From assembly GCA_027488845.1 (NCBI GenBank), contig JAIYBC010000058.1:1-59053 (forward strand): a stretch of DNA of 59,053 nucleotides, in the 5' to 3' direction. Source of the stretch: Verrucomicrobiales bacterium. Lineage in GTDB: Bacteria; Verrucomicrobiota; Verrucomicrobiia; Limisphaerales; UBA9464. Below are positions 1-59,053 of the stretch, piece by piece. Within the stretch, counting starts at the first letter, position 1. Each line of letters opens with the position of its first letter. Position numbers and translations under genes: made by a program. The notes below the pieces were generated by a model. It saw only the letters and a program-made list of their open reading frames with translations. It was not told the origin of the DNA and ran no database searches.

Positions 1-3
1 GAG

Positions 4-81
4 GTCATGAAGGGTTTGAGTCGATACTCTTTCACAAGACCATCTGGCCCCGTTTGGCCAGACGCCTCAACCCTTCATGAC
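4..81. repeat. nested inverted repeat at window edge
   Basis: An outer 16-17 bp inverted repeat (4-20 with 65-81, one bulged base) encloses an inner perfect 7-bp stem (43-49 with 56-62, loop of 6). There is no T-run, so it is not a typical terminator. It directly abuts the attC-like site that begins at 82. It may be the end of a preceding cassette or a folded recombination substrate; that role is inference. Confidence 0.6.
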
Positions 82-157
82 ATCTAACCCGGCGGGAGCG
101 TTGTCGTTGCAATCCAGGCGTTTGGAGCGCCGGGTCGCTGAGCTTGGGTCGTTAGGC
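82..157 (+). mobile_element. attC-like integron recombination site
   Basis: The left end ATCTAAC (82-88) fits the RYYYAAC core and the right end GTTAGGC (151-157) fits GTTRRRY. Between them lies an imperfect palindrome (CCCGGCG pairing with CGCCGGG). The 76-bp length is normal for attC. It precedes a small ORF, as in an integron cassette array, and a related but decayed copy lies downstream of that ORF. No integrase gene is in the window. Confidence 0.5.
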
Positions 158-201
158 GGCTCACCATTTTCACGGTCAACTAACAAACGCAAAGCAAACA
201 C

Positions 202-423
202 ATGAAGAGATACAAAGTCGTGAGGACGATCGCCGTGCTGTTGCTAGTTGTGGGCGTGGCAGCCATCATCAGTCGGATTAAGGAAGGGGGGCATTCGATC
301 ATTCACACGATCGGCGCGGGTGGGGCGGGGATTGGATTGGGCGGTGCCTTGTTTGGGTTGTCATGTAGGCTGCAGAACAAAGAGGAGGATTCACGCGATC
401 CATCCGACACTCCCAAAGGATGA
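202..423 (+). CDS. small membrane protein of unknown function, cassette-type gene
   Basis: 73 aa. A basic N-terminus (MKRYK) is followed by a hydrophobic segment at about residues 8-24, and a glycine-rich hydrophobic stretch (about 36-54) could form a second membrane helix. The C-terminus is charged and soluble. No family was recognised. The gene sits alone between two attC-like sites with short untranslated flanks, and its base composition is less GC-rich than the bulk of the window; both are typical of integron cassette genes. The start is the first ATG after the attC-like site. Confidence 0.5.
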   Translation: MKRYKVVRTIAVLLLVVGVAAIISRIKEGGHSIIHTIGAGGAGIGLGGALFGLSCRLQNKEEDSRDPSDTPKG

Positions 424-456
424 GCGGATATGACAGAAGCAGTTACTCCCACGCCG

Positions 457-551
457 CCTAGCAAGCCGCTTCTGTGGACCCGGCGTTGGCGTTGCAATTC
501 AGGCTTTCGGTGCGCTGGGGCCCCGGGTCTTTGAGTGTTTTTCGTTCGTCA
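457..551 (+). mobile_element. degenerate attC-like site
   Basis: The left core GCCTAGC followed by AAGCCGC differs by one base from the common attC start GCCTAAC-AAGCCGC. The inner part (about 487-535) aligns with the first attC-like site (about 95-145), sharing the CGTTGCAAT-CAGGC block and a CCGGGTC block. The right core GTTRRRY is not intact (GTTCGTC at about 545-551), so the site looks decayed. The right boundary is approximate. Confidence 0.4.
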
Positions 552-597
552 GTTCAATTCAACTCAGCCATTGTCTTTACAGCGGTCAAAAATCTTG

Positions 598-1167
598 ATG
601 AAACAACGTCTATTTCAGCGCCTGCTTTCCTTTATTGGCCTCGTTGCGATACTCGGGACGTTGATGTATTTCCTTCTGCGTAGCGGTCCTGTCCAGACCT
701 CCGTGACGCCGAAATCGGACTCCGTTCTGGAAAAGCTCGAAGGGGAGTGGGTGATGACAGGGACCGTCGGCGGTGAAGAAGTGACACACGACGTTTACGT
801 TGATCGAATTCTAAAGCGCCAGTATGTTCGTATCCATGAGCTTTCTCGCGAGAAGGACGCAGACGGCGAGCCTGCTTACGAGGCGTGGATACACATCGTA
901 TGGGATCAAGAGAACGCTGAGTATGTGGTGATGTGGCTAGACAACACTGGTACGACCAATTTTGCGCCAGAAGGAGTTGGCCACGGAAAACCTGTTGGAG
1001 ACCGGATTCCCTTCGTTTGGAAATCCGCCGATGGGAGCGGCATTCACAACACGTTCAAATACGATCGCACGAGTGAAACGTGGACGTGGGAAATCGATAA
1101 TGTCGACAAGTCCGATAAGGCTTCGTCCTTTGCAAGATTGACCTTGAAACGAAATGTGAAACGATAA
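598..1167 (+). CDS. membrane-anchored DUF1579-like lipocalin-type protein
   Basis: 189 aa from the ATG at 598, chosen because a basic stretch and a hydrophobic anchor (about residues 9-28) follow it directly. The exported part begins with a 'LEKLEGEWVMTGTVGGEEV' pattern and continues as alternating beta-strand segments ending in 'WTWEIDN'. This resembles proteins of the DUF1579/lipocalin-like type that measure a 'weight minus background' beta-barrel. No catalytic motif is visible. It lies just downstream of the decayed attC-like site, so it may be a second cassette gene. Its codon use is less GC-biased than that of the genes after 2.8 kb. The family assignment is tentative. Confidence 0.55.
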   Translation: MKQRLFQRLLSFIGLVAILGTLMYFLLRSGPVQTSVTPKSDSVLEKLEGEWVMTGTVGGEEVTHDVYVDRILKRQYVRIHELSREKDADGEPAYEAWIHIVWDQENAEYVVMWLDNTGTTNFAPEGVGHGKPVGDRIPFVWKSADGSGIHNTFKYDRTSETWTWEIDNVDKSDKASSFARLTLKRNVKR

Positions 1168-1232
1168 TAGGCCAGCTCCAATCCCTGAACTGAGTGTTCG
1201 TGGGGACAAATTGTGGTGGATGTGTTCGAACT

Positions 1233-1586
1233 GTGAACTCCCCAAACCTTTCAAAAGCAGAGCGTCGTGAACTTCGCCAATTGGTGGAGCTGGCGCATGA
1301 TCGCGAGTTGTCCATTGCCGCGGCGGATTTGATGGCGAGATTCGCGGATTGGCGCGCTGGCAAGATGAATGTGTTCGAACTGAACGAACAGATTCACCGA
1401 TATCACGATGGCCCTTCGCGGGATCTGTATAAGACCTATGTGATAGGAAAAGCACGTTGGAGTGTCGCCTCGGCCATCGCTCGGGGTGTTCTCAAGGAAT
1501 CGGAGGTGTCTCCGGTGATTCTGGAGAGTTTGCGTGGCGCGACGGAGTTGTTCCGAGAGATGGAGGCTGAGGGAGATGGGGCCTGA
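1233..1586 (+). CDS. conserved hypothetical protein, all-helical
   Basis: 117 aa if translation starts at the GTG at 1233; an upstream in-frame start at 1194 would add 13 residues that look noncoding. The body reads as a helical, charged domain with the pattern 'LSKAERRELRQLVELAHDR', then 'FADWRAGKMNVFELNEQIH' and 'GPSRDLYKTY'. I recall similar stand-alone hypothetical proteins in Planctomycetes, Verrucomicrobia and Proteobacteria, but no function. No signal peptide or catalytic motif is visible. A REPIN-like element follows 75 bp downstream. Confidence 0.65.
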   Translation: MNSPNLSKAERRELRQLVELAHDRELSIAAADLMARFADWRAGKMNVFELNEQIHRYHDGPSRDLYKTYVIGKARWSVASAIARGVLKESEVSPVILESLRGATELFREMEAEGDGA

Positions 1587-1660
1587 GGTATCCTTGGACT
1601 CACAAGGGTCACGTCCACTGGAGAATTCTCTGCGAGACGGGGCGCGACGGAAGGCGTCTG

Positions 1661-1783
1661 GGGTAGGGAGTCCCGGCTTTAGCCGGAGAGGATCTTCAGC
1701 GACGGGCCGTTGGGTTGGAATCCGAGGTGTTCGGACCCGGTAGGATTTCCGCCGGCTGAAGCCGGGACTCTGTACCCTGGGGT
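1661..1783. repeat. REPIN-like palindromic repeat pair
   Basis: Two inverted copies of one palindromic unit face each other: GGAGTCCCGGCTTTAGCCGG (1667-1686) and GCCGGCTGAAGCCGGGACTC (1751-1770), about 65 bp apart and flanked by 'GTAGGG' and 'GTACCCTGGGG'. The same unit recurs near 2.45, 54.98, 58.73 and 58.81 kb. The layout matches REPIN-type elements mobilised by RAYT transposases. No RAYT is in the window. Confidence 0.75.
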
Positions 1784-1799
1784 CTCTTGATTGACCTCG

Positions 1800-1946
1800 A
1801 TGCCAGTCGCTCGCAACGTCGCGGAGACAGATGGGATCTCCGGAAAGACCCATTTTGCGGTTAGAGCATTGCTCCTGACTGAACTGGATGAAGCGCATGA
1901 GCACCCGGAGTTTCCTTTGGACGTGTCCCAGATGGAGCGCGCATGA
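1800..1946 (+). CDS. short ORF coupled to downstream gene
   Basis: 48 aa, ATG at 1800 (an in-frame TTG at 1791 is the only upstream alternative before a stop). Its TGA overlaps the ATG of the next gene (ATGA), so translational coupling is likely. The sequence (MPVARNVAETDG...) is mostly polar with an alpha-helical middle, and no family was recognised. It may be the 3' remainder of a longer gene cut by the adjacent REPIN, or the small partner of a two-gene module. Confidence 0.45.
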   Translation: MPVARNVAETDGISGKTHFAVRALLLTELDEAHEHPEFPLDVSQMERA

Positions 1947-2188
1947 GTGATTCCGAAAACCTGGTGATCTATCCGATGCCGAGCTTGGTCGCGACGCTCC
2001 TCAACCGCGAGCGCGCCAAGGGGAGTCCATTGACCGAAGCAGAGGTCATGGAGATCAGAGACGGCTGTCCGTCTGTGGCTGTCCCGGTCGACATCGCGGC
2101 GAAAATCGATGCGGAGCGTGGCTACAAGGACATCGAACCTGAGCAGTGTTGGGAGCAGTGGAAGGAAGCTCGAAAGAGCTTGATCTGA
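1943..2188 (+). CDS. conserved hypothetical protein, 81 aa
   Basis: Small soluble protein (MSDSENLVIYPMPSLVATLL...). It carries 'KGSPLTEAEVMEIRDGCPSVAVP' in the middle and a charged, Trp-containing tail (ERGYKDIEPEQCWEQWKEAR). It belongs to a small-protein type I have seen as a stand-alone hypothetical in several phyla; no function is known to me. It overlaps the preceding 48-aa ORF by 4 bases, which suggests a two-gene unit. The size and arrangement recall toxin-antitoxin modules, but no toxin fold can be named. Confidence 0.6.
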   Translation: MSDSENLVIYPMPSLVATLLNRERAKGSPLTEAEVMEIRDGCPSVAVPVDIAAKIDAERGYKDIEPEQCWEQWKEARKSLI

Positions 2189-2288
2189 CGACGACGTGGG
2201 ACGGCCACGGGCTATCGCAGTGATCCCTGGGTGACGTGCTTGGAATCCAAGAGGGACACGTCGGCTTGGTGCTGTAGCTGAAATGGGT

Positions 2289-2314
2289 TGAGACTCCTCA
2301 CGTCGTCTCCTACG
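2289..2314. repeat. 26-bp direct repeat, copy 1
   Basis: Contains the short hairpin GAGAC...GTCTC and is identical over 26 bp to 2681-2706. Both copies are followed within a few bases by TGCGGGT. Confidence 0.8.
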
Positions 2315-2440
2315 CCTGCGGGTTGAATCGGTGCAGTCCGTGTCTCACCCGAAGAAGTTTCCAGTTTCCAGTTTTCAGTGGGGAACAAGCCCGGGGAATT
2401 GGTCGATTTGGGCCTTTGGGGGGATGAACCATTCCGGGCG

Positions 2441-2518
2441 GATTCCAGCTTCAACGCCTAAAGGCGGGACTCCGTACCCTGAGGGCGCGTGGTACCCTTG
2501 GCACCCTTGGTTGTGAAA
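2441..2518. repeat. diverged REP unit with 'TTGTGAA' tail
   Basis: A degenerate palindrome (GATTCCAGCTTCAACGCC / AAGGCGGGACTCCGTACCC) is followed by a tail ending GGCACCCTTGGTTGTGAA. The tail is almost the same as that of the right-edge REPIN at 58860-58877, which shows a shared longer element. Confidence 0.6.
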
Positions 2519-2680
2519 GGGTCCGGCGTCGGGCGTCCGGCGTCGGGTGGACGAAGCAGGGAGCACAGAGCTGGGAGCGTAGAGCCATGGCCCCGTCTTT
2601 CTCCGTGTCCTTCGTGTCTCGGTGGCTACTTTTAAACCCTGGTTGTGAACCTCTTACTCATGTTGCTTTGGGGTGGGGCG

Positions 2681-2706
2681 TGAGACTCCTCACGTCGTCT
2701 CCTACG
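2681..2706. repeat. 26-bp direct repeat, copy 2
   Basis: Identical to 2289-2314. It lies about 85 bp upstream of the sialidase-like gene start, so it could act as a regulatory or transcription-stopping hairpin there; that role is inference. Confidence 0.8.
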
Positions 2707-2790
2707 GTTGCGGGTCTGTTTTGGTCAACCCGGCGGTCTGGGCTGTGTCCTTTTCCTTTTCCGATGACGGTCGGCGGGTAGCCTTCGGGG

Positions 2791-3981
2791 ATGTCCTTCC
2801 GTGTTGCCGCGCTCTGGGCCTGGTTGCTGTGCCTCGGGCTTCCGCTCGTCCGGGCGGGTGAACCGGTCTCCGAGGTCGTCTTCGCCCCGGAGAAGAAGCA
2901 CAACCACGCTTCCTGCCTCGTCGAACAGCCGGACGGTTCCTGGTTCGTGGCCTGGTTCCGCGGCAGCGGCGAGCGTCAGGCGGACGACGTCGGGATCCTC
3001 GGTTCCCGCCAGCGTCGGAAGGGGGGAGCTTGGGAGAAGCCGTTCGTGGTGTCCGACACCGACGGTTTCCCCGACTGCAATCCGAGCCTCGCGGTGGCGC
3101 CGGACGGACGGCTGTGGCTGTTCCATCCGACGATCCTCGCGAACACCTGGGAGTCGGCGTTGCTGCGGGTGAAGGTCGCGAAGGACTGGCGACGTGGAGC
3201 GCCCCGTTGGGAACGCAACGACGTGCTGGTGCTGCGGCCCGGTGCGGAGTTCGACGCGGCGATGTCGGCCCATCTTCCGAAGCTCCAGGACCTGCTCCAA
3301 CGCAGCGACCTGAAGGCGGACGAACGCAAGGAGGCGGCGGAGTTCCTCGAGGCGGCCCAGGGGCACATCACCAACCGGCTCTACCGTCGCCTGGGCTGGA
3401 TGCCGCGGGCGCATCCGGTGTTCGCCCCGGACCGCTGGTTCCTGCCGCTCTACCACGACGGCTTCTCGGTCTCGCTGGTGGCGTTGTCCGACGACCGGGG
3501 TGCGACGTGGCGCGCCTCGGCGCCGATCGTCGGGGCGGGGAACGTGCAGCCGTGCCTGACGCGTCGGCGGGACGGCACGATCGTGGCCTGGATGCGGGAC
3601 AACGGACCGCCGCCGAAGCGCCTGCTGGTGTCCGAGTCGAAGGACCATGGGGAGACGTGGACGTCGGCCGTGGATTCGGAGATCCCGAACCCGGGTTCCG
3701 GCGCCGAGGTGGTCGTCCTGCGGGACGGCACCTGGCTGTTCATCGGGAACGACACCGAGGAGGGGCGTCATTCGCTGGCGGTCTGGATGAGCGACGACGA
3801 GGGGCGCAGCTGGCGTTGGCGGCGGAACGTGGCGCGGGCGGAGGAGGGGAAGGGGTCCTTCGGATACCCGAGCGTCGTCGAGGCCCGCGACGGCCGCATC
3901 CACGCCACCTGGAGCGAGTCGGCCGGCGGACTGGAGACGATCCGCCACACGCGTTTCGACCGGGAATGGCTGAGGCGGTGA
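2791..3981 (+). CDS. secreted sialidase-like BNR-repeat protein
   Basis: 396 aa with an N-terminal signal peptide (hydrophobic about 5-20, cleavage near VRA-GE). The mature part is a six-bladed-propeller sialidase fold: Asp-box repeats are visible as 'SDDRGATW', 'SKDHGETW' and 'SDDEGRSW', and the N-terminal '[20 protein letters not shown]' pattern is typical of BNR_2 (PF13088) exo-alpha-sialidase-like proteins. Such proteins in Verrucomicrobia act outside the cytoplasm on glycans, but many members lack proven sialidase activity, so the substrate is uncertain. The ATG at 2791 places the signal peptide correctly. An inverted repeat follows the gene. Confidence 0.85.
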
Positions 3982-4000
3982 GTTGTTGGGGGGCGGGCGA

Positions 4001-4043
4001 CGGGCGTCAGGCGTCAGGCGGCGGTTTCCGATCCTGACGCCCG
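4001..4043. repeat. inverted repeat between genes
   Basis: CGGGCGTCAGG (4001-4011) pairs perfectly with CCTGACGCCCG (4033-4043). A second shifted pairing, GGCGTCAGG at 4010-4018, is also possible because the left arm is duplicated. No T-run follows. It could limit read-through from the sialidase-like gene into dapL. Confidence 0.6.
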
Positions 4044-4153
4044 ACGCCGGATGCCCGACGCCGTTCTCTCCACCAGCCCGTCGTTGGGCGGCTTGCGTGA
4101 GGGACGGGCGCTTCCCTATCGTCCGGGGCTTCCGGCGCGGCCGGAATCCACTC

Positions 4154-5392
4154 ATGGCATTGCTCAACGAAAACTACCTCAAGCTCAAGGCCGGCTACCT
4201 GTTCCCCGAGATCGGGCGTCGGGTGAAGGCCTTCACCGACGCCAACCCCGAGGCCGCGAAGCGGCTCATCCGGTGCGGCATCGGCGACGTGACCGAACCG
4301 TTGCCCCAGGCGGTGGTGACCGCGATGCACCAGGCGGTCGACGAGATGGCGGTCCGATCCACCTTCAAGGGATACGGTCCGGAACAGGGCTACGAGTGGC
4401 TCCGTTCGGCGATCGCCGAGAACGACTTCCGGTCCCGCGGCATCGAGGTGGCGGACGACGAGATCTTCGTGAGCGACGGCTCGAAGTGCGACTGCGGCGC
4501 GATCCTGGACATCCTGGGCGACACCAACCGCCTCGCGATCACCGACCCCGTGTACCCGGTGTACGTCGACACGAACGTCATGGCGGGCCACACGGGCGAC
4601 GCGGACGCGACCGGCGCGTATGCGGGCATCCACTACCTGCCGTGCACGGCGCAGAACGGCTTCGTGCCGGAACCGCCGAAGGAGCCGGTGGACGTCATCT
4701 ACCTCTGTTCGCCGAACAACCCGACCGGCGCCACGGCGTCGCGGGCGCAGCTGGAGGCGTGGGTGAAGTACGCGTTGGCGCATAATGCGATCCTCCTCTT
4801 CGACGCCGCCTACGAGGCGTACATCGACGACCCGACGGTGCCGCGTTCGATCTACGAGATCCCGGGTGCGCGCGAGTGTGCGATCGAGTTCCGGAGCTTC
4901 TCGAAGAACGGCGGGTTCACCGGGGTGCGTTGCGCGTTCACGGTGGTTCCGAAGAGCCTGATGGCCTCGACGAAGTCCGGCGAGAAGCGGCCGCTGCATC
5001 CGTTGTGGTCGCGTCGGATGACCACGAAGTTCAACGGCGTTTCCTACATCGTCCAGCGGGCGGCTGCGGCGTTGTACACGCCGGAGGGGAAGGCGCAGGT
5101 GAAGGCGTTGGTGGAGCACTACATGGGCAACGCGAAGCTGCTGGTGGCCGGCGCGAAGGCGGCGGGGCACACGGTCTTCGGCGGGGTGAACGCGCCGTAC
5201 ATCTGGGTGAGCGCGCCGAAGGGCTTCACCAGCTGGCAGGCCTTCGACCGGATCCTCGGCGAGGCGAACGTGGTGATCACGCCGGGCAGCGGCTTCGGCA
5301 GCAACGGCGAGGGCTGGTTCCGGGTGAGCGCCTTCAACAGCCGCGCCAACGCCGAGGAGGTCTCGCGTCGGCTCCAGTCGCTGAAGTGGTGA
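4154..5392 (+). CDS. dapL: LL-diaminopimelate aminotransferase
   Basis: 412 aa, the usual length for DapL. This class I/II PLP aminotransferase converts tetrahydrodipicolinate plus glutamate directly to LL-diaminopimelate for lysine and peptidoglycan synthesis. Family hallmarks are visible: the N-terminal '[16 protein letters not shown]', '[11 protein letters not shown]', '[11 protein letters not shown]', '[14 protein letters not shown]', '[11 protein letters not shown]' and the PLP-lysine motif '[13 protein letters not shown]'. The ATG at 4154 gives the standard N-terminus. DapL is the usual route in Verrucomicrobia, Chlamydiae and plants. A strong terminator-like hairpin follows, so the gene is probably transcribed separately from the next oxidoreductase. 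Confidence 0.95.
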
Positions 5393-5418
5393 CGGCGGGG
5401 ACGTTGACTCGACGCTCT

Positions 5419-5449
5419 GGGCGCGGCGAAAGTGCCGCGTCCCCTTTTT
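5419..5449 (+). terminator. rho-independent terminator after dapL
   Basis: A GC-rich stem (GGGCGCGGC at 5419-5427 with GCCGCGTCCC at 5434-5443, one bulge, loop GAAAGT) is followed by a run of five T (5445-5449). It lies 27 bases after the dapL stop. Confidence 0.8.
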
Positions 5450-5480
5450 CGCACAGGTCCAAACACACACATCCACCATC

Positions 5481-6644
5481 ATGAGCAGAAAGATCCGTTA
5501 CGGAATGGTCGGCGGCGGCCGCGGCGCCTTCATCGGCGCGGTCCACCGCATCGCGGCGAACATCGACGGCCAGATCGAGCTTGCCGCGGGCGCGTTCTCC
5601 TCCGACCCCGAGAAGTCCAAGGCGAGCGGCGCGGACCTCTTCCTCCCGGCGAGCCGCTGCTACGGCTCGTTCGCCGAGATGATCGAGACCGAGGCGAAGC
5701 TCCCGGCCGACCAGCGCATCGACTTCATCGCGATCGTCACGCCGAACCACGTCCATTTCCCTCCGGCGAAGATGGCGCTGGAGCACGGCTTCCATGTCCT
5801 GAGCGACAAGCCCGCGACCTTCAACCTCGCCGAGGCGAAGGAGCTGCAGAAGCTGGTGAAGAAGTCGGGCCTGCTCTACGGGCTGACGCACAACTACACC
5901 GGCTATCCGCTGGTGAAGGAGGCGCGCCACCTGGTCGCCAGCGGCAAGCTGGGCAAGATCCGCAAGGTGGTGGTCGAGTATCCGCAGGGCTGGCTGGCCA
6001 CCCGGATCGAGGCCTCGGGCCAGAAGCAGGCCTCCTGGCGGACCGACCCGAAGCGTTCCGGCGCCGCCGGATGCATCGGCGACATCGGCACCCATGCCGA
6101 GAACCTGGCCGAGTACGTGACCGGGCTGCAGATCAGCGAGCTGGCCGCGGACATCACGGCCTTCGTGAAGGGCCGCAAGCTCGACGACGACGGCAACGTG
6201 CTGCTGCGCTTCAAGGGCGGAGCGAAGGGCGTGCTCCACAGCTCGCAGATCAGCGTGGGCGAGGAGAACAACCTGAACCTGCGCGTGTACGGCGAGCTGG
6301 GCGGCCTCGAGTGGCACCAGAAGGAGCCGAACACCCTGCTGGTGAAGTGGCCCGACCAGCCGATGCAGGTGTACCGCACGGCGAACGGCTACCTGAGCGA
6401 CGCGGCCAAGGCCGCGGGCCGGACGCCGCCGGCGCATCCCGAGGGCTACCTCGAGGCGTTCGCCAACATCTACAAGAACTTCGCCACGGCGATCCGCGCC
6501 CGTCAGGCGGGTGAGAAGCTTGCGAAGGACCATCCGGCGAACGACTTCCCGAAGATCGAGGACGGCGTCCGCGGCATGGCCTTCATCGAGGCGGTGGTGG
6601 CGTCGTCGAAGGCGAACGCCGCGTGGACGAAGCTCGAGGCCTGA
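5481..6644 (+). CDS. Gfo/Idh/MocA family oxidoreductase
   Basis: 387 aa. The N-terminal Rossmann domain has the dinucleotide-binding motif 'GMVGGGRGAFIG' at about residues 8-19, followed by the 'SDKP' lysine motif (about residue 110) that replaces the usual EKP and carries the catalytic lysine. The C-terminal alpha/beta domain includes 'GAAGCIGDIGTHAENLAEYV', the substrate-pocket His/Asp region. Family members oxidise or reduce sugars, inositols and related polyols with NAD(P). The substrate cannot be told from the sequence. There is no signal peptide, so it acts in the cytoplasm. Confidence 0.9.
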   Translation: MSRKIRYGMVGGGRGAFIGAVHRIAANIDGQIELAAGAFSSDPEKSKASGADLFLPASRCYGSFAEMIETEAKLPADQRIDFIAIVTPNHVHFPPAKMALEHGFHVLSDKPATFNLAEAKELQKLVKKSGLLYGLTHNYTGYPLVKEARHLVASGKLGKIRKVVVEYPQGWLATRIEASGQKQASWRTDPKRSGAAGCIGDIGTHAENLAEYVTGLQISELAADITAFVKGRKLDDDGNVLLRFKGGAKGVLHSSQISVGEENNLNLRVYGELGGLEWHQKEPNTLLVKWPDQPMQVYRTANGYLSDAAKAAGRTPPAHPEGYLEAFANIYKNFATAIRARQAGEKLAKDHPANDFPKIEDGVRGMAFIEAVVASSKANAAWTKLEA

Positions 6645-6706
6645 GTCCGGAACGGGCCTGCTTGAACCTAAAGCCGCCTAGTATCCAGCGCCTCTTCCCC
6701 CTGTCG

Positions 6707-7345
6707 GTGTCTGGCCGACTACGCCCTGCCCAAACCAGGTTTCTTGGTGCGGTCGAGCCGGACGCATTGGCAGGGTGGCCCATCGGGGAGGTCGCCTCCG
6801 CTGCATCTCGGGAAACGGATGCAGCGGAGTTTGCCCGATTGGCCCACAAGCGATGGCGTCATTATGTCGCCCAAGACTTGAGCGTTGATTCCATTTTCGG
6901 GCTGAAAGAGAGGGTTGCCGCTGATCCAAACGTCGAGATCTCCATGATGGCGGTCGTCGAGGTGGCTTGGTTTCCCCCGAGCCGCCATGTCGGGTTCGTG
7001 CATTTCAGGCGGACTTGGTGCAACAACCTCTGCGTGGATTTCCTGACCACGCATCCGGACATCGTTTCGAATCGCGAACCCATAAAGGGAGTTGGGACCG
7101 CGCTCCTCGACTTCATCATTTCTGTGGCCCGCGATATCCGAGCCGGGGAGATCTGGGGCGAAACGACGTCCGATTCTGTCCGGTTCTACCGGAAGCTCTT
7201 GGATGATCCTAAAGCCGACGACCGCTTCCGGATCCGGAGACGATCCTTCGGTCCTTTGCTCAGGGGATTCGCCGACCGGGCTTGGGAGCCGATGATGGAA
7301 AAGTTGGATTCGACCATGGGAAACGCAGACACTCGGCAACCATGA
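6707..7345 (+). CDS. GNAT-like N-acetyltransferase domain protein
   Basis: 212 aa from a GTG at 6707; the frame stays open to a GTG at 6623 inside the preceding gene, so the start is unsure. The centre and C-terminus fit a GNAT fold: beta4 'HVGFVHFRRTWCNNLCVDFLTTHP', an acetyl-CoA loop-like 'PIKGVGTALLDFIISVAR' and 'EIWGETTSDSVRFYRKL' as the last strand and helix. No substrate is suggested. Codon use is less GC-biased than in the flanking genes, so it may be acquired. It overlaps the next small ORF by 4 bases. Confidence 0.6.
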   Translation: MSGRLRPAQTRFLGAVEPDALAGWPIGEVASAASRETDAAEFARLAHKRWRHYVAQDLSVDSIFGLKERVAADPNVEISMMAVVEVAWFPPSRHVGFVHFRRTWCNNLCVDFLTTHPDIVSNREPIKGVGTALLDFIISVARDIRAGEIWGETTSDSVRFYRKLLDDPKADDRFRIRRRSFGPLLRGFADRAWEPMMEKLDSTMGNADTRQP

Positions 7346-7539
7346 AGGCGGCACGTCGAACCAAATGGCTGAAGTTCGATCAGGTTCTTGAACTTGAGGA
7401 GCGGCATGGCTGCCTTGTCGGCAGCCGGTGCGTTCCCTTCGTCCTCGCGGAAGAGTCGTCGTCGACTCCACCGGCTCGCATCGTGAAGTCGCGGAAGGCC
7501 GCCTCGGCGGCAGGATCGGTTCCGGCCGTTTCGAAATGA
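7342..7539 (+). CDS. small ORF of doubtful status
   Basis: 65 aa, starting in an ATGA overlap with the preceding GNAT-like gene, which favours coupled translation. The N-terminus is basic (MKAARRTKWLKF) and the C-terminus is Ser/Ala/Lys-rich and low in complexity. The opposite strand over the same bases also reads as plausible, GC3-rich coding sequence in two adjoining frames. The ORF may therefore be a shadow of a decayed minus-strand gene downstream of the RodZ-like gene. No family was recognised. Confidence 0.3.
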   Translation: MKAARRTKWLKFDQVLELEERHGCLVGSRCVPFVLAEESSSTPPARIVKSRKAASAAGSVPAVSK

Positions 7540-7567
7540 AGTCCGTCCTGCGGGCCGATCGATTTGC

Positions 7568-8104
7568 CTAGCGGACGCGGGACGGGGCCGGGTTGGTGGG
7601 GAGAGGGAGGACGGGGCCCGGTGCGGGCTTCGAAGGCTGGTAGAGTCCGCTTCCGGCGGGCAGGACCGTGGGGTTGCCGGTGGCGGTGCGACCGGAACTC
7701 CAGGCGCGGTAGCCCGCGACGCACGCGGCCACGACCACGACCCCGATCAGCACGGGGAACGCCCACTGCCAACGGACCCGCGAGAGCCACAGCGTGATGA
7801 AGTCGAGCGGACCCTTCCCGCCGCCGGTCAGGCTCGGCGGCTCCGCGTAGTCGTCGGTGCGGCCCAGTTCCTCCTCGAGTTCCGCGACCAGGCGGACCGA
7901 ATCGAGGCGCAGTTCCTTGGCGTAGGTGCGGGTGAAGCCGCGGATGTACACGGGGGCGCTGAACACCTTCCATTCGCCGGCCTCGAGGGCGCGGATGTGG
8001 TCGGCCTTGATGTTCGTTGCGTCCGCCACCTCGTGGACGGTCCGCTTCTGGCGCTCACGCGCGGCCCTAAGCTGTTCGGCGACACTCGGCATCGCGGTGT
8101 TCAT
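7568..8104 (-). CDS. RodZ-like HTH membrane protein
   Basis: 178 aa. The N-terminal HTH_25 (RodZ/XRE-like) domain covers about residues 5-75 with 'SVAEQLRAARERQKRTVHEVADATNIK' and 'FSAPVYIRGFTRTYAKEL'. A juxtamembrane acidic segment and one transmembrane helix (about 125-147) follow, then a short Pro/Gly-rich periplasmic tail. RodZ links MreB to the membrane and to cell-wall synthesis; this protein lacks the usual C-terminal DUF4115 domain, so it may be a truncated or specialised relative. The ATG at 8104 is used; the internal ATG at 8092 (MPSVAEQL) is equally likely. Confidence 0.75.
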   Translation of the reverse strand: MNTAMPSVAEQLRAARERQKRTVHEVADATNIKADHIRALEAGEWKVFSAPVYIRGFTRTYAKELRLDSVRLVAELEEELGRTDDYAEPPSLTGGGKGPLDFITLWLSRVRWQWAFPVLIGVVVVAACVAGYRAWSSGRTATGNPTVLPAGSGLYQPSKPAPGPVLPLPTNPAPSRVR

Positions 8105-8210
8105 AACGTCGGCCACCCGCACTGGGCAACGCCCGAAACGGGGGCTGTCCCGGCCGCATCCGCCGCGCCCGGATGTTTCCAGCCTCGGATGCCCGTGCCA
8201 CGATGCCTCC

Positions 8211-9035
8211 ATGCGACTCGATTCCCACCAGCACTTCTGGCGCTACGACGCATCCCAGTACCCCTGGATCCCGGCGGGTTCCGCCCTCCAGCGCGACTGG
8301 CTGCCCGCGGACCTCGCGGCGATCCACCGGTCCCTCGGCTTCGACGGTTCCATCGCGGTGCAGGCCCGGCAGTCGCTCGCCGAATCGCACTGGCTGCTCG
8401 GCCTTGCCGACGCGGATCCGCGGGTGAAGGGCGTGGTCGGCTGGGTGGACCTGCGCAGCGACGACGTCGAGGAGCCGCTCGCGCAACTCGCCGCGCACCC
8501 GAAGTTCGTCGGTGTCCGCCATGTGGCCCAGGACGAGCCGGACGACCGGTTCCTCGTGGGCGCCGCGTTCCAGGCTGGGATCCGCCGTCTGCGCCCGTTC
8601 GGGCTCACCTACGACCTGCTCGTGTATCCGCGCCAGTTGCCCGCCGCGATCGAGCTGGTGGCGGCCCATCCCGAACAGCCTTTCGTGCTCGACCACATCG
8701 CCAAGCCCCACATCCGCGACGGCGTGCTCCAGCCGTGGGCGGAGCAGATCCGGGAGCTGGCCCGACATGGGAACGTCCTGTGCAAGGTGTCCGGGATGGT
8801 GACCGAGGCCGATCACCACGGGTGGAAGGGCGGGGATTTCCGTCCGTACCTCGACGTCGTCTTCGAGGCCTTCGGTCCCGGCCGGCTGATGTTCGGTTCC
8901 GACTGGCCGGTCTGCCTGCTGGCCGGTTCCTACGAACAGGTGGAAGGGCTGGCGAGGGACCATCTCCGCCACCTTTCGCCGGAGGAATCCGCCGCGTTCT
9001 GGGGCGGCAACTGCGAGCGGTTCTACCTCGGCTGA
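8211..9035 (+). CDS. amidohydrolase family protein, L-fuconolactonase-like
   Basis: 274 aa. It starts with the metal-binding 'DSHQHFW' of COG3618 amidohydrolase-2 proteins and ends with 'FGSDWPVC', the catalytic Asp strand, followed by 'GGNCERFY'. Other family signs are 'VVGWVDL', 'GVRHVAQDEPDD', 'VLDHIAKP' and 'KVSGM'. Members hydrolyse sugar lactones (L-fucono-1,5-lactone, L-rhamnonolactone) or related rings in deoxysugar catabolism. The substrate is inferred only from the family. Divergent from the RodZ-like gene with about 105 bp between, so the two may have separate promoters in that gap. Confidence 0.85.
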   Translation: MRLDSHQHFWRYDASQYPWIPAGSALQRDWLPADLAAIHRSLGFDGSIAVQARQSLAESHWLLGLADADPRVKGVVGWVDLRSDDVEEPLAQLAAHPKFVGVRHVAQDEPDDRFLVGAAFQAGIRRLRPFGLTYDLLVYPRQLPAAIELVAAHPEQPFVLDHIAKPHIRDGVLQPWAEQIRELARHGNVLCKVSGMVTEADHHGWKGGDFRPYLDVVFEAFGPGRLMFGSDWPVCLLAGSYEQVEGLARDHLRHLSPEESAAFWGGNCERFYLG

Positions 9036-9050
9036 CCGCGGCTGACCGCG

Positions 9051-11933
9051 TCATTCGAGCGCCCGCAGACGGAAGAACCGGATCGTTCCGGCCGTCGGCA
9101 GTTCGATCCGTTCCTCGCGGCCCAAGGCCGTACGCGGGAAACCGTCGATCGTCTCGAAAGGGCCTGCGATCCGGTCGGCCGATTCCACCGAGTAGCGCCG
9201 TCCGACGCCGGCCCGCCAGGCGATGCGGACTCGGCCGCCGGGAAGCGTCTCCGGCGTGACCCGGAGCGGCTGGAAGGGGTTCGAGGGAGACGTACCAAGG
9301 CGGTGTTCCTCGACGTTCGAGTAGCCGTCGTTGTCCGGGTCCGCCGTCTCCGAGCGCACGAGGGCGTCGGTTCCATGGACGACCTCCCATCGGTCCGGGA
9401 GGCCGTCGCCGTCGGTGTCGGCGCGCAGCGGGTCCGTCCCGGCCGCGGCCTCTCCCACGGCGTCCAATCCATCCCGGTCCGGGTCGGGATCGGAAGGCAG
9501 TCGCACGCGGAGGCCGGTCAATGCCGGTGCGCCCTCCTTCCGCGGGACGAGGGAGTCGCCGATGAATCCGTTGTCGAACGGGCGCGCGGGTCCGGTCCCA
9601 TTCCATTCCAGTCCCACGAGCGCGCCGACGCGGATCTCCTGTCCGAATCCGAGTCCGCCGAGCGCGGAAAGCGGGAGGGCGACCTCGACAAAGCCGGCAC
9701 CGCTTTCCGCCGGTGCGACGGGTCCGGTCTGGGGACTGCGGTTGAACTGCTGCAGCCGCGCGCCGGCGAGGGCGGGGAAGCCGGGTTCGAGCCGGAACAC
9801 GCCTTGGCCGAGCCCGTTCGTGGAACCGGACCGTCGGAAGAAGCGGTCGGTGCCGTCCGCCAATTCGTCCCCGACCACCATCGCGACGGAGGGGCGGAAC
9901 CCTTCGAAGGCGACGGCGTCACCCTGGTCCAAGGCGTCGGCGCCTTCGCCTCCGCCGTCGGGAATCCCGTTCCCCAGCCCTTTGAGCGAACCGACACCCG
10001 GCAGGCCCGGGACCTCGAGGAAGAGATAGGCGTCGGAGCCCGGCGTCAGCCCGAGGCCATCGAGTCCGAGATAGAGGAAATCGGCATCCATCTGGACGCG
10101 CAGGTTTCCGAGGGTGCTCCGGCGGCCGGTGAAGGACGGGATCGCGGGCGCCCCGGTCAGGTCGTAGGTCTGGCCGACGAGGTTGCCGTCGCCGTCCGAA
10201 GGACCGGTGAGTTCCACCTGGGCCGATGCCGCGAGGGCCTCGTGGATCCGGACCGGCGGCGGCGTGCGATGGATCGTGGTGTCGTCCTGGATCCGGCCCT
10301 GCCAGTCGACGCACTGGATGCGCAGGCGGTCTCCGTCGAAGCGCAGCCGGGTGAAGTGGTAGGTGACGAGGAAGGCGGCGCTCCGGGGATCGGTTTCACG
10401 CAGTCCGTACGGCGGACCGCCGCCTCCGCCGGTCACCACCGCGGTGACGCCTTCGGACGGGGTCAACCGCTCGTAGTTGTGGTCGTGGCCGGCGAGCAGC
10501 AGTTGGACCCCATGGCGTCGCGCGATCGGGATCACGGCGGCGGAGAACTCCGCCGAGTCCCGCAGTCCGTTGAGGTTGACGTCGTCGAAACGGTGCAGTC
10601 CGGAGGTCTCCGTCGGCACGTGGGAGATCATCACCCGCCACGGCTTGCGGGTGGCGGCGAGGTCGCGGTCGAGCCAGCGCGCCTGGGCACCGTCCGGTCG
10701 CATCAGGTACTGGGTGACGAACGGTTGGAAGAGCACCACGAAGTGGACGTCGCCGGCGTCGAACGAGTAGTACGATTCCGGGATCGTGCGTTCCGCGAGG
10801 TGTTCCGAAGCCGGGGTGTCGTTGGTCGGGGAGCGCAGCACGTCGAGGAAGGGCGCGGTGCCGTAGTGCAGGTCGTGGTTGCCCCAGGCGAAGAACCCCG
10901 GGGTCTGGCGCATCACCGCCCGTTGGACGCTCAGGAACCGGATGTCGGCAAGGCCTGGATGGAAGCTCGGATAGATGATGTCGCCGGCATGGAGCAGGAG
11001 GTCGGCGGGCTCGGCGGCCATGCGTTCGGTCACGCGATGCTGCCAGATGTCGGCGCCGCCGGAATCGCCGATGACCTGGACCGTGAGCGGTCCGGACAGG
11101 GGCAATGTGCGGAAGGAACGGACATCGGAGGCGAAGGGGCCGTCCGGCGATTGGAGGACCGTCCGGTAGGAAAGGCGTTGGCCGGGGACGAGGCCCTCGA
11201 GGACGGCGAGATGGCGTGTGCCCGGGGGCGTTTCCACGCGCCGGTCGAGGTTCGGGAAGGTCCCGAACTCGACCCGACCTGCGGTGCCGGGCGGGGTGGC
11301 GAAGAGGATCTCGGCGCGGTTGGAGGAGACGTTCTGCAGGTAGGGCGCCCGGGTGAAGCCGACGAGCAGCTCGGCGGTGAAGACGGGCCAACGCGAGTAG
11401 ACGTTGTCCGCGTGCACCTGGACGGCGAGGACGTTGGTCCCGGCGCGGAGCAGTCCTTCCGCGGGGCCGAGGTCGAGGAGTTCCGCGGAGCCTGCCGGGC
11501 GTGGGGCGGCATCGGTTTGGAGCGGGATTGGGGACCCGGGCAGCCCGGGAAGTCCACGGCGTGCGACCTCGACGCCGTTGATCCAGGCCACGAAGCCGCC
11601 GCCATAGTCGGCGCGGAGCGAAAGGCGTCCTGAACGCGGACCGTCGCCGACCACGAAGGACGTCCTCAGGAGCACCCGTTCCCATCCGTTGGTGGAAGGC
11701 AGCCGTGTCGATTCGCCGTACGTCGTGACGCCGAAGCCGGACGGACCGGAATACCATTCCGAGTCGTCGAAGGATGCGTCCTGCCAGCGATCCGGGAGCG
11801 GGGCGTCGGCGCGTTGACCCAGGTAGCGCCAGAAATCCGAGAGCCCGACCGGAGCGATGTCGTCCGCCGCATGGAGACACCATGCCGCCAGGAACGGCAG
11901 CGACCGGAGCAGGATCCGGGTCAGCGGGTGCAT
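9051..11933 (-). CDS. secreted purple-acid-phosphatase-like metallophosphoesterase with calcium-binding repeats
   Basis: 960 aa with a signal peptide (about 1-22). Residues about 30-190 form a galactose-binding-like domain ('SFDDSEWYSGPSGFG', 'NGVEVAR', 'GTNVLAVQVH'). A fibronectin-like PAP N-domain follows ('RAPYLQNVSSNRAEILFATP'). The calcineurin-like core (about 285-500) has 'VIGDSGG', 'HAGDII', 'WGNHDLHYG' and 'AGHDHNYER'. Near residue 850 there are two thrombospondin type-3-like calcium loops ('DPDRDGLD', 'DTDGDGLPDRWE', 'DPDNDGYSNVEE'). The last 70 residues form a beta-rich domain common in secreted Verrucomicrobia proteins. It is probably an extracellular phosphatase for phosphate scavenging. 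Confidence 0.85.
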   Translation of the reverse strand: MHPLTRILLRSLPFLAAWCLHAADDIAPVGLSDFWRYLGQRADAPLPDRWQDASFDDSEWYSGPSGFGVTTYGESTRLPSTNGWERVLLRTSFVVGDGPRSGRLSLRADYGGGFVAWINGVEVARRGLPGLPGSPIPLQTDAAPRPAGSAELLDLGPAEGLLRAGTNVLAVQVHADNVYSRWPVFTAELLVGFTRAPYLQNVSSNRAEILFATPPGTAGRVEFGTFPNLDRRVETPPGTRHLAVLEGLVPGQRLSYRTVLQSPDGPFASDVRSFRTLPLSGPLTVQVIGDSGGADIWQHRVTERMAAEPADLLLHAGDIIYPSFHPGLADIRFLSVQRAVMRQTPGFFAWGNHDLHYGTAPFLDVLRSPTNDTPASEHLAERTIPESYYSFDAGDVHFVVLFQPFVTQYLMRPDGAQARWLDRDLAATRKPWRVMISHVPTETSGLHRFDDVNLNGLRDSAEFSAAVIPIARRHGVQLLLAGHDHNYERLTPSEGVTAVVTGGGGGPPYGLRETDPRSAAFLVTYHFTRLRFDGDRLRIQCVDWQGRIQDDTTIHRTPPPVRIHEALAASAQVELTGPSDGDGNLVGQTYDLTGAPAIPSFTGRRSTLGNLRVQMDADFLYLGLDGLGLTPGSDAYLFLEVPGLPGVGSLKGLGNGIPDGGGEGADALDQGDAVAFEGFRPSVAMVVGDELADGTDRFFRRSGSTNGLGQGVFRLEPGFPALAGARLQQFNRSPQTGPVAPAESGAGFVEVALPLSALGGLGFGQEIRVGALVGLEWNGTGPARPFDNGFIGDSLVPRKEGAPALTGLRVRLPSDPDPDRDGLDAVGEAAAGTDPLRADTDGDGLPDRWEVVHGTDALVRSETADPDNDGYSNVEEHRLGTSPSNPFQPLRVTPETLPGGRVRIAWRAGVGRRYSVESADRIAGPFETIDGFPRTALGREERIELPTAGTIRFFRLRALE

Positions 11934-11942
11934 TCCGGGATG

Positions 11943-13019
11943 CTACCGGGAAGCCTCCGGCGTTCCAGAGCGGGAATCGGTTTCGTTCCGCCGCCATCCG
12001 GGCGTCTCGTGGACCGAGAGCCGCCCGTCGGGCGCGCGGAAGAGCAGGGCGTCGATGTCGAACCGCCGACAGAGGGCGTCGGCGCGTGTGGGGCCGAGGA
12101 CGCTGAGCACCTTCGACAGGGCGTCGAGGGTCATGGGATCGCGGCCCACGAGGGTGACCTGGGAGTGGTCGGTGAGGGCCTGGCCGGTTCGGGGATCGAC
12201 GATGTGGGAATACCGCACGCCGCCGATCTCGACGCGTTGGAAAAGGTCCCCGGAGGTGACGAGCGCCCGGTCGCGGAGACGGACCCGGCGTCCGGGAGGG
12301 GCGTTGGTGAGGTCGAGGAGGCCGACGGTGACGATCCATCCGGATTCACCGGGCGGCGAGGAAGCGGCGTAGAGGTCGCCGCCACCGCTGACGAGGCTTC
12401 GGGTGATGCCGCGGGAACGGAGGACCTTCGTGGCCTCGCCGATGGCATAGCCCTTGGCGATGCCGCCCGGGTCGAGGCGCATGCCGGGGCGCAGAAGCCG
12501 GGCCGTCCGGCGGCCCTGCGCGTCGCGTCCTAGCACGACGTTGGTCCAACCGCAGGCGTCGCGGGCGGCCGCGATCCGGGAAGCGTCGGGGAGCGCGCGT
12601 TGGCGGCGGGCCCGTTTCCAGACATCGACGAACGGGCCGACCGTGATGTCGAAGGAACCGTCACCGGCCCGGGAGACCTGTTCGGAGCGTTCGAGGACGC
12701 GGAAGAGATCCTCGGAGACGGGGACGTCGGTCCCGGAGCCGGAGGAGCGCGAGAGTCGGCTCAGTTCCGAATCGGGCTCGTAGTCGCTGAGGATGCGGTT
12801 GAGTTCCGTGATGCGGTTCCATGCGGCGTCCGCGGCCTCCTCGGCTTCGCGATCGGAGGCGGCGTAGAGGACGATCCGCCACGGCATCCCCATCCGGGTC
12901 GCGGTGAACTCCCGTCGGACCGCGGGGGTGGAACCGGTGCGGCATCCGGTCCAGGAGGACAGGAGGCACAGGAGCAGGACGAGCCGGAGCAGCGGCGCGG
13001 TGCGGCGTCCGGGGTTCAA
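11943..13019 (-). CDS. apbE: FAD:protein FMN transferase, lipoprotein form
   Basis: 358 aa. An N-terminal signal with a lipobox-like 'SWTGC' suggests a periplasm-facing lipoprotein. ApbE transfers FMN from FAD to threonine of target proteins such as NqrB/C and RnfD/G. Family motifs are 'MGMPWRIVLY', 'LNRILSDYEPDSELSRLS', 'FDITVGPFVDVWK', 'RLDPGGIAKGYAIGEA', 'SGGGDLYA' and 'SHIVDPRTG'. The start is a TTG that overlaps the stop of the upstream kinase gene (TTGA), so the two are probably translated together, although the kinase and ApbE share no known pathway. Confidence 0.9.
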   Translation of the reverse strand: MNPGRRTAPLLRLVLLLCLLSSWTGCRTGSTPAVRREFTATRMGMPWRIVLYAASDREAEEAADAAWNRITELNRILSDYEPDSELSRLSRSSGSGTDVPVSEDLFRVLERSEQVSRAGDGSFDITVGPFVDVWKRARRQRALPDASRIAAARDACGWTNVVLGRDAQGRRTARLLRPGMRLDPGGIAKGYAIGEATKVLRSRGITRSLVSGGGDLYAASSPPGESGWIVTVGLLDLTNAPPGRRVRLRDRALVTSGDLFQRVEIGGVRYSHIVDPRTGQALTDHSQVTLVGRDPMTLDALSKVLSVLGPTRADALCRRFDIDALLFRAPDGRLSVHETPGWRRNETDSRSGTPEASR

Positions 13020-14032
13020 GCGAAGATGCGTTCCCGGATCTGGTCGACGCCAGCCGTGCCGGTGGTGCCGAGCTGGTGGATGACGCTATGGGCGGCGGCC
13101 ATGGCCATCTCCATCGCCTCGGAGGGCGAGGCGCCGGCGGCGAGGGCGAGGGCGAGGTTGGCGCTGACGGAATCGCCGGCCCCGACCACGTCGATCGGAC
13201 CGAGGACGGGATGGGCGGGGACGTGGGCGGTGGATCCGTCCGGGCCGGCGCCGACGATCCCGCGTTCGGCGAGCGTGATGAACACGTGGCGGCCGTTGGA
13301 CCGGGCCATCCGTCCCGCGGCGTCGCGGAGGGCGGACAGGTCGTCGACCGGGCCGCCGTTCAACCGGCCGAGTTCCGCGGCGTTCATCTTCCAGTCGACG
13401 GCGGGCCATCCGCGGAGACCGCGTCGGCTGTCGGCGACGATCGGCAGGAGGGGGCGGCGTGCGGCGAGCCGGCCGACCTCGGCGAGCACCGCCGGGGTGA
13501 CCACGCCGGTGCCGGGGATGTCGACCTGGTCGAGGACGATCCAGGCGTCGGTGGAATCCGCGGCGCGGCGGATCCCTTCGATCACGGCGGCCTCGCCGGT
13601 GGGCGGGGTCGGGGTGAAGTTCTTGAGGTCGAGGCGGCTGAGTTCCTCGGGAGGTAGGCCGGGGCGGTGCAGCAGGGGTTTGGTGTAGGTGAACGTGTTC
13701 CGGCCGGAGGCGACCACGATGCCGGAGGGATCCGCGCCGCGGCGTTCCTGGACGGCCCGCTGGAGTTCGAAGCCCTCGCCGTCATCGCCGCGCAGTCCGA
13801 CGCAGCGGATGGACCCGGTGCCGAGGGCGGAGAGGTTGTTGAGGATGGTGCCCGCGGCGCCGGGGAGGCATCGGACGCCGGTGATGTTGTGCACGGGCAG
13901 ACCGGTCTCGATGGAGACCTCGGCGCGTTCGGGATCGATGTCGAAGTAGCGGTCCAGGCAGAAGTCGCCGAGGAGGCCGAGGGTGAGCGAGGGGAAGCGG
14001 CGCGTGATCGCCTCGAAGCGTTCGGGGGTCAT
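13016..14032 (-). CDS. PfkB-family carbohydrate kinase, RfaE-like
   Basis: 338 aa. The ribokinase fold has the 'GDFCLDRYFDIDPE' start and the C-terminal ATP/catalytic signature 'DVVGAGDSVSANLALAL', whose Asp is the catalytic base. The N-terminal 'PGAAGTILNNLSALG' resembles the heptose-7-phosphate kinase domain of HldE/RfaE, but the nucleotidyltransferase half is absent. The substrate is a phosphorylated or free sugar, not determined. It starts in an ATGA overlap with the DHS-like gene upstream, so the two are very probably co-translated and functionally linked. Confidence 0.85.
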   Translation of the reverse strand: MTPERFEAITRRFPSLTLGLLGDFCLDRYFDIDPERAEVSIETGLPVHNITGVRCLPGAAGTILNNLSALGTGSIRCVGLRGDDGEGFELQRAVQERRGADPSGIVVASGRNTFTYTKPLLHRPGLPPEELSRLDLKNFTPTPPTGEAAVIEGIRRAADSTDAWIVLDQVDIPGTGVVTPAVLAEVGRLAARRPLLPIVADSRRGLRGWPAVDWKMNAAELGRLNGGPVDDLSALRDAAGRMARSNGRHVFITLAERGIVGAGPDGSTAHVPAHPVLGPIDVVGAGDSVSANLALALAAGASPSEAMEMAMAAAHSVIHQLGTTGTAGVDQIRERIFA

Positions 14033-15135
14033 GGGAGCGTGGCGACCAGGCGGCGGTGGAGGTGGTGGATGAAGGCGAGGTTGTCGCACTGGGCGTAGTG
14101 CATGGTGCCGCCCATGCGGGAGAAGCTCTTGCAGAAGCGGAGGTAGTAGGCGGGGTTGGACTTCGGGGGTTCGCCCCGGGTCCAGTCCCAGCCGCCGCCG
14201 TCCTGGAGGTCGACGACGAAGATCCGGTGGCCGGCCACCGGTCCGGCGCCCGCCTGGAACCGGATGTTGTGGGCGCAGCTGAGGCTCTTCTCGAAGACCT
14301 GGGGGGCCATGATGGCGGAGCCGACGGAGAGGACGACGCCGTGGTCGAGTTCGGCGACGATGCCGGCGAAGCGGCGGAAGTCCTCGGCGGCGGCGCGTCC
14401 GAGGACGGCGCCGTTGAACATGGGATGGCAGGAGATGATGTCGTAGCCGATGCCCGGGTGGACGGTGGCGGTGACCCCGTGTCGCCATGCCGCGGCGAGG
14501 ATGGAGCCGTGTTTGGAGGGGTGCTGGACGTCATGGCGGCCCTCGTGGAGGTCATGGCGTTCCATGGCGGCGAGCAGTTCGCAGCAGGCCGGGGCCATGG
14601 GGTCCGCGGGGAACTGGGAGACCAGTCCGGCGAGTTGTTCGCGTGGCGGGAGGTCGCAGCCGTCCCCGTGGATGAAGCGGCCGAGGGAACCGCCCCATCC
14701 GAGTCCCTGGAGGGCGCCGGCCATGAGGGCGAGGTGGATGTTGCGGCCGGTTTCGTCCCAGGTGCCGAAGGTGCCTGCGGCGACGTTCTCCTCGACGCCT
14801 TCGGTGGAGCGGCCGAGCCAGGAGTATTCCCAGTCGTGGATGGTGCCGGCGCCGTTGGTGGCGACGTGCTGGAGGAAACCCTTCTCCATGAGGTCGGCGA
14901 GGAGGAGGGCGGCGCCGTTGCGGAGGAGGTGGGCGCCGTACATGAGGACCACCGGCGCACCGCGGGAACGGGCGTCGCGGACGGCCTCGGCGGCGAGGTC
15001 CACCTGGGCGGACTGTTCCGGGGAAAGGGGGGCCGGTTGGCGGTCGATGGGGACGAGGATGTCCTCAAGGCGGGTCAGGCTGCGCCGCTCGGCGAGAGGG
15101 CGCACGCGCAGTCGGCTGAGATCCAGGGCGGGCAC
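14029..15135 (-). CDS. deoxyhypusine-synthase-like NAD-binding protein
   Basis: 368 aa. A DHS-like fold is suggested by 'VVLMYGAHLLRNGAA', 'HVATNGAGTIHDWE', 'SKHGSILAAAWRHGVTATVHPGIGYDI' and 'FCKSFSRMGGTMHYAQCDNLAF', which correspond in order to the NAD-binding and subunit-interface segments of deoxyhypusine synthase. The active-site lysine motif of eukaryotic/archaeal DHS (EKGSVSWGK-like) is not visible, so it probably does not modify eIF5A; bacteria lack that substrate anyway. Tight coupling to a PfkB sugar kinase suggests a small-molecule pathway. Family assignment moderate, function unknown. Confidence 0.6.
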   Translation of the reverse strand: MPALDLSRLRVRPLAERRSLTRLEDILVPIDRQPAPLSPEQSAQVDLAAEAVRDARSRGAPVVLMYGAHLLRNGAALLLADLMEKGFLQHVATNGAGTIHDWEYSWLGRSTEGVEENVAAGTFGTWDETGRNIHLALMAGALQGLGWGGSLGRFIHGDGCDLPPREQLAGLVSQFPADPMAPACCELLAAMERHDLHEGRHDVQHPSKHGSILAAAWRHGVTATVHPGIGYDIISCHPMFNGAVLGRAAAEDFRRFAGIVAELDHGVVLSVGSAIMAPQVFEKSLSCAHNIRFQAGAGPVAGHRIFVVDLQDGGGWDWTRGEPPKSNPAYYLRFCKSFSRMGGTMHYAQCDNLAFIHHLHRRLVATLP

Positions 15136-15193
15136 CCGGAAATTGGAGCGAGGTGGGAGGAGGATTGGGAAGGAGGATCTCTGGGGGGAGGAA

Positions 15194-15275
15194 GATAGGA
15201 CTTATGGGACGGATAGGACGGATAGGACGGATAGGTCCTATCCGTCCCATAAGTCCCATAAGTCCCATAAGTCCC
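15194..15275. repeat. palindrome built of 9-bp tandem repeats
   Basis: The left arm has GGACTTATG-like then GGACGGATA-like 9-bp units, and the right arm the complementary TATCCGTCC then three CATAAGTCC units. The centre (GGATAGG-T-CCTATCC, 15229-15243) is a perfect palindrome. The two unit variants occur about 3+1 on the left and 1+3 on the right. It lies a few bases beyond the stop codon of the minus-strand four-helix-bundle gene, whose TAG sits in a similar CTCCTATCC motif. It can form a large hairpin. Confidence 0.85.
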
Positions 15276-15282
15276 AGATCTC

Positions 15283-15837
15283 CTATCCTCTTTTTCTTCG
15301 GGCGCGGGCCATTCTTTCCCTCACTCCGCCATCTTTCAGGAAATCCTGTTCCAGGCGCCTCAGTTGCCGGTCGATCAGGTAGTTGGCCTGGTGGCACAGG
15401 CAGATCGCGATGTTGGCCACCGTGCCGGCGGGGCGGGTCTCCACGAATTCCCGGTAGAGTTCATACTCCTGGGGCTTCCGGCGGCCCAGTTGGCGCACGT
15501 ACAGCGCCTCCTTGGAGTCCTTGGCCCAGATCTCGAGGTTCCGGGCCCTCAGGAAATCCCGGTAGTCCTCCAACAGCTCTTCCAGGCTAGCCCGGGCGAC
15601 GTTGGTGAGCTTGATCTCGCTCTCGCTGGAGACCACGGCCGCCCGGCTTCCTTCGACCAGGTTCTGCTTCCCGGAGCGCGCCGCCTGGACCATCTGGTCG
15701 ACGGTCCGGTCCCGCCTTCCCAGGTGCCGCCCGGTGAAGTCGTGGGTGATCCGGTACAGCACCTCCGCCTTCTGGTACCCGAGCAGGGCCTCGTAGTTCC
15801 CCTTCCGCGGCAGGAAGCCGCCTTCCGTTCCGTGCAT
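15283..15837 (-). CDS. four-helix-bundle suffix-domain protein, 23S rRNA-IVS-like
   Basis: 184 aa. The middle reads as the four-helix-bundle of the 23S-rRNA intervening-sequence (S23) family: 'ITHDFTGRHLG', 'DRTVDQMVQAARSGKQNLVEGSRA', 'SESEIKLTNVARASLEELLEDYRDFLRARNL'. The C-terminal part, 'NIAICLCHQANYLIDRQLRRLEQDFLKDGG', matches the 'four helix bundle suffix' variant (TIGR04258-like) rather than the short S23 form. Relatives include IVS-encoded proteins and the Avd accessory proteins of diversity-generating retroelements, but no reverse transcriptase is nearby. The C-terminus is very basic (MARARRKRG), so nucleic-acid binding is plausible. A 9-bp repeat palindrome lies directly 3'. Confidence 0.8.
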   Translation of the reverse strand: MHGTEGGFLPRKGNYEALLGYQKAEVLYRITHDFTGRHLGRRDRTVDQMVQAARSGKQNLVEGSRAAVVSSESEIKLTNVARASLEELLEDYRDFLRARNLEIWAKDSKEALYVRQLGRRKPQEYELYREFVETRPAGTVANIAICLCHQANYLIDRQLRRLEQDFLKDGGVRERMARARRKRG

Positions 15838-15891
15838 GACCGGAGCCTGCCCGACCCGGCCGGATCCGGCGGATGCGCTTCGGGCGCCCTG

Positions 15892-17397
15892 TCAGACCGC
15901 CTTCTGGAACAGGCTCGCGATCGGCTTCCCGACGCCGTCCCGGGTCACGTAGAACGGCCGCTTCTCGATCTCGTAGGCCAGGTTCGCCGGAATCCCCAGC
16001 GCCCGGTGGATCGTGGCGTGGAGGTCCTCGATGACCACCCGGTCCTTCAGCGTGCGGCAGGGACGTTCATCGGCGGTGACGCCGTGGAGATGCCCCTTCC
16101 GGATGCCGCCTCCGAACATCAGGACGCATCCCGCGTCGGTGAAGTGGCGGTGCATCCCGTAGTGGGTCAGGGATTCGATCCGGTCCGGCACCGGCACCTG
16201 GTTGGTGATCGGTTTGTCCGGCTTGCCCTCCTGCATCATGTCGCGGCTGAACTCGCTCGCCAGCACCACCAGCGTGCGGTCCAGCATCCCGCGCTCCTCG
16301 AGGTCGAGGACCAGCTGGGCCACCGCGCCGTCGATCGCCCGCTTCATGTTGGCCAGCTTCTCGTGGCCGTGCTCGTGGGTGTCCCAGTTCAGGAACGGGA
16401 TGTACTCGGTCGTCACCTCGATGTACCGCGCCCCGGCCTCGGCCAGGCGGCGGGCGAGGAGGCATCCGAGGCCGAACCGCTGGATGTTCGCCTTCTCGTA
16501 GCTGCCCTCGCGGGTGAAGTCGCCGCCGAGCCGCTTGGAGAAGTCCCATCCGCCCGGCACGTACTTCGCCACGGTCTCGGGCTTCTCCAGCGTGAGGTCG
16601 AAGGCCTTGGCCGCCGGCGAGGCCAGCAGGCGGTGCGCGTTGTCCAGGGAGCGGATCAGGGATTCCTTCTGGAACCCGCTGCCGAGCTGGCCCACCGGCG
16701 ACGCCGCCGCGAGCCGACGGTAGAACGCGTCCCGGTTCGCGAAACGCCCCGGACTCATCCCGCCGGGCGGGGTGACCACGTCCTTGGCGGCGTCGGGGAA
16801 GGGGACGTTGAACGGTCCGTACTCGCTGCCGAGGAACCCGGCCGAGGTGAACGCCTTCAGCTCCTCGCCTTCGCCGACGTCCAGCCGTTGGCCGATGTTG
16901 ATGAACGCGGGGACGGCCGGGTCGCGCGGCCCGAGCGTCCGCGAGATCATCGCCCCGATGTGCGGGCAGGCCACCGACTGCGGCGGCGCGTAGCCGGTGT
17001 GCCAGTGGAACTGGTGCCGCGAATGCAGGATGAAGCCCAGGTCCCCGGCCGTGTAGCTGCGGATCAACGTGCCCCGGTCCATCACCGAGGCGATCCGTTC
17101 CAGGCCTTCGCTGAAGCGGATGCCGTCCACCTTCGTGGGGATCGAGGGGAACGTCGAAAGCACGCGGTTGGGATCCATGCCCTTCTCGAAGGGGGCGTGG
17201 CGCTTCGGATCGAAGGTCTCGGTCGCGGCCATGCCGCCGCCCATCCAGAGCACGATGACGGTGTCGGCCGTGGCCGGAAGCCGTCCGGTGGATCCCGCCC
17301 CGAGGGCCACGCGTGGGAATCCGGCCGACAAGGCCCCGAGCGTCGCCGCTCCCAGGCCCTTCACGAATCCGCGGCGGGTGTAGTCGATGTGTTTCAT
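15892..17397 (-). CDS. DUF1501 protein with Tat signal
   Basis: 501 aa. The N-terminus 'YTRRGFVKGLGAATLGALSAG' is a twin-arginine export signal, so the protein is folded before export. The rest is a DUF1501 (alkaline-phosphatase-superfamily-like) domain: 'VIVLWMGGGMAATETFDPK', 'HSRHQFHWHTGY', 'GWDFSKRL', 'NWDTHEHGHEKL', 'LVVLASEFSRD', 'GCVLMFGGGIRKGHLHG'. These proteins are abundant in Planctomycetes and Verrucomicrobia and are almost always encoded next to a DUF1549/DUF1553 protein, as here. The pair's proposed role is extracellular or periplasmic polysaccharide/sulfate-ester handling; no proven reaction. The start is the ATG at 17397, which gives the Tat motif. Confidence 0.9.
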   Translation of the reverse strand: MKHIDYTRRGFVKGLGAATLGALSAGFPRVALGAGSTGRLPATADTVIVLWMGGGMAATETFDPKRHAPFEKGMDPNRVLSTFPSIPTKVDGIRFSEGLERIASVMDRGTLIRSYTAGDLGFILHSRHQFHWHTGYAPPQSVACPHIGAMISRTLGPRDPAVPAFINIGQRLDVGEGEELKAFTSAGFLGSEYGPFNVPFPDAAKDVVTPPGGMSPGRFANRDAFYRRLAAASPVGQLGSGFQKESLIRSLDNAHRLLASPAAKAFDLTLEKPETVAKYVPGGWDFSKRLGGDFTREGSYEKANIQRFGLGCLLARRLAEAGARYIEVTTEYIPFLNWDTHEHGHEKLANMKRAIDGAVAQLVLDLEERGMLDRTLVVLASEFSRDMMQEGKPDKPITNQVPVPDRIESLTHYGMHRHFTDAGCVLMFGGGIRKGHLHGVTADERPCRTLKDRVVIEDLHATIHRALGIPANLAYEIEKRPFYVTRDGVGKPIASLFQKAV

Positions 17398-17413
17398 GTC
17401 GGGTTTCGGGGGA

Positions 17414-19888
17414 TCAGAGGGTGAGCTGGAATTCGGGCAGCATGGCGACGCTCCAGAGGAAGTCCTCGACCCCCTCCTTCTGCGGACGGCTTCCGACGAG
17501 ACCCAGGGAGACCCGGAGTTCCTCGCGGGTGGGCGGACGCGAGAGCGCCTGCCGGAAGACCTGTTCCACCAGCGTCCGGCCATCGCTGTGCTTCTCCACC
17601 AGCTTGCCGGCTCCCTGCTGCAGGATCTTCGACAGCGTCTCGCCGTTGGTGAGCTCGAGGGCCTGGAGGGTGGTGGCGATGGACTGGCGGACGGTCGTCA
17701 CCTGCTCGCGGTTCGGACGGCCCAGCGCCAACTGGAGGGGATCCGCCGAGGTCAGGGACGTCCGGACGCGTCCGTAGGGGCTTCTTCCGGCGACCGCCGT
17801 GGCCAGGGCGTCGGCGACGTTCCAAGGCGCCAGCGAGGCGCCGCCGAGCACCTGCGCCGGCTTCCAGCCGGTGGTCGTTCCGCCACGGGTCCATTCCCCG
17901 GTCGGCGCGGAGACGGCCATCCAGGCGGCGTCGGTCGCGAGGTCGTGGACCCGTTCGCCCTTGCGGTCCGCGGTCCGGATCCGCGCGTGCAGCAGCAGTC
18001 CGGCGGGATTCGGGCCGTCGCCCCCGTTGACCGCCTCGACCGCGATCCAGTTGGTGCCGGCCTTCAGGCGGGGCCGTGCGTCGTAGATCCCGGACTGGCT
18101 CCAGTCGGACGCATCCACGCCCCGCAGGCGTTCGCCGTTCACGAAGACCCGGGCCGAGTTGTCGACATGCACGAAGAAAGTCGCCTCGGTCGGCACGGCG
18201 GGCAGGACGAGGCTCCGCAGGAATCCGTTGGTCCCCGGCGGCACCCCGGTCGCCCCGTGCGGATCGCCCCAGATCCAGAACGCCTCCGTCGACGACACGG
18301 CCGTGCCCGTGCCCTCGAGCAACAGCCGGTCGAGGCCACCTTCGGGCCGTTCCTGCCAGACGCCGGTGAGGGAACCCAACGCATCCCGGAACTGTTCGGC
18401 CGTGAGGCGCCGGATCCCGGGGCCGGTGAAGACGTCGTCCGGACCGGGCTTCTCGGGGAGGTCGACGGACGGCAACTGGTAGGCGCGGGACGTCAGGATC
18501 AGCTCCAGCGTCCGCTTGAGGTCCCAACCGTGGGCCACGAGGTCCTCGGCGAGCCAGTCCAGGAGGTCGGGGTCCCAGGCGGCGTTCTGCATCACGTCAA
18601 GCGGCTCCACGAGCCCGCGGCCGAGCAACCGGGCCCACAGGCGGTTCACCACCGTGCGGGACAACCGGCCGTTCTCCTTGCGCGTGATGATCCCGGCCAA
18701 TTGCCGCAGGCGTTCCGGGCGCGGCGCCTTCGGATCGACCGCGCCGAGTTCGGGGAAGAGGAACTTCAACGGCGCCGTCTTCCCGGTGGGCCGGTCGCAC
18801 AGGACCATCTCGAGCGGTCCGTCGGCGTAGATGCCCGCGAGCCCGTAGGCGTCACCGAGCTGCCAGTCGTCGATGAACGAGTCGTGGCAGGAGGCGCACT
18901 TGAGGTTCACGCCCATCAGCACCTGGCCGATGTTCTGCGCGGCCTGCATCGAGGGGGTCATCGAGGCGTTCACGGTGCCGCGCCACACGATGCCCTTGGT
19001 GAAGCCCTCGCTGCCCTCGCCGGGATCGACCAGTTCGCGGACGAAGCGGTCGTACGGCGTGTTGTCGCGCAGCGCCGTGTAGAGCCAGCGGCTGATCTGC
19101 TTGCGTCCGCCGTCGATGTAGCCCGTGCCCTTGTAGTCGTTCCGGAGGAGGTCGTTCCAGAAGGTCAACCAGTGCTGCGCGTAGCGTTGCCGGTCGGACA
19201 GCAGGGTCCGCACGAGCTGGGCGCGCTTGTCCGGGGAACGGCTGCGCTGGAAGGCGTCGAGCTCCTCGGCGCCGGGCAGCATGCCGACCGTGTCCAGATA
19301 GACCCGCCGGGCGAAGAGGCGGTCCTCCACCGGCTTCGGCGGCGTCCAGTTCCGCTGGCGTCCGTAGGCTTCGAGAAAGCGGTCCAGCGGATGCTTCGCC
19401 CGACCCTTGGGCAGTTCCGGCATCCGGGGATCGAGGTTCCGCACCGGGGGCTTGGCGAAGGTCACGGACACGTCCCATCCGAGACCCTGGTCGATCCAGG
19501 CGCGGAGGATCCCCACCTCCTCGGGGGTGAGGCGCTTTCCCTTCTCGGGCATGACCGAATCGGGATCGGTGCCGGCGACGAGGTGGATGAGGTGGCTGCG
19601 TTCGCTGGAACCGAGGACCACCGCCGGACCGGAGTCGGCGGTGCCGAGGACGTCCGCGCGGGTGTCGAGGCGCCAGCCTCCCTTGGACTTGCCCCGTCCG
19701 TGGCACTTCACGCAGCTCGCGTCGAGGATGGGCTGGACGTCCCGGATGAAGTCGACCTTCCGGGTCGCGGCCGGCGGGAGTTGGCGGATGGCCTCGGGAG
19801 TGGGTTCCGCCGCGAGGGCCGCGAAGGTTCCCAGGAGGCCGGCCAGGCCGGCGAGGCCGCTGCGGGGGATCGGTCGGGGGAAACGCAC
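17414..19888 (-). CDS. DUF1549/DUF1553 cytochrome-domain (PSD1) protein
   Basis: 824 aa from the GTG at 19888, chosen because it begins a signal peptide (VRFPRPIPRSGLAGLAGLLGTFAALA). A planctomycete-type cytochrome C domain comes first, with haem motif 'CVKCH' (about residue 55) and 'AGTDPDSVMPEKGKRLTPEEV'. DUF1549 follows ('HPLDRFLEAYGRQRNW', 'RRVYLDTVGMLPGAEELDAF', 'RYAQHWLTFWNDLLRND') with a second 'CASCH'. DUF1553 is at the C-terminus ('RLSRTVVNRLWARLLGRGLVEP'). A concanavalin/galactose-binding-like insert is seen near residue 590. It lies 16 bp upstream of the DUF1501 gene in one operon, the standard arrangement. Confidence 0.9.
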   Translation of the reverse strand: MRFPRPIPRSGLAGLAGLLGTFAALAAEPTPEAIRQLPPAATRKVDFIRDVQPILDASCVKCHGRGKSKGGWRLDTRADVLGTADSGPAVVLGSSERSHLIHLVAGTDPDSVMPEKGKRLTPEEVGILRAWIDQGLGWDVSVTFAKPPVRNLDPRMPELPKGRAKHPLDRFLEAYGRQRNWTPPKPVEDRLFARRVYLDTVGMLPGAEELDAFQRSRSPDKRAQLVRTLLSDRQRYAQHWLTFWNDLLRNDYKGTGYIDGGRKQISRWLYTALRDNTPYDRFVRELVDPGEGSEGFTKGIVWRGTVNASMTPSMQAAQNIGQVLMGVNLKCASCHDSFIDDWQLGDAYGLAGIYADGPLEMVLCDRPTGKTAPLKFLFPELGAVDPKAPRPERLRQLAGIITRKENGRLSRTVVNRLWARLLGRGLVEPLDVMQNAAWDPDLLDWLAEDLVAHGWDLKRTLELILTSRAYQLPSVDLPEKPGPDDVFTGPGIRRLTAEQFRDALGSLTGVWQERPEGGLDRLLLEGTGTAVSSTEAFWIWGDPHGATGVPPGTNGFLRSLVLPAVPTEATFFVHVDNSARVFVNGERLRGVDASDWSQSGIYDARPRLKAGTNWIAVEAVNGGDGPNPAGLLLHARIRTADRKGERVHDLATDAAWMAVSAPTGEWTRGGTTTGWKPAQVLGGASLAPWNVADALATAVAGRSPYGRVRTSLTSADPLQLALGRPNREQVTTVRQSIATTLQALELTNGETLSKILQQGAGKLVEKHSDGRTLVEQVFRQALSRPPTREELRVSLGLVGSRPQKEGVEDFLWSVAMLPEFQLTL

Positions 19889-19952
19889 GCCCGAACTTCC
19901 ACGCGGAAGCGGTCCCGGGGCAAGTCCCCGGTGGTCGGATTCGGGGCGCGAC

Positions 19953-20225
19953 TCAGGCCGCCGGTCCGGAAGCCTTCTCGGCCACGGCCCTGGCCATCGC
20001 CGACACGCTGCCAAGCACCCGCGTGGCGACCTCGCGGTCGGTGACCTTGACGCCGTACTTCTTGTCGAGGGCCACCACCAGCTGCAGGGCGTCCACGGAG
20101 TCGAGCCCGAGGCCCTCCGGACCGAACAGCGGGCGTTCGTCCGTGATCTCCCCGGCCGGGATCGGGAGCATCAGCGTCTCGACCAGCATCGACCGGATCT
20201 CGTTGCGGAGGGCGGTTTCGTCCAT
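19953..20225 (-). CDS. acyl carrier protein of the aryl-polyene-like cluster
   Basis: 90 aa. The phosphopantetheine attachment site is 'LGLDSVDALQLV' (Ser at about residue 43), followed by the usual helix-III region 'KYGVKVTDREVA'. It is the last gene of a minus-strand run KS > CLF-like > ketoreductase > ACP. It is distinct from a housekeeping AcpP in its context and in its long N-terminal helix ending 'MLVETLMLPIPAGEI'. It would carry the growing polyene or aryl chain. About 37 bp separate it from the ketoreductase gene. Confidence 0.9.
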   Translation of the reverse strand: MDETALRNEIRSMLVETLMLPIPAGEITDERPLFGPEGLGLDSVDALQLVVALDKKYGVKVTDREVATRVLGSVSAMARAVAEKASGPAA

Positions 20226-20262
20226 GGCAGTCGCGGCGGTATATCCGGAACGGCGGGCCGGT

Positions 20263-20988
20263 TCAAAGGATACCGCCGTCGACCTTGATCTCGGCGCCGG
20301 TGACGTAGGAGGCCTCGGGTCCGGCGAGGAACCGCACCACGGACGCGACCTCATCGGGCCTCCCGAACCGGCGCATGGGTACCGAGGCCACCGCCGCCTG
20401 ACGCCGCTCCGGGGCCATGTGCGAGAGCGCCTCGGTGTCGATGAAGCCCGGGCAGACGGCGTTCACCGTGATGCCCAGCCGGGCCACCTCCTTGGCCAGC
20501 GAATGGGTGAGGCCGACCACGCCGGCCTTCGCCGCGGCGTAGTTGGCCTGGCCCGGGGGCGCGAGCAGCGCGCTGAGCGAGGCGATGTTCACGATCCGGC
20601 CCTGGCGGCGGCTGATCATCCCGCCCAACACGGCCTGGCAGCCATGGAACACGCCGTCGAGGTTGGACGAGATCACCCGGGTCCAGGACTCCACGGGCAT
20701 CGTGGCCAGGAGGCCGTCCTCGGACTCCCCGGCGTTGTTCACGAGCACGTCGAGCCGTCCGTCCGTCGCCTCGATTTCCGTGACCGCCCGGTTCCATGCC
20801 GCGCGGTCGGAGACCTCCAAGGCCACGGTCCGGACCCGGTCGGGGAACTCGTCGGCGAGGGCGTCGGCGTTTTCGCGCCGGTTGCGGATCCCGAGCCAGA
20901 CCCGCGGTGCGGCGGGGCTGGCGAGGAGCGCGCGGGCGATGGCGATCCCGAGCGCGCCGTTGGCGCCGGTGACGAGGCAGACCTGCAT
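20263..20988 (-). CDS. 3-oxoacyl-ACP reductase (ketoreductase)
   Basis: 241 aa short-chain dehydrogenase of the FabG type. It shows the cofactor motif 'TGANGALG', 'VNNAGESEDG', the catalytic Ser in 'NIASLSALLAPPGQA' and the YxxxK motif 'YAAAKAG', plus the C-terminal 'VTGAEIKVDGG'. It would reduce the beta-keto group in each extension cycle of the cluster's acyl chain with NADPH. It sits in the minus-strand run just after the CLF-like gene. It is not a stand-alone housekeeping fabG by context. Confidence 0.9.
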   Translation of the reverse strand: MQVCLVTGANGALGIAIARALLASPAAPRVWLGIRNRRENADALADEFPDRVRTVALEVSDRAAWNRAVTEIEATDGRLDVLVNNAGESEDGLLATMPVESWTRVISSNLDGVFHGCQAVLGGMISRRQGRIVNIASLSALLAPPGQANYAAAKAGVVGLTHSLAKEVARLGITVNAVCPGFIDTEALSHMAPERRQAAVASVPMRRFGRPDEVASVVRFLAGPEASYVTGAEIKVDGGIL

Positions 20989-21002
20989 GGAGGGGGAGGA
21001 GA

Positions 21003-21986
21003 TCACCGCGGAGCCGCGGCCTGAAGCGGCAAGTCGCCGACGGGCACCCGGCGGAACCGTGCGCCGAGGGACTGGAGGTTCGCCCCGCAGACGAGGGCCG
21101 CGGCGGTTTCTGCCTGGCCTTTGCGAATGGCCTCGATGGCGGACACACAGGTCCATCCGCCCGCGGCGCCCAGTCCATCGCCCAACCGCGATTCGACGCC
21201 TTCCGATCGACCGGGAAAACCGTGGGTCGCGAGGTGGTCCACCGGACCGAGTTCCGCCTGGAGGCGCCGGAAATCGCGTTCCGGGTCGCGTCCCGCCGAG
21301 TGGGGCAGGGGATCGGTGATCGCGGTCAGTTCGACCGGACCCGGTTCCGTGCGGAGGAGGATGGCGGCCGATCCCTCGGCGATGTGTCGGCCGCGGGAGA
21401 ACAGCCGGTAGGCCTCGGCCGTGGTCCAATCCGCCTCCTCGGCGGACACCACGAGGCAGGAGCCGACGATGCCGCGTCCCAGCCAGTCCGCGGCGACGGC
21501 GAGCCCTGCGAGGAAGCCGGACTGGTCGCCCACGTGGGTGTCGTTGCGCGCCTCCGTTCCCAGCACCGCCGCGAGGTGGGAGGCGGGGGCGTTGAAGACG
21601 GTTTCCGGGAACAGCATCGGGCTTGCGGTCGCCGGATCCGCCAACGCCTCGGCGAAGAACCGCCGTGAATACTGGACACTTCCACCGTGCACGCAGAGCA
21701 GGATCCCGGTTCCCGGCGCCTGCGGGGCGGCCTGGCCCAGGGCCTCGAGCGCGGCGGCGACGGTGTGGTGGGAGACGGGGCTGGAGCGTCGGAGCCGGGG
21801 ATGCCCCATCCAGGGGAATCGCGCCGGCGGCGGCGGCACGCGGAGGACCGACAGCGCGCGGCCGTCCGGACGTTCGAGCCGGGAGGCCGTGACGTCCCTC
21901 CGCCCCGCGAGCAGTTCGTTGAACGGTTCCACGCCCCATCCGGCGGGGGAGACCACGCCGCAGCCGTGCACGAAGACGCGGCTCAC
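21003..21986 (-). CDS. ketosynthase homologue without active-site Cys (chain-length-factor-like)
   Basis: 327 aa from a GTG that overlaps the stop of the upstream KS gene (GTGA), so the two are co-translated. The thiolase fold is recognisable ('VFVHGCGVVSPAGWGVEPFNELL', 'FNAPASHLAAVLG'). At the nucleophile position it reads 'THVGDQSGFLAG', with Gln in place of Cys, as in the chain-length factors (KS-beta) of type II PKS and aryl-polyene systems. The HGTG motif is also lost ('ATHGFPGRSEG'). It is shorter than the active KS (327 versus 414 aa). It should form a heterodimer with the adjacent KS and set chain length. Confidence 0.8.
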   Translation of the reverse strand: MSRVFVHGCGVVSPAGWGVEPFNELLAGRRDVTASRLERPDGRALSVLRVPPPPARFPWMGHPRLRRSSPVSHHTVAAALEALGQAAPQAPGTGILLCVHGGSVQYSRRFFAEALADPATASPMLFPETVFNAPASHLAAVLGTEARNDTHVGDQSGFLAGLAVAADWLGRGIVGSCLVVSAEEADWTTAEAYRLFSRGRHIAEGSAAILLRTEPGPVELTAITDPLPHSAGRDPERDFRRLQAELGPVDHLATHGFPGRSEGVESRLGDGLGAAGGWTCVSAIEAIRKGQAETAAALVCGANLQSLGARFRRVPVGDLPLQAAAPR

Positions 21987-23227
21987 GGGGACCTCCTCAG
22001 CACGAGGCTCGCGTTGGCGCCGCCGAAGCCGAAGGAGTTGCTCAGCATGTATTCGACGCGGAGGTCCTGCGGACCGGCGAGGATCGGGAACCGGCAGGCC
22101 GGATCCGGCGAGGCGACGCCGCGTCCGGGCGGGAGCCAGCCTCCGTGGAGGGCCATCGTGCACAACGCCGCCTCCACGGCTCCGGCGGCTCCGAGAAGAT
22201 GTCCGACGCAGCCCTTGGTGGAGCTGACCGGGACCTGCGCCGCGGATTCGCCGGCCCAACGCGTGATCGCGGCCGCCTCGGCGGAGTCGTTCAACGGCGT
22301 CCCGGTGCCGTGGGCGTTGAGGTAGCCGACGTCGGCCGGGCCGATCCCGGCCTGTTGGCAGGCCGCGGCCATGGTGGCCAGGGCGGCGTCGCCGGCCGGA
22401 TGCGGCTGCGTGAGGTGGTGGCGGTCCGTGGCCGCGCCGTAGCCGGCCACCTCGGCGAGGATCGCCGCGCCGCGGGCCTGTGCGGACCCGAACGATTCCA
22501 GGGCCAGCACCGCGGCCCCCTCGCCCAACGCCAGGCCGTCGCGGGCGGCGTCGAACGGGCGGCAGGTCGTGGTGCTGAGCGCCTGCAGGGAGTCGAACCC
22601 GGCGAAGACCAGTTGGCTCAGCGCGTCGTAGCCGCCGGTGAGCACCCGTTCCACGTGGCCGGACCGGATCCATTCGAAGGCCTCGCCGACCGCGTTGCTT
22701 CCCGAGGCGCAGGCGTTGGCGATCAGCGTGGTCGGACCCCGGAACCCGAAGGCGGCCATCAGGTCGAGGGCCTGCCGCTGCGGTTGGTAGTGGACCACCC
22801 GTGACGCCTGGCCGCGGAGCATCGCCGGGTTCCTGGAACTGCGCCGGAAGAACTCCTCACCCAGGGCCATGCCGCCGCTGGTCGTGCCCAGCACGAGTGG
22901 AAGCCCCTCGAGCCCCTCCGGCCAGGCGGCCTGCGACCACGCCTCCTCGGCGGCGATGAGCAGCATCCGGCCGGCACGGTCCATACGGCCTTCCTGCCGG
23001 CTTCCCAGGGCGGTCGAGGGCAGCCGTTCCGGGAGATCGACCTCGGCCGCGGACCTGGCGCGCTGCCGGGTCACGTCGAATCCCCGGACCTCGCGGAAGG
23101 CCGTGCGACCCGTCCGGAATCCCTCGGCGTTGACCGCACGGCCGCAGCCCAACGCGGTCACGATGCCCACTCCGGTCACCGCCACGCGGACCGGAACCTC
23201 GGATCGGCGTTGGAAGGGGAAGAGCAT
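21983..23227 (-). CDS. beta-ketoacyl-ACP synthase (active KS)
   Basis: 414 aa, full FabF-like length. Catalytic residues are visible: Cys in 'IANACASGSNAVGEA', His in 'NAHGTGTPLND', Lys/His in 'SSTKGCVGHLLGAAG', and the 'NSFGFGGANAS' end motif. It would condense malonyl-ACP units with an aryl or acyl starter. First gene of the minus-strand run. It is partnered by a Cys-less homologue overlapping its 3' end, the KS/CLF arrangement of aryl polyene and type II PKS systems. About 120 bp separate it from the divergent flavoprotein gene at 23347. Confidence 0.9.
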   Translation of the reverse strand: MLFPFQRRSEVPVRVAVTGVGIVTALGCGRAVNAEGFRTGRTAFREVRGFDVTRQRARSAAEVDLPERLPSTALGSRQEGRMDRAGRMLLIAAEEAWSQAAWPEGLEGLPLVLGTTSGGMALGEEFFRRSSRNPAMLRGQASRVVHYQPQRQALDLMAAFGFRGPTTLIANACASGSNAVGEAFEWIRSGHVERVLTGGYDALSQLVFAGFDSLQALSTTTCRPFDAARDGLALGEGAAVLALESFGSAQARGAAILAEVAGYGAATDRHHLTQPHPAGDAALATMAAACQQAGIGPADVGYLNAHGTGTPLNDSAEAAAITRWAGESAAQVPVSSTKGCVGHLLGAAGAVEAALCTMALHGGWLPPGRGVASPDPACRFPILAGPQDLRVEYMLSNSFGFGGANASLVLRRSP

Positions 23228-23346
23228 CGGCGTGCGGAGGCTATGGCCCGTCCGACGGGAGTCAAACCGGCGCGGGGCCCCGGCGGAAGGCGGGGACGTC
23301 CCCTTGCTGCTTGAATCCGGTCCCCCACGGCCCCGGAATCCGGCGC

Positions 23347-24900
23347 GTGCAGTCCCAACGCTTCGACGTCGTGATCCTCGGAGGTTCCCTGGCCGGGGCG
23401 GCCGCGGCGCTGCTGCTGAAACGGCAGCGGCCCGGGCTCCGCGTCGCCATCGTCGAGAAGTCCACCTCCTTCCCGCGCCGCGTCGGGGAATCCACGGTCG
23501 AGGTCAGCGCCTACTTCCTCGGACGCGTCCTCGGGCTGACCTCGTTCCTCAACGAGACCCAGCTGCCCAAGCACGGGATGCGCTTCTGGTTCGCCAACGG
23601 CCGGACTGCGGGCCTCACGGATTCCAGCGAGCTGGGCGGACGCTACCTTTCCCGGCTGCCGGCGTGGCAGGTCGACCGGAGCGTCATCGACGAGGAGGTG
23701 CTCCGGAGGGCGGTGGCCGAGGGCGCGACGCTGTTCCGTCCGGCCAAGGTCCGCGACGTCGAACCCGTCCCGGGCGGGATGCAGAAGGTCTCCGTCGAAG
23801 GCGCGGACGGCGTCGTGGAACTCGAGGGCCGCTGGGTGGTGGACGCCACCGGCTTCACCGCGCTCATGGCCCGTCGGATGGGTTGGCTCCGCACCAACCG
23901 GGAGCATCCCACCACCGCCTGTTGGGCCCGCTGGACCGGCGTCGCCGACTGGGACGGCCTGGATCTCTCGAAGCGTTTTCCCGAGTGGAGCCGCGTCTGC
24001 CACGGCATCCGGAACACGGCCACGAACCACATCGTCGGCGACGGCTGGTGGGCCTGGTTCATCCCGTTGAAGGGCGGCGACACCTCGGTCGGGGTCGTCT
24101 TCGACCAGCGCCGCGTCGCCTGGCCCGGCGGAAGCGATTCCCTGGGCCGCCGTCTCAAGTCCTTCCTGTGCGCCCATCCGGTCGCCGCGGAACTCCTGCG
24201 GGACGCGCAGCCCGTCGAGGGCGACGTCCGCTGGCGGGCCAACCTCGCCTACCGGTGCGAACGCACCGCGGCGGACGGCGTTGTGCTCGCGGGCGACGCC
24301 GCAGGCTTCATCGATCCGTTCTACAGCCCGGGCATGGACTGGCTGGGCTACACCGTGACCCGCGCCGTGGAGCTGGTAACGAAGTCCCTCGACGGCGAGC
24401 CGGTGGAACCCCTGGTGGCGGCGCACAACCACGACTTCGACATCAGCTATCGGCGCTGGTTCGACGCCGTGTACCGGGACAAGTACGCGTGGATGGGCGA
24501 CTTCGAGCTCCTGCAGATCGGGTTCCGTCTCGACCTCGGCCTCTACTACATGGGGGTGGTTTCCCAGCCGCTGCGGGACGGGGCCCCGGCCTACCGCAAC
24601 CCCGTGTTCAGCCTGCGGACGTCGGAGATCCCGTACCGGCTCATGTCCACCTACAACCGGCGACTCGCCCGGATCGCGGACGAACGCCGCAGGCGCGGGA
24701 CCTTCGGACGCCACAACGACCGGCACCGCTATCTGCTGAACGGATTCCTGCCCGACAACTCGACCGGCAAGCCGGTGCTCGGGGCCGTGGCGGATTGGCT
24801 GCGCCTGGAGTTGCGTGAAGGGTGGCGGACCTGGTTCGGGCGCGGGGCCGAGGCGCCGACGTCGGAGGTGCCGGTTCAGCCCGCCGCCGTGGCGAGGTGA
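23347..24900 (+). CDS. FAD-dependent halogenase-family flavoprotein
   Basis: 517 aa from a GTG at 23347 that places 'QRFDVVILGGSLAGAAAALLL' (FAD dinucleotide fold) at the N-terminus. It carries 'RRVGESTVE', 'LPKHGMRFWFANG', the halogenase signature WxWxIP as 'GWWAWFIPLKGG', and 'VLAGDAAGFIDPFYSPGMDWLG'. That set is typical of tryptophan/phenol halogenase-like proteins (PF04820) found in aryl-polyene and flexirubin clusters, where they halogenate or otherwise oxidise the aryl head. Whether this one halogenates is not decided by sequence. Its 3' end overlaps the convergent radical SAM gene by 25 bp. Confidence 0.8.
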   Translation: MQSQRFDVVILGGSLAGAAAALLLKRQRPGLRVAIVEKSTSFPRRVGESTVEVSAYFLGRVLGLTSFLNETQLPKHGMRFWFANGRTAGLTDSSELGGRYLSRLPAWQVDRSVIDEEVLRRAVAEGATLFRPAKVRDVEPVPGGMQKVSVEGADGVVELEGRWVVDATGFTALMARRMGWLRTNREHPTTACWARWTGVADWDGLDLSKRFPEWSRVCHGIRNTATNHIVGDGWWAWFIPLKGGDTSVGVVFDQRRVAWPGGSDSLGRRLKSFLCAHPVAAELLRDAQPVEGDVRWRANLAYRCERTAADGVVLAGDAAGFIDPFYSPGMDWLGYTVTRAVELVTKSLDGEPVEPLVAAHNHDFDISYRRWFDAVYRDKYAWMGDFELLQIGFRLDLGLYYMGVVSQPLRDGAPAYRNPVFSLRTSEIPYRLMSTYNRRLARIADERRRRGTFGRHNDRHRYLLNGFLPDNSTGKPVLGAVADWLRLELREGWRTWFGRGAEAPTSEVPVQPAAVAR

Positions 24901-25877
24901 TCGGCGAGGCGGACCTTCGAGACCTCGAGACCCTCGTCGGAGATCGCGGCAAGGATCCGTTCCTCGTTCATGATGAACCGGTCTCTGCGGTACAGCAGGT
25001 AGTTCTCGCGCTCGCCGTCCGGGGTGAGGTTGATCGTGCAGAGGTTGGCGCCGGTCGCGAGGCCGCGGCGGTACCCGGTGCCGGGGCCGGCGATGTTCAG
25101 CGCGCTCACCGCTGGGATCACCCAGTCCGGACGCATCAGCCGCAACGCCGCCATGGCGTTCAGGGTCTGCCCGATGCCGGCGGCCGTTGCGGCCGTCAGC
25201 GGCGTCGATTCGCCGGGCACGAACGGACTCACGCTGCAGCCGATCAGGGGCAGCGAATCGGCCAGCCGGAAGTTGCCCAAGGCCGCATCGGCGTCCATGC
25301 CGGGAAGCCCGCAGATGAAGCCCGAGCTGACCTTCCATCCGCGTTCCGCGAGCCAGCGGATGTGCGCGACGCGTTCCTCCAGCGTGCCCGGCGCCTGGAG
25401 CGCGCGGTAGCGCTCCGGGTCGGCCAGCTCGAACTTGATGATGTAGGTCGAGGCCCCGGCCTCGGACAACGCGTCGGTGATGTCGGCGGAAAGCGTTCCC
25501 AGGCAGACGCTGATCCCGAGCGGCGTCTCCCTGCGGAGCGTCCGCACCAGCGGCAACACCACCTCGCGGGCCGCGACCGGGTCCTCGCCGGCCTGGATGT
25601 TGATGTCGGTGATGCTGGCCGGACGGTGGTGGACGAGCAGTTCGGCGAGTGCGTCGTGGGTCGCTCGGTAGCGTCCGAGCGTCCGGTTGTCGCGCCGCAT
25701 GCCGCAGTAGTGGCAGTTCTCGCGGCAGAAGTTCGAGACCTCGACGACGCCCCTCACGAACACGGACCGGCCGAAGCCAGCCCGGGCGGACGCGGCCGCG
25801 CGGGCGTGGAGGAGCTCCTGGGCCTCTCCTGAGGCCTCGAGATCCTCGGCGGCGGGAAACCAGCGTCGATGCACCAT
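24876..25877 (-). CDS. HydE/BioB-like radical SAM protein
   Basis: 333 aa. The [4Fe-4S] motif is CxxxCxxC in 'EVSNFCRENCHYCGMRR' (about residues 50-62). The pattern 'INIQAGEDP', 'ISVCLGTLS', 'IIKFELADPERYRAL' and 'GWKVSSGFICGLPGMD' follows the HydE/PylB/BioB-type barrel rather than ThiH or NifB. Its C-terminal region continues with 'IGCSVSPFVPGEST' and 'NIAGPGTGYRRGLATGAN'. No hydrogenase gene is in the window, so a role in [FeFe]-hydrogenase maturation is unlikely here. Its place inside the aryl-polyene-like cluster suggests a tailoring or starter-forming reaction. Convergent with the flavoprotein gene, with overlapping 3' ends. Confidence 0.8.
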   Translation of the reverse strand: MVHRRWFPAAEDLEASGEAQELLHARAAASARAGFGRSVFVRGVVEVSNFCRENCHYCGMRRDNRTLGRYRATHDALAELLVHHRPASITDINIQAGEDPVAAREVVLPLVRTLRRETPLGISVCLGTLSADITDALSEAGASTYIIKFELADPERYRALQAPGTLEERVAHIRWLAERGWKVSSGFICGLPGMDADAALGNFRLADSLPLIGCSVSPFVPGESTPLTAATAAGIGQTLNAMAALRLMRPDWVIPAVSALNIAGPGTGYRRGLATGANLCTINLTPDGERENYLLYRRDRFIMNEERILAAISDEGLEVSKVRLADHLATAAG

Positions 25878-25983
25878 CCGGAGATACTGTGTGCATCCCC
25901 ATGGGTGCAAGGTCGGGCTCCTCGGGAATCGCCGTCCGAGGAGAGGGCTCGACAGCCGCGGGCCGCAGCCGGGAGGCTCCGGC

Positions 25984-26673
25984 GTGTCCCGCGTCCGCGA
26001 CCTGACCATCGCCGTGATCCCGTGCCTCGACGAGGCCGGCCGCGTCGGCGCGGTCGTCCGCGGGCTCTCGGGGACCGTGTCGCGGATCCTGGTGGTGGAC
26101 GACGGCTCTTCGGACGGCACCGCCGCGGAGGCCGAATCGGCTGGGGCGATGGTCCTGCGGCATTCGAAGCCGCTCGGGAAGGGGGCCGCGCTGGCCGCCG
26201 GATGGCGACGTGCGCGCGAGCTGGGAGGCGAGTGGATGCTGATGCTGGACGGCGACGGCCAGCACGATCCCGCGGAGGCCCCGGCCTTCATCGCGGCGGC
26301 GGAGACGGGGGCCCGCCTGGTGGTGGGGAACCGCATGCCGGGTTCGCGGGCGATGCCCGTGGTGCGCCGTTGGACCAACCGTTGGATGAGCCGGCGCATC
26401 TCGGCATTGGCCGGGCTCGAGGTGCCGGACTCGCAGTGCGGCTACCGCCTGGTGCACCTGCCTTCCCTGGAAGCCCTCGCGCTCCGTTGTCGCGGATACG
26501 AGATCGAGTCCGAGATGACCGTGGCCTTCGCGCGGGCGGGACATCCGATGGCCTTCGTCCCGGTCCGGGTGCGCTATGGCGGGGAGCGGAGCAAGATCTC
26601 GCCGTTGCGCGACACGGCGCGGTGGTTCCGGTGGTATCTCCGGACCCGGTCCGCTCAGGACGGACGCCGGTAG
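25984..26673 (+). CDS. family 2 glycosyltransferase
   Basis: 229 aa from the GTG at 25984; upstream in-frame sequence looks noncoding. It has the GT-A signature 'IAVIPCLDEAG', 'VVDDGSSDGT', 'GKGAALAAGWRRA', the DxD region 'MLDGDGQHDP' and 'DSQCGYRLV', as in polyprenyl-phosphate or dolichol-phosphate glucosyl/mannosyltransferases. No membrane helix was seen. In aryl-polyene clusters GT2 enzymes attach a sugar to the lipid or aryl moiety. It converges on the methyltransferase gene with a 19-bp overlap. Confidence 0.85.
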   Translation: MSRVRDLTIAVIPCLDEAGRVGAVVRGLSGTVSRILVVDDGSSDGTAAEAESAGAMVLRHSKPLGKGAALAAGWRRARELGGEWMLMLDGDGQHDPAEAPAFIAAAETGARLVVGNRMPGSRAMPVVRRWTNRWMSRRISALAGLEVPDSQCGYRLVHLPSLEALALRCRGYEIESEMTVAFARAGHPMAFVPVRVRYGGERSKISPLRDTARWFRWYLRTRSAQDGRR

Positions 26674-27344
26674 GAGAGCAGGATGTGGGCGGAATGCTCC
26701 GTCCAGACCCGGGCCGAATCCAGTCCGGCCTCCTTCGCCAGGCGACGCCACTCGGCGGCGCGCCAGCCGCGTCGGACGGAAAGCAGTCCGTCGTTGCGGA
26801 ACTCCCGCGGCGCCCGGCAGGCCCGCAGCAACGCCCAGAGCATCGCGAGGAACAGCACGCTGCGCTGCATGTCGCAGATCAGCACCGCGCCCCGCGAGAC
26901 CCGCGCCGCCTCCTGGAAATGCCGGACCACGTCCTCCTCGGAGCCGAGGTGGTGGGTCATGGTCGAGGCGATGACCGCGTCGAAGTGGCCGTCCGGGAAG
27001 GGGAGCAGCGTGGCCGAGCCGACCGTCACGCGGAGGTTGGGATTGCGGTTGCAGGCGTGCGCTGAGAGGTCGAGGTCGGTGAACCGCCATTCCCAGCCCC
27101 GTCCCGCGGCCCATGCGGTGAGCGTCCGGCCGAGCTCGCCTTCGCCCGCGCCGATGTCGAGCACCGACATCGAGCGGCAGGTGGACTCCGGCAGCAGGCG
27201 CGGCAGCCAGACGCGGAACGGCCGCTCGAAGCGGGTGATGCGGTTGATCCGCTGCAGCCAGGCGTAGTGGGCCCGCAGCTCCGACGCGGTCCGCTCGGGC
27301 GCGTCGAAGTATTCGGCTTGCGCGCTACGCTCGCTCAAAAACAT
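26655..27344 (-). CDS. class I SAM-dependent methyltransferase
   Basis: 229 aa. Motif I 'VLDIGAGEGELG' (about residue 62-73) starts the Rossmann fold. 'FTDLDLSAHAC' and 'FDAVIASTMTHHLG' mark motifs II and IV of a Methyltransf_11-type enzyme. A hydrophobic helix 'VLFLAMLWALLRAC' near residue 165 suggests membrane contact. It could O- or C-methylate the aryl head, as in aryl polyenes. Divergent from the small membrane protein gene with only 18 bp between start codons, so their promoters must lie within neighbouring coding sequence. Confidence 0.85.
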   Translation of the reverse strand: MFLSERSAQAEYFDAPERTASELRAHYAWLQRINRITRFERPFRVWLPRLLPESTCRSMSVLDIGAGEGELGRTLTAWAAGRGWEWRFTDLDLSAHACNRNPNLRVTVGSATLLPFPDGHFDAVIASTMTHHLGSEEDVVRHFQEAARVSRGAVLICDMQRSVLFLAMLWALLRACRAPREFRNDGLLSVRRGWRAAEWRRLAKEAGLDSARVWTEHSAHILLSYRRPS

Positions 27345-27362
27345 CGTCGGAACACAAACAGA

Positions 27363-27740
27363 ATGCCCGATGCGCCACAAGATGAGCCGGCCCCAACCAC
27401 GGGAGGACCACGTTGGATCCCATGGATCCGTCGTGGTGCGGCCACGGTCCTGATCGCGCTCGCCGTGGGCACGGGCTCCTCGGCGGCGATGCGTTGGGAC
27501 TCGCGGATCGCGACCCCGCCGGGCTTCGGACGCGGGCTGCTCCACGGTGCGCTCATGCCGTTGGCCTGGCCGACCCTGCTCGCCGGCCGCGACCAGACCG
27601 TCTACGCCGAACGCAACGAGGGACGTCCCTACAAGCTGGGCTACTCGATGGGGGTCAACGTGTGTGGGCTCGCGTTCTTCGGATGGTTCTTCGCGCGGGT
27701 CCGCAGGTGGACCCGGCGGGAGGCGGGGCTGAGGACATGA
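27363..27740 (+). CDS. conserved two-helix membrane protein of the cluster
   Basis: 125 aa from the ATG at 27363. A proline-rich N-terminus is followed by a membrane helix (about 25-42), then a conserved-looking loop with 'GFGRGLLHGALMPLAWPTLLAGRDQTVYAERNEGRPYKLGYSMGVNVCG' features and a second helix leading to a basic tail. No named family. Its stop overlaps the ATG of the next flavoprotein gene (ATGA), so it belongs to that plus-strand operon. A partner of the flavoprotein or exporter is a reasonable guess. Confidence 0.7.
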   Translation: MPDAPQDEPAPTTGGPRWIPWIRRGAATVLIALAVGTGSSAAMRWDSRIATPPGFGRGLLHGALMPLAWPTLLAGRDQTVYAERNEGRPYKLGYSMGVNVCGLAFFGWFFARVRRWTRREAGLRT

Positions 27741-28999
27741 AGGTCCATGACGTCGTCGTGGTCGGCGGCGGCCCCGCCGGGAGCTGCGCGGCCACGCTCC
27801 TCGCCCGGTCCGGGCACACCGTGCTGGTGCTGGAACGCGAGCGTTTCCCGCGGTTCCACGTCGGCGAGTCGCTGTTGCCCTACAACACGGAGATCTTCGA
27901 CGAAATGGGCCTCGGGCCGAAGCTCGCCGCGGCCGGATTCCCCGTGAAGCGGGGCGCGCAGTTCCACCTCGGCAACGGCGCGAAGGGGACGTCCTTCGTC
28001 TTCCGCAACGGCCGCTTCACCCGCCATGGCGAGGCCTACCAGGTCGAACGCTCCCGCTTCGACGAGATCCTCCTCCGACACGCCGCCGAGTGCGGTGCGG
28101 AGGTCCGTGAGGGGGTCGCGGTCGAGTCGGTCGCCACGGACGCCGACGGCGTCACCGTCCGGACCTCCGACGGCGAGACCCACCGCGGCCGGTTCCTGGT
28201 CGACGCCTCCGGACGCGGCAACCTCACCGGGAACCAGGAGGGGGTGAAGGTGATGAACCCCAGGCTGCGCAAGGTCGCGGTCTTCGCGCACTTCGAGGGA
28301 GTCCGGCTGGATTCCGGGACCAAGGGCGGCGACACCGTCATCGTCCGCCAGGAACGCCACTGGTTCTGGCTCATCCCGCTGCGGGTCGACGAAGGCGGCT
28401 CGGGCCGCGTGAGCGTGGGCGTCGTGATGGACCGTGACGACTTCGCCGCGTCCGGCGGGACCGGCGAGGCGCTGCTCGGACGCCTCGTCGCCGAAAGCCC
28501 GCCGGTGGCGGAGAGGCTGCGGTCGGCGCGGCGGGAGTCGGGGGTGCATGTCACCAGCGACTTCAGCTACCGCAACACCCGCTTCTGGAGTCCGCGCTGC
28601 GTCCGGGTGGGCGACGCCGCGGGCTTCATCGACCCGATCTTCTCCAGCGGCGTCTTCCTCGCGATGTTCTCCGCGCGTGCGGCGGCGCGTGCGGTGCGGG
28701 ACTCGATCCGGGCCGGGGACGACGGCGCCGCGGCGTTCGCCGTGTACGAAACGCGCATCCGGTCGGCCCTTTCGATCTACCAGGAGATGGTCGACGGCTT
28801 CTACACGCAGCCGTTCATGGAGCTGTTCCTGGAGCCCCGGGCGAAGCTGGACCTCGCGGCCGCGGTGAACGCGGTCCTCGCCGGGGAGCTGGAAGGCGGC
28901 TGGAAGCTGCGTTGGCGCATGTGGCTGTTCTTCCGGTTGGTCCGGCTCCAGGCGCGGTTCCCGCTGGTGCCCCGCTTCTCCTTCGCTCCCGCCGCATGA
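27737..28999 (+). CDS. FAD-dependent oxidoreductase, halogenase/geranylgeranyl-reductase-like
   Basis: 420 aa. The N-terminal 'DVVVVGGGPAGSCAATLLARSGH' binds FAD, followed by 'ERFPRFHVGESLLPYN', 'VERSRFDEILLRHA', 'FLVDASGRGN' and the GD motif 'VRVGDAAGFIDPIFSSGVFLAMFSA'. In place of the WxWxIP halogenase signature it has 'HWFWLIPL', close but not identical. Proteins of this type are regular members of aryl-polyene/flexirubin clusters. It is the second flavoprotein here and shorter than the first (420 versus 517 aa). It overlaps its neighbours at both ends by 4 bases. Confidence 0.8.
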   Translation: MKVHDVVVVGGGPAGSCAATLLARSGHTVLVLERERFPRFHVGESLLPYNTEIFDEMGLGPKLAAAGFPVKRGAQFHLGNGAKGTSFVFRNGRFTRHGEAYQVERSRFDEILLRHAAECGAEVREGVAVESVATDADGVTVRTSDGETHRGRFLVDASGRGNLTGNQEGVKVMNPRLRKVAVFAHFEGVRLDSGTKGGDTVIVRQERHWFWLIPLRVDEGGSGRVSVGVVMDRDDFAASGGTGEALLGRLVAESPPVAERLRSARRESGVHVTSDFSYRNTRFWSPRCVRVGDAAGFIDPIFSSGVFLAMFSARAAARAVRDSIRAGDDGAAAFAVYETRIRSALSIYQEMVDGFYTQPFMELFLEPRAKLDLAAAVNAVLAGELEGGWKLRWRMWLFFRLVRLQARFPLVPRFSFAPAA

Positions 29000-29469
29000 A
29001 CGCCGGACGTTCCGCGGTCCCCGGATGGCCCGTGCTGGGACTCGCCCTCCTCGTCGCCGGATGCGCCTTCCCGGGCCGCCGACTTCCTCCCTGGGACCTG
29101 GCGTCGCCGGGATGGACGGTCACGGAGATGTCGGCGGCGTGGAGGCCTGCGTCGGATTCGCCGGAGTTGGCCGGTGAGCTGTTGGTCGCGCGGAACACGG
29201 ACGGCTCGCGGCTGGTGCAGTTCGCGAAGCAGGGGGTCCCCGTGGTCGTGGCCCGATCCGGTCCGTCGGGTTGGGAGATCCGTTCCCCGTTCCGCTCCGC
29301 GTCCGCCGCGGGGCGTGGGGCGGCACCCAAGTCGATCGTCTGGTTCCGGGCGACCGCGCCGAAGGAACTGCCGGAGGCGCCGGAAGGCTGGAAGGCCGTG
29401 GCGTCGGAACAGGGAGGCTGGATCCTCGAACGGCCTGTCACCGGCGAACGCCTGGAGGTGGCGCCGTGA
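28996..29469 (+). CDS. putative outer-membrane lipoprotein of the cluster
   Basis: 157 aa. The signal peptide ends in a lipobox 'LLVAGC' (Cys at about residue 23), so it should be lipidated. The mature part is short with beta-strand character and 'WDLASPGW', 'RLVQFAKQGVPVVVA', 'SIVWFRATA'. No family recognised. It overlaps the FAD gene (ATGA) and the exporter gene (GTGA), placing it in the export block of the aryl-polyene-like operon. Confidence 0.75.
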   Translation: MNAGRSAVPGWPVLGLALLVAGCAFPGRRLPPWDLASPGWTVTEMSAAWRPASDSPELAGELLVARNTDGSRLVQFAKQGVPVVVARSGPSGWEIRSPFRSASAAGRGAAPKSIVWFRATAPKELPEAPEGWKAVASEQGGWILERPVTGERLEVAP

Positions 29470-32400
29470 GGCGCGGTTGGCTGTGGCTGCCGGTGTTGGC
29501 GGTGGTCCTCGCGGGGCTGTTCCGTCTCCGCTTCGACACGGAACCGCTGGCGCTGCTGCCGTCCGACGTCCCTTCGATCGCCGCCCTGCGCGACCACCAG
29601 CGGCTCTTCCCGGGATCACGCGAGCTGGTGGTGACACTCGAGTCCGAGGCGCCGGATCACCTCGCGGCCTTCGCCGAGGCGCTCGCGGTCGACCTGCGGT
29701 CGGCCCCGGACCTCGTCGCCGGCGCCCGTTGGCGTGCGCCGTTCCGCGATTCCCTCGTGGAGAACGTGGCCTGGATGTGGATGCAGCGGCCCCGTTCCGA
29801 ACTGCTGGCGTTGATGGAACGCTGGGAGCCGCGGAGGTTCGCGGAGGAACTGGCCGGGGTCCGGGAACGGATGGCCACCTCGCTCGACCCGATGGACATC
29901 GCCCGCGCCGGCTACGATCCCGCCGGTCTCCTGTCGTTCCCGGGCGCCACCCGGGGCGGCCTCTCCGGCGGCGACGGCGAGGATGCCGGTTTCGCCGACG
30001 CCACGGGCTCGTTCCGGATCGTTCTGGTGGAACCGGTCCGTCCGGCGATGCCCTATCGCGAGGCGACGCTCTGGCTGGAGCGGGTGCGGCAGCGGATCGC
30101 CGCGGTGGAGGCGCGGTTCCGGTCCGCGAATCCCGGCGTGCGTCTCCAGGTCGCCTACACCGGCGGTCCCGCCTTCCTGACCGAGGTCGCCAACGGGATG
30201 GAAGGCGACCTGCAATCCTCGCTCGGCGCCACGGTGGCGGCCATCGCGCTCCTCTTCTGGTTCAGCCACCGCTCGCTGCGCCCGTTGGGCCTCCTGCTCG
30301 CGGGCCTCGGACTCACCTTCGTGGCGACCCTGGCCCTCGGTGGCTTGGTGTTGGGGACGTTGAACGTCATCAGCTGCGGCTTCGGCGCCGTGATGATGGG
30401 GCTGGTGGTCGACTACGGTCTCGTGGGCTACCAGGAGCTGCGGGCGAATCCCGGCCGGAGCCTGGCGGCGCTGCGCGGCGAGGTGCTTCCCGGGATCGCC
30501 TGGTCCGCGGTCACGACGGCCGGGACGTTCCTTTCCCTGGGATTCGCCGGCCTGCCCGGGCTTGCCGAGTTGGGATATCTGACCGCCATCGGCCTGGCGG
30601 TCGGCGCGGCGGTGATGCTGTTCTGGTTCCTTCCTCGGGTCCATGCGTCGACACCGCCGGCTTCGAACGGGACGCCCGCACCAGCCCAACCCGACGCCGC
30701 AGCGGGAAGGTGGGCTGCGGTGGCCACGGTGATCGTGGTCTCGGCCTGCGCCGCGATCCTGTTCGCGAAGGGTTGGCCGCGGACCGAAGGCGGTGCGGCG
30801 CCGCTGCGTCCCCGACGGAGCCCCGCCTACGAGGCGATGGCCCGCATGCAGGAACGGCTCGGCGGCAACCGCGTCACCTCCTGGCTGCTGGTGGACGGCC
30901 GGGACCCGGTGGAGGTCCGGGATCGGATGACGTCCCTGCGTCCGGCGCTGGAACGCCTCAAGGCCGAAGGCCGGATCGAAACCTTCCGGACACCGTCCGC
31001 GTTCTGGCCCGATCCCGCCGCGGCGTCCACGAACCGCGACCTCCTCCGTCCGCTGTCGGCGCGTGCCGCCCTGTTGCCGGAGACCCTGGAGGCGGCGGGG
31101 TTCGCCGATGCCGCGGAAGGACTCGTGCGGGGCGTCACCGACGTCTGGCGCCGTTGGGATTCGGCCGGGGTTCCCCTCTGGCCGGACAACGAAGGTGCCC
31201 GTTGGCTCGCCGGAGTGTTCGGGGCACGGCGTCCGGACGGTTCCTGGGTCGGATTGGCCACGGTCGAGTCGGCTTCGGAAGGCATGACGCTGACGGGGCT
31301 GCCCCAGGGCGTCGCGGTGGCCGGGTGGGACCGCATCGGGCCGGATCTGCTGGGACGGGTCCGCGGACGCGTGGCGTGGCTGACCGCGGCGATCGGCGTG
31401 GTGTTGGCCGGATGCCTTTGGCTGGCCTTCCGGCGTTGGATCGAGGTGCTGCTCGCCCTCGCGGCGTTGTCCCTGAGCTTCTTCGTCCTGATTGCCTTGA
31501 TGAGCCTGCTCGGCGCCTCCTGGAACCTGCTCAACCTCGTCGCGGTGCCGCTGTTGCTGGGCACGTCCGTCGACTCCGCGATCCATGTCCAACTCGCGCT
31601 GCGCCGACATCAGGGCGACCTGCGCGCCATGCGGCAATCGACCGGGAGGGCGTTGCTGTTGTGCGCCGGGGCGAACGTCGCCGGATTCGGGTCGTTGGCC
31701 TGGAGCAGCAACGCCGGGCTCGCCTCGCTCGACCTCGTCTGCGCCGGCGGCGTCCTCTGCGTGATGGCCGTGATGCTCCTGCTCCTCCCGGGCTGGTGGC
31801 TGCGGTGGGCGGGACCTGCGGCTGGCGACGGTTCCGCGGCGGGTCCCTCGGCGCTCTACGGCGGAGGGGCCTGGGCCTTGGCCAGCGCGTTGGTCCGTTG
31901 TGTCCCTTGCCGCCTCCTCGTCGGTCCGGCCCGTGTGCTGGGCCGGCTTCATGCGGCCTTGCGACCGGAGCGGAGACGCCTTGTCGCGGCGAATCTCCAG
32001 CCGTTGCTCGGGGACGACGCCCGCGCCGCCGACCGTGCCGCCTGGCGTTGCTACGCCGAGTTCGCCGAGAAGCTGGTCCACCTCTGGAGACTGGAGTCGG
32101 GAGCCGATGACGGCGGCCCGCTCAAGACATCCGGGGATTGGGGCGCCTTCGAGAAGGCCCGGGCGGAAGGCCGTGGCATCCTCCTCGTCACCCCGCATCT
32201 CGGGAATTGGGAGCTGGGTGGTCCGCTGCTCGCCGGCTTCGGGGTGAGGCCCCTGGTGCTGAGCGCGGAGGAACCGGATCCCCGGCTCACGGCCGCCCGC
32301 GCCGCGGCGAGGGCGCGGTTCGGCGTCGACACCCTCGTCGTGGGTTCGGATCCGTTCGCGTTCGTCGGCGTCATCCGGCGGCTCCAGGAGGGCGGGGTGG

Positions 32401-32723
32401 TGGCCTTGCTCGTGGACCGACCTGTGGCCGGAACCGGTGTCGAGGTGACGTTGTTCGGACGCCCCTTCCTCGCCAGCGTCGCCGCCGCCGAACTCGCCCG
32501 AGCCACCGGCTGCCGGATCCTGCCGGTGTACGTCGTGCGCGAAGGCCGCAGCCACCGGGCGCACGCGCTGGAACCGGTCGAGTACGACCGCGCGTCGCTC
32601 GGCAACCGCGCTGCCCGCCAGGAACTCACGGGCCGGATCCTGCGTGTCTTCGAACCGGCCCTGCGCCAGTTTCCCGACCAATGGTTCCACTTCATCCCGG
32701 TGTGGAAGGAGCCGCCACGATGA
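29466..32723 (+). CDS. MMPL exporter fused to LpxL-type acyltransferase
   Basis: 1085 aa from a GTG. The first about 790 residues form an RND/MMPL transporter: one helix at 4-20, a large periplasmic loop, helices at about 245-400, a second loop, and helices at about 635-780 ('VAVPLLLGTSVDSAIHVQLALRRHQ'). After a Gly/Ser linker, residues about 800-1080 are a lipid A lauroyl/myristoyl-acyltransferase domain with the HX4E motif 'TPHLGNWELGG' at about residue 910. In aryl-polyene clusters these are usually two separate genes; here they are one polypeptide. The acyltransferase end would sit in the cytoplasm or inner leaflet. It would couple acylation of the product to export. Confidence 0.9.
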   Translation: MRRGWLWLPVLAVVLAGLFRLRFDTEPLALLPSDVPSIAALRDHQRLFPGSRELVVTLESEAPDHLAAFAEALAVDLRSAPDLVAGARWRAPFRDSLVENVAWMWMQRPRSELLALMERWEPRRFAEELAGVRERMATSLDPMDIARAGYDPAGLLSFPGATRGGLSGGDGEDAGFADATGSFRIVLVEPVRPAMPYREATLWLERVRQRIAAVEARFRSANPGVRLQVAYTGGPAFLTEVANGMEGDLQSSLGATVAAIALLFWFSHRSLRPLGLLLAGLGLTFVATLALGGLVLGTLNVISCGFGAVMMGLVVDYGLVGYQELRANPGRSLAALRGEVLPGIAWSAVTTAGTFLSLGFAGLPGLAELGYLTAIGLAVGAAVMLFWFLPRVHASTPPASNGTPAPAQPDAAAGRWAAVATVIVVSACAAILFAKGWPRTEGGAAPLRPRRSPAYEAMARMQERLGGNRVTSWLLVDGRDPVEVRDRMTSLRPALERLKAEGRIETFRTPSAFWPDPAAASTNRDLLRPLSARAALLPETLEAAGFADAAEGLVRGVTDVWRRWDSAGVPLWPDNEGARWLAGVFGARRPDGSWVGLATVESASEGMTLTGLPQGVAVAGWDRIGPDLLGRVRGRVAWLTAAIGVVLAGCLWLAFRRWIEVLLALAALSLSFFVLIALMSLLGASWNLLNLVAVPLLLGTSVDSAIHVQLALRRHQGDLRAMRQSTGRALLLCAGANVAGFGSLAWSSNAGLASLDLVCAGGVLCVMAVMLLLLPGWWLRWAGPAAGDGSAAGPSALYGGGAWALASALVRCVPCRLLVGPARVLGRLHAALRPERRRLVAANLQPLLGDDARAADRAAWRCYAEFAEKLVHLWRLESGADDGGPLKTSGDWGAFEKARAEGRGILLVTPHLGNWELGGPLLAGFGVRPLVLSAEEPDPRLTAARAAARARFGVDTLVVGSDPFAFVGVIRRLQEGGVVALLVDRPVAGTGVEVTLFGRPFLASVAAAELARATGCRILPVYVVREGRSHRAHALEPVEYDRASLGNRAARQELTGRILRVFEPALRQFPDQWFHFIPVWKEPPR

Positions 32724-33433
32724 TCCGACGTCTCCATGAATCCGTCTCCGGCGCGGGACTCACCCTGCTGCTGCTGGGCGTGCTGCTGTCGTCGCTCCGG
32801 CTTTCGGGCGCGGAGGTCTCCGCCTCCGACGCGGTGCTCGACGCCTGGCTCAAGGCGACCGGGAACCTGGCCACCCTGGAGGCCCGGGTGGTCCAGACCC
32901 GGCATCTCAAGGCGCTGCGCCAGCCGCTGGTCTCGACCGGACGCGTCTGGTTCGCCACCCCGGGCCGGTTCCGCTGGGAACTCGGCGAACCTCCGCGTTC
33001 CGTCGCGGTGCGTTCCGGCGAGGACCTGCTGGTGCTCTCACCCGGCCTGCACCGCGCGGAACGACATCGGCTCGACCCGGCCGCGGAAGGCCCGGTGAAG
33101 GAGTTGCTGGGACTGCTGGACGTCGGTTTCCCACGCGACGCGGCGGAGTTCCGCGCGCGGTTCGACGTGCTCGAGGTCCGGACCAACGCCGCGGCCACCA
33201 CCCTGCGCCTGCGCCCGCGCGCCGCGGCCGCCCGACGGATGATGCCGGGCGTCTCCGTGGACCTGGGCCTGGGTGACTGGCGGTTGCTGGCCACCGAGAT
33301 GACCTTCGCCGACGGCTCGCGCCTGCGATCCGAGTTCTCCGCCATGATCACCAACGCCCCCGTCGATCCCGCGCGCTTCTGCACCGAGGTTCCCGAAGGC
33401 TGGAAGACCGAAACCCGGGGAGGCGGATCGTGA
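32720..33433 (+). CDS. LolA-like outer-membrane lipoprotein carrier
   Basis: 237 aa with a signal peptide (about 10-30). The mature part follows the LolA/LppX half-barrel pattern: 'LDAWLKATGNLATLEARVVQTRHLKALRQPLVSTGRVWFATPGRFRWEL', then paired strands. LolA-type proteins carry hydrophobic cargo across the periplasm, and aryl-polyene clusters contain such a paralogue. It overlaps both its neighbours by 4 bases (ATGA at the start, GTGA at the end), so it is co-translated with the MMPL exporter and the dehydratase. Confidence 0.8.
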   Translation: MIRRLHESVSGAGLTLLLLGVLLSSLRLSGAEVSASDAVLDAWLKATGNLATLEARVVQTRHLKALRQPLVSTGRVWFATPGRFRWELGEPPRSVAVRSGEDLLVLSPGLHRAERHRLDPAAEGPVKELLGLLDVGFPRDAAEFRARFDVLEVRTNAAATTLRLRPRAAAARRMMPGVSVDLGLGDWRLLATEMTFADGSRLRSEFSAMITNAPVDPARFCTEVPEGWKTETRGGGS

Positions 33434-33864
33434 GCGTCGAGCTCGTCGCGGCGCTGGCCGCGTTGCCGCATGGGCCGGAGTTCCGTTTCGTGGACGCGCT
33501 CCTTTCCTTGGATCCCGGACGCTCGGGTACCGGCCAATACCGGTTGCCGGAAGACGCCGTCTTCCTGCGCGGCCATTTCCCCGGTGAACCGATCCTGCCC
33601 GGCGTCCTGCTGGTCGAGGCGGTGGCGCAGTTGGGCGGGGTCGTCGCCCAGTCGGATCCCGCGGTCGTTCCGCTCGCGGGGCTCAAGCTCGCCGGCATCC
33701 GGGCCGCGAAGATCCAGGGCACCGCGCGGCCCGGCGAGACGGTGAGGCTCGAGGCGACGGTGTCGGGCCGGATGGGCGGCCTCGTGCAGGTCGCGGGATC
33801 GGCCTCGGTGGACGGACGCCCCATCCTGCGGTGCGAACTGACCCTGGCCGGCGACGTGGTCTGA
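33430..33864 (+). CDS. FabZ/FabA-like 3-hydroxyacyl-ACP dehydratase
   Basis: 144 aa from a GTG overlapping the LolA-like gene. The hot-dog fold signature with the catalytic His is 'FLRGHFPGEPILPGVLLVEAVAQLGG', as in FabZ. It would dehydrate the 3-hydroxyacyl-ACP and leave the double bonds of a polyene, since no enoyl reductase is encoded nearby. The absence of an enoyl reductase fits a conjugated product. Confidence 0.9.
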   Translation: MSVELVAALAALPHGPEFRFVDALLSLDPGRSGTGQYRLPEDAVFLRGHFPGEPILPGVLLVEAVAQLGGVVAQSDPAVVPLAGLKLAGIRAAKIQGTARPGETVRLEATVSGRMGGLVQVAGSASVDGRPILRCELTLAGDVV

Positions 33865-33985
33865 GACCGGCTTGGTCGGACTTCCACGAATGGGGAGCCG
33901 CACGCGAAGGCGCAAAGCCGCAAAGGAACCGGAAGGGAACCGTTGCCTTGTCGGGTGAGATCCCTCTTCGCCCCGATTCGGAGGA

Positions 33986-35245
33986 TCAGCCCTCGCCCAA
34001 CAGCATCGCCCGCCAGACGTGACGTGGGCGCTTGCCGCGGCCGTCCGTCCCGAGCGCCGGTCGGTGCCACCAACGCCGTGGAACTTCCCAGGCGGACAGG
34101 TTCGACGACAGGAACGCACGCAGGTCCGAGTCCTCGATCGGTTCCCGGGTGCTGTACACCAATCCCACGGCCTCGCCCCGGCCCGTGGAATCGGGCACCC
34201 CGAAGGCGAGGCAATCCAGCACCGCGGGATGCCGGAGCGCGGCCTGTTCCACGGCGCCCGGGAACACCTTGCGCCCGGCCACGTTGATGACGTCGCCCAC
34301 GCGTCCGCGGAGCCAGAGACGTCCCTCGTCGTCGCGGTGGACGAGGTCGGAAGAGCGGTAGGTGCCGTCCGCGAGGCGGGGATCGGGTTCGGGCCAGTAG
34401 GTGGAGGCCACGGCCGGGCCGCGGACGACCAGCGTGCCGTCCTCGTCCACCGACGCCTCCACGCCCTCGAGGGGCAGGCCGACGCAGGTCGGATCGGTCC
34501 GGGGGACGTCGGATCGGTCGAAGGCGATCCCGCCGCATTCGGAGGCGCCGAGGAAGTTGTGGATCTTGAGGCCGTGCCGTTCGAAGACCTCCTGTTCCAG
34601 GGGCAGCGGCAGCGGCGCACCGGCGGAAACGGCCAGGCGCACCTGGCGCGGGATGAGATCGGCCTCGTGCCATGAGCGCCACAGCGCCGGGACCGCGGGA
34701 AGGGTGATCGATTCCCATGGGGCGGCCGCCGCGGCGACCGATCGTGGGAGCGGGGAATCGACGAGCACCAGGGGGATCCCGTGCAGCAGGAGCGGGGTCA
34801 CGAGGTTCGAGAAGCCGTAGCTGTGCGCCAACGAAAGGACGCCGAGGTTGGGCCATTCGGGCCGCAGACCCATGGTGCGGACGATCTGGTCGGCGTCGGC
34901 GGCGACCTGGGCGTCGTCGAGGGCGACGACCCTGGGGGTGCCGGTGGAACCCGAGGTGAGCTTGAGCAGGGAGAAGCCGGGGATCGGACGGGGCAGAACG
35001 GGGGCGGACTGTCCGGGTTCGAGGGGGCAGATCGGGAGCCCCGCGCGCCACGCCCGGAGCACCGCGAGGAGGAAGCCGACGTCACGGCCCTGCGGGTGGG
35101 AAAGTCCTTCGGAGGCGGATGCGGGCGCGGCGTCGGCTTCGGCCTCGAGTTCGGAGAAGGTCCAGGAACGGCCCGAGGTGGCGTCGTGGACCGCCAACCT
35201 CGTGGCATTCCTCCGGGCGGTCTCGCGCCATCGATTCTCCAGCAT
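33986..35245 (-). CDS. AMP-dependent acyl/aryl ligase
   Basis: 419 aa. The adenylate-forming fold is shown by the A3 loop 'LLKLTSGSTGTPR', 'NFLGASECGG' (A5-like) and 'YRSSDLVHRDDEGRLWLRGRVGD' (A7/A8). The C-terminal subdomain is present ('VINVAGRKVFPGAVEQAALRHPAV', 'GTDGRGKRPR'). It is short at the N-terminus compared with 500-aa ligases, as aryl-polyene ligases often are. It would load an aromatic or fatty acid starter onto the ACP. Divergent from the lipoprotein gene at 35285 with 39 bp between start codons. Confidence 0.85.
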   Translation of the reverse strand: MLENRWRETARRNATRLAVHDATSGRSWTFSELEAEADAAPASASEGLSHPQGRDVGFLLAVLRAWRAGLPICPLEPGQSAPVLPRPIPGFSLLKLTSGSTGTPRVVALDDAQVAADADQIVRTMGLRPEWPNLGVLSLAHSYGFSNLVTPLLLHGIPLVLVDSPLPRSVAAAAAPWESITLPAVPALWRSWHEADLIPRQVRLAVSAGAPLPLPLEQEVFERHGLKIHNFLGASECGGIAFDRSDVPRTDPTCVGLPLEGVEASVDEDGTLVVRGPAVASTYWPEPDPRLADGTYRSSDLVHRDDEGRLWLRGRVGDVINVAGRKVFPGAVEQAALRHPAVLDCLAFGVPDSTGRGEAVGLVYSTREPIEDSDLRAFLSSNLSAWEVPRRWWHRPALGTDGRGKRPRHVWRAMLLGEG

Positions 35246-35284
35246 TGCGGACGCTCTTTGCCCGTCGATAGCGTCCCGACGCAA

Positions 35285-36097
35285 GTGCGAATCCCCCTTC
35301 CATGGCGAGCGCGCGGGTTGGCGGGATCCCTCCTCGGACTCCTGCTGCTCCTCGCCGCGGGATGCGCCCATCGGGGCCCGGCCGGTCCGGGTCCGCTGCT
35401 TTTCCCCCGCGACACCCTGGCCATCACCAACGAGACGCACTGGGTGTACGAGATCGATTCCGTCGCCGGCACGCAGCGTTCGGTGCGACGCGATCCGCCG
35501 CCGACGTATGCGCTCCGCTGCTTCGTCCTCGCGCGGACGGTGAAGCAGTTCCACCTGCACGCCACGTTCGATCCCAACGGGCCGGCGCCGGACGCGGTCC
35601 AAGCCCGGCGGTTGGTCCGGAAGGTGGTCTCAAGGAGTCCCCGGACCGCGAGTGAGCCGGAGGAACGGATCCGCATCCCGGGCCATCCGGGACTTCACGG
35701 ATTCAGCGCCGCCTGGCCGCGCGTCTTCCAGGAGGAGTGCGGCGGCGCCTGGCACAGCTACGTGCAACGGGGACACTGGCGGATGATCCTGCCATTCGGA
35801 CGCGAAGGCCAACGGCGTGAGGCCGAGGCGTTGGCCCAGGGCGTGCGCGAAGGCCGTGCACCGGTGGTCCACCTGGTGGACTTCCCGCGGTTGCGCATGA
35901 ACCACGCGGTCGTCTTCATGGACGTGTCGGAGTCCGACGGGGATTTCCGCTTCACCGCCTACGATCCGAACAGTCCGGACCAGCCTGTCACGCTCCGGTT
36001 CGACGGACGGAACGGCCGGTTCGAGATGCAGCCGGTGGCCTACTTCCTCGGCGGACCGGTCTCGGCCTACGAGGTCTATTGCCGCGGATTCCGGTGA
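35285..36097 (+). CDS. lipoprotein with C39/BtrH-like C-terminal features
   Basis: 270 aa from a GTG that gives a signal peptide with lipobox 'LLAAGC'. The mature part includes 'EECGGAWHSYVQRGHWRMILPFG', 'RLRMNHAVVFMDV' and 'TAYDPNSPDQPVTLRFD', an arrangement of Cys, His and an Asp-containing YDPN strand that recalls papain-like C39/BtrH-type domains. The similarity is weak and by eye only. It lies at the end of the aryl-polyene-like block, divergent from the AMP ligase gene, so it may be part of the outer-membrane assembly of the product. Confidence 0.6.
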   Translation: MRIPLPWRARGLAGSLLGLLLLLAAGCAHRGPAGPGPLLFPRDTLAITNETHWVYEIDSVAGTQRSVRRDPPPTYALRCFVLARTVKQFHLHATFDPNGPAPDAVQARRLVRKVVSRSPRTASEPEERIRIPGHPGLHGFSAAWPRVFQEECGGAWHSYVQRGHWRMILPFGREGQRREAEALAQGVREGRAPVVHLVDFPRLRMNHAVVFMDVSESDGDFRFTAYDPNSPDQPVTLRFDGRNGRFEMQPVAYFLGGPVSAYEVYCRGFR

Positions 36098-36170
36098 CCC
36101 GGACGGAGCTGACGGATGGGTGTTCCGGTGACGGATCGACTTCGGTTCTGTTCCGGTTCAGTGTCGACGT

Positions 36171-37823
36171 GTGACCCCCGAAGTTCCGCCACCGATCGCG
36201 ACGACGTCCCCGGTCCGGAGACCGCTTTGGAAGCGCCTGCTTTTCCTCGTGCTCAAGATCGTGGGCGGCGGCGTCGCGACGCTGGTGCTCCTGGGTTTGG
36301 TGGTGTGGTGGTTGCAGGCCACCGGACGGCTCGTCCCGCTGATCATCCGGTTCCAGGCGGCCACGGCCGGGCGCCATGGGGATCCGTTGGAGCGTCCGTG
36401 GCCCGATCCGGGACTTGCCGGGCGCAAGCGACCCGCGCTGCGGCGTGACGCCGCGGGCCTCGATTCGGGCGCGGCGTTGTACCGTCCCGACCAGGTTTGG
36501 GAGATGCGCTTGGCCTTCACGTCCGCCCAGTGGGAGGCGATGCAGCCCCGCTCCGTTCCTGCGAAGGCCGACTTCGGCCGTCGGGACGGCAAGATCCCGC
36601 TGATGAACACCAACGCGAGCCGCAACGGGCTGTTGGGAGCGGTCGGGCTGGACCTCGACTGGACCACCGCGTCGGCCGAGTTCGGCGGGATCGCCATCCC
36701 CGACGCGTCGGTCCGGTTCAAGGGCAACGGCACGTTCCTCGGGGCGATGGGCGGCGTGAAGAAGCCCCTGAAGGTGGACCTGTCGAAGTCGGCGGTGAAA
36801 TCCGTGGCCGGCGTCGGGGTCCTCAACTTCGGCAACCTTTCCGGCGACTTCTCGTGCCTCAGCGACACCCTGGCCTACGAGTTCTTCCGGGAGGCCGGGG
36901 TGCCGGCGCCGCGGACCACCTTCGCCCATGTGACCGTGTCGGTCGCGGACCGTTGGACGAACCGTCCCCACGGGCTGCACGTGATGGTGGAGAACGTGGA
37001 CGGGAACTTCCTGCGTGCGCGTCCCGGCATGGAGCGCTTCGTCCTGTTCAAGCCGGTCACCTACGGGCTGTTCCGGCACCTGGGCGACGACTGGTCGGCG
37101 TACCACCGCATCTACGACGCCAAGCACGGCCTCGACGGGGCGGCGAAGGCGCGGGTGATCGAGACGGCGCGGTTCGTGACCGAGGCGGACGACGCGGCCT
37201 TCGCGGCGAAGGTGGGCGACTTCTTCGACCTCGACGAGGTGGCGCGGTTCGTCGCGGTGAACAGCCTGATCTCCAGCTACGACGGCTTCCTCAACAACGG
37301 ACAGAACTTCCACATGTACCTGGATCCGGCCACGGGACGGTTCGGGTTCATCCCGTGGGACCTCGACCGGGCGTGGGGCGAGTTCCCGTTCATTGGAAGC
37401 CTCGAGGACAAGGAGCGGGCGTCGATCACCCGGCCTTGGGTGGCGGACAACCGTCTGCTCGAGCGCCTGTTCGCGGTGGAATCCTTCCGTTCCCTCTACC
37501 GTACCCGGCTCGAGGAGATCTTCCGGAAGCTCTGGGAACCGAAGAGGCTCGCGGTCCGTGTGGACGCCTTGGCCCCGGTGGTGCGGGAAGCGCTGGTGGA
37601 CGACTCGGACCTCCGTTTGGCCAAGTTCGAGGAGGCGGTCACCGACCAGTGGCGGGACGGTTCCGCGACCGCGACCGGACCAGGCGGGCCGGACATGAGT
37701 CCGAACCGCGGGGCGCACCAGTTGAAGCGGTTCTTCGTCCGCCGCCACGCCAGCGTCGAAGCCCAATTGGCCGGCAGGGAGGAAGGAGTGGTCTTCACAT
37801 CCCGCCAGATGCCGGGCCAATAG
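36171..37823 (+). CDS. membrane-anchored CotH-like kinase-fold protein
   Basis: 550 aa from a GTG. One N-terminal membrane helix (about 22-46) anchors an exported CotH domain. Hallmarks are 'VRFKGNGTFLGAMGGVKKPLKVDLSK', 'LHVMVENVDGNFL' and the metal-binding 'FGFIPWDLDRAWGEF' (DxD). The Asp pair and fold are those of spore-coat CotH protein kinases, and secreted relatives are frequent in Verrucomicrobia and Planctomycetes. Its target is not known. It starts 73 bp after the lipoprotein gene, so the two might be co-transcribed, although it is not a usual aryl-polyene gene. Confidence 0.8.
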   Translation: MTPEVPPPIATTSPVRRPLWKRLLFLVLKIVGGGVATLVLLGLVVWWLQATGRLVPLIIRFQAATAGRHGDPLERPWPDPGLAGRKRPALRRDAAGLDSGAALYRPDQVWEMRLAFTSAQWEAMQPRSVPAKADFGRRDGKIPLMNTNASRNGLLGAVGLDLDWTTASAEFGGIAIPDASVRFKGNGTFLGAMGGVKKPLKVDLSKSAVKSVAGVGVLNFGNLSGDFSCLSDTLAYEFFREAGVPAPRTTFAHVTVSVADRWTNRPHGLHVMVENVDGNFLRARPGMERFVLFKPVTYGLFRHLGDDWSAYHRIYDAKHGLDGAAKARVIETARFVTEADDAAFAAKVGDFFDLDEVARFVAVNSLISSYDGFLNNGQNFHMYLDPATGRFGFIPWDLDRAWGEFPFIGSLEDKERASITRPWVADNRLLERLFAVESFRSLYRTRLEEIFRKLWEPKRLAVRVDALAPVVREALVDDSDLRLAKFEEAVTDQWRDGSATATGPGGPDMSPNRGAHQLKRFFVRRHASVEAQLAGREEGVVFTSRQMPGQ

Positions 37824-37912
37824 CAGGCCCTGACAGCGGATCCTCCAGGGAACAGGAAGCGGCCGGAGGAGGGGGGGGGAATGGATTCGGAGATTCGGGC
37901 TTCGGGCTTCGG

Positions 37913-37960
37913 ATGAAGCGTTGAAGTGTTGAAGTGTTGAAGTGTTGAAGCGTTGAAGCG
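37913..37960 (+). repeat. octamer tandem repeat TTGAAGYG x6
   Basis: Six head-to-tail copies of an 8-bp unit (first copy ATGAAGCG, then TTGAAGTG x3 and TTGAAGCG x2). The reverse complement of the same unit occurs as three copies at 58910-58933, near the other end of the window. Confidence 0.9.
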
Positions 37961-37991
37961 GGGGTAAGGCCCGGAACGGGCAGCGGACAAC

Positions 37992-38040
37992 GGACAACTG
38001 GCAACGGACAACTGGCAACGGACGACAGGCAACGGACGAC
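37992..38040 (+). repeat. 14-bp tandem repeat x3.5
   Basis: Three and a half copies of GGACAACTGGCAAC with C-terminal drift (ACGACAGG in copy 3). Adjacent to the octamer repeat. Confidence 0.9.
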
Positions 38041-38092
38041 ACCCCCCGGGCCACGGACGTGGTACGCCATGACCCGGGTGCCGTGAAATCCT

Positions 38093-39244
38093 TCAGTACT
38101 TCGCCACGCCGTGGTCGATCTCGTCGGCCCAGGCGGAGATGCCGCCCTTGACGCTCTTCACGTACTTGAAGCCCTGTTCGCGCAGGAAGCGGAGGGCCTT
38201 CATGGAGCGGACGCCACTCTTGCAGTGGATGTAGTACTGCACGTTCGGGTCGAGGTCGGTGAAACGCTGGGGAAGGGTGCTCAGCGGATGCAACGGAACG
38301 CCCTTCACGTGGGCGATCTGGTGTTCGTCGGCCTCCCGGACGTCGATGACGCGGATGCCCAGCGACGGGTTCTCCAGCGCCTTCTTCATGTCATGGACCG
38401 TGACCTCGTCGGGATTGGACCCGGGGTTGGCCGGCTCGGGAAGGACGCCGCAGAACACCTCGTAATCGATGAGCTGGGTGACGGTGGGATTGGGACCGCA
38501 GATCGGGCACTTCGGATCCTTCCGCAACTTCAGTTCGCGGAACTTCATGTCGAGGGCGTTGAAGAGCAGGAGGCGGCCGATGAGCGAGGAACCCTTGCCG
38601 AGGGCGAGCTTGAGGATCTCGGTGGCCTGGATGCAGCCGATGATGCCGGGCAGCACGCCCAGCACGCCGCCCTCGGCGCAGCTCGGGACCATGCCCGGCG
38701 GCGGGGGCTCGGGGTAGAGGCAGCGGTAGCAGGGCCCGCCGAGGTGCGGGGCGAAGACGCTGGCCTGGCCCTCGAAGCGGAAGATCGAGCCGTACACGTT
38801 GGGCTTCTTCAGCAGGACGCAGGCGTCGTTGGTGAGGTAGCGCGTGGGGAAGTTGTCGGTGCCGTCCACCACGATGTCGTAGGGCCGGATGAGGTCGAGG
38901 GCGTTGTCCGAGGTGATGCGGACCTTGTGGAGGTCGACCTCGACGTTGGGGTTGAGCGCGTGGATCGCGGCCTTTGCGGAATCGGCCTTGGACGTGCCGA
39001 CGTCGGCGTCCGAGTGCAGTATCTGCCGCTGGAGGTTGGAGTAGTCGACGGTGTCGAAGTCCACGATGCCAAGCCGGCCGATGCCGGCGGCGGCGAGGTA
39101 CATGGCGATCGGGGACCCGAGCCCGCCTGCGCCGATGCAGAGGACGGAGGTGTTGCGGATCTTGCGCTGACCCGCCATGCCGACCTCGGGAAGGATGAGG
39201 TGGCGTGAGTACCGGCGGATCTCCTCGTTGGTGAGCTCGAACAT
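38093..39244 (-). CDS. moeB: MoeB/ThiF adenylyltransferase fused to rhodanese
   Basis: 383 aa. The E1-like domain (1-250) has 'YSRHLILPEVGMAGQ', the nucleotide loop 'IGAGGLGSPIAMYLAAAGIG', 'DFDTVDYSNLQRQIL' and 'DGTDNFPTRYLTND', plus zinc Cys pairs 'CYRC' and 'CPIC'. The C-terminal rhodanese domain carries the persulfide Cys in 'YIHCKSGVRSM'. Such fusions activate ThiS, MoaD or similar ubiquitin-like sulfur carriers in thiamine, molybdopterin or cysteine synthesis. Which carrier is served cannot be told. It is the usual length for the fused type. Confidence 0.9.
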   Translation of the reverse strand: MFELTNEEIRRYSRHLILPEVGMAGQRKIRNTSVLCIGAGGLGSPIAMYLAAAGIGRLGIVDFDTVDYSNLQRQILHSDADVGTSKADSAKAAIHALNPNVEVDLHKVRITSDNALDLIRPYDIVVDGTDNFPTRYLTNDACVLLKKPNVYGSIFRFEGQASVFAPHLGGPCYRCLYPEPPPPGMVPSCAEGGVLGVLPGIIGCIQATEILKLALGKGSSLIGRLLLFNALDMKFRELKLRKDPKCPICGPNPTVTQLIDYEVFCGVLPEPANPGSNPDEVTVHDMKKALENPSLGIRVIDVREADEHQIAHVKGVPLHPLSTLPQRFTDLDPNVQYYIHCKSGVRSMKALRFLREQGFKYVKSVKGGISAWADEIDHGVAKY

Positions 39245-39338
39245 ACGAAAGGGCGTGAGGCTAGGGCGTGCCGGTGGACCGGCAAAAGGAAAGTTTGGAG
39301 GGCTTGGCCGGCCGACGACGGGACGATAGCGTCGGGGA

Positions 39339-39605
39339 ATGGAAACACCGTCCTCCGCACTGGCCGGCTGGACCCCGGAGCAGATCGCCCAGGGGAAGCG
39401 TTGGGTGCAGACGTGGAAGGACGCCGGCGAGGCGATGCAGGAGCTGAGGGATGCCGACCTACAGGCGACAGAGACACCCAAGGCTTTGATGCAACTCGCC
39501 GGAGCCTTCGAGTCCGCCCGGTACATGGGCGCCGGTTCCCGGTTGTCCGGTCTGGTGGAGCAGCAGAGGCTTTTCCTCCGATGGCACCTCGCTTCCCGTG
39601 GATAG
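39339..39605 (+). CDS. putative antitoxin partner of the nucleotidyltransferase
   Basis: 88 aa, helical and charged ('ETPSSALAGWTPEQIAQGKRWVQTWKDAG', 'QATETPKALMQLAGAFE'). No family is recognised. It overlaps the start of the nucleotidyltransferase gene by 25 bp, the standard arrangement of a small antitoxin-like partner with an AbiEii/MNT-type protein. The function is inferred from this arrangement. Confidence 0.55.
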   Translation: METPSSALAGWTPEQIAQGKRWVQTWKDAGEAMQELRDADLQATETPKALMQLAGAFESARYMGAGSRLSGLVEQQRLFLRWHLASRG

Positions 39606-40156
39606 ACGCCGCAATCGCCGCCCAAGCGCTGTGCGAGGAGCGTGAATTCGCGTTTGCCTTCATTGGGGGCGTGGCGGTTCAACGCTGGGGTGAGCCGAGG
39701 GTGACCAAGGACATTGATCTCACCCTCTTCTGCGGTTTCGGGAACGAAGCCCCGGTCATCGAGGCATTTCTTGAACGATTCGAACCCAGGGTGCCCGATG
39801 CGGCGGGATTTGCGGAAATCAACAGGGTCCTGCTCTTGAACACGGTCGATGGGATCCCGATCGACGTGGCTCTTGGCGGGTTTCCGTTTGAGGACCAGAT
39901 GACCCGCCGCGCTCGGAAGCACGAATACCTTCCAGGAGTCTACCTCCGGATCTGCACGGCCGAGGACCTCGTGGTCATGAAGGTCTTCGCGGGTCGTCCC
40001 CACGATTGGTCGGATGTCGAACGGATCCTGATCCGGCAGAAGGGCCAAATCGACTGGACCCACATTCGGCGTGAACTCAAGCCGTTGGCCGAGCTGAAGG
40101 AAGCCCCGGAGATCCTCGATCACCTGGAGCGGCTGCGGGTGCGCTTGAAATGCTGA
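39581..40156 (+). CDS. nucleotidyltransferase toxin-like protein (AbiEii/MNT type)
   Basis: 191 aa. The nucleotidyltransferase start 'FAFIGGVAVQRWGEPRVTKDIDLTLF' has the GG and the DxD of the NTase superfamily (about residues 25-50), then 'INRVLLLNTVDGIPIDVALGGFPFED' and 'RICTAEDLVVMKVFAGRPHDWSDVERILIRQ'. The pattern matches AbiEii-like and MNT-type toxins paired with a small upstream partner, present here at 39339. The region is less GC-rich in its codon third positions than the flanking genes, which suggests recent acquisition. Toxin activity is inferred. Confidence 0.75.
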   Translation: MAPRFPWIDAAIAAQALCEEREFAFAFIGGVAVQRWGEPRVTKDIDLTLFCGFGNEAPVIEAFLERFEPRVPDAAGFAEINRVLLLNTVDGIPIDVALGGFPFEDQMTRRARKHEYLPGVYLRICTAEDLVVMKVFAGRPHDWSDVERILIRQKGQIDWTHIRRELKPLAELKEAPEILDHLERLRVRLKC

Positions 40157-40163
40157 ACCGGAA

Positions 40164-40877
40164 TCAGCGCGAACCCATCGCCATCGCCGCGATGCCCTTC
40201 GCGGCCTCGACCGGGTCCTTCGCGGCGTAGATCGGGCGGCCCACCACCAGCCAGCTCGCGCCCGCGGCCATGGCCTCGGCGGGTCCCAGGGTGCGTTTCT
40301 GGTCGTCCGACTTCTCGGCGCCGGTGCGGATCCCCGGCGTGACCAACTGCATCGACGTCGGCAGGAAGCCCCGGAGCGGGACGATCTCCAGCGGCGAACA
40401 GACCAGTCCGCGGATGCCTGCGCCGGCCGCCAGCCGGGCCAGGCGTTCGACCTGGCGGGTGACGTCGGTCTCCCCACCCAGTTCGGCCAGGGCCGAGGCA
40501 TCCATGCTGGTCAGCACCGTCACCCCGAGCACCAGCGGGGCCGGGCGACCGAGCGTCGCGGCGGTGGACTGCGCGGATTCCTCGGCGGCGCGGAGCATCG
40601 CCGAACCGCCGGAGCAGTGGACCGTCAGCATCTGGACGTCGAGCCGCACGGCGGACGCGACGGCCTTGGCCACGGTGTTCGGGATGTCGTGGAACTTGAG
40701 GTCGAGGAAGACGCTGGCGCCGGTGTCGCGCAGGCGTCGGACGAAATCCGGGCCCTCGGCGACGAAGAGCTCCTTGCCGACCTTGAAGGCCCCGACGTGT
40801 GGGGCGACGCGGCGGGCGAGGTCGAGGGCGGCGTCGGCGGCCGGCAGGTCGAGGGCGACGATGATCGGATTGCGCAC
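40164..40877 (-). CDS. pyrF: orotidine-5'-phosphate decarboxylase
   Basis: 237 aa from a GTG (VRNPIIVALDLP). The TIM-barrel active site is seen as 'VGKELFVAEGPDFV', 'VFLDLKFHDIPNTV' (catalytic K-x-x-D), 'LVVGRPIY' and 'GIRTGAEKSDDQKR'. It decarboxylates OMP to UMP in pyrimidine synthesis. Length is standard for the short bacterial form. It converges on the nucleotidyltransferase gene with a 7-bp gap and diverges from the SWIM gene with 133 bp between starts. Confidence 0.95.
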   Translation of the reverse strand: MRNPIIVALDLPAADAALDLARRVAPHVGAFKVGKELFVAEGPDFVRRLRDTGASVFLDLKFHDIPNTVAKAVASAVRLDVQMLTVHCSGGSAMLRAAEESAQSTAATLGRPAPLVLGVTVLTSMDASALAELGGETDVTRQVERLARLAAGAGIRGLVCSPLEIVPLRGFLPTSMQLVTPGIRTGAEKSDDQKRTLGPAEAMAAGASWLVVGRPIYAAKDPVEAAKGIAAMAMGSR

Positions 40878-41010
40878 GTGCGGATTGAAGCGCTCCCCGT
40901 TCCCGAGGCCAGCGGAAACCCGGCCGTCTCCGGGTGGAGGTGATTTTCCCTCCGGAGGACAGGAAGGACTTCCCATCGATGGGAGGCTTCCAGCAACCTT
41001 TCCACACCGC

Positions 41011-42357
41011 ATGTCGTGGAGTGTCGAACAGGTCCTGGCGATGGCTCCCGATGCGGGCTCGGCGAAGGCCGGCCGGGAGCTGGGCCAATCGAGGAAATGG
41101 TCGGAACTCGGAAGCGATGGCTCCGGCGTCTGGGGAGCGGTCCAAGGCAGCGGCAAGGAACCCTACAGGACCGGGATCGACCTCTCCGAGCCGGCGTTCA
41201 AGTGCTCGTGTCCCAGCCGCAAGTTTCCGTGCAAGCACGGTCTCGGCCTCTTCCTCATCCTGGTCCAGGAGCCCACCGGCATCCCTTCCGGAACACCGCC
41301 ACCCTGGGTGGCCGAGTGGATGGCCAAGCGTTCGGAGAAGGCCATCCGCAAACAGTCGCCGTCCGAGGCGCGGTCCGGTGAACCGGATCCGGAACGGGCC
41401 GCCAAGGCGGCCGAATCCATTGCCCGCAGGGCCCAGCAGCGGGAGTCCCGCATGACCGAGGGGATCGCCGAACTGAGGCAGTGGATCTCCGACGTCGTGC
41501 GATCCGGCCTGGCGACCCTGCCGGGGCGCCCTCCGACCTTCTGGGAACGTCCGACAGCCCGACTGGTGGACGCCCAGCTTCCCGGGATCGCGCGTCGGTT
41601 GGCGCAGCTGGAATCCGAGGTGGGCCGCTCGCCCGACTGGGCCGCACGGATCCTCTCCGAGTTCGCCCTGCTGCACCTCGCCGCCGAGGGCTGGGGACGA
41701 CGTGCGGAGCTTCCCGAGGCGGAGTACCAGGATCTCCTGGCGCTCGCGGGCGTTCCGGTACCACAGGAGACGGTCCTGGCAGGCGAAGCCGTCGAGGACG
41801 ACTGGCTGGTGCTCGGAAGGCGGATCCTGGAGGAGGACCGTGTCCGGTCGCAGCGCACCTGGCTCTGGGGACTCCGCTCCGCGCGCCCCGCGCTTTGCCT
41901 GAGCTTCAGCGCCACGGCGGCACAGCCCCTGGACCTGTCGCTGGTGCCCGGCACGACCGTCTCAGGAAGCTTGGCCTTCTTCCCCGGCGTGGCGTCGGTT
42001 CGTGCCGTGGTGAAGTCCCGGAATGGGACGCCGAACTCGGCCGGATCCCCTGCGTTGCCGCTGCCCCATGCGAACCTGGAGGAAGCCCTGTCCTTCGCCG
42101 GCCGGACCTGGGCGGGCAATCCGTGGATCGAACGCCTTCCGTTGGCCTTGGCGGCGGTGGTGCCCGGCCGGCGCGGCCACGGCTGGGGCGTTGCCGATCC
42201 GACCGGCGACTGGTTGCCGATGGAGGCTCCGGCGGAACGGCTCTGGTCATTGTTGGCCCTTTCCGGTGGTCGGCCGTTGGGGCTCTCCGCGGAGTGGGAT
42301 GGCCGCACCCTCCATCCGCTGGGCGCATGGACCGGCACGAGGACCTGGTTTCCATGA
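41011..42357 (+). CDS. SWIM zinc-finger protein, first gene of the MoxR-vWA operon
   Basis: 448 aa. A SWIM-type zinc finger CxCx(n)CxH is visible at about residues 69-80 ('FKCSCPSRKFPCKHGLGLFL'). The rest is a large helical-beta region with no named domain. SWIM domains bind nucleic acid or protein. Overlaps the DUF5691 gene by 4 bases (ATGA), so the operon reads in one direction. The E. coli counterpart by domain is YehQ. The role in this set is not known. Confidence 0.8.
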   Translation: MSWSVEQVLAMAPDAGSAKAGRELGQSRKWSELGSDGSGVWGAVQGSGKEPYRTGIDLSEPAFKCSCPSRKFPCKHGLGLFLILVQEPTGIPSGTPPPWVAEWMAKRSEKAIRKQSPSEARSGEPDPERAAKAAESIARRAQQRESRMTEGIAELRQWISDVVRSGLATLPGRPPTFWERPTARLVDAQLPGIARRLAQLESEVGRSPDWAARILSEFALLHLAAEGWGRRAELPEAEYQDLLALAGVPVPQETVLAGEAVEDDWLVLGRRILEEDRVRSQRTWLWGLRSARPALCLSFSATAAQPLDLSLVPGTTVSGSLAFFPGVASVRAVVKSRNGTPNSAGSPALPLPHANLEEALSFAGRTWAGNPWIERLPLALAAVVPGRRGHGWGVADPTGDWLPMEAPAERLWSLLALSGGRPLGLSAEWDGRTLHPLGAWTGTRTWFP

Positions 42358-43862
42358 GCTTCGCCCGCCTTGTCACCGCCGCGATGTTGGGAACGGAGTC
42401 CGGCCCGAGGCCGCCGTCGGCGCCAGGGGCGGACGAACCCGGCGACTTGGCTTCGCGTTTTCCGGCATCTTCGGAGGAGGGGGCCTTGTTGATCGAGGCG
42501 GCCGTCCGTTGGACGTGGGAGCGGGCGGGCCGGAGGCCGGTTCGGGAAGCGGGTCTCGAGACCGGGATGGCGCCGGAGGAGGACCTGCCTGAGGCCGGTG
42601 CGGCGGCGGGTTCGCTCCTCGGCCGGATGCTCCTGGGGGAGATGGAATCCCTGCTCGATGAATGGCTGGAAGGCGCGAAGCGGTGCGGGGTCCGGATCCC
42701 GGCGGAACATCTCCCGGCGGTCCTGGACCGGTCCGCAAAGGACCGTCGGCTTCGCGGCCGGATCGAGACGGTCTGCGGCGGACGGGGACGTTGGCTGCTC
42801 CGGCAGAATCCCGAGTGGTCCTCCGTCCTGGAGCCGGAGCCGGATTCCGGCGACTGGGAGACGGGCGACGTCACCCGGCGGGTTGTCGCCCTCCGGCGGT
42901 GGCGTCTGTCCGATCCCGATTCCGCCCGAGCCGCCTTGGAGACGTCCTGGCCCAAGGAGGCCGCCGACGACCGGACCGCACTTCTCGAGGAGCTGGTCGT
43001 CGCGCCGGTCCCGTCGGATGCCGTGTTCCTCGAGTCGCTCCTGAGGGATCGTCGGAGGGAAGTCCGCCGCCTCGCGGAGCGCGGCCTGGCGAAGCTGCCC
43101 GGATCGGGCTACGCCGGGCGGATGGCGGATCGGGCCCGGCGCTGTCTCTCCTTCGAAGCGGGAAGGATCGAGGCCGTTCCCCCGGTCGCGTGCGATGCCG
43201 GAATGGTCCGCGACGGCGTCGAGACGCGTCCTCCCGCGGCGACCGGCGAACGCGCCTGGTGGATGTTGCAGGTCCTGGCCGCGGCTCCCCTGGGAACCTG
43301 GGAAAGGGAGACCGGTCTCACGCCGGAAGCCCTCGTGGATGGGGCCGGCGGGGAATGGCGGGAACAGATCCTCGACGGATGGACCCAGGCGGCGATCCGT
43401 CAGGGAAATCCCGCGTGGGCGGAAGCCGTGTTGTCCCGCCGCTTCGGCTCCCTTGAACCTTCGGCGCTCCGCCCCTTGGCCCGCTGCCTTCCGGTCCCCC
43501 GGCGGGAGACGTCGATCCTTCGGATGCTCGACGCCGGGAACGGCACGGGTTGGGACCTCGCGGACGACCTTGCGCATTCCTGGAGCGTCGCCTTCAGCCG
43601 CCGGATGCTCCAGCTGCTGCGCCTTGAGACCTCCAAGCCGATGGGCGACTGGGAACTCCGGAACCGCTTCGGCCGGTTCGCCGCCCGGTTGCATCCGGAC
43701 ACCTTTCCGGAGGTTCCGGCCGGCTGGCCCGAGTCCGCCCACGACGGCGGATTCTGGGCGTCCGGCCTCGACGCCATGACTTCCGTCGTCGCCTTCCGGC
43801 AGCAGATCCTGAGCGCCTTTCCGCCGTTGTTCCCAGCAACCCATTCCGTGCCCCGAACATGA
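42354..43862 (+). CDS. DUF5691-like protein
   Basis: 502 aa, all alpha-helical with many Trp/Arg-rich repeats ('LEELVVAPVPSDAVFLESLLRDRRREVRRLAERGLAKLPG' resembles one HEAT-like helical pair). It belongs to the DUF5691 type found between a SWIM protein and a MoxR ATPase. No catalytic motif is seen. Likely a scaffold for the complex. It overlaps both neighbours by 4 bases. Confidence 0.65.
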   Translation: MSFARLVTAAMLGTESGPRPPSAPGADEPGDLASRFPASSEEGALLIEAAVRWTWERAGRRPVREAGLETGMAPEEDLPEAGAAAGSLLGRMLLGEMESLLDEWLEGAKRCGVRIPAEHLPAVLDRSAKDRRLRGRIETVCGGRGRWLLRQNPEWSSVLEPEPDSGDWETGDVTRRVVALRRWRLSDPDSARAALETSWPKEAADDRTALLEELVVAPVPSDAVFLESLLRDRRREVRRLAERGLAKLPGSGYAGRMADRARRCLSFEAGRIEAVPPVACDAGMVRDGVETRPPAATGERAWWMLQVLAAAPLGTWERETGLTPEALVDGAGGEWREQILDGWTQAAIRQGNPAWAEAVLSRRFGSLEPSALRPLARCLPVPRRETSILRMLDAGNGTGWDLADDLAHSWSVAFSRRMLQLLRLETSKPMGDWELRNRFGRFAARLHPDTFPEVPAGWPESAHDGGFWASGLDAMTSVVAFRQQILSAFPPLFPATHSVPRT

Positions 43863-44935
43863 GCCAACTCCGTCTCCACGCCGAACAGCAGTACGCCGAG
43901 GAACTCGCGGCCCTCGCCCGGAACGATTCCCGTCCCCGTCCTCCGAGCTGGAAACTGTCGCCCTGGGCGGTCCTCACCTACATCCGGGGCGGCACGCTCG
44001 AGGACGGCACCGTGATCGGCGAGAAGTACGTCGGCGACCGCCGCCTCGTGGAGATCGCGATCGCCACGCTCGCCACGGACCGTGCGCTGCTCCTTCTCGG
44101 CGTGCCCGGGACCGCGAAGACCTGGCTGGCGGAGCACCTCGCCGCGGCGATCTCGGGCGACAGCACCCTCCTGGTGCAAGGCACTGCGGGAACCTCCGAG
44201 GAGACCCTGCGCTACGGGTGGAACTACGCGGAGCTGCTCGCGCGCGGCCCCTCCGAGGCGGCGCTGGTGCCCGGACCGATCCTGACCGCGATGCGGTCCG
44301 GCCGGATCGCCCGGGTCGAGGAACTCACCCGCATCCCGGCGGATGTCCAGGACACGCTCATCACCCTGCTGAGCGAGAAGACCCTCGCGATCCCGGAGCT
44401 CGGTCGCGAGGCCACGGCGGAGAAGGGCTTCAACGTCATCGCCACCGCCAACAACCGCGACCGTGGCGTGAACGAGCTGAGCAGCGCGCTGAGGCGCCGC
44501 TTCAACACGGTGGTTCTCCCGGTCCCCGATTCCGCCGACGACGAGGTCCGGATCGTCCGGAACCGCGTCGCGGAGCTGGGACGTTCCCTCGAGATTCCCG
44601 CCGCGCCGCCGGCGGCCGAGGAGATCCGGCGCGTCGTCACCGTCTTCCGCGAACTGCGGAACGGGGTCACCGAGGACGGGAAGACCAAGGTGAAGTCCCC
44701 GACGGCGACCTTGAGCACGGCGGAGGCCATCGCGGTGCTCAACCAGGGACTCAGCCTCGCGGCCCACTTCGGCGACGGCACCCTCACGGCGACCGACGTC
44801 GCCGGTGGACTTGTGGGAGCCGTGGTGAAGGATCCGGTCCAGGACCGCGTCGTCTGGCAGGAATACCTGGAGACGGTGGTGAAGGAGCGGGACGGCTGGA
44901 AGGACCTCTACCGGGCCTGCCGCAAGGTCGACTGA
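43859..44935 (+). CDS. MoxR-type AAA+ ATPase
   Basis: 358 aa. Walker A is 'GVPGTAKTWL' (about residues 80-89). Walker B is unusual, 'RIARVEELTRIPADVQDTLI', with EE where MoxR normally has DE. Sensor 1 'NVIATANNRDRGVNEL' and the arginine finger 'SALRRRFNTVVLP' are intact. MoxR AAA+ proteins work with vWA proteins as chaperone-like remodelers. The counterpart in E. coli is YehL. It lies between DUF5691 and DUF5682 genes in the same operon. Confidence 0.9.
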   Translation: MSQLRLHAEQQYAEELAALARNDSRPRPPSWKLSPWAVLTYIRGGTLEDGTVIGEKYVGDRRLVEIAIATLATDRALLLLGVPGTAKTWLAEHLAAAISGDSTLLVQGTAGTSEETLRYGWNYAELLARGPSEAALVPGPILTAMRSGRIARVEELTRIPADVQDTLITLLSEKTLAIPELGREATAEKGFNVIATANNRDRGVNELSSALRRRFNTVVLPVPDSADDEVRIVRNRVAELGRSLEIPAAPPAAEEIRRVVTVFRELRNGVTEDGKTKVKSPTATLSTAEAIAVLNQGLSLAAHFGDGTLTATDVAGGLVGAVVKDPVQDRVVWQEYLETVVKERDGWKDLYRACRKVD

Positions 44936-44938
44936 CCC

Positions 44939-47251
44939 ATGGCCGCCCCGGCTCCCCATCTCTTCGGCGTCCGACACCACGGCCCCGGCTCCGCCCGCAG
45001 TCTCGAGGCCGCCCTCGAGGCCCTGCAGCCGGACTGTCTCCTGCTGGAGGCACCCGCCGAGGCGGAGACCGTGTTGGGCTTCGTGGGATCCGAGGAACTC
45101 CGACCGCCGGTGGCGATCCTCGTGTACGACCCGTCGGAACCTTCCCGCGCCTCCTACCTGCCGTTCGGCGAGTTCTCCCCGGAATGGCGCGCGTTGATCC
45201 ATGCGGCCCGCCGACGGATCCCGGTGCGCATGATGGATCTTCCCCGCGGCTTCGACGCGCCGGAGCCGGATTCCAAGTCGGGCACCGGAACCGGTCCGGA
45301 ACCGGTGTCGGACGCCGCCTCGACGCCTTCGCCGGAGCCCGGGCCAGGGCCGGGGCCCGCGGCCGGGGAAGGGGATCCGTGGGGATTCCTCGCCCGGCTG
45401 TCGGGGCTGCAGGACCCGGAGGAGTGGTGGGAGCAATGCGTGGAACGCCAGGGCGGCGCGGTCGAGGTCTTCGCGGCGGTCCACGAGGCGATGTGCGCGC
45501 TGCGGAAGTCCGGCCGGGTCACGTCCCTGCAGCGGTCGGATCCCGCCCGGGAGGAGCGGCGGGAAGCCCACATGCGGCAGGTCCTGCGGGCCGCGCAGAA
45601 GGAGGGATTCCAGCGGATCGCCGTGGTGTGCGGCGCGTGGCACACGCCGGCGCTGGCGGAGATGCCCACGGCCAAGGAGGATGCGGCGCGCCTGAAGGGC
45701 GGGACGAAGCGTCGGATGTCCGCGACCTGGATCCCTTGGACACACGGCCGCCTCACCTTCGAAAGCGGCTACGGGGCCGGCGTGGCTTCGCCGGGTTGGT
45801 ATGGATTCCTCTGGGATCACGGCACCGCCCCGGACGCGACGACCCGTTGGATGGTGCATGTCGCCCGATTGCTCCGAGGCGAGGACCTCGACGCCTCGAG
45901 CGCCGGGGTGATCGAGGCCGTGCGTCTGGCGGAGACCTTGGCGGACCTCCGTGGGCTCCGCGTTCCCGGACTCGGCGAGATGGACCAGGCGGTCCTCACG
46001 GTCTTCTGCGGCGGTCAGGAGGGGCCGCTCCGGCTGGTGCGCGAGAAGCTGGTGGTCGGGGACCGGATGGGACGGGTTCCGGACGGCGTGCCGTCCGTGC
46101 CCCTGGTGGACGACGTGGCCCGCGAACAGCGTCGGCTCCGCCTGCCGCCGGAGGCGTTGGACCGGGACCTCGAGCTGGACCTCCGGAAGCCGAACGACCT
46201 GGACCGGAGCCGGCTGCTCCACCGGTTGGACCTGGTCGGCGTGCCGTGGGGGCGGCTCCTCGTCTCCCCGGCGTCCCATCGTGGGACGTTCCACGAGAAA
46301 TGGCGTCTGCGTTGGATGCCGGAATTCGCCGTCGCCCTCATCCAGGCCGGCGCCTGGGGCAACACCCTGGAGGCCGCGGCCACGACCCGTGTCGTCCTGC
46401 TTTCGGCGGAAACGGATTCCCTTCCGGGGCTCACGCCGCTGCTTCCGAGGGCGCTGTTGTCGGATCTCCCCGGGGCCGTCGGGCCGGTCATGGGCCGGCT
46501 CCAGGCGCTTGCCGCGGCGAGCGGCGACGTGGCGCACCTGATGGACGCCCTGCCGCCGCTGGCGTCCCTTGGCCGGTATGGCTCGGTGCGGCAGCACGAC
46601 GTGGAGATGGTCCTCGGGATCGTGGACGGACTCGTGGCCCGCATCGGCGTCGCGCTCCCGGTCGCCTGTGGTTCGCTCTCGTCGGAGGCGGCCGAGGAGG
46701 TCTTTCCGCGCGTCCTGGCCGTACAGGAGGCGGTGGCGTTGCTCCAACGCCCGGGCCATGCCGAGGCCTGGCAGGGGGCGTTGTCCCGCCTGGCCGGGCT
46801 TCCCGGCATCCACGGGCTCGTCGCGGGACGCGCCTGCCGCCTGCTGATGCAGGCGGGGCGGATGGACGCCGCGGAGGTGGCCCGCCGACTCGGCCTCGCC
46901 CTGTCGCCGGCGTCGGGGCCGGAGTCGGCGGCGGCCTGGGTCGACGGCCTGCTCCGGGGCAGCGGCCTGATGGTCGTGCACGACCCGGTCCTGTGGCGCC
47001 TTCTCGACGACTGGCTCGTCTCGCTCCGCGGTGAGGCGTTCCGGACGGTCCTGCCGCTCCTTCGACGCACCTTCAGCAGCTTCCCCGTGGCGGAGCGGCG
47101 TCAGATCGCCGCCCTCGCGGACGCCGCGGCCTCCGGTCGGCTCGGATTGGAGGGCTCCGCCGCGGCGGCGACGGACGTCGACGTCGGCAGGGCGCGGGCC
47201 GCCTTGCCCATCGTCTCCCGCCTCCTGGGCCTGCCGCATCTTCCGACATGA
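44939..47251 (+). CDS. DUF5682 protein
   Basis: 770 aa. The N-terminus 'HLFGVRHHGPGSARSLEAALEALQPDCLLLEAPAEAE' has the conserved RHHGPGSAR typical of DUF5682, with 'PVRMMDLPRGFD' and 'VCGAWHTPAL' further on. The fold recalls TraB/PrgY-like proteins: a 'H-GPGSA' start and a GAWHT core. An acidic, Pro/Gly-rich insert lies at about residues 107-145. The E. coli counterpart is YehM. Follows the MoxR gene with a 3-bp gap. Confidence 0.8.
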   Translation: MAAPAPHLFGVRHHGPGSARSLEAALEALQPDCLLLEAPAEAETVLGFVGSEELRPPVAILVYDPSEPSRASYLPFGEFSPEWRALIHAARRRIPVRMMDLPRGFDAPEPDSKSGTGTGPEPVSDAASTPSPEPGPGPGPAAGEGDPWGFLARLSGLQDPEEWWEQCVERQGGAVEVFAAVHEAMCALRKSGRVTSLQRSDPAREERREAHMRQVLRAAQKEGFQRIAVVCGAWHTPALAEMPTAKEDAARLKGGTKRRMSATWIPWTHGRLTFESGYGAGVASPGWYGFLWDHGTAPDATTRWMVHVARLLRGEDLDASSAGVIEAVRLAETLADLRGLRVPGLGEMDQAVLTVFCGGQEGPLRLVREKLVVGDRMGRVPDGVPSVPLVDDVAREQRRLRLPPEALDRDLELDLRKPNDLDRSRLLHRLDLVGVPWGRLLVSPASHRGTFHEKWRLRWMPEFAVALIQAGAWGNTLEAAATTRVVLLSAETDSLPGLTPLLPRALLSDLPGAVGPVMGRLQALAAASGDVAHLMDALPPLASLGRYGSVRQHDVEMVLGIVDGLVARIGVALPVACGSLSSEAAEEVFPRVLAVQEAVALLQRPGHAEAWQGALSRLAGLPGIHGLVAGRACRLLMQAGRMDAAEVARRLGLALSPASGPESAAAWVDGLLRGSGLMVVHDPVLWRLLDDWLVSLRGEAFRTVLPLLRRTFSSFPVAERRQIAALADAAASGRLGLEGSAAAATDVDVGRARAALPIVSRLLGLPHLPT

Positions 47252-48426
47252 ACGCGACCTCCCGTGACGAACACCGCCGCCGTTGGCGCCTCCTGCTCGG
47301 CGCCGCCGGGGATCCCGATGCGCCGTCCGACCTCCTCGACGCCGAGGCCCGCGGAATGGACCAGGTCCTCGAGGCCCTCTACGAGAGCGACCGGAAGGCA
47401 GGCCTCGGTTCCTCCAGCCCGAACGTCGCACGCTGGCTCGGGGACATCCGGAAGTACTTCCCCTCCCAGGTGGTCCAGGTGATGCAGAAGGACGCCCTGG
47501 AGCGGCTGGACCTGCGGCAGATGCTCTTCGAACCGGAATTGCTGGCGACGGTTCAACCCTCCGTGCACCTCGTGGCCCAGTTGCTGGCGTTGAAGGAACT
47601 GCTGCCGGCCAAGACCCGGCAGACCGCCCGGGAGGTCGTGGCGAAGGTGGTGGAGGAACTCCGGCGTCGCCTCGAGGAACCGATGCGGAACTCGGTGTTG
47701 GGCGCCCTGAACCGGTCGGTGCGGAACCGGCGTCCACGGCTCGCCGAGATCGACTGGAACCGCACGATCCGCGCGAACCTGCGGAACTACATCCCGGAAC
47801 TGCGGACGGTCGTCCCGGAGGTGCGGATCGGATCGGGCCGACGCCGGAACTCGCTCCGGGACCTGGTCCTGTGCGTCGACCAGAGCGGATCCATGGCCAC
47901 CAGCGTGGTCTACTCCGGGATCTTCTCCGCGGTCCTCGCCAGCCTTCCCTCGGTTTCCACGCGGATGGTGGTGTTCGACACGGCGGTGGTGGACCTCAGC
48001 CACCTGTTGCAGGACCCGGTCGACGTCCTGTTCGGGACGCAACTGGGTGGCGGCACGGACATCAACGCGGCGCTGGCCTACACCCAGGGGATCGTCCGCA
48101 GGCCCGAGGAGACGGTGTTGGTGCTCGTGAGCGACCTGTACGAGGGCGGCAACGCCCGCGAAATGCTCGCGCGGGCGGCGAAGCTGGTCCAGTCCGGCGT
48201 CCAGATGGTCTGTCTCCTGGCCTTGAACGACGAGGGGGCGCCCTGCCATGACCACGCCCACGCCGAGGCCTTCGCTTCGATGGGGGTGCCGGTGTTCGCC
48301 TGCACTCCGGACCTCTTCCCGGACCTGATGGCGGCCGCGATCCGGCGTGAGAACGTCGCGGAGTGGGCCGGACGGAACCGGCTCAACGCGGTTCGTGCCG
48401 GGGCGAACGGACCCACGGGGACCTGA
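47248..48426 (+). CDS. vWA-domain protein, last gene of the MoxR operon
   Basis: 392 aa. The vWA domain occupies residues about 205-380 with a complete MIDAS: 'VDQSGSMATS' (DxSxS), 'GGGTDINAALA' (Thr) and 'VLVSDLYEGG' (Asp). The first 200 residues are helical. It overlaps the DUF5682 gene by 4 bases. vWA proteins with MoxR ATPases form substrate-recognition and remodeling pairs. E. coli counterpart: YehP. No export signal. Confidence 0.9.
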   Translation: MNATSRDEHRRRWRLLLGAAGDPDAPSDLLDAEARGMDQVLEALYESDRKAGLGSSSPNVARWLGDIRKYFPSQVVQVMQKDALERLDLRQMLFEPELLATVQPSVHLVAQLLALKELLPAKTRQTAREVVAKVVEELRRRLEEPMRNSVLGALNRSVRNRRPRLAEIDWNRTIRANLRNYIPELRTVVPEVRIGSGRRRNSLRDLVLCVDQSGSMATSVVYSGIFSAVLASLPSVSTRMVVFDTAVVDLSHLLQDPVDVLFGTQLGGGTDINAALAYTQGIVRRPEETVLVLVSDLYEGGNAREMLARAAKLVQSGVQMVCLLALNDEGAPCHDHAHAEAFASMGVPVFACTPDLFPDLMAAAIRRENVAEWAGRNRLNAVRAGANGPTGT

Positions 48427-48432
48427 AGGGCC

Positions 48433-49239
48433 TCACTCCCCCTTGCCGCGGGAGACTTCCGGCAGCCAGGGCAGCAGCTTCTCGCGGAGGAGCAGCAGGC
48501 GCCTCGGATGGGCCGGATTCGAGAGGTCGCCTTCGCGAAGGTCGGACGGCGGATGGGCGATGGCGGTGTCCAGGGCCACGGCGATCGAGGCGAGGTCGGT
48601 CTCGCCGAGGTGCAGGGTCGAGCGCTCCTCCTGGCTCATGCGATGGGCACGGCGGGCCAGCTCCAGCAGCTGCGCGCAGGGTTCGAGGCAGGGGGCATCC
48701 GACTTCGAAGCCGCGGCGTCCACCCCGATCTCCCCGACGGGCCAAAGCCGGCGACGCAGGCAGAACCGGACGTCGCAGCAGGCGCGGGCGACCTCGCAGG
48801 CCTCGGGATCGCTCAGCGAGGCGATCTTCCGGAACATGCCGGTCTGCCGGTCGGCGAACTCCCGGAAGGTGACGACCCGCAGGTCCGTGGCCTGGGCCGC
48901 ATACCAGTCCGAAAGGCCGCCCGGCAGCAGCGACTCCAAGGCTTCGCCGAGGGACTCCGTGTCCCGCGGACGACAGATCCAGCCGGACACGAGGTCGGGT
49001 GACGCCTTGTTGGGACGGAACCGGCCGAGGCGGTCGCTGGCGGCGAGATCGGCCAAGGCCTCGACCTCGACCGGGGCGAGCCGGGCCGGGTCGGCGGAGG
49101 CGTCGTCGACATGGAGCAGCTCGAAGATCCCGGGTCCGTTGGAACGCAGCAGCACCGGACCGAAACGCAGCGGGGAAAGCCGGGGATGCCCGAGCGTTCC
49201 GGCGAGGCGTTCCAGGGCGGGGTTTCTCGTGGGCGACAT
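48433..49239 (-). CDS. DR2241-family 4Fe-4S protein
   Basis: 268 aa. The N-terminal stabilising domain is recognisable by 'GRFRPNKASPDLVSGWICRP' and 'FREFADRQTGMFRK'. It is followed by a Cys-rich 'ARACCDVRFCLRRRLWP' and 'APCLEPCAQLLELARRAH', the 4Fe-4S binding part of DR2241 proteins. These occur alone or fused to CbiX-type chelatases in tetrapyrrole metabolism. No chelatase is adjacent here, so the partner is unknown. It ends 6 bp from the vWA gene's stop, converging on it. Confidence 0.7.
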   Translation of the reverse strand: MSPTRNPALERLAGTLGHPRLSPLRFGPVLLRSNGPGIFELLHVDDASADPARLAPVEVEALADLAASDRLGRFRPNKASPDLVSGWICRPRDTESLGEALESLLPGGLSDWYAAQATDLRVVTFREFADRQTGMFRKIASLSDPEACEVARACCDVRFCLRRRLWPVGEIGVDAAASKSDAPCLEPCAQLLELARRAHRMSQEERSTLHLGETDLASIAVALDTAIAHPPSDLREGDLSNPAHPRRLLLLREKLLPWLPEVSRGKGE

Positions 49240-49243
49240 GGAT

Positions 49244-50542
49244 TCAGCGCGTCTCGGACCGGGCCGTCCCTTCGGCGATGCAGTACAGGGCCGAATGCGT
49301 GCGAAGGAAGATCCGGCCGTCCGACATGGCCAAGGTCGAGTTGGAGAGTTCGCCTACGGGATTGCTGGCAAGCAGCTCGAACTTCGGCGCCGCCTTCACC
49401 ACGAGCGTGTCGCCCGAGCGGTTCACGACGTAGAGCCGATCGCCGGCGAGCGTCATCGAGGCCCAGGTCTCGCCGTTCGAGCCGGTCGCGGGCAGGCGTT
49501 CCTCCCACACCATGGCGCCGTTCTTGAGGTCGACGCACTGCGCGAAGCCGTCGGTCGAGGCGAGGTAGGCGTGTCCGCGGTGGAGGATCGGGGAACCGAT
49601 CCGGTGCTTCTTCGCGCGGCGTTCGTAGGACAGGCGCTCGGCCGTGCGGTCGCCGGATCCGCCCGGCTTCGCGATGATCGTGGAGCCGAAGAACCCGCCC
49701 ATGGCGACGATCGTGTCCCCGCCGAAGCTGGCGGAGGTGTAGACCAGCGGGTTCATGCCGTCGATCGACCACAGTTCGCGGCCGTCGTCCGGGGCGAACG
49801 CGCGCAGGCGGTTGCCGGCGGCCAGGACCACCTCGGTGCGTCCTTCATGACGGACCGGAAGCGGCGTGCTGAACGATCCCATCATGCCGCCGTTCCGGCC
49901 GGCGAACCCGTCGAACCTCTCCGTCGGCTGCACCTCCCGGATCGGCGTCTTCCAGAGGACCTTCCCGGTCTTGCGGTCCAGGGCGTGGAGCGCCGAATGG
50001 GAGCCGGGGCCGTGGTACACGAGGACGCGGTCGGCGAGGATCACCGGCGAAGGGCCGCCGCCCCAGGAATGGTCCTGCGGTCCGAGGTCGGCCTTCCACT
50101 GGAGCTTGCCGTCGTGGGAGACCGCGATGACGCCGGCCGCGGCGAAGCCGGCCACCACGCCATCCGCGTCCGCCGCCGGGGAAGCCGCGCAATGGGGATT
50201 GGTCTCGTGACGCGGATCGGCGGCGTCGCGTTCCACGACCTGACGCCACAGCTCGCGTCCGCCGGTGGCGTCGAAGGCGACCAGGGCTCGACGGCGTCCG
50301 TCCTCGAGCGGTTGGGTCAGGTACACGTGCTTCGAATGCACGATGGGCGAGGAGTTGCCCGGCTCGGGCAGCGGAGTGCGCCACGAGACGTTCGTCGAAC
50401 CTTCCTTCGACCAGCTCCAGCGGAGCGGGAAGGAGGCCTCGGGGGAGACCTGGTTGCCGTCCGGCCCGCGCCAGGAAGGCCAGTCGGCGGCCTGGACCGC
50501 GGAAGCGAGGAGCAGCGGGACGAGGATCGGCGTGGCCTTCAT
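49244..50542 (-). CDS. secreted PQQ-type beta-propeller protein
   Basis: 432 aa with a signal peptide (about 1-18, cleavage near VQA-AD). The PQQ-like seven-bladed propeller is suggested by repeated 'GRELW', 'GKVLWKTPI', 'GRELWSIDG' and 'GAMVWEERL' motifs. 'DWPSWRGPDGN' at the mature start is typical of Verrucomicrobia/Planctomycetes 'outer membrane protein assembly BamB-like' proteins. No PQQ catalytic residues can be named, so it may be non-enzymatic. Its gene lies 4 bp downstream of the DR2241-like gene start on the same strand. Confidence 0.85.
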   Translation of the reverse strand: MKATPILVPLLLASAVQAADWPSWRGPDGNQVSPEASFPLRWSWSKEGSTNVSWRTPLPEPGNSSPIVHSKHVYLTQPLEDGRRRALVAFDATGGRELWRQVVERDAADPRHETNPHCAASPAADADGVVAGFAAAGVIAVSHDGKLQWKADLGPQDHSWGGGPSPVILADRVLVYHGPGSHSALHALDRKTGKVLWKTPIREVQPTERFDGFAGRNGGMMGSFSTPLPVRHEGRTEVVLAAGNRLRAFAPDDGRELWSIDGMNPLVYTSASFGGDTIVAMGGFFGSTIIAKPGGSGDRTAERLSYERRAKKHRIGSPILHRGHAYLASTDGFAQCVDLKNGAMVWEERLPATGSNGETWASMTLAGDRLYVVNRSGDTLVVKAAPKFELLASNPVGELSNSTLAMSDGRIFLRTHSALYCIAEGTARSETR

Positions 50543-50561
50543 GGATGCGTGGGGTCGCGGA

Positions 50562-51590
50562 CTACTTCCCGGAATGGTCCTTCTTCAGGTGCTCGCCGAG
50601 CAGGTCGCGGCCGAAGTCGTTGGTGAAGTCGCGCCAGACGGCATGGACGTGGTTCGCGTCGTTCTGGGTGTTGTCGTACTCGAGCAGGAAGGTGGGACCG
50701 TGGACGCGGTAGTAGTGCGCCTTGCCGCGCTCCAGCGAACCGGCCCAGCCGAAGCGGATCGTGTCGCGGCCCGCCTTCTGGATCTTGAGCATGTCGTCCG
50801 CGGCGAGTTCACCGCGGAGACGTCCGACGTATTCGTACACGATCGCGTCGAGGGTGTTCCGCTGTTCCGGGGAGAGTTCCGAGTAGGCGATGCCCTTCGG
50901 TTCGCCGATCTCGGCCCGGCGGGAGGCGACGGTGAGGATGTCGTCCGGCGCGGCCGCGAGGATCACGGCGGTCTTCCGCTGCTCCGGGGAGAGCGACTCC
51001 ATCAGCGAGCGGGCGAGGTCCTCCTCGGCGGCGAGCACGCGCAGGCCCTTGCGTGGGCCGGTGCGGACCTCGGCGGGGTTGGTGCCGAGGAAGGTCGGGG
51101 TGCCGGCGGCGAACTTCCCGTCGACGACGGTGAAGTTGAAGGACATGTGGTGGCCCTCGTAGCGCCATCCCCAGGTGCCCTTGGCGTCGGGCTTGCCGAA
51201 GATCGAGATGTGGTAGAGCTGGGGATCGCGGGGGAACCGGCGGTTGGGTCCCTCGATCTCCTGGAGGATCTGCTCCAGGCTCATGATGGTGGCGGCCTTG
51301 TTGAAGCCGCGGGGGCTGAGGCCCGTGGACAGCAGGGCGAACGCGAGGTTCTGCTGGGCCGGCTTCAGGCTGCCGACGGTGACGCCCTTGCGTTCCTTGG
51401 GGATGAAGTGCCAGTTCTCGCGTTCGTCGGCGCCGAACTCGAAGGCGGCGACCGCGCGCTGCTCCTCGGTGAGGGCGGCGAGGAAGGAGTTGGCGGCCTG
51501 GGTCATCTCATCGACCGGTCCGGCGGCGAGCCGGACGGCGGCGAGGAGGCCGAGAAGCAGGAGGGAGCGCATGGCGGTCACGGTGGGCAT
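50562..51590 (-). CDS. secreted DUF3500 protein
   Basis: 342 aa; Met7 (51572) is an equally good start and begins the hydrophobic signal 'MRSLLLLGLLAAVRLAAG'. DUF3500 is suggested by 'NSFLAALTEEQRAVAAFEF', 'ENWHFIPKERKGVTVGSLKPAQQNLAFALLSTGLS', 'FGKPDAKGTWGWRYEGHHMSFNFTVV' and the terminal 'GPTFLLEYDNTQNDANHVHAVWRDF'. Exported; enzymatic activity unknown. It is 19 bp from the propeller gene on the same strand. Confidence 0.85.
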   Translation of the reverse strand: MPTVTAMRSLLLLGLLAAVRLAAGPVDEMTQAANSFLAALTEEQRAVAAFEFGADERENWHFIPKERKGVTVGSLKPAQQNLAFALLSTGLSPRGFNKAATIMSLEQILQEIEGPNRRFPRDPQLYHISIFGKPDAKGTWGWRYEGHHMSFNFTVVDGKFAAGTPTFLGTNPAEVRTGPRKGLRVLAAEEDLARSLMESLSPEQRKTAVILAAAPDDILTVASRRAEIGEPKGIAYSELSPEQRNTLDAIVYEYVGRLRGELAADDMLKIQKAGRDTIRFGWAGSLERGKAHYYRVHGPTFLLEYDNTQNDANHVHAVWRDFTNDFGRDLLGEHLKKDHSGK

Positions 51591-51629
51591 GGGGATGGAA
51601 GGCGGGTCGGACGCCCGGGGGCAACCGGT

Positions 51630-53342
51630 TTATTCGGGGCCGTTGGCCTTGGGTTCGGGCAGGAAGAAGGACAGGGCGAGCGCCAGCACGAACATCGCGG
51701 TGGCGGTGATGCCCGCGGCCTGGGCGACGTGGACCGGAGTGGTGCCGCCGAGCGCCGGCGCCAGGAGGTTGGTGGTCACGAAGGCCATGGAGGTGCCGAC
51801 CATGCGGCCGCCCACGTTGGTGGCGAAGCTGCCGCCGGTGCCCCGGAGATGGATCGGGAACACCTTCGGCAGGTATTCGCCCATGTAGCTGAACTGGGCG
51901 ACCGTCAGCAGTCCGGCAAGGAAGATGCCCCACTGGAAGACCTCGGGCTGGGCCTTGTAGAGCCACAGGTAGGTCAACGGCAGCACCAGCAGGCCGGGCA
52001 CCTGGAAGAGGCGGAGCAGGTTGCCGCGGGTCATCGCGGTGGCGAGCAGCAGGGCGAGCAGGATCCGGCCGACCAGGCCGCCCATCTCCTGCCAGAACTG
52101 GATGTCCTTGCCGCGGGTCTTGACGAGGGTGTCCGGGACCTCCTGCTTCGCCCGGTTGGCGCCGAGCTGCCCGAGCACCTTCTCACGGTCGAGCACCGCC
52201 TTGCGGACCTCCTCGCGTCCACCGGCCAGCTCCGTCAGGCGGGCGTCCAGTTGGGTGAACTGGTTGGTGAGGGCCTTGAGCTTGTCCACCACCGCCACGC
52301 GGGCCTCGGGCGGGGTGTTGGTGTCGGCGAGCGGACGGGCGGTGGCGCGCATGGCGACGCGGAGCTTGGCCCGCTGGCCGGCGAGTTCGCGCAGGCCCGG
52401 CACCGAGGCCGCGGCGGTGTCGAAGGCCGGCCGGACCTGGTCGAGCTGCTGGTTCAGCTCGGCGGCCTCCTTCTGGAGCGGCCGCAGCGCCTGGATCGGT
52501 TCCGCCAGGGTCGAGAGCCCGGGAACGATCCGCGTCGGCGTGAGCTGGAGCGCGCCGAAGGCGACGCCGTAGGCGCAGGCGGAGAGCGCGGCGGTGACCA
52601 GGGTCGTGCGGCGCAACGCCGGGGAGAAGAGCTCGCCGAAGCTGGCGCGCCGGAGCGTTCCGGCCGCACGGCGTTCCTTCCAGGCCTGGGATTCCGGCAC
52701 GAAGGGCAGCAGCAACGCGATGGGGATCGCCGGCAGCAGGCCGGTGATCAGCGTGTAGCGCCAGTCGGCGTGGGAGTTGAACGGCTCGGGGATCGGCAGC
52801 GCGGGCAGCGAGGAGGAGTGCGTGAGGATCCACCCGTTGACCACGGTGACGAAGAGTCCGCCGACGGAGGCGAACGCCTGGGTCCAGCCGAGGACCTTCT
52901 CCTTTCGGCCCTTCTCCGGGAACAGCTCGGCGAGCCAGGTGATCGCGGCCACGAACTCGACGCAGACGCCGACGAACGTCGCGCAGCGGAAGAACACGAA
53001 CCAACCGAGCGAGGTGCTCAGGGCCGCCGCGACCGGCGAGAACGAGTAGAGGGCGATGCTCAGGGCGAGGACCGTCTTCCGTCCGAGCCGGTCGGTGAGC
53101 CAACCGCCGAGCAGTCCGAAGACGCCGCCGCTGAGGGCCGCGATCCACAGCAGTCGGCCGACCCACGCCGTGACGTCGGGATGGTTCGCAGGGAGCTGGA
53201 GGATCTCCGACAGCGCCGGCGCCGCGATCAGCGGGAGCAGCAACAGCTCGTAGGTGTCGAAGAGGAACCCGATCGCCGCCACGGCCAACACCAGCCAGGC
53301 GGTCAGGTCCAGGGGCTTCGGGGAAGGGGACGGCTGGTTCAT
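51630..53342 (-). CDS. MFS transporter with central coiled-coil insertion
   Basis: 570 aa, longer than the usual 400-450. The N-terminal half has six helices with the MFS motif 'GGWLTDRLGRKTVLALS'. The C-terminal half has the symmetric helices starting near 'QEMGGLVGRILLALLLATAM'. Between TM7 and TM8, residues about 275-400, there is a charged helical segment with heptad-like spacing ('LQKEAAELNQQLDQVRPAFDTAA', 'LKALTNQFTQLDARLTELAGGREEVRKAVLDREKVLGQLG') that reads as a coiled coil, not as membrane. The sugar/aromatic-acid porter-like pattern does not identify the substrate. Confidence 0.8.
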   Translation of the reverse strand: MNQPSPSPKPLDLTAWLVLAVAAIGFLFDTYELLLLPLIAAPALSEILQLPANHPDVTAWVGRLLWIAALSGGVFGLLGGWLTDRLGRKTVLALSIALYSFSPVAAALSTSLGWFVFFRCATFVGVCVEFVAAITWLAELFPEKGRKEKVLGWTQAFASVGGLFVTVVNGWILTHSSSLPALPIPEPFNSHADWRYTLITGLLPAIPIALLLPFVPESQAWKERRAAGTLRRASFGELFSPALRRTTLVTAALSACAYGVAFGALQLTPTRIVPGLSTLAEPIQALRPLQKEAAELNQQLDQVRPAFDTAAASVPGLRELAGQRAKLRVAMRATARPLADTNTPPEARVAVVDKLKALTNQFTQLDARLTELAGGREEVRKAVLDREKVLGQLGANRAKQEVPDTLVKTRGKDIQFWQEMGGLVGRILLALLLATAMTRGNLLRLFQVPGLLVLPLTYLWLYKAQPEVFQWGIFLAGLLTVAQFSYMGEYLPKVFPIHLRGTGGSFATNVGGRMVGTSMAFVTTNLLAPALGGTTPVHVAQAAGITATAMFVLALALSFFLPEPKANGPE

Positions 53343-53611
53343 ACGTGTGCGTACGAAGTACGCTTCACGGCTGGGCCGGGCAATCCCCAACTTGGTTGGG
53401 AGGTGGGTCGGATGCCATGGACTGCTCCCGAATCCCCCTGCGCACTCCGCGCCTCAGCGGGAGAACGGATCCCCCGCAGGATTTCTCCCGCCGAGACGCG
53501 GCGACGCCGAGGTGGTTCACAACCAAGGGGCCAAGGACACCGGTGCCCACCCCTTTGCGTCTTGGCGAATTTGCGTGAGGTGCGTCCTACCCTGGATTGG
53601 ACGATTCCGGC
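53343..53611. other. intergenic region with inverted repeat
   Basis: No gene seen. A 9-bp stem GCGGGAGAA (53457-53465) pairs with TTCTCCCGC (53483-53491). The 'TTCACAACCAAGGGGCC' at 53516-53532 is the reverse of the TTGTGAA tail that ends REP elements elsewhere in the window, so this is likely a decayed element. Confidence 0.5.
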
Positions 53612-54721
53612 TCAGCTCGTGGCGGTGACGGACTTGGGCCGCAGTTTGCCGAAGAGGTTCTCGTACCAGTGCAGCAACGCGCAGAGGGACACCGGCAGGG
53701 TCACCAACAGCCCCACGCAGCAGGCGAGGAAGCCGACGAGGCCCGCGACGCCAATCAGCAGCGAGAAGACGAGGTGCCATCCGAGGTGGCGGAGGACCCG
53801 CTTCCGGCTGAGTTCCAGGGCCGGCCAGAAGTCGTAGTCCTTGTCGGCGACGAGCGGGATGGCGAAGAGCCAGAGCATTCCCACGATCCACGAGGCGGCG
53901 ATGCAGACCAGCAGGCAAAGCCCGCCGAGCACCAGCGCCACGGCACCGATTCCCGAGACCACCTGATCGAAGTCCTGCGGTCGCGAACCCTGTGCTCCTG
54001 CCATAGACGAGCCGAAGACCAGGAACAGGACGATTCCGATCACAGGCAGGAAGATCAGCAGGTTGGCCGCGAACATCGCGAGATAGGCCATCAGGTGCTG
54101 GAAGAACCGCGGTCCGAAGGCCGAGAAGATCAGGCCCACATCCGCGTCCCGTCCCCGGATCTTGCGCAGGTAGACCACGTAGAGCCCTCCGAGCAGGGGA
54201 CCGTACAGGGCGATCTGGACCAGGGCCCCGAGGATCGGAATCGAGGATCCGGCCATCATCAGGAGCCAAACCAGCGCGCCGGTGCCGAGCAGGATGCCTG
54301 GGTTCCGGGTGAAGGTCTGCCATCCGCGTCGGAACGGTTCCACCAGGTCCACCGGGTAGTCCGTGGCCAGCAACTCCTCCTCGGAAACGGAGTCGTCGTG
54401 CGGTGCGGAAGCCTGCGGCGCGGCCGGCTGCGGATTGGACGGCGGCGCGTCCGACGGGCCGCTGGCCGGGGTCGGACCGGCGACGGGTTCCGTCGTGGAC
54501 GGCTGGGGCGTGGACGGCACCGGCGGGATCTCTGGCACCGATGTCGGCGTCGGAGGGTTCATCCAACCGGGTTGGGCCTCCGAAAGCGGGATCCAGTTCG
54601 CCAGGCCGTTCCGCCAGACGAGGGTGGCGGCGGTGACGGTTCCGTTCCGGAGAAGTTCGGCGAGCTGTTCCTCGGGAATCGGACCGGCGGGCTGACCTTG
54701 GGAGACGTAGTACCAGTCCAT
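53612..54721 (-). CDS. GYF-domain membrane protein
   Basis: 369 aa. The N-terminal GYF_2 domain is 'WYYVSQGQPAGPIPEEQLAELLRNGTVTAATLVWRNGLANWIPL' (about 3-50). A Pro/Ser/Thr-rich linker (about 55-105) follows. Residues about 130-360 hold five or six membrane helices with 'DLVEPFRRGWQTFTRNPGIL' and 'ADKDYDFWPALELSRKRVLRHLGWH', the pattern of a DUF4013/BPSS1780-like integral membrane domain. GYF domains bind proline-rich peptides. Function unknown. It is alone between intergenic repeats. Confidence 0.8.
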   Translation of the reverse strand: MDWYYVSQGQPAGPIPEEQLAELLRNGTVTAATLVWRNGLANWIPLSEAQPGWMNPPTPTSVPEIPPVPSTPQPSTTEPVAGPTPASGPSDAPPSNPQPAAPQASAPHDDSVSEEELLATDYPVDLVEPFRRGWQTFTRNPGILLGTGALVWLLMMAGSSIPILGALVQIALYGPLLGGLYVVYLRKIRGRDADVGLIFSAFGPRFFQHLMAYLAMFAANLLIFLPVIGIVLFLVFGSSMAGAQGSRPQDFDQVVSGIGAVALVLGGLCLLVCIAASWIVGMLWLFAIPLVADKDYDFWPALELSRKRVLRHLGWHLVFSLLIGVAGLVGFLACCVGLLVTLPVSLCALLHWYENLFGKLRPKSVTATS

Positions 54722-55185
54722 GGTGGGGAGATCGGTTGAGATCGGTGCGACAATGCCATCCGCGGCCGCCCGTTGCGAAAGGAGAATCCGGGCAGCGTTT
54801 CCACGTGGATCGTGTTCCGGGGCGTGGCGGCAGACAACGGGGAGTTGGACACGGATTTCACGGATCATCACGGAGGCTCCGAAGCTCCTTCGGCATGGAC
54901 CTTCATGGTCCCGTTGGACCGCCGGCGTTGTACCAGGCAGGTGGGTTGAGGTTCCGCGTCGATTTGCGGAGGAAGGTCAGGTCGGCTGAAGCCGGGACTC
55001 CATGCCCCTGGGGGTCGTCGCGCCCTTGGCGCCCTGCTTTGTGGACCCGGGATTCGACCGCCTTCGAGGCGCCGGTGGGTCCTGAACCGAACCGCCCGCA
55101 ACATCGGACGACGGACCACGAAAAACTCCCCTTTCCGTGTCCTTCGAGCCTCTGTGGCCCAAAGGCTTGGCCATCACAAAACCAG
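54722..55185. other. long intergenic region with REP element
   Basis: No gene seen on either strand. It contains a REP-like element (54979-55050) and the promoter region of the AAA/DUF4143 gene. Confidence 0.6.
54979..55050. repeat. REP-like element
   Basis: Contains GTCGGCTGAAGCCGGGACTCC followed by ATGCCCCTGGGG, the same unit as the right arm of the REPINs at 1751 and 58811, then GCGCCCTGCTTTGTGGACC. Only one arm is well preserved. Confidence 0.75.
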
Positions 55186-55215
55186 ACTTTACGAATAGAC
55201 GTCTAAACGTAAAGT
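55186..55215. promoter_or_regulatory. 30-bp near-perfect palindrome over the start region
   Basis: ACTTTACG (55186-55193) and CGTAAAGT (55208-55215) flank a perfect TAGACGTCTA core (55196-55205); only the AA/AA spacers break the symmetry. It ends 6 bases before the ATG of the AAA/DUF4143 gene, covering where a ribosome-binding site should be. It is best read as an operator for a dimeric regulator or a translation-blocking hairpin. No regulator gene is adjacent. Confidence 0.75.
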
Positions 55216-55221
55216 GTGGTT

Positions 55222-56361
55222 ATGAACGTGAGTCGTCCCGTGTGGACGAGGCGCCTTGAGGACGGATGGGCCTCCGCACCGATTGTCTGGCTTACCGGGG
55301 TTCGTCGACTCGGCAAAACGGTCTTGGCGCGCTCGATGCCGGACTCGGATTTCTTCAACTGCGACCTGCCTTCCACGGAGGCGCGATTCCGGGATCCGGA
55401 GACCGCGCTGGCGGCCGTTCGGGGGCCGTTGCTGGTCCTCGACGAGGTCCACCAACTCCCCGATCCGAGCCGGCTGCTGAAGATCGCCGCGGACTCCTTC
55501 CCGGGGCTGAGGTTGCTGGCCACGGGTTCTTCCACGTTGGCGGCTACGTCGAAGTTCCGCGACTCGCTTGCAGGACGGAAGCGCGTGGTCGAGTTGACAC
55601 CGGTGCTGGTCGAGGAGTTGCCCGCCTTCGGGATTCGGGATCTGGACAGGCGCCTCCTGCATGGCGGCCTGCCACAACCGCTCCAGGCGGAAAAGGCGAC
55701 CACGGATTTCTATTCCGAGTGGCTCGACTCGTACTTCTCGAGGGACGTCCAGGAGCTCTTCCACCTGGAGAAGCGTGGTGCGTTCCTGAGGACCGCCCTG
55801 CTCGTTTTGGCACAAAGCGGCGGGATGCTCGACGCCACGGCCATGGCGAAGCACGTCGGCGTGAGCCGCCCCACCATCCTCCATTGGCTGGATGTCCTGC
55901 AGATCACCCATTTCGCACGCCTGCTGTCTCCCTTTTCCGGCGGCGGCCGACGCGAGATCATCGCCCAACCGAAGCTGTATGGATTCGACACGGGATTCGT
56001 CTGCCATGCCAGTGGCTGGGACTCGTTGCGGAGCGGTGACCGCGGGGTGCTCTGGGAACATCTTGTCCTCGAGACCTTGGTCTCCATACCGGTCGCAAGG
56101 ATCCACTACTGGCGAGACAAGCAGCAGCGCGAGGTGGACTTTGTGTTGCCGAGGAGCCGCGACCTGGTCGACGCCATCGAGTGCAAGTGGAACCCCGAAG
56201 CCTTCGAGCCCCGGAGCCTTGCGGTCTTCCGCGAGGCCTATCCCCGCGGCCGAAACCTGGTGGTCTCACCGGGCATTCCTTCCCGGTACACGCGGAATTT
56301 CCGGGACCTTGAGGTCACCTTCCTCCCCGTCACCGAACTCCGTGGCCTGCTTGCCGGCTGA
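55222..56361 (+). CDS. AAA_14/DUF4143 ATPase
   Basis: 379 aa from the ATG at 55222. Walker A is 'LTGVRRLGKTVLARSM' (GxRRxGKT), Walker B 'LLVLDEVHQLPD', sensor 'LLATGSST'. After the AAA_14 domain come the DUF4143 features: 'YFSRDVQELFHLEKRGAF', the winged-helix-like 'MAKHVGVSRPTILHWLDVLQI', and a C-terminal 'YWRDKQQREVDFVL...IECKWNP' segment with the E-x-K pattern of PD-(D/E)xK nucleases. Such proteins are common, often scattered by transfer, and their role is not established. A palindrome sits directly upstream. Confidence 0.85.
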   Translation: MNVSRPVWTRRLEDGWASAPIVWLTGVRRLGKTVLARSMPDSDFFNCDLPSTEARFRDPETALAAVRGPLLVLDEVHQLPDPSRLLKIAADSFPGLRLLATGSSTLAATSKFRDSLAGRKRVVELTPVLVEELPAFGIRDLDRRLLHGGLPQPLQAEKATTDFYSEWLDSYFSRDVQELFHLEKRGAFLRTALLVLAQSGGMLDATAMAKHVGVSRPTILHWLDVLQITHFARLLSPFSGGGRREIIAQPKLYGFDTGFVCHASGWDSLRSGDRGVLWEHLVLETLVSIPVARIHYWRDKQQREVDFVLPRSRDLVDAIECKWNPEAFEPRSLAVFREAYPRGRNLVVSPGIPSRYTRNFRDLEVTFLPVTELRGLLAG

Positions 56362-56367
56362 TCCCGG

Positions 56368-58587
56368 TCATTCCAAGGCTTCGCGCATGGCCTTGAACCA
56401 GTCGCCGCCGGCCTCCTTCTCCACCACCCGGGCCGCGGCCGCCTCCATGTCCTCGATGCAGTCCGCCGGCAGTTCCTGCAGGAAGGGCGACGGATGGCAG
56501 GGCATCACCTGCGTGTACCGGCGACGTCCGCGGCAATGGCTGATGCGCAGCGTCTCCTGGGCCCGGGTGATGCCGACGTAGAACAGCCGGCGTTCCTCGT
56601 CGAGGGTGCCTTCGATCTTGCTCCGCGAATGGGGCAGCAGGCCGTCTTCGACGCCGACGATGTGCACGTGCGGGAACTCCAGGCCCTTGGCCGCGTGCAT
56701 GGTGATCAACAGCACCTGGTCGCCCTTCTCCTCGCGGTCCTCCTCGCGCTCGCGGTCGAGGGTGAGGTCGGCGAGGAACTCGTCCAGACGGTCCATCGGC
56801 CGGCCCGGGTAGGACGGCGGGATCCCGGGGAGCATCGCCTGGGAGCCGGCTGCCGGGGGCTTCGGCGCCGCCATCTCGTCGAGCAGGCCTTCCGGATCGT
56901 CCTCGTTGATCTCGAAACGCGGCTTGGCCTTCTTTGCCGGCGACGTACCGGAGATCGCCTCGCGCCGCGCGCGCCGGGCCTTGGCCGACTCCTCGCCGTC
57001 GAGGTCGTCGAGCAGTTCCAGCACGTTGCGCACGCGTGCCTCGGCCACCTCGGCGTCCTTGTCCCCCCGTCGGAGTTCGTCGAGGTAGCCGGTCTCCTGC
57101 AGCCAGCCCTCGGCCCAACCGGTCAGGGAAACCGGGGAGTTGCCCGAGATGGCCGCCCGCTGGGTCTCGATCCAGTGGCGGAACCCAGCCACGGCGTCGC
57201 GCGTGCGCGGCTGGAACGACGCGAGGACGTCGGTGTGCCGCATGATGGTGAACACGCTGGCCTTGCGCTCGGAGCTGAAGGCGAGCAGGCGCTCCATGGT
57301 GACGTCGCTCAACCCGCGCGCCGGCTTGTTCGCGATGCGCAACAGGCTGATGTCGTCGTCCGGGTTCACGAACGTCTTCAGGTACGAGAGCACGTCCTTG
57401 ATCTCGGTGCGGTCGAAGAAGCTCTGGCCGCCGATGAGGTGGTAGCGGATGCGCGCCTTGCGCAGGGCGGTCTCGACCGGCCGCGCCTGGAGGTTGGTCC
57501 GGTAGAGGATCGCCTGGCGTCCCCAAGGGATGTTCCGGGCGAGGCGGTCGTACTCGATGTTCTCCGCCACGGTCCGTGCCTCCTCCTCGTCGGTGTCGAA
57601 GGCGTACAACGCGATCTTGGAGCCGTCGCCCTTCGAGGACCACAACGTCTTGCCGCGGCGCCGGGTGTTGCGGCGGATGACCTCGTTGGCGGCCTTGAGG
57701 ATGGTGTTGGTCGAGCGGTAGTTCTGCTCCAGCTTGATGACCTTCACCTCGGGGTAGTGCTTCTCGAGGTCCAGGATGTTGGCGATCTGGGCGCCGCGCC
57801 ACCCGTAGATCGACTGGTCGTCGTCGCCCACCACGCAGAGGTTCCGCGACTTGCCGGCGAGGAAGTTGACCAGCTCGAACTGGCTCCCGTTGGTGTCCTG
57901 ATACTCGTCGACCATGACGTACCGGTACTTGCGCCGGCACGCCTCCAGGGCGTCGGGATGGTCCCGGAACAGGCGCAGGGTGAGCAGGATGAGGTCGTCG
58001 AAGTCGACGGCATTGCAGGCGTGGAGGGCGCTCTCGTAGCGCTTGGCGACGTGTTCGGCCAAGGCCCGCACGGAGGGATCGCCGAACGCGGCGTCGGCAC
58101 CGCCGTTCTTGAACTTGCTCAGCATGCCCAACACCGCCCCGGCGTCGGTCTTCTCCCCCTTGGCCGAGATCTGGCTCAGGATCTTGCGCATCGCCGAGAG
58201 CTGGTCGGCCTCGTCGTAGATCACGAAGTTCCGCTTGTAGCCCAGCTTCTCGATGTGCTGGCGCAGGATCCGGACGCAGAGGGAGTGGAACGTGCAGAGC
58301 GTCGGCCGCTCGGTGAAGGGATCCTCCGGTGCGCCGGGATCCTTCCGCGTCCGCGGGGCGCGCGGCACCATGCCGTTGACGCGCGCCAACATCTCGCGGG
58401 CGGCCTTGTTGGTGAAGGTCACCGCCAGGATGTGGCCCGGGGCGATTCCCCGTCCGATCATGTGCGCGATCCGGCAGGTCAGGGTGCGGGTCTTCCCGGT
58501 CCCGGCGCCGGCGAGGATCAGGACCGGCCCGTCGTGGGTCACGACCGCCTCGCGCTGCTGGGGATTGAGTGAGCCCAGGTCGAACAT
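56368..58587 (-). CDS. UvrD/Rep-family DNA helicase
   Basis: 739 aa from the ATG at 58587. Superfamily 1A motifs: Q-motif 'SLNPQQREAVVTHDGPVLILAGAGTGKT' (motif I), 'VDEYQDTN' (II), 'VVGDDDQSIYGWRGA' (III), 'LEQNYRSTNTIL' (IV), 'LITMHAAKGLEF' (V) and 'RRLFYVGITRAQE' (VI). It unwinds DNA 3' to 5' in repair and replication restart. A long acidic-basic linker near residues 530-620 is larger than in PcrA, and the C-terminal tail is short. The gene converges on the AAA/DUF4143 gene with a 6-bp gap. Confidence 0.95.
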   Translation of the reverse strand: MFDLGSLNPQQREAVVTHDGPVLILAGAGTGKTRTLTCRIAHMIGRGIAPGHILAVTFTNKAAREMLARVNGMVPRAPRTRKDPGAPEDPFTERPTLCTFHSLCVRILRQHIEKLGYKRNFVIYDEADQLSAMRKILSQISAKGEKTDAGAVLGMLSKFKNGGADAAFGDPSVRALAEHVAKRYESALHACNAVDFDDLILLTLRLFRDHPDALEACRRKYRYVMVDEYQDTNGSQFELVNFLAGKSRNLCVVGDDDQSIYGWRGAQIANILDLEKHYPEVKVIKLEQNYRSTNTILKAANEVIRRNTRRRGKTLWSSKGDGSKIALYAFDTDEEEARTVAENIEYDRLARNIPWGRQAILYRTNLQARPVETALRKARIRYHLIGGQSFFDRTEIKDVLSYLKTFVNPDDDISLLRIANKPARGLSDVTMERLLAFSSERKASVFTIMRHTDVLASFQPRTRDAVAGFRHWIETQRAAISGNSPVSLTGWAEGWLQETGYLDELRRGDKDAEVAEARVRNVLELLDDLDGEESAKARRARREAISGTSPAKKAKPRFEINEDDPEGLLDEMAAPKPPAAGSQAMLPGIPPSYPGRPMDRLDEFLADLTLDREREEDREEKGDQVLLITMHAAKGLEFPHVHIVGVEDGLLPHSRSKIEGTLDEERRLFYVGITRAQETLRISHCRGRRRYTQVMPCHPSPFLQELPADCIEDMEAAAARVVEKEAGGDWFKAMREALE

Positions 58588-58726
58588 GGCCCGCGAGCAT
58601 GGGCGGCGCCGACGTCGGGTCAAGTGGGCGAGTCCGGTGCGGCTCCCCGCCTTTGGATTCGGCCGCCGTGCCGGGGTGCCGGCGGTAAGCACGCGGAGCC
58701 GCGGAGTTCGCGGAGGGTTCGCAGGA

Positions 58727-58878
58727 GTACGGAGTCCCGGCTTCAGCGGGTCAAAGTCGTGGGGGCCTCGGCGGGTGGTCGAAGTGCAGGGCCTTTTGCA
58801 GAGGAGGCTCGGGCCGGCTGAAGCCGGGACTCCATACCCCAGAGGGGCGTCGCACTCTTGGCACCCTCGGTTGTGAAC
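58727..58878. repeat. REPIN-like element with tail
   Basis: Left arm GTACGGAGTCCCGGCTTCAGC (58727-58747) faces right arm GGCCGGCTGAAGCCGGGACTCC (58812-58833), followed by the tail GGCACCCTCGGTTGTGAA at 58860-58877. Spacing and both arms match the element at 1661-1783. Confidence 0.8.
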
Positions 58879-58909
58879 CCCTCAGCGCCTCAGTGTCTCG
58901 GCGTCTCAG

Positions 58910-58933
58910 CGCTTCAACGCTTCAACGCTTCAA
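58910..58933 (-). repeat. octamer tandem repeat CGCTTCAA x3
   Basis: Three perfect units; the reverse complement TTGAAGCG is the repeat unit at 37913-37960. Confidence 0.9.
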
Positions 58934-58958
58934 CGCATCGGTGTCCTGGAAAGGGATG

Positions 58959-59053
58959 CTAAAGTGAGGCCAAGAGGGAGTTGAGGCGGGGCACGGCGGC
59001 GGCTTCCGTGGCATTGTCTCTAATGGACTGGCGGAGCCACCGGATGAACTTCA
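58959..59053 (-). CDS. 3' end of a gene running off the window
   Basis: The minus strand reads an open frame of 31 codons from the window edge to a TAG at 58959-58961, ending 'KFIRWLRQSIRDNATEAAAVPRLNSLLASL'. The amphipathic, Arg/Leu-rich tail with GC-rich codon ends looks coding. No family can be named from this fragment. Confidence 0.4.
   Translation of the reverse strand, partial: KFIRWLRQSIRDNATEAAAVPRLNSLLASL

Follow-up and report, generated by a model that had tools for sequence, protein, structure and literature searches.

Analysis of a 59,053-nucleotide stretch of DNA from a Verrucomicrobiales bacterium (the window, to which all positions below refer) points to a HydE-like radical SAM enzyme that appears to have been refitted for another job in a pigment cluster. 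The encoded protein, here called rSAM, is predicted to assume the HydE/PylB fold, falls in a clade of its own in which residues typical of HydE are exchanged, and is tied by its distribution to a polyene cluster with KS, CLF, KR, ACP and AMP-ligase genes (Table 1). The link to the pathway is strong, and we hold these two points, taken together, with high confidence. We further propose, by analogy with related enzymes, that rSAM is a dedicated enzyme of an aryl-polyene-like type II PKS/FAS-like pathway in Verrucomicrobia and would itself make or remodel the small head-group (starter) acid. This full reading, the first two points included, we place at a probability of about 0.4.

Table 1. The rSAM gene and the cluster genes around it in the window (cluster gene coordinates are those of a simple codon-usage gene caller)
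Gene product	Position	Strand	Remarks
ACP: acyl carrier protein	19953-20225	-	37% and 33% to two Ape ACPs
KR: FabG-type ketoreductase	20263-21006	-	35% to ApeQ
CLF-like protein	21003-21986	-	named mainly by position after KS; no Pfam match, weak FabF match
KS: beta-ketoacyl synthase	21983-23227	-	34-35% to ApeR/ApeO
FlavA: halogenase-like flavoprotein (PF04820)	23347-24900	+	convergent with rSAM
rSAM: HydE/PylB-fold radical SAM enzyme, 333 aa	24876-25877	-	ORF, Pfam/NCBIfam profiles, alignment, predicted model, tree
GT2 glycosyltransferase	25891-26673	+	divergent from rSAM; 28% to its counterpart in the aryl polyene cluster of E. coli CFT073
MT: SAM-dependent methyltransferase	26655-27344	-	
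FlavB: second halogenase-like flavoprotein	27737-28999	+	
MMPL exporter fused to LpxL-type acyltransferase	29466-32723	+	
LolA-like protein	32702-33433	+	
FabA/FabZ-type hotdog dehydratase	33430-33864	+	
AMP ligase, candidate activator of the starter acid	33986-35245	-	21% to the CFT073-cluster acyl-CoA synthetase, E 8e-5
g35318: conserved protein, function not assigned	35318-36097	+	recurs next to AMP ligase

The open reading frame with a CxxxCxxC site that a first-pass annotation had read here, leaving out its strand, is real and lies on the minus strand; it is not a product of chance, since a single scan recovered the family at 57 loci, with identities of 95-99% for the nearest relatives. 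The motif takes the form C51-R-E-N-C55-H-Y-C58, its three cysteines are invariant across 39 aligned family members (the window's protein among them), and the Pfam Radical_SAM profile is matched with 58.6 bits (cut-off 29.5). Phages and plasmids were rejected as carriers of rSAM, as 3 phage and 10 plasmid records gave distant matches only, all below 60% identity. The HydE/PylB-like barrel proposed at first reading is borne out by an AlphaFold2 model (pLDDT 92.7), whose closest structure is HydE (TM 0.85, Z 40.5), followed by PylB (TM 0.82, Z 34.3) and BioB (TM 0.79-0.80, Z 31.5). HydE is also the best match among curated families; the NCBIfam scores lie below the respective cut-offs for HydE (TIGR03956; 169.8 against 254.6 bits), PylB (TIGR03910; 107.6 against 348.2 bits) and BioB (TIGR00433; 63.3 against 225 bits). 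The rSAM protein belongs to the same predicted fold group as PylB and BioB but differs from them in these scores and in gene context. To our knowledge, few chemistries are known for the HydE/PylB/BioB group.

In a tree the rSAM family forms its own clade (support 100/99), separate from 22 HydE-type rows; ten rows (nine family rows and locus L008) were omitted from the tree and the residue table to thin the set. Besides the fold and the CxxxCxxC motif, rSAM has in common with HydE the motif Q95-x-G-E-D and E150, which corresponds to Glu161 of T. maritima HydE (HydE numbers are those of this protein, taken from the alignment). Other positions differ: in the residue table, which compares 30 rSAM family rows with the 22 HydE-type rows, Arg159 of HydE is replaced by K148, a Met by G213, Thr-Thr by V257-S258 and a second Met by T281, each in 30/30 family rows with the HydE-type residue present in 22/22 HydE-type rows. 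Likewise, Arg at the Arg155 position occurs in 0/30 family rows as against 22/22 HydE-type rows, and a Ser found in 21/22 HydE-type rows is C125 in all 30 family rows. We take the Arg155, Arg159, Met and Thr-Thr positions to be HydE cavity residues. The phylogenetic comparison suggested at first reading thus gave no strong affiliation with genuine HydE, and because the clade combines exchanged residues with a clear pathway home, the substrate of rSAM can be sought directly.

The tie to the pathway emerged from a survey of 293 genomes of the source organism's order, 84 with rSAM and 115 with the cluster KS. The KS is present in 78 of the 84 rSAM genomes, which upholds the first-pass proposal that the gene belongs to the pathway; the absence of co-occurrence with pigment genes, which had been named as the opposing outcome, was not seen. 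In the window's own family of 36 genomes, 17 have both rSAM and KS, 19 have neither, and none is discordant. At the rSAM family loci, a PKS, ligase or export gene is present in 34/57 cases and any cluster gene in 46/57. The association further extends to other orders of the class (genomes G078, G257 and G265).

Within the window, the first-pass annotation had placed rSAM between the flavoprotein and GT2 with overlapping 3' ends. This holds for FlavA, whose 3' end overlaps that of rSAM by 25 bases (24876-24900), but GT2 is divergent from rSAM, and therefore there is just one such overlapping pair. The mechanically called GTG start of GT2 (25891) is probably too early, the true start lying further in. 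Relatives of the window's KS, KR, ACP, GT2, MMPL exporter and dehydratase (24-37% identity) occur in the aryl polyene cluster of E. coli CFT073; the window's AMP ligase is weakly similar to the ligase of that cluster, and the CLF-like protein has no match to any CFT073 cluster protein. Going by this cluster similarity, the product may bear an aryl head group. In contrast to the window, however, none of the 18 CFT073 genes is annotated as radical SAM, and the MMPL exporter and acyltransferase are unfused there. A further difference is that its 4-HBA derives from the chorismate lyase UbiC, which makes the starter of the E. coli pathway, with ApeH predicted to load it (accessible text of PMC8253772). 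The finding of rSAM suggests that verrucomicrobial clusters resembling aryl polyene clusters may make their head group by a different route. An aromatic ammonia lyase was rejected as the source of the starter, as the source genome has no match and just 4 of the 115 KS genomes contain one; the idea of a gap in starter supply is thereby half supported, on the ammonia-lyase side alone.

HydE, PylB and BioB act on small free molecules, and by likeness to them we infer a small free substrate for rSAM as well. In the proposed reaction the [4Fe-4S] cluster and SAM would generate a 5'-deoxyadenosyl radical, as in these three enzymes, and the radical would abstract a hydrogen from the small molecule inside the barrel; cleavage or rearrangement would then give the head-group acid (starter) or its precursor. 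The AMP ligase would load the starter acid onto the ACP for extension by KS/CLF, MT and FlavA may decorate the head group where present, and in some sister clusters the corresponding step might be supplied by B12-binding radical SAM proteins. Counting against a starter role are the KS genomes that lack rSAM (37/115) or both radical systems (9/115), many of these assemblies being incomplete, as well as the weak likeness of the AMP ligase to that of CFT073 and the complete lack of such likeness in the CLF-like protein.

New here is the presence of B12-binding radical SAM proteins at the place of rSAM in some sister clusters without it. Such proteins occur in 17 of 32 KS stretches from genomes lacking rSAM, directly before the KS, the usual rSAM place, in 12 of the 32 and after the KR in five; the other 15 stretches show none, in gene maps restricted to ORFs conserved between loci. 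The profile TIGR04072 ('lipid biosynthesis B12-binding/radical SAM protein', a family named after ladderane clusters) is matched not by the window's rSAM but by the B12-binding protein in sister clusters. No protein of the source genome exceeds its cut-off of 360 bits (best 93 bits), whereas in locus L113 the first of the two paired proteins scores 390.4 bits. Among the 115 KS genomes, 70 have the HydE-type rSAM only, 28 a TIGR04072-like protein only, 8 both and 9 neither. Twelve of the 28 score 328-353 bits, below the cut-off, and in 10 of these the match is not on the KS contig; the other 16 lie over the cut-off, 11 of them no more than a few kb away on the same contig as the KS. With over-cut-off matches alone the counts become 6 both, 72 rSAM only, 16 TIGR04072 only and 21 neither (p 1.6e-5, kinship being ignored in this and the other p-values of the rSAM/TIGR04072 tables). 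The within-family table for family f2 is based wholly on sub-cut-off matches, and the KS tree is a quick tree with 29 of its 60 inner branches drawn open. Where rSAM and an over-cut-off TIGR04072 protein occur in one KS genome, they adjoin each other before the KS in 5/6 cases, an arrangement that fits joint action and exchange equally well. That the HydE-fold enzyme and the ladderane-type B12 proteins are interchangeable suppliers of the same polyene step, repeatedly replacing each other, is hence offered as a tentative idea, more doubtful than probable. If true, the HydE-fold enzyme would be a new catalytic type that builds a polyene head group by radical chemistry, and aryl-polyene-like and ladderane-type clusters would be joined as one pathway family.

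The same observations lend some plausibility to a tailoring role for rSAM, in which it would cyclise, desaturate or cross-link either the polyene chain or the completed lipid, as proposed for the ladderane radical SAM proteins; we consider this role possible but unlikely. A member of the TIGR04072 'lipid biosynthesis' family can occupy the place before the KS in sister clusters, and eight loci without rSAM hold a phytoene-desaturase-like protein. Against this, the nearest folds of rSAM belong to the enzymes with small free substrates named above, rSAM is without a B12-binding domain, and the two systems need not share chemistry. Ladderane-type FASII clusters resemble the window's cluster in combining radical SAM genes with a CoA ligase, a glycosyltransferase and an oxidoreductase in a FASII-like setting, the comparison with Kuenenia being by description, and in Kuenenia and Desulfotalea the radical SAM genes have been suggested to pre- or post-process polyunsaturated chains, a step left open in the accessible text (PMC2649909). 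The partial alternation with ladderane-type B12 proteins offers a comparative handle on this step. The rSAM enzyme itself was not found described in the PubMed Central literature searched, including the accessible parts of PMC2649909, PMC8253772, PMC8358021 and PMC12664062.

Alternatively, rSAM could serve the cluster in another capacity, such as providing a precursor for decoration or maturing a partner protein, an option to which we assign a low likelihood. In the 32 KS stretches from genomes without rSAM, MT has no match at E 1e-6 and FlavA none of at least 500 bits (best 82 bits), and a shared decoration module is conceivable for this reason. However, MT is present at just 17/57 and FlavA at 21/57 rSAM family loci (many of these being short), and in other orders the clusters retain rSAM without MT or FlavA within 20 kb. 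Far less probable is that rSAM serves an unrelated pathway and is merely carried along with the cluster. Such passive linkage would accommodate the 11/57 loci that show no cluster gene (including L058 and L076, whose stretches span 18-21 kb), the 6/84 rSAM genomes in which the KS was not found, and the second rSAM copies, with no cluster gene nearby, of five genomes; yet rSAM tracks the KS without discordance even within one family, and an orthologous KS is present elsewhere in the genome in 20 of the 28 genomes without one at the rSAM locus. That rSAM is a genuine HydE, maturing the H-cluster of [FeFe]-hydrogenase, was rejected as next to impossible despite HydE being its best match in both curated families and structures: beyond the sub-cut-off score, the separate clade and the exchanged residues, the lack of a hydrogenase gene reported at first reading is true of the whole source assembly, which is 95.4% complete and at E <= 0.001 gave no match to PF02906, HydG, whose presence had been named there as the contrary sign, has no match over the cut-off in this genome (best match 170 bits against 312), and [FeFe]-hydrogenase occurs in 1/84 rSAM genomes as against 15/209 genomes without rSAM.

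The window (59 kb, 69% GC), on contig C56 from an assembly of 5.39 Mb with 95.4% completeness, encodes a radical SAM protein (rSAM) within a cluster that further comprises ACP, KR, a CLF-like protein, a ketosynthase (KS), the halogenase-like flavoproteins FlavA and FlavB, GT2, a methyltransferase (MT), an MMPL-acyltransferase fusion, LolA, a FabZ-type dehydratase and an AMP ligase. As the first-pass annotation had it, rSAM lies between FlavA and GT2; the overlap of 3' ends claimed there holds for FlavA (25 bases) but not for GT2, which runs in the opposite direction. Since matches in relatives start near the first residues of the 333-aa form, the longer mechanical ORF, which reaches 26399, can be discounted as the gene. 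Direct comparison with the aryl polyene (APE) cluster of E. coli CFT073 (18 genes) gave identities of 34-35% for KS, 35% for KR, 33-37% for ACP, 28% for GT2, 24% for MMPL and 32% for the dehydratase, whereas the AMP ligase match is weak (21%, E 8e-5), that of LolA not significant (E 0.011), that of FlavB at chance level, and the CLF-like protein, MT and FlavA have no match at E 0.1. Based on this pattern the cluster core is APE-like, with a putative aryl head group. The E. coli head group is 4-HBA from UbiC, which ApeH is predicted to activate, as described in PMC8253772.

Coordinates of rSAM and associated features
Feature	Locus	Position	Strand	Remarks
rSAM	window	24876-25877	minus	333 aa; cluster cysteines C51, C55, C58
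MMPL-acyltransferase fusion	window	29466-32723		single ORF, MMPL exporter plus LpxL-type acyltransferase; MMPL a separate gene in CFT073
AMP ligase	window	33986-35245		candidate starter-acid activator
Conserved protein	window	35318-36097		259 aa, no Pfam match; in 24 loci, often adjoining AMP ligase
Small conserved protein	L130	10736-11416		also in 14 other loci; adjoins FlavA, rSAM or KS; 14 of 15 loci with rSAM; no NCBIfam match (L130 copy)
B12 pair, first protein	L113	6319-7728		scores 390.4 bits for TIGR04072 (cut-off 360), the ladderane-cluster family titled "lipid biosynthesis B12-binding/radical SAM protein"
B12 pair, second protein	L113	7725-9080		nearest BchE and HpnJ, far below cut-off
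Tandem B12-binding radical SAM pair	L066	1195-4102		locus also has rSAM
Tandem B12-binding radical SAM pair	L084	7486-10250		locus also has rSAM
Phytoene-desaturase-like protein	L102	5347-6894
Phytoene-desaturase-like protein	L111	4562-6109
rSAM of G265	L146	7605-8641		match split over two frames; sequencing error or broken gene
Second rSAM copy	L149	6459-7541
Second rSAM copy	L150	4515-5639
Second rSAM copy	L151	7147-8244
Second rSAM copy	L152	2271-3452
Second rSAM copy	L153	7188-8300
Distant radical SAM protein	L140	5746-6966		Bradyrhizobium plasmid; 30.5% to the window's

One pattern-based scan of 84,980 species, with one genome each, yielded 58 loci, namely 57 of the rSAM family (53 with titles naming Verrucomicrobiota groups) and an outlier at 33% (L091). 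Many of these loci are short; at least one cluster gene is found in 46 of the 57 and a PKS, ligase or export gene in 34 (KS 30, GT2 29, CLF 27, FlavA 21, AMP ligase 17, MT 17), and 11 show none in this count, two of them spanning 18-21 kb (L058, L076). A search of 28 genomes, those behind the 27 KS-less family loci plus that of L091, recovered an orthologous KS (55% or more) elsewhere in 20 and none in eight (L037, L057, L059, L068, L082, L083, L090, L091). Across 293 genomes of the order, the window's included, 78 have both rSAM and KS, 6 rSAM only, 37 KS only and 172 neither (Fisher p 9e-35, kinship ignored); the 36 sampled genomes of the window's own family comprise 17 with both, 19 with neither and no discordant case. 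With KS in 78 of 84 rSAM genomes, rSAM belongs to the polyene pathway, as previously suggested. Three genomes from other orders of the class also carry rSAM (G257, 59%; G078, 53%; G265, 49%), again with KS, CLF-like protein, ACP, FlavB, FabZ and AMP ligase, and no MT or FlavA of their own within 20 kb; rSAM is therefore conserved in the cluster more consistently than either.

The earlier description of a HydE/BioB-like enzyme with a CxxxCxxC site agrees with both curated models and predicted fold. Of the curated models, HydE gives the highest score (169.8 bits, against a cut-off of 254.6), with PylB second and BioB third, and every score is below its cut-off. For the AlphaFold2 model of rSAM (pLDDT 92.7, pTM 0.91) the closest structure is T. 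maritima HydE (TM 0.85; Z 40.5; 326 residues at rmsd 2.3), followed by PylB (Z 34.3), BioB (31.5) and ThiH (29.9). Nonetheless, there is no strong affiliation with genuine HydE: in a 57-row tree with 30 family members, 8 HydE rows with a HydG neighbor, 14 further HydE-like and 5 ungrouped rows, the family forms a single group (support 100/99) apart from all others, the very long BioB and C57 (perhaps ThiH) branches leaving the deep root unresolved. By alignment with T. maritima HydE, Arg159 is exchanged for K148, Met for G213, Thr-Thr for V257-S258 and Met for T281, each fixed in 30/30 family members versus 22/22 HydE-type rows; C125 (30/30) replaces a Ser of 21/22 HydE-type rows, and Arg155, present in 22/22 of these, is Arg in 0/30 family members. 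In HydE these residues line the substrate cavity. The cluster cysteines, Q95, E98, D99 and E150 are the same as in T. maritima HydE, and together the exchanged and retained residues make the pattern expected of a change of substrate with the SAM chemistry kept. The family is a new clade of a known enzyme group, and its pathway setting is new as well; the portions of the literature searched contained no description of it.

Of the 37 genomes with KS but no rSAM, 32 supplied stretches around KS (L093-L124), several ending at contig edges; 17 of these stretches encode B12-binding radical SAM proteins. Twelve of the 17 have one or two such proteins immediately before KS (with one small ORF between in L107), and in 7 of the 12 a divergent GT2 on their other side puts them in rSAM's place (L119 versus L046); in the remaining five the protein follows KR. 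The pair of L113 is the one scanned against curated families. The alternation is partial: genome-wide, 70 of 115 KS genomes have rSAM only, 28 a TIGR04072-like protein only, 8 both and 9 neither (p 3e-12), or 72, 16, 6 and 21, respectively, counting TIGR04072 over cut-off alone (p 1.6e-5). In 11 of these 16 genomes TIGR04072 shares a contig with KS and is only a few kb away from it, and in 5 of the 6 with both it stands side by side with rSAM and KS; one cluster can thus also contain both. Among KS genomes of family f2, TIGR04072-like matches occur in 0/9 with rSAM and 6/8 without (all six below cut-off). Several exchanges between the two systems are likely, because their labels interleave on a quick KS tree, where the rSAM label must change at least 5 times given the starred branches, although 29 of the 60 inner branches are drawn open; sisters include L067 (rSAM) with L093 (B12) at 96 and L084 (both) with L119 (B12) at 97. 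The 32 rSAM-less stretches gave no match to MT and none of 500 bits or more to FlavA. Eight contain, inside the KS cluster, a phytoene-desaturase/carotenoid-isomerase-like protein (the L102 copy being the one scanned against families), which was seen at no locus with rSAM. Ladderane-type clusters are described in PMC2649909 as FASII clusters in which radical SAM proteins are accompanied by phytoene-dehydrogenase-like proteins, a glycosyltransferase and a phenylacetyl-CoA ligase.

The main rival to the role proposed here is that rSAM tailors the chain, as suggested for ladderane clusters. HydE, PylB and BioB act on small free substrates, and by this likeness the rSAM substrate would also be a small free molecule; tyrosine or another aromatic amino acid might be guessed from ThiH and NosL. 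The product would be the head-group acid or its precursor, since the gene sits at KS and often near the ligase, outlasts the decorating genes, and no aromatic ammonia lyase was found in the window's genome (4 of 115 KS genomes have one). A hydrogenase maturase is ruled out by the absence of [FeFe]-hydrogenase (no match at E <= 0.001 in the window's genome, extending an earlier remark genome-wide), by the lack of a HydG over cut-off there (best, a C57 protein, perhaps ThiH, at 170 bits versus 312), and by hydrogenase in 1 of 84 rSAM genomes (G538), against 16 of all 293 (E <= 1e-20).

A second copy of rSAM, at 53-58% to the window's, occurs in five genomes, and the 5.7-15.4 kb fetched around each contain no cluster gene; these copies are a paralogue lineage, and a response-regulator-like ORF recurs at all five. 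Loci titled as Proteobacteria, Klebsiella pneumoniae or Acidobacteria (L045, L055, L056, L082; also L036, L053, L061, with Akkermansia muciniphila among the titles) have a gene and, where seen, a cluster of verrucomicrobial type, and are probably wrongly labeled MAGs. The distant Bradyrhizobium protein adjoins a coproporphyrinogen-III-oxidase-family protein and a glycosyltransferase.
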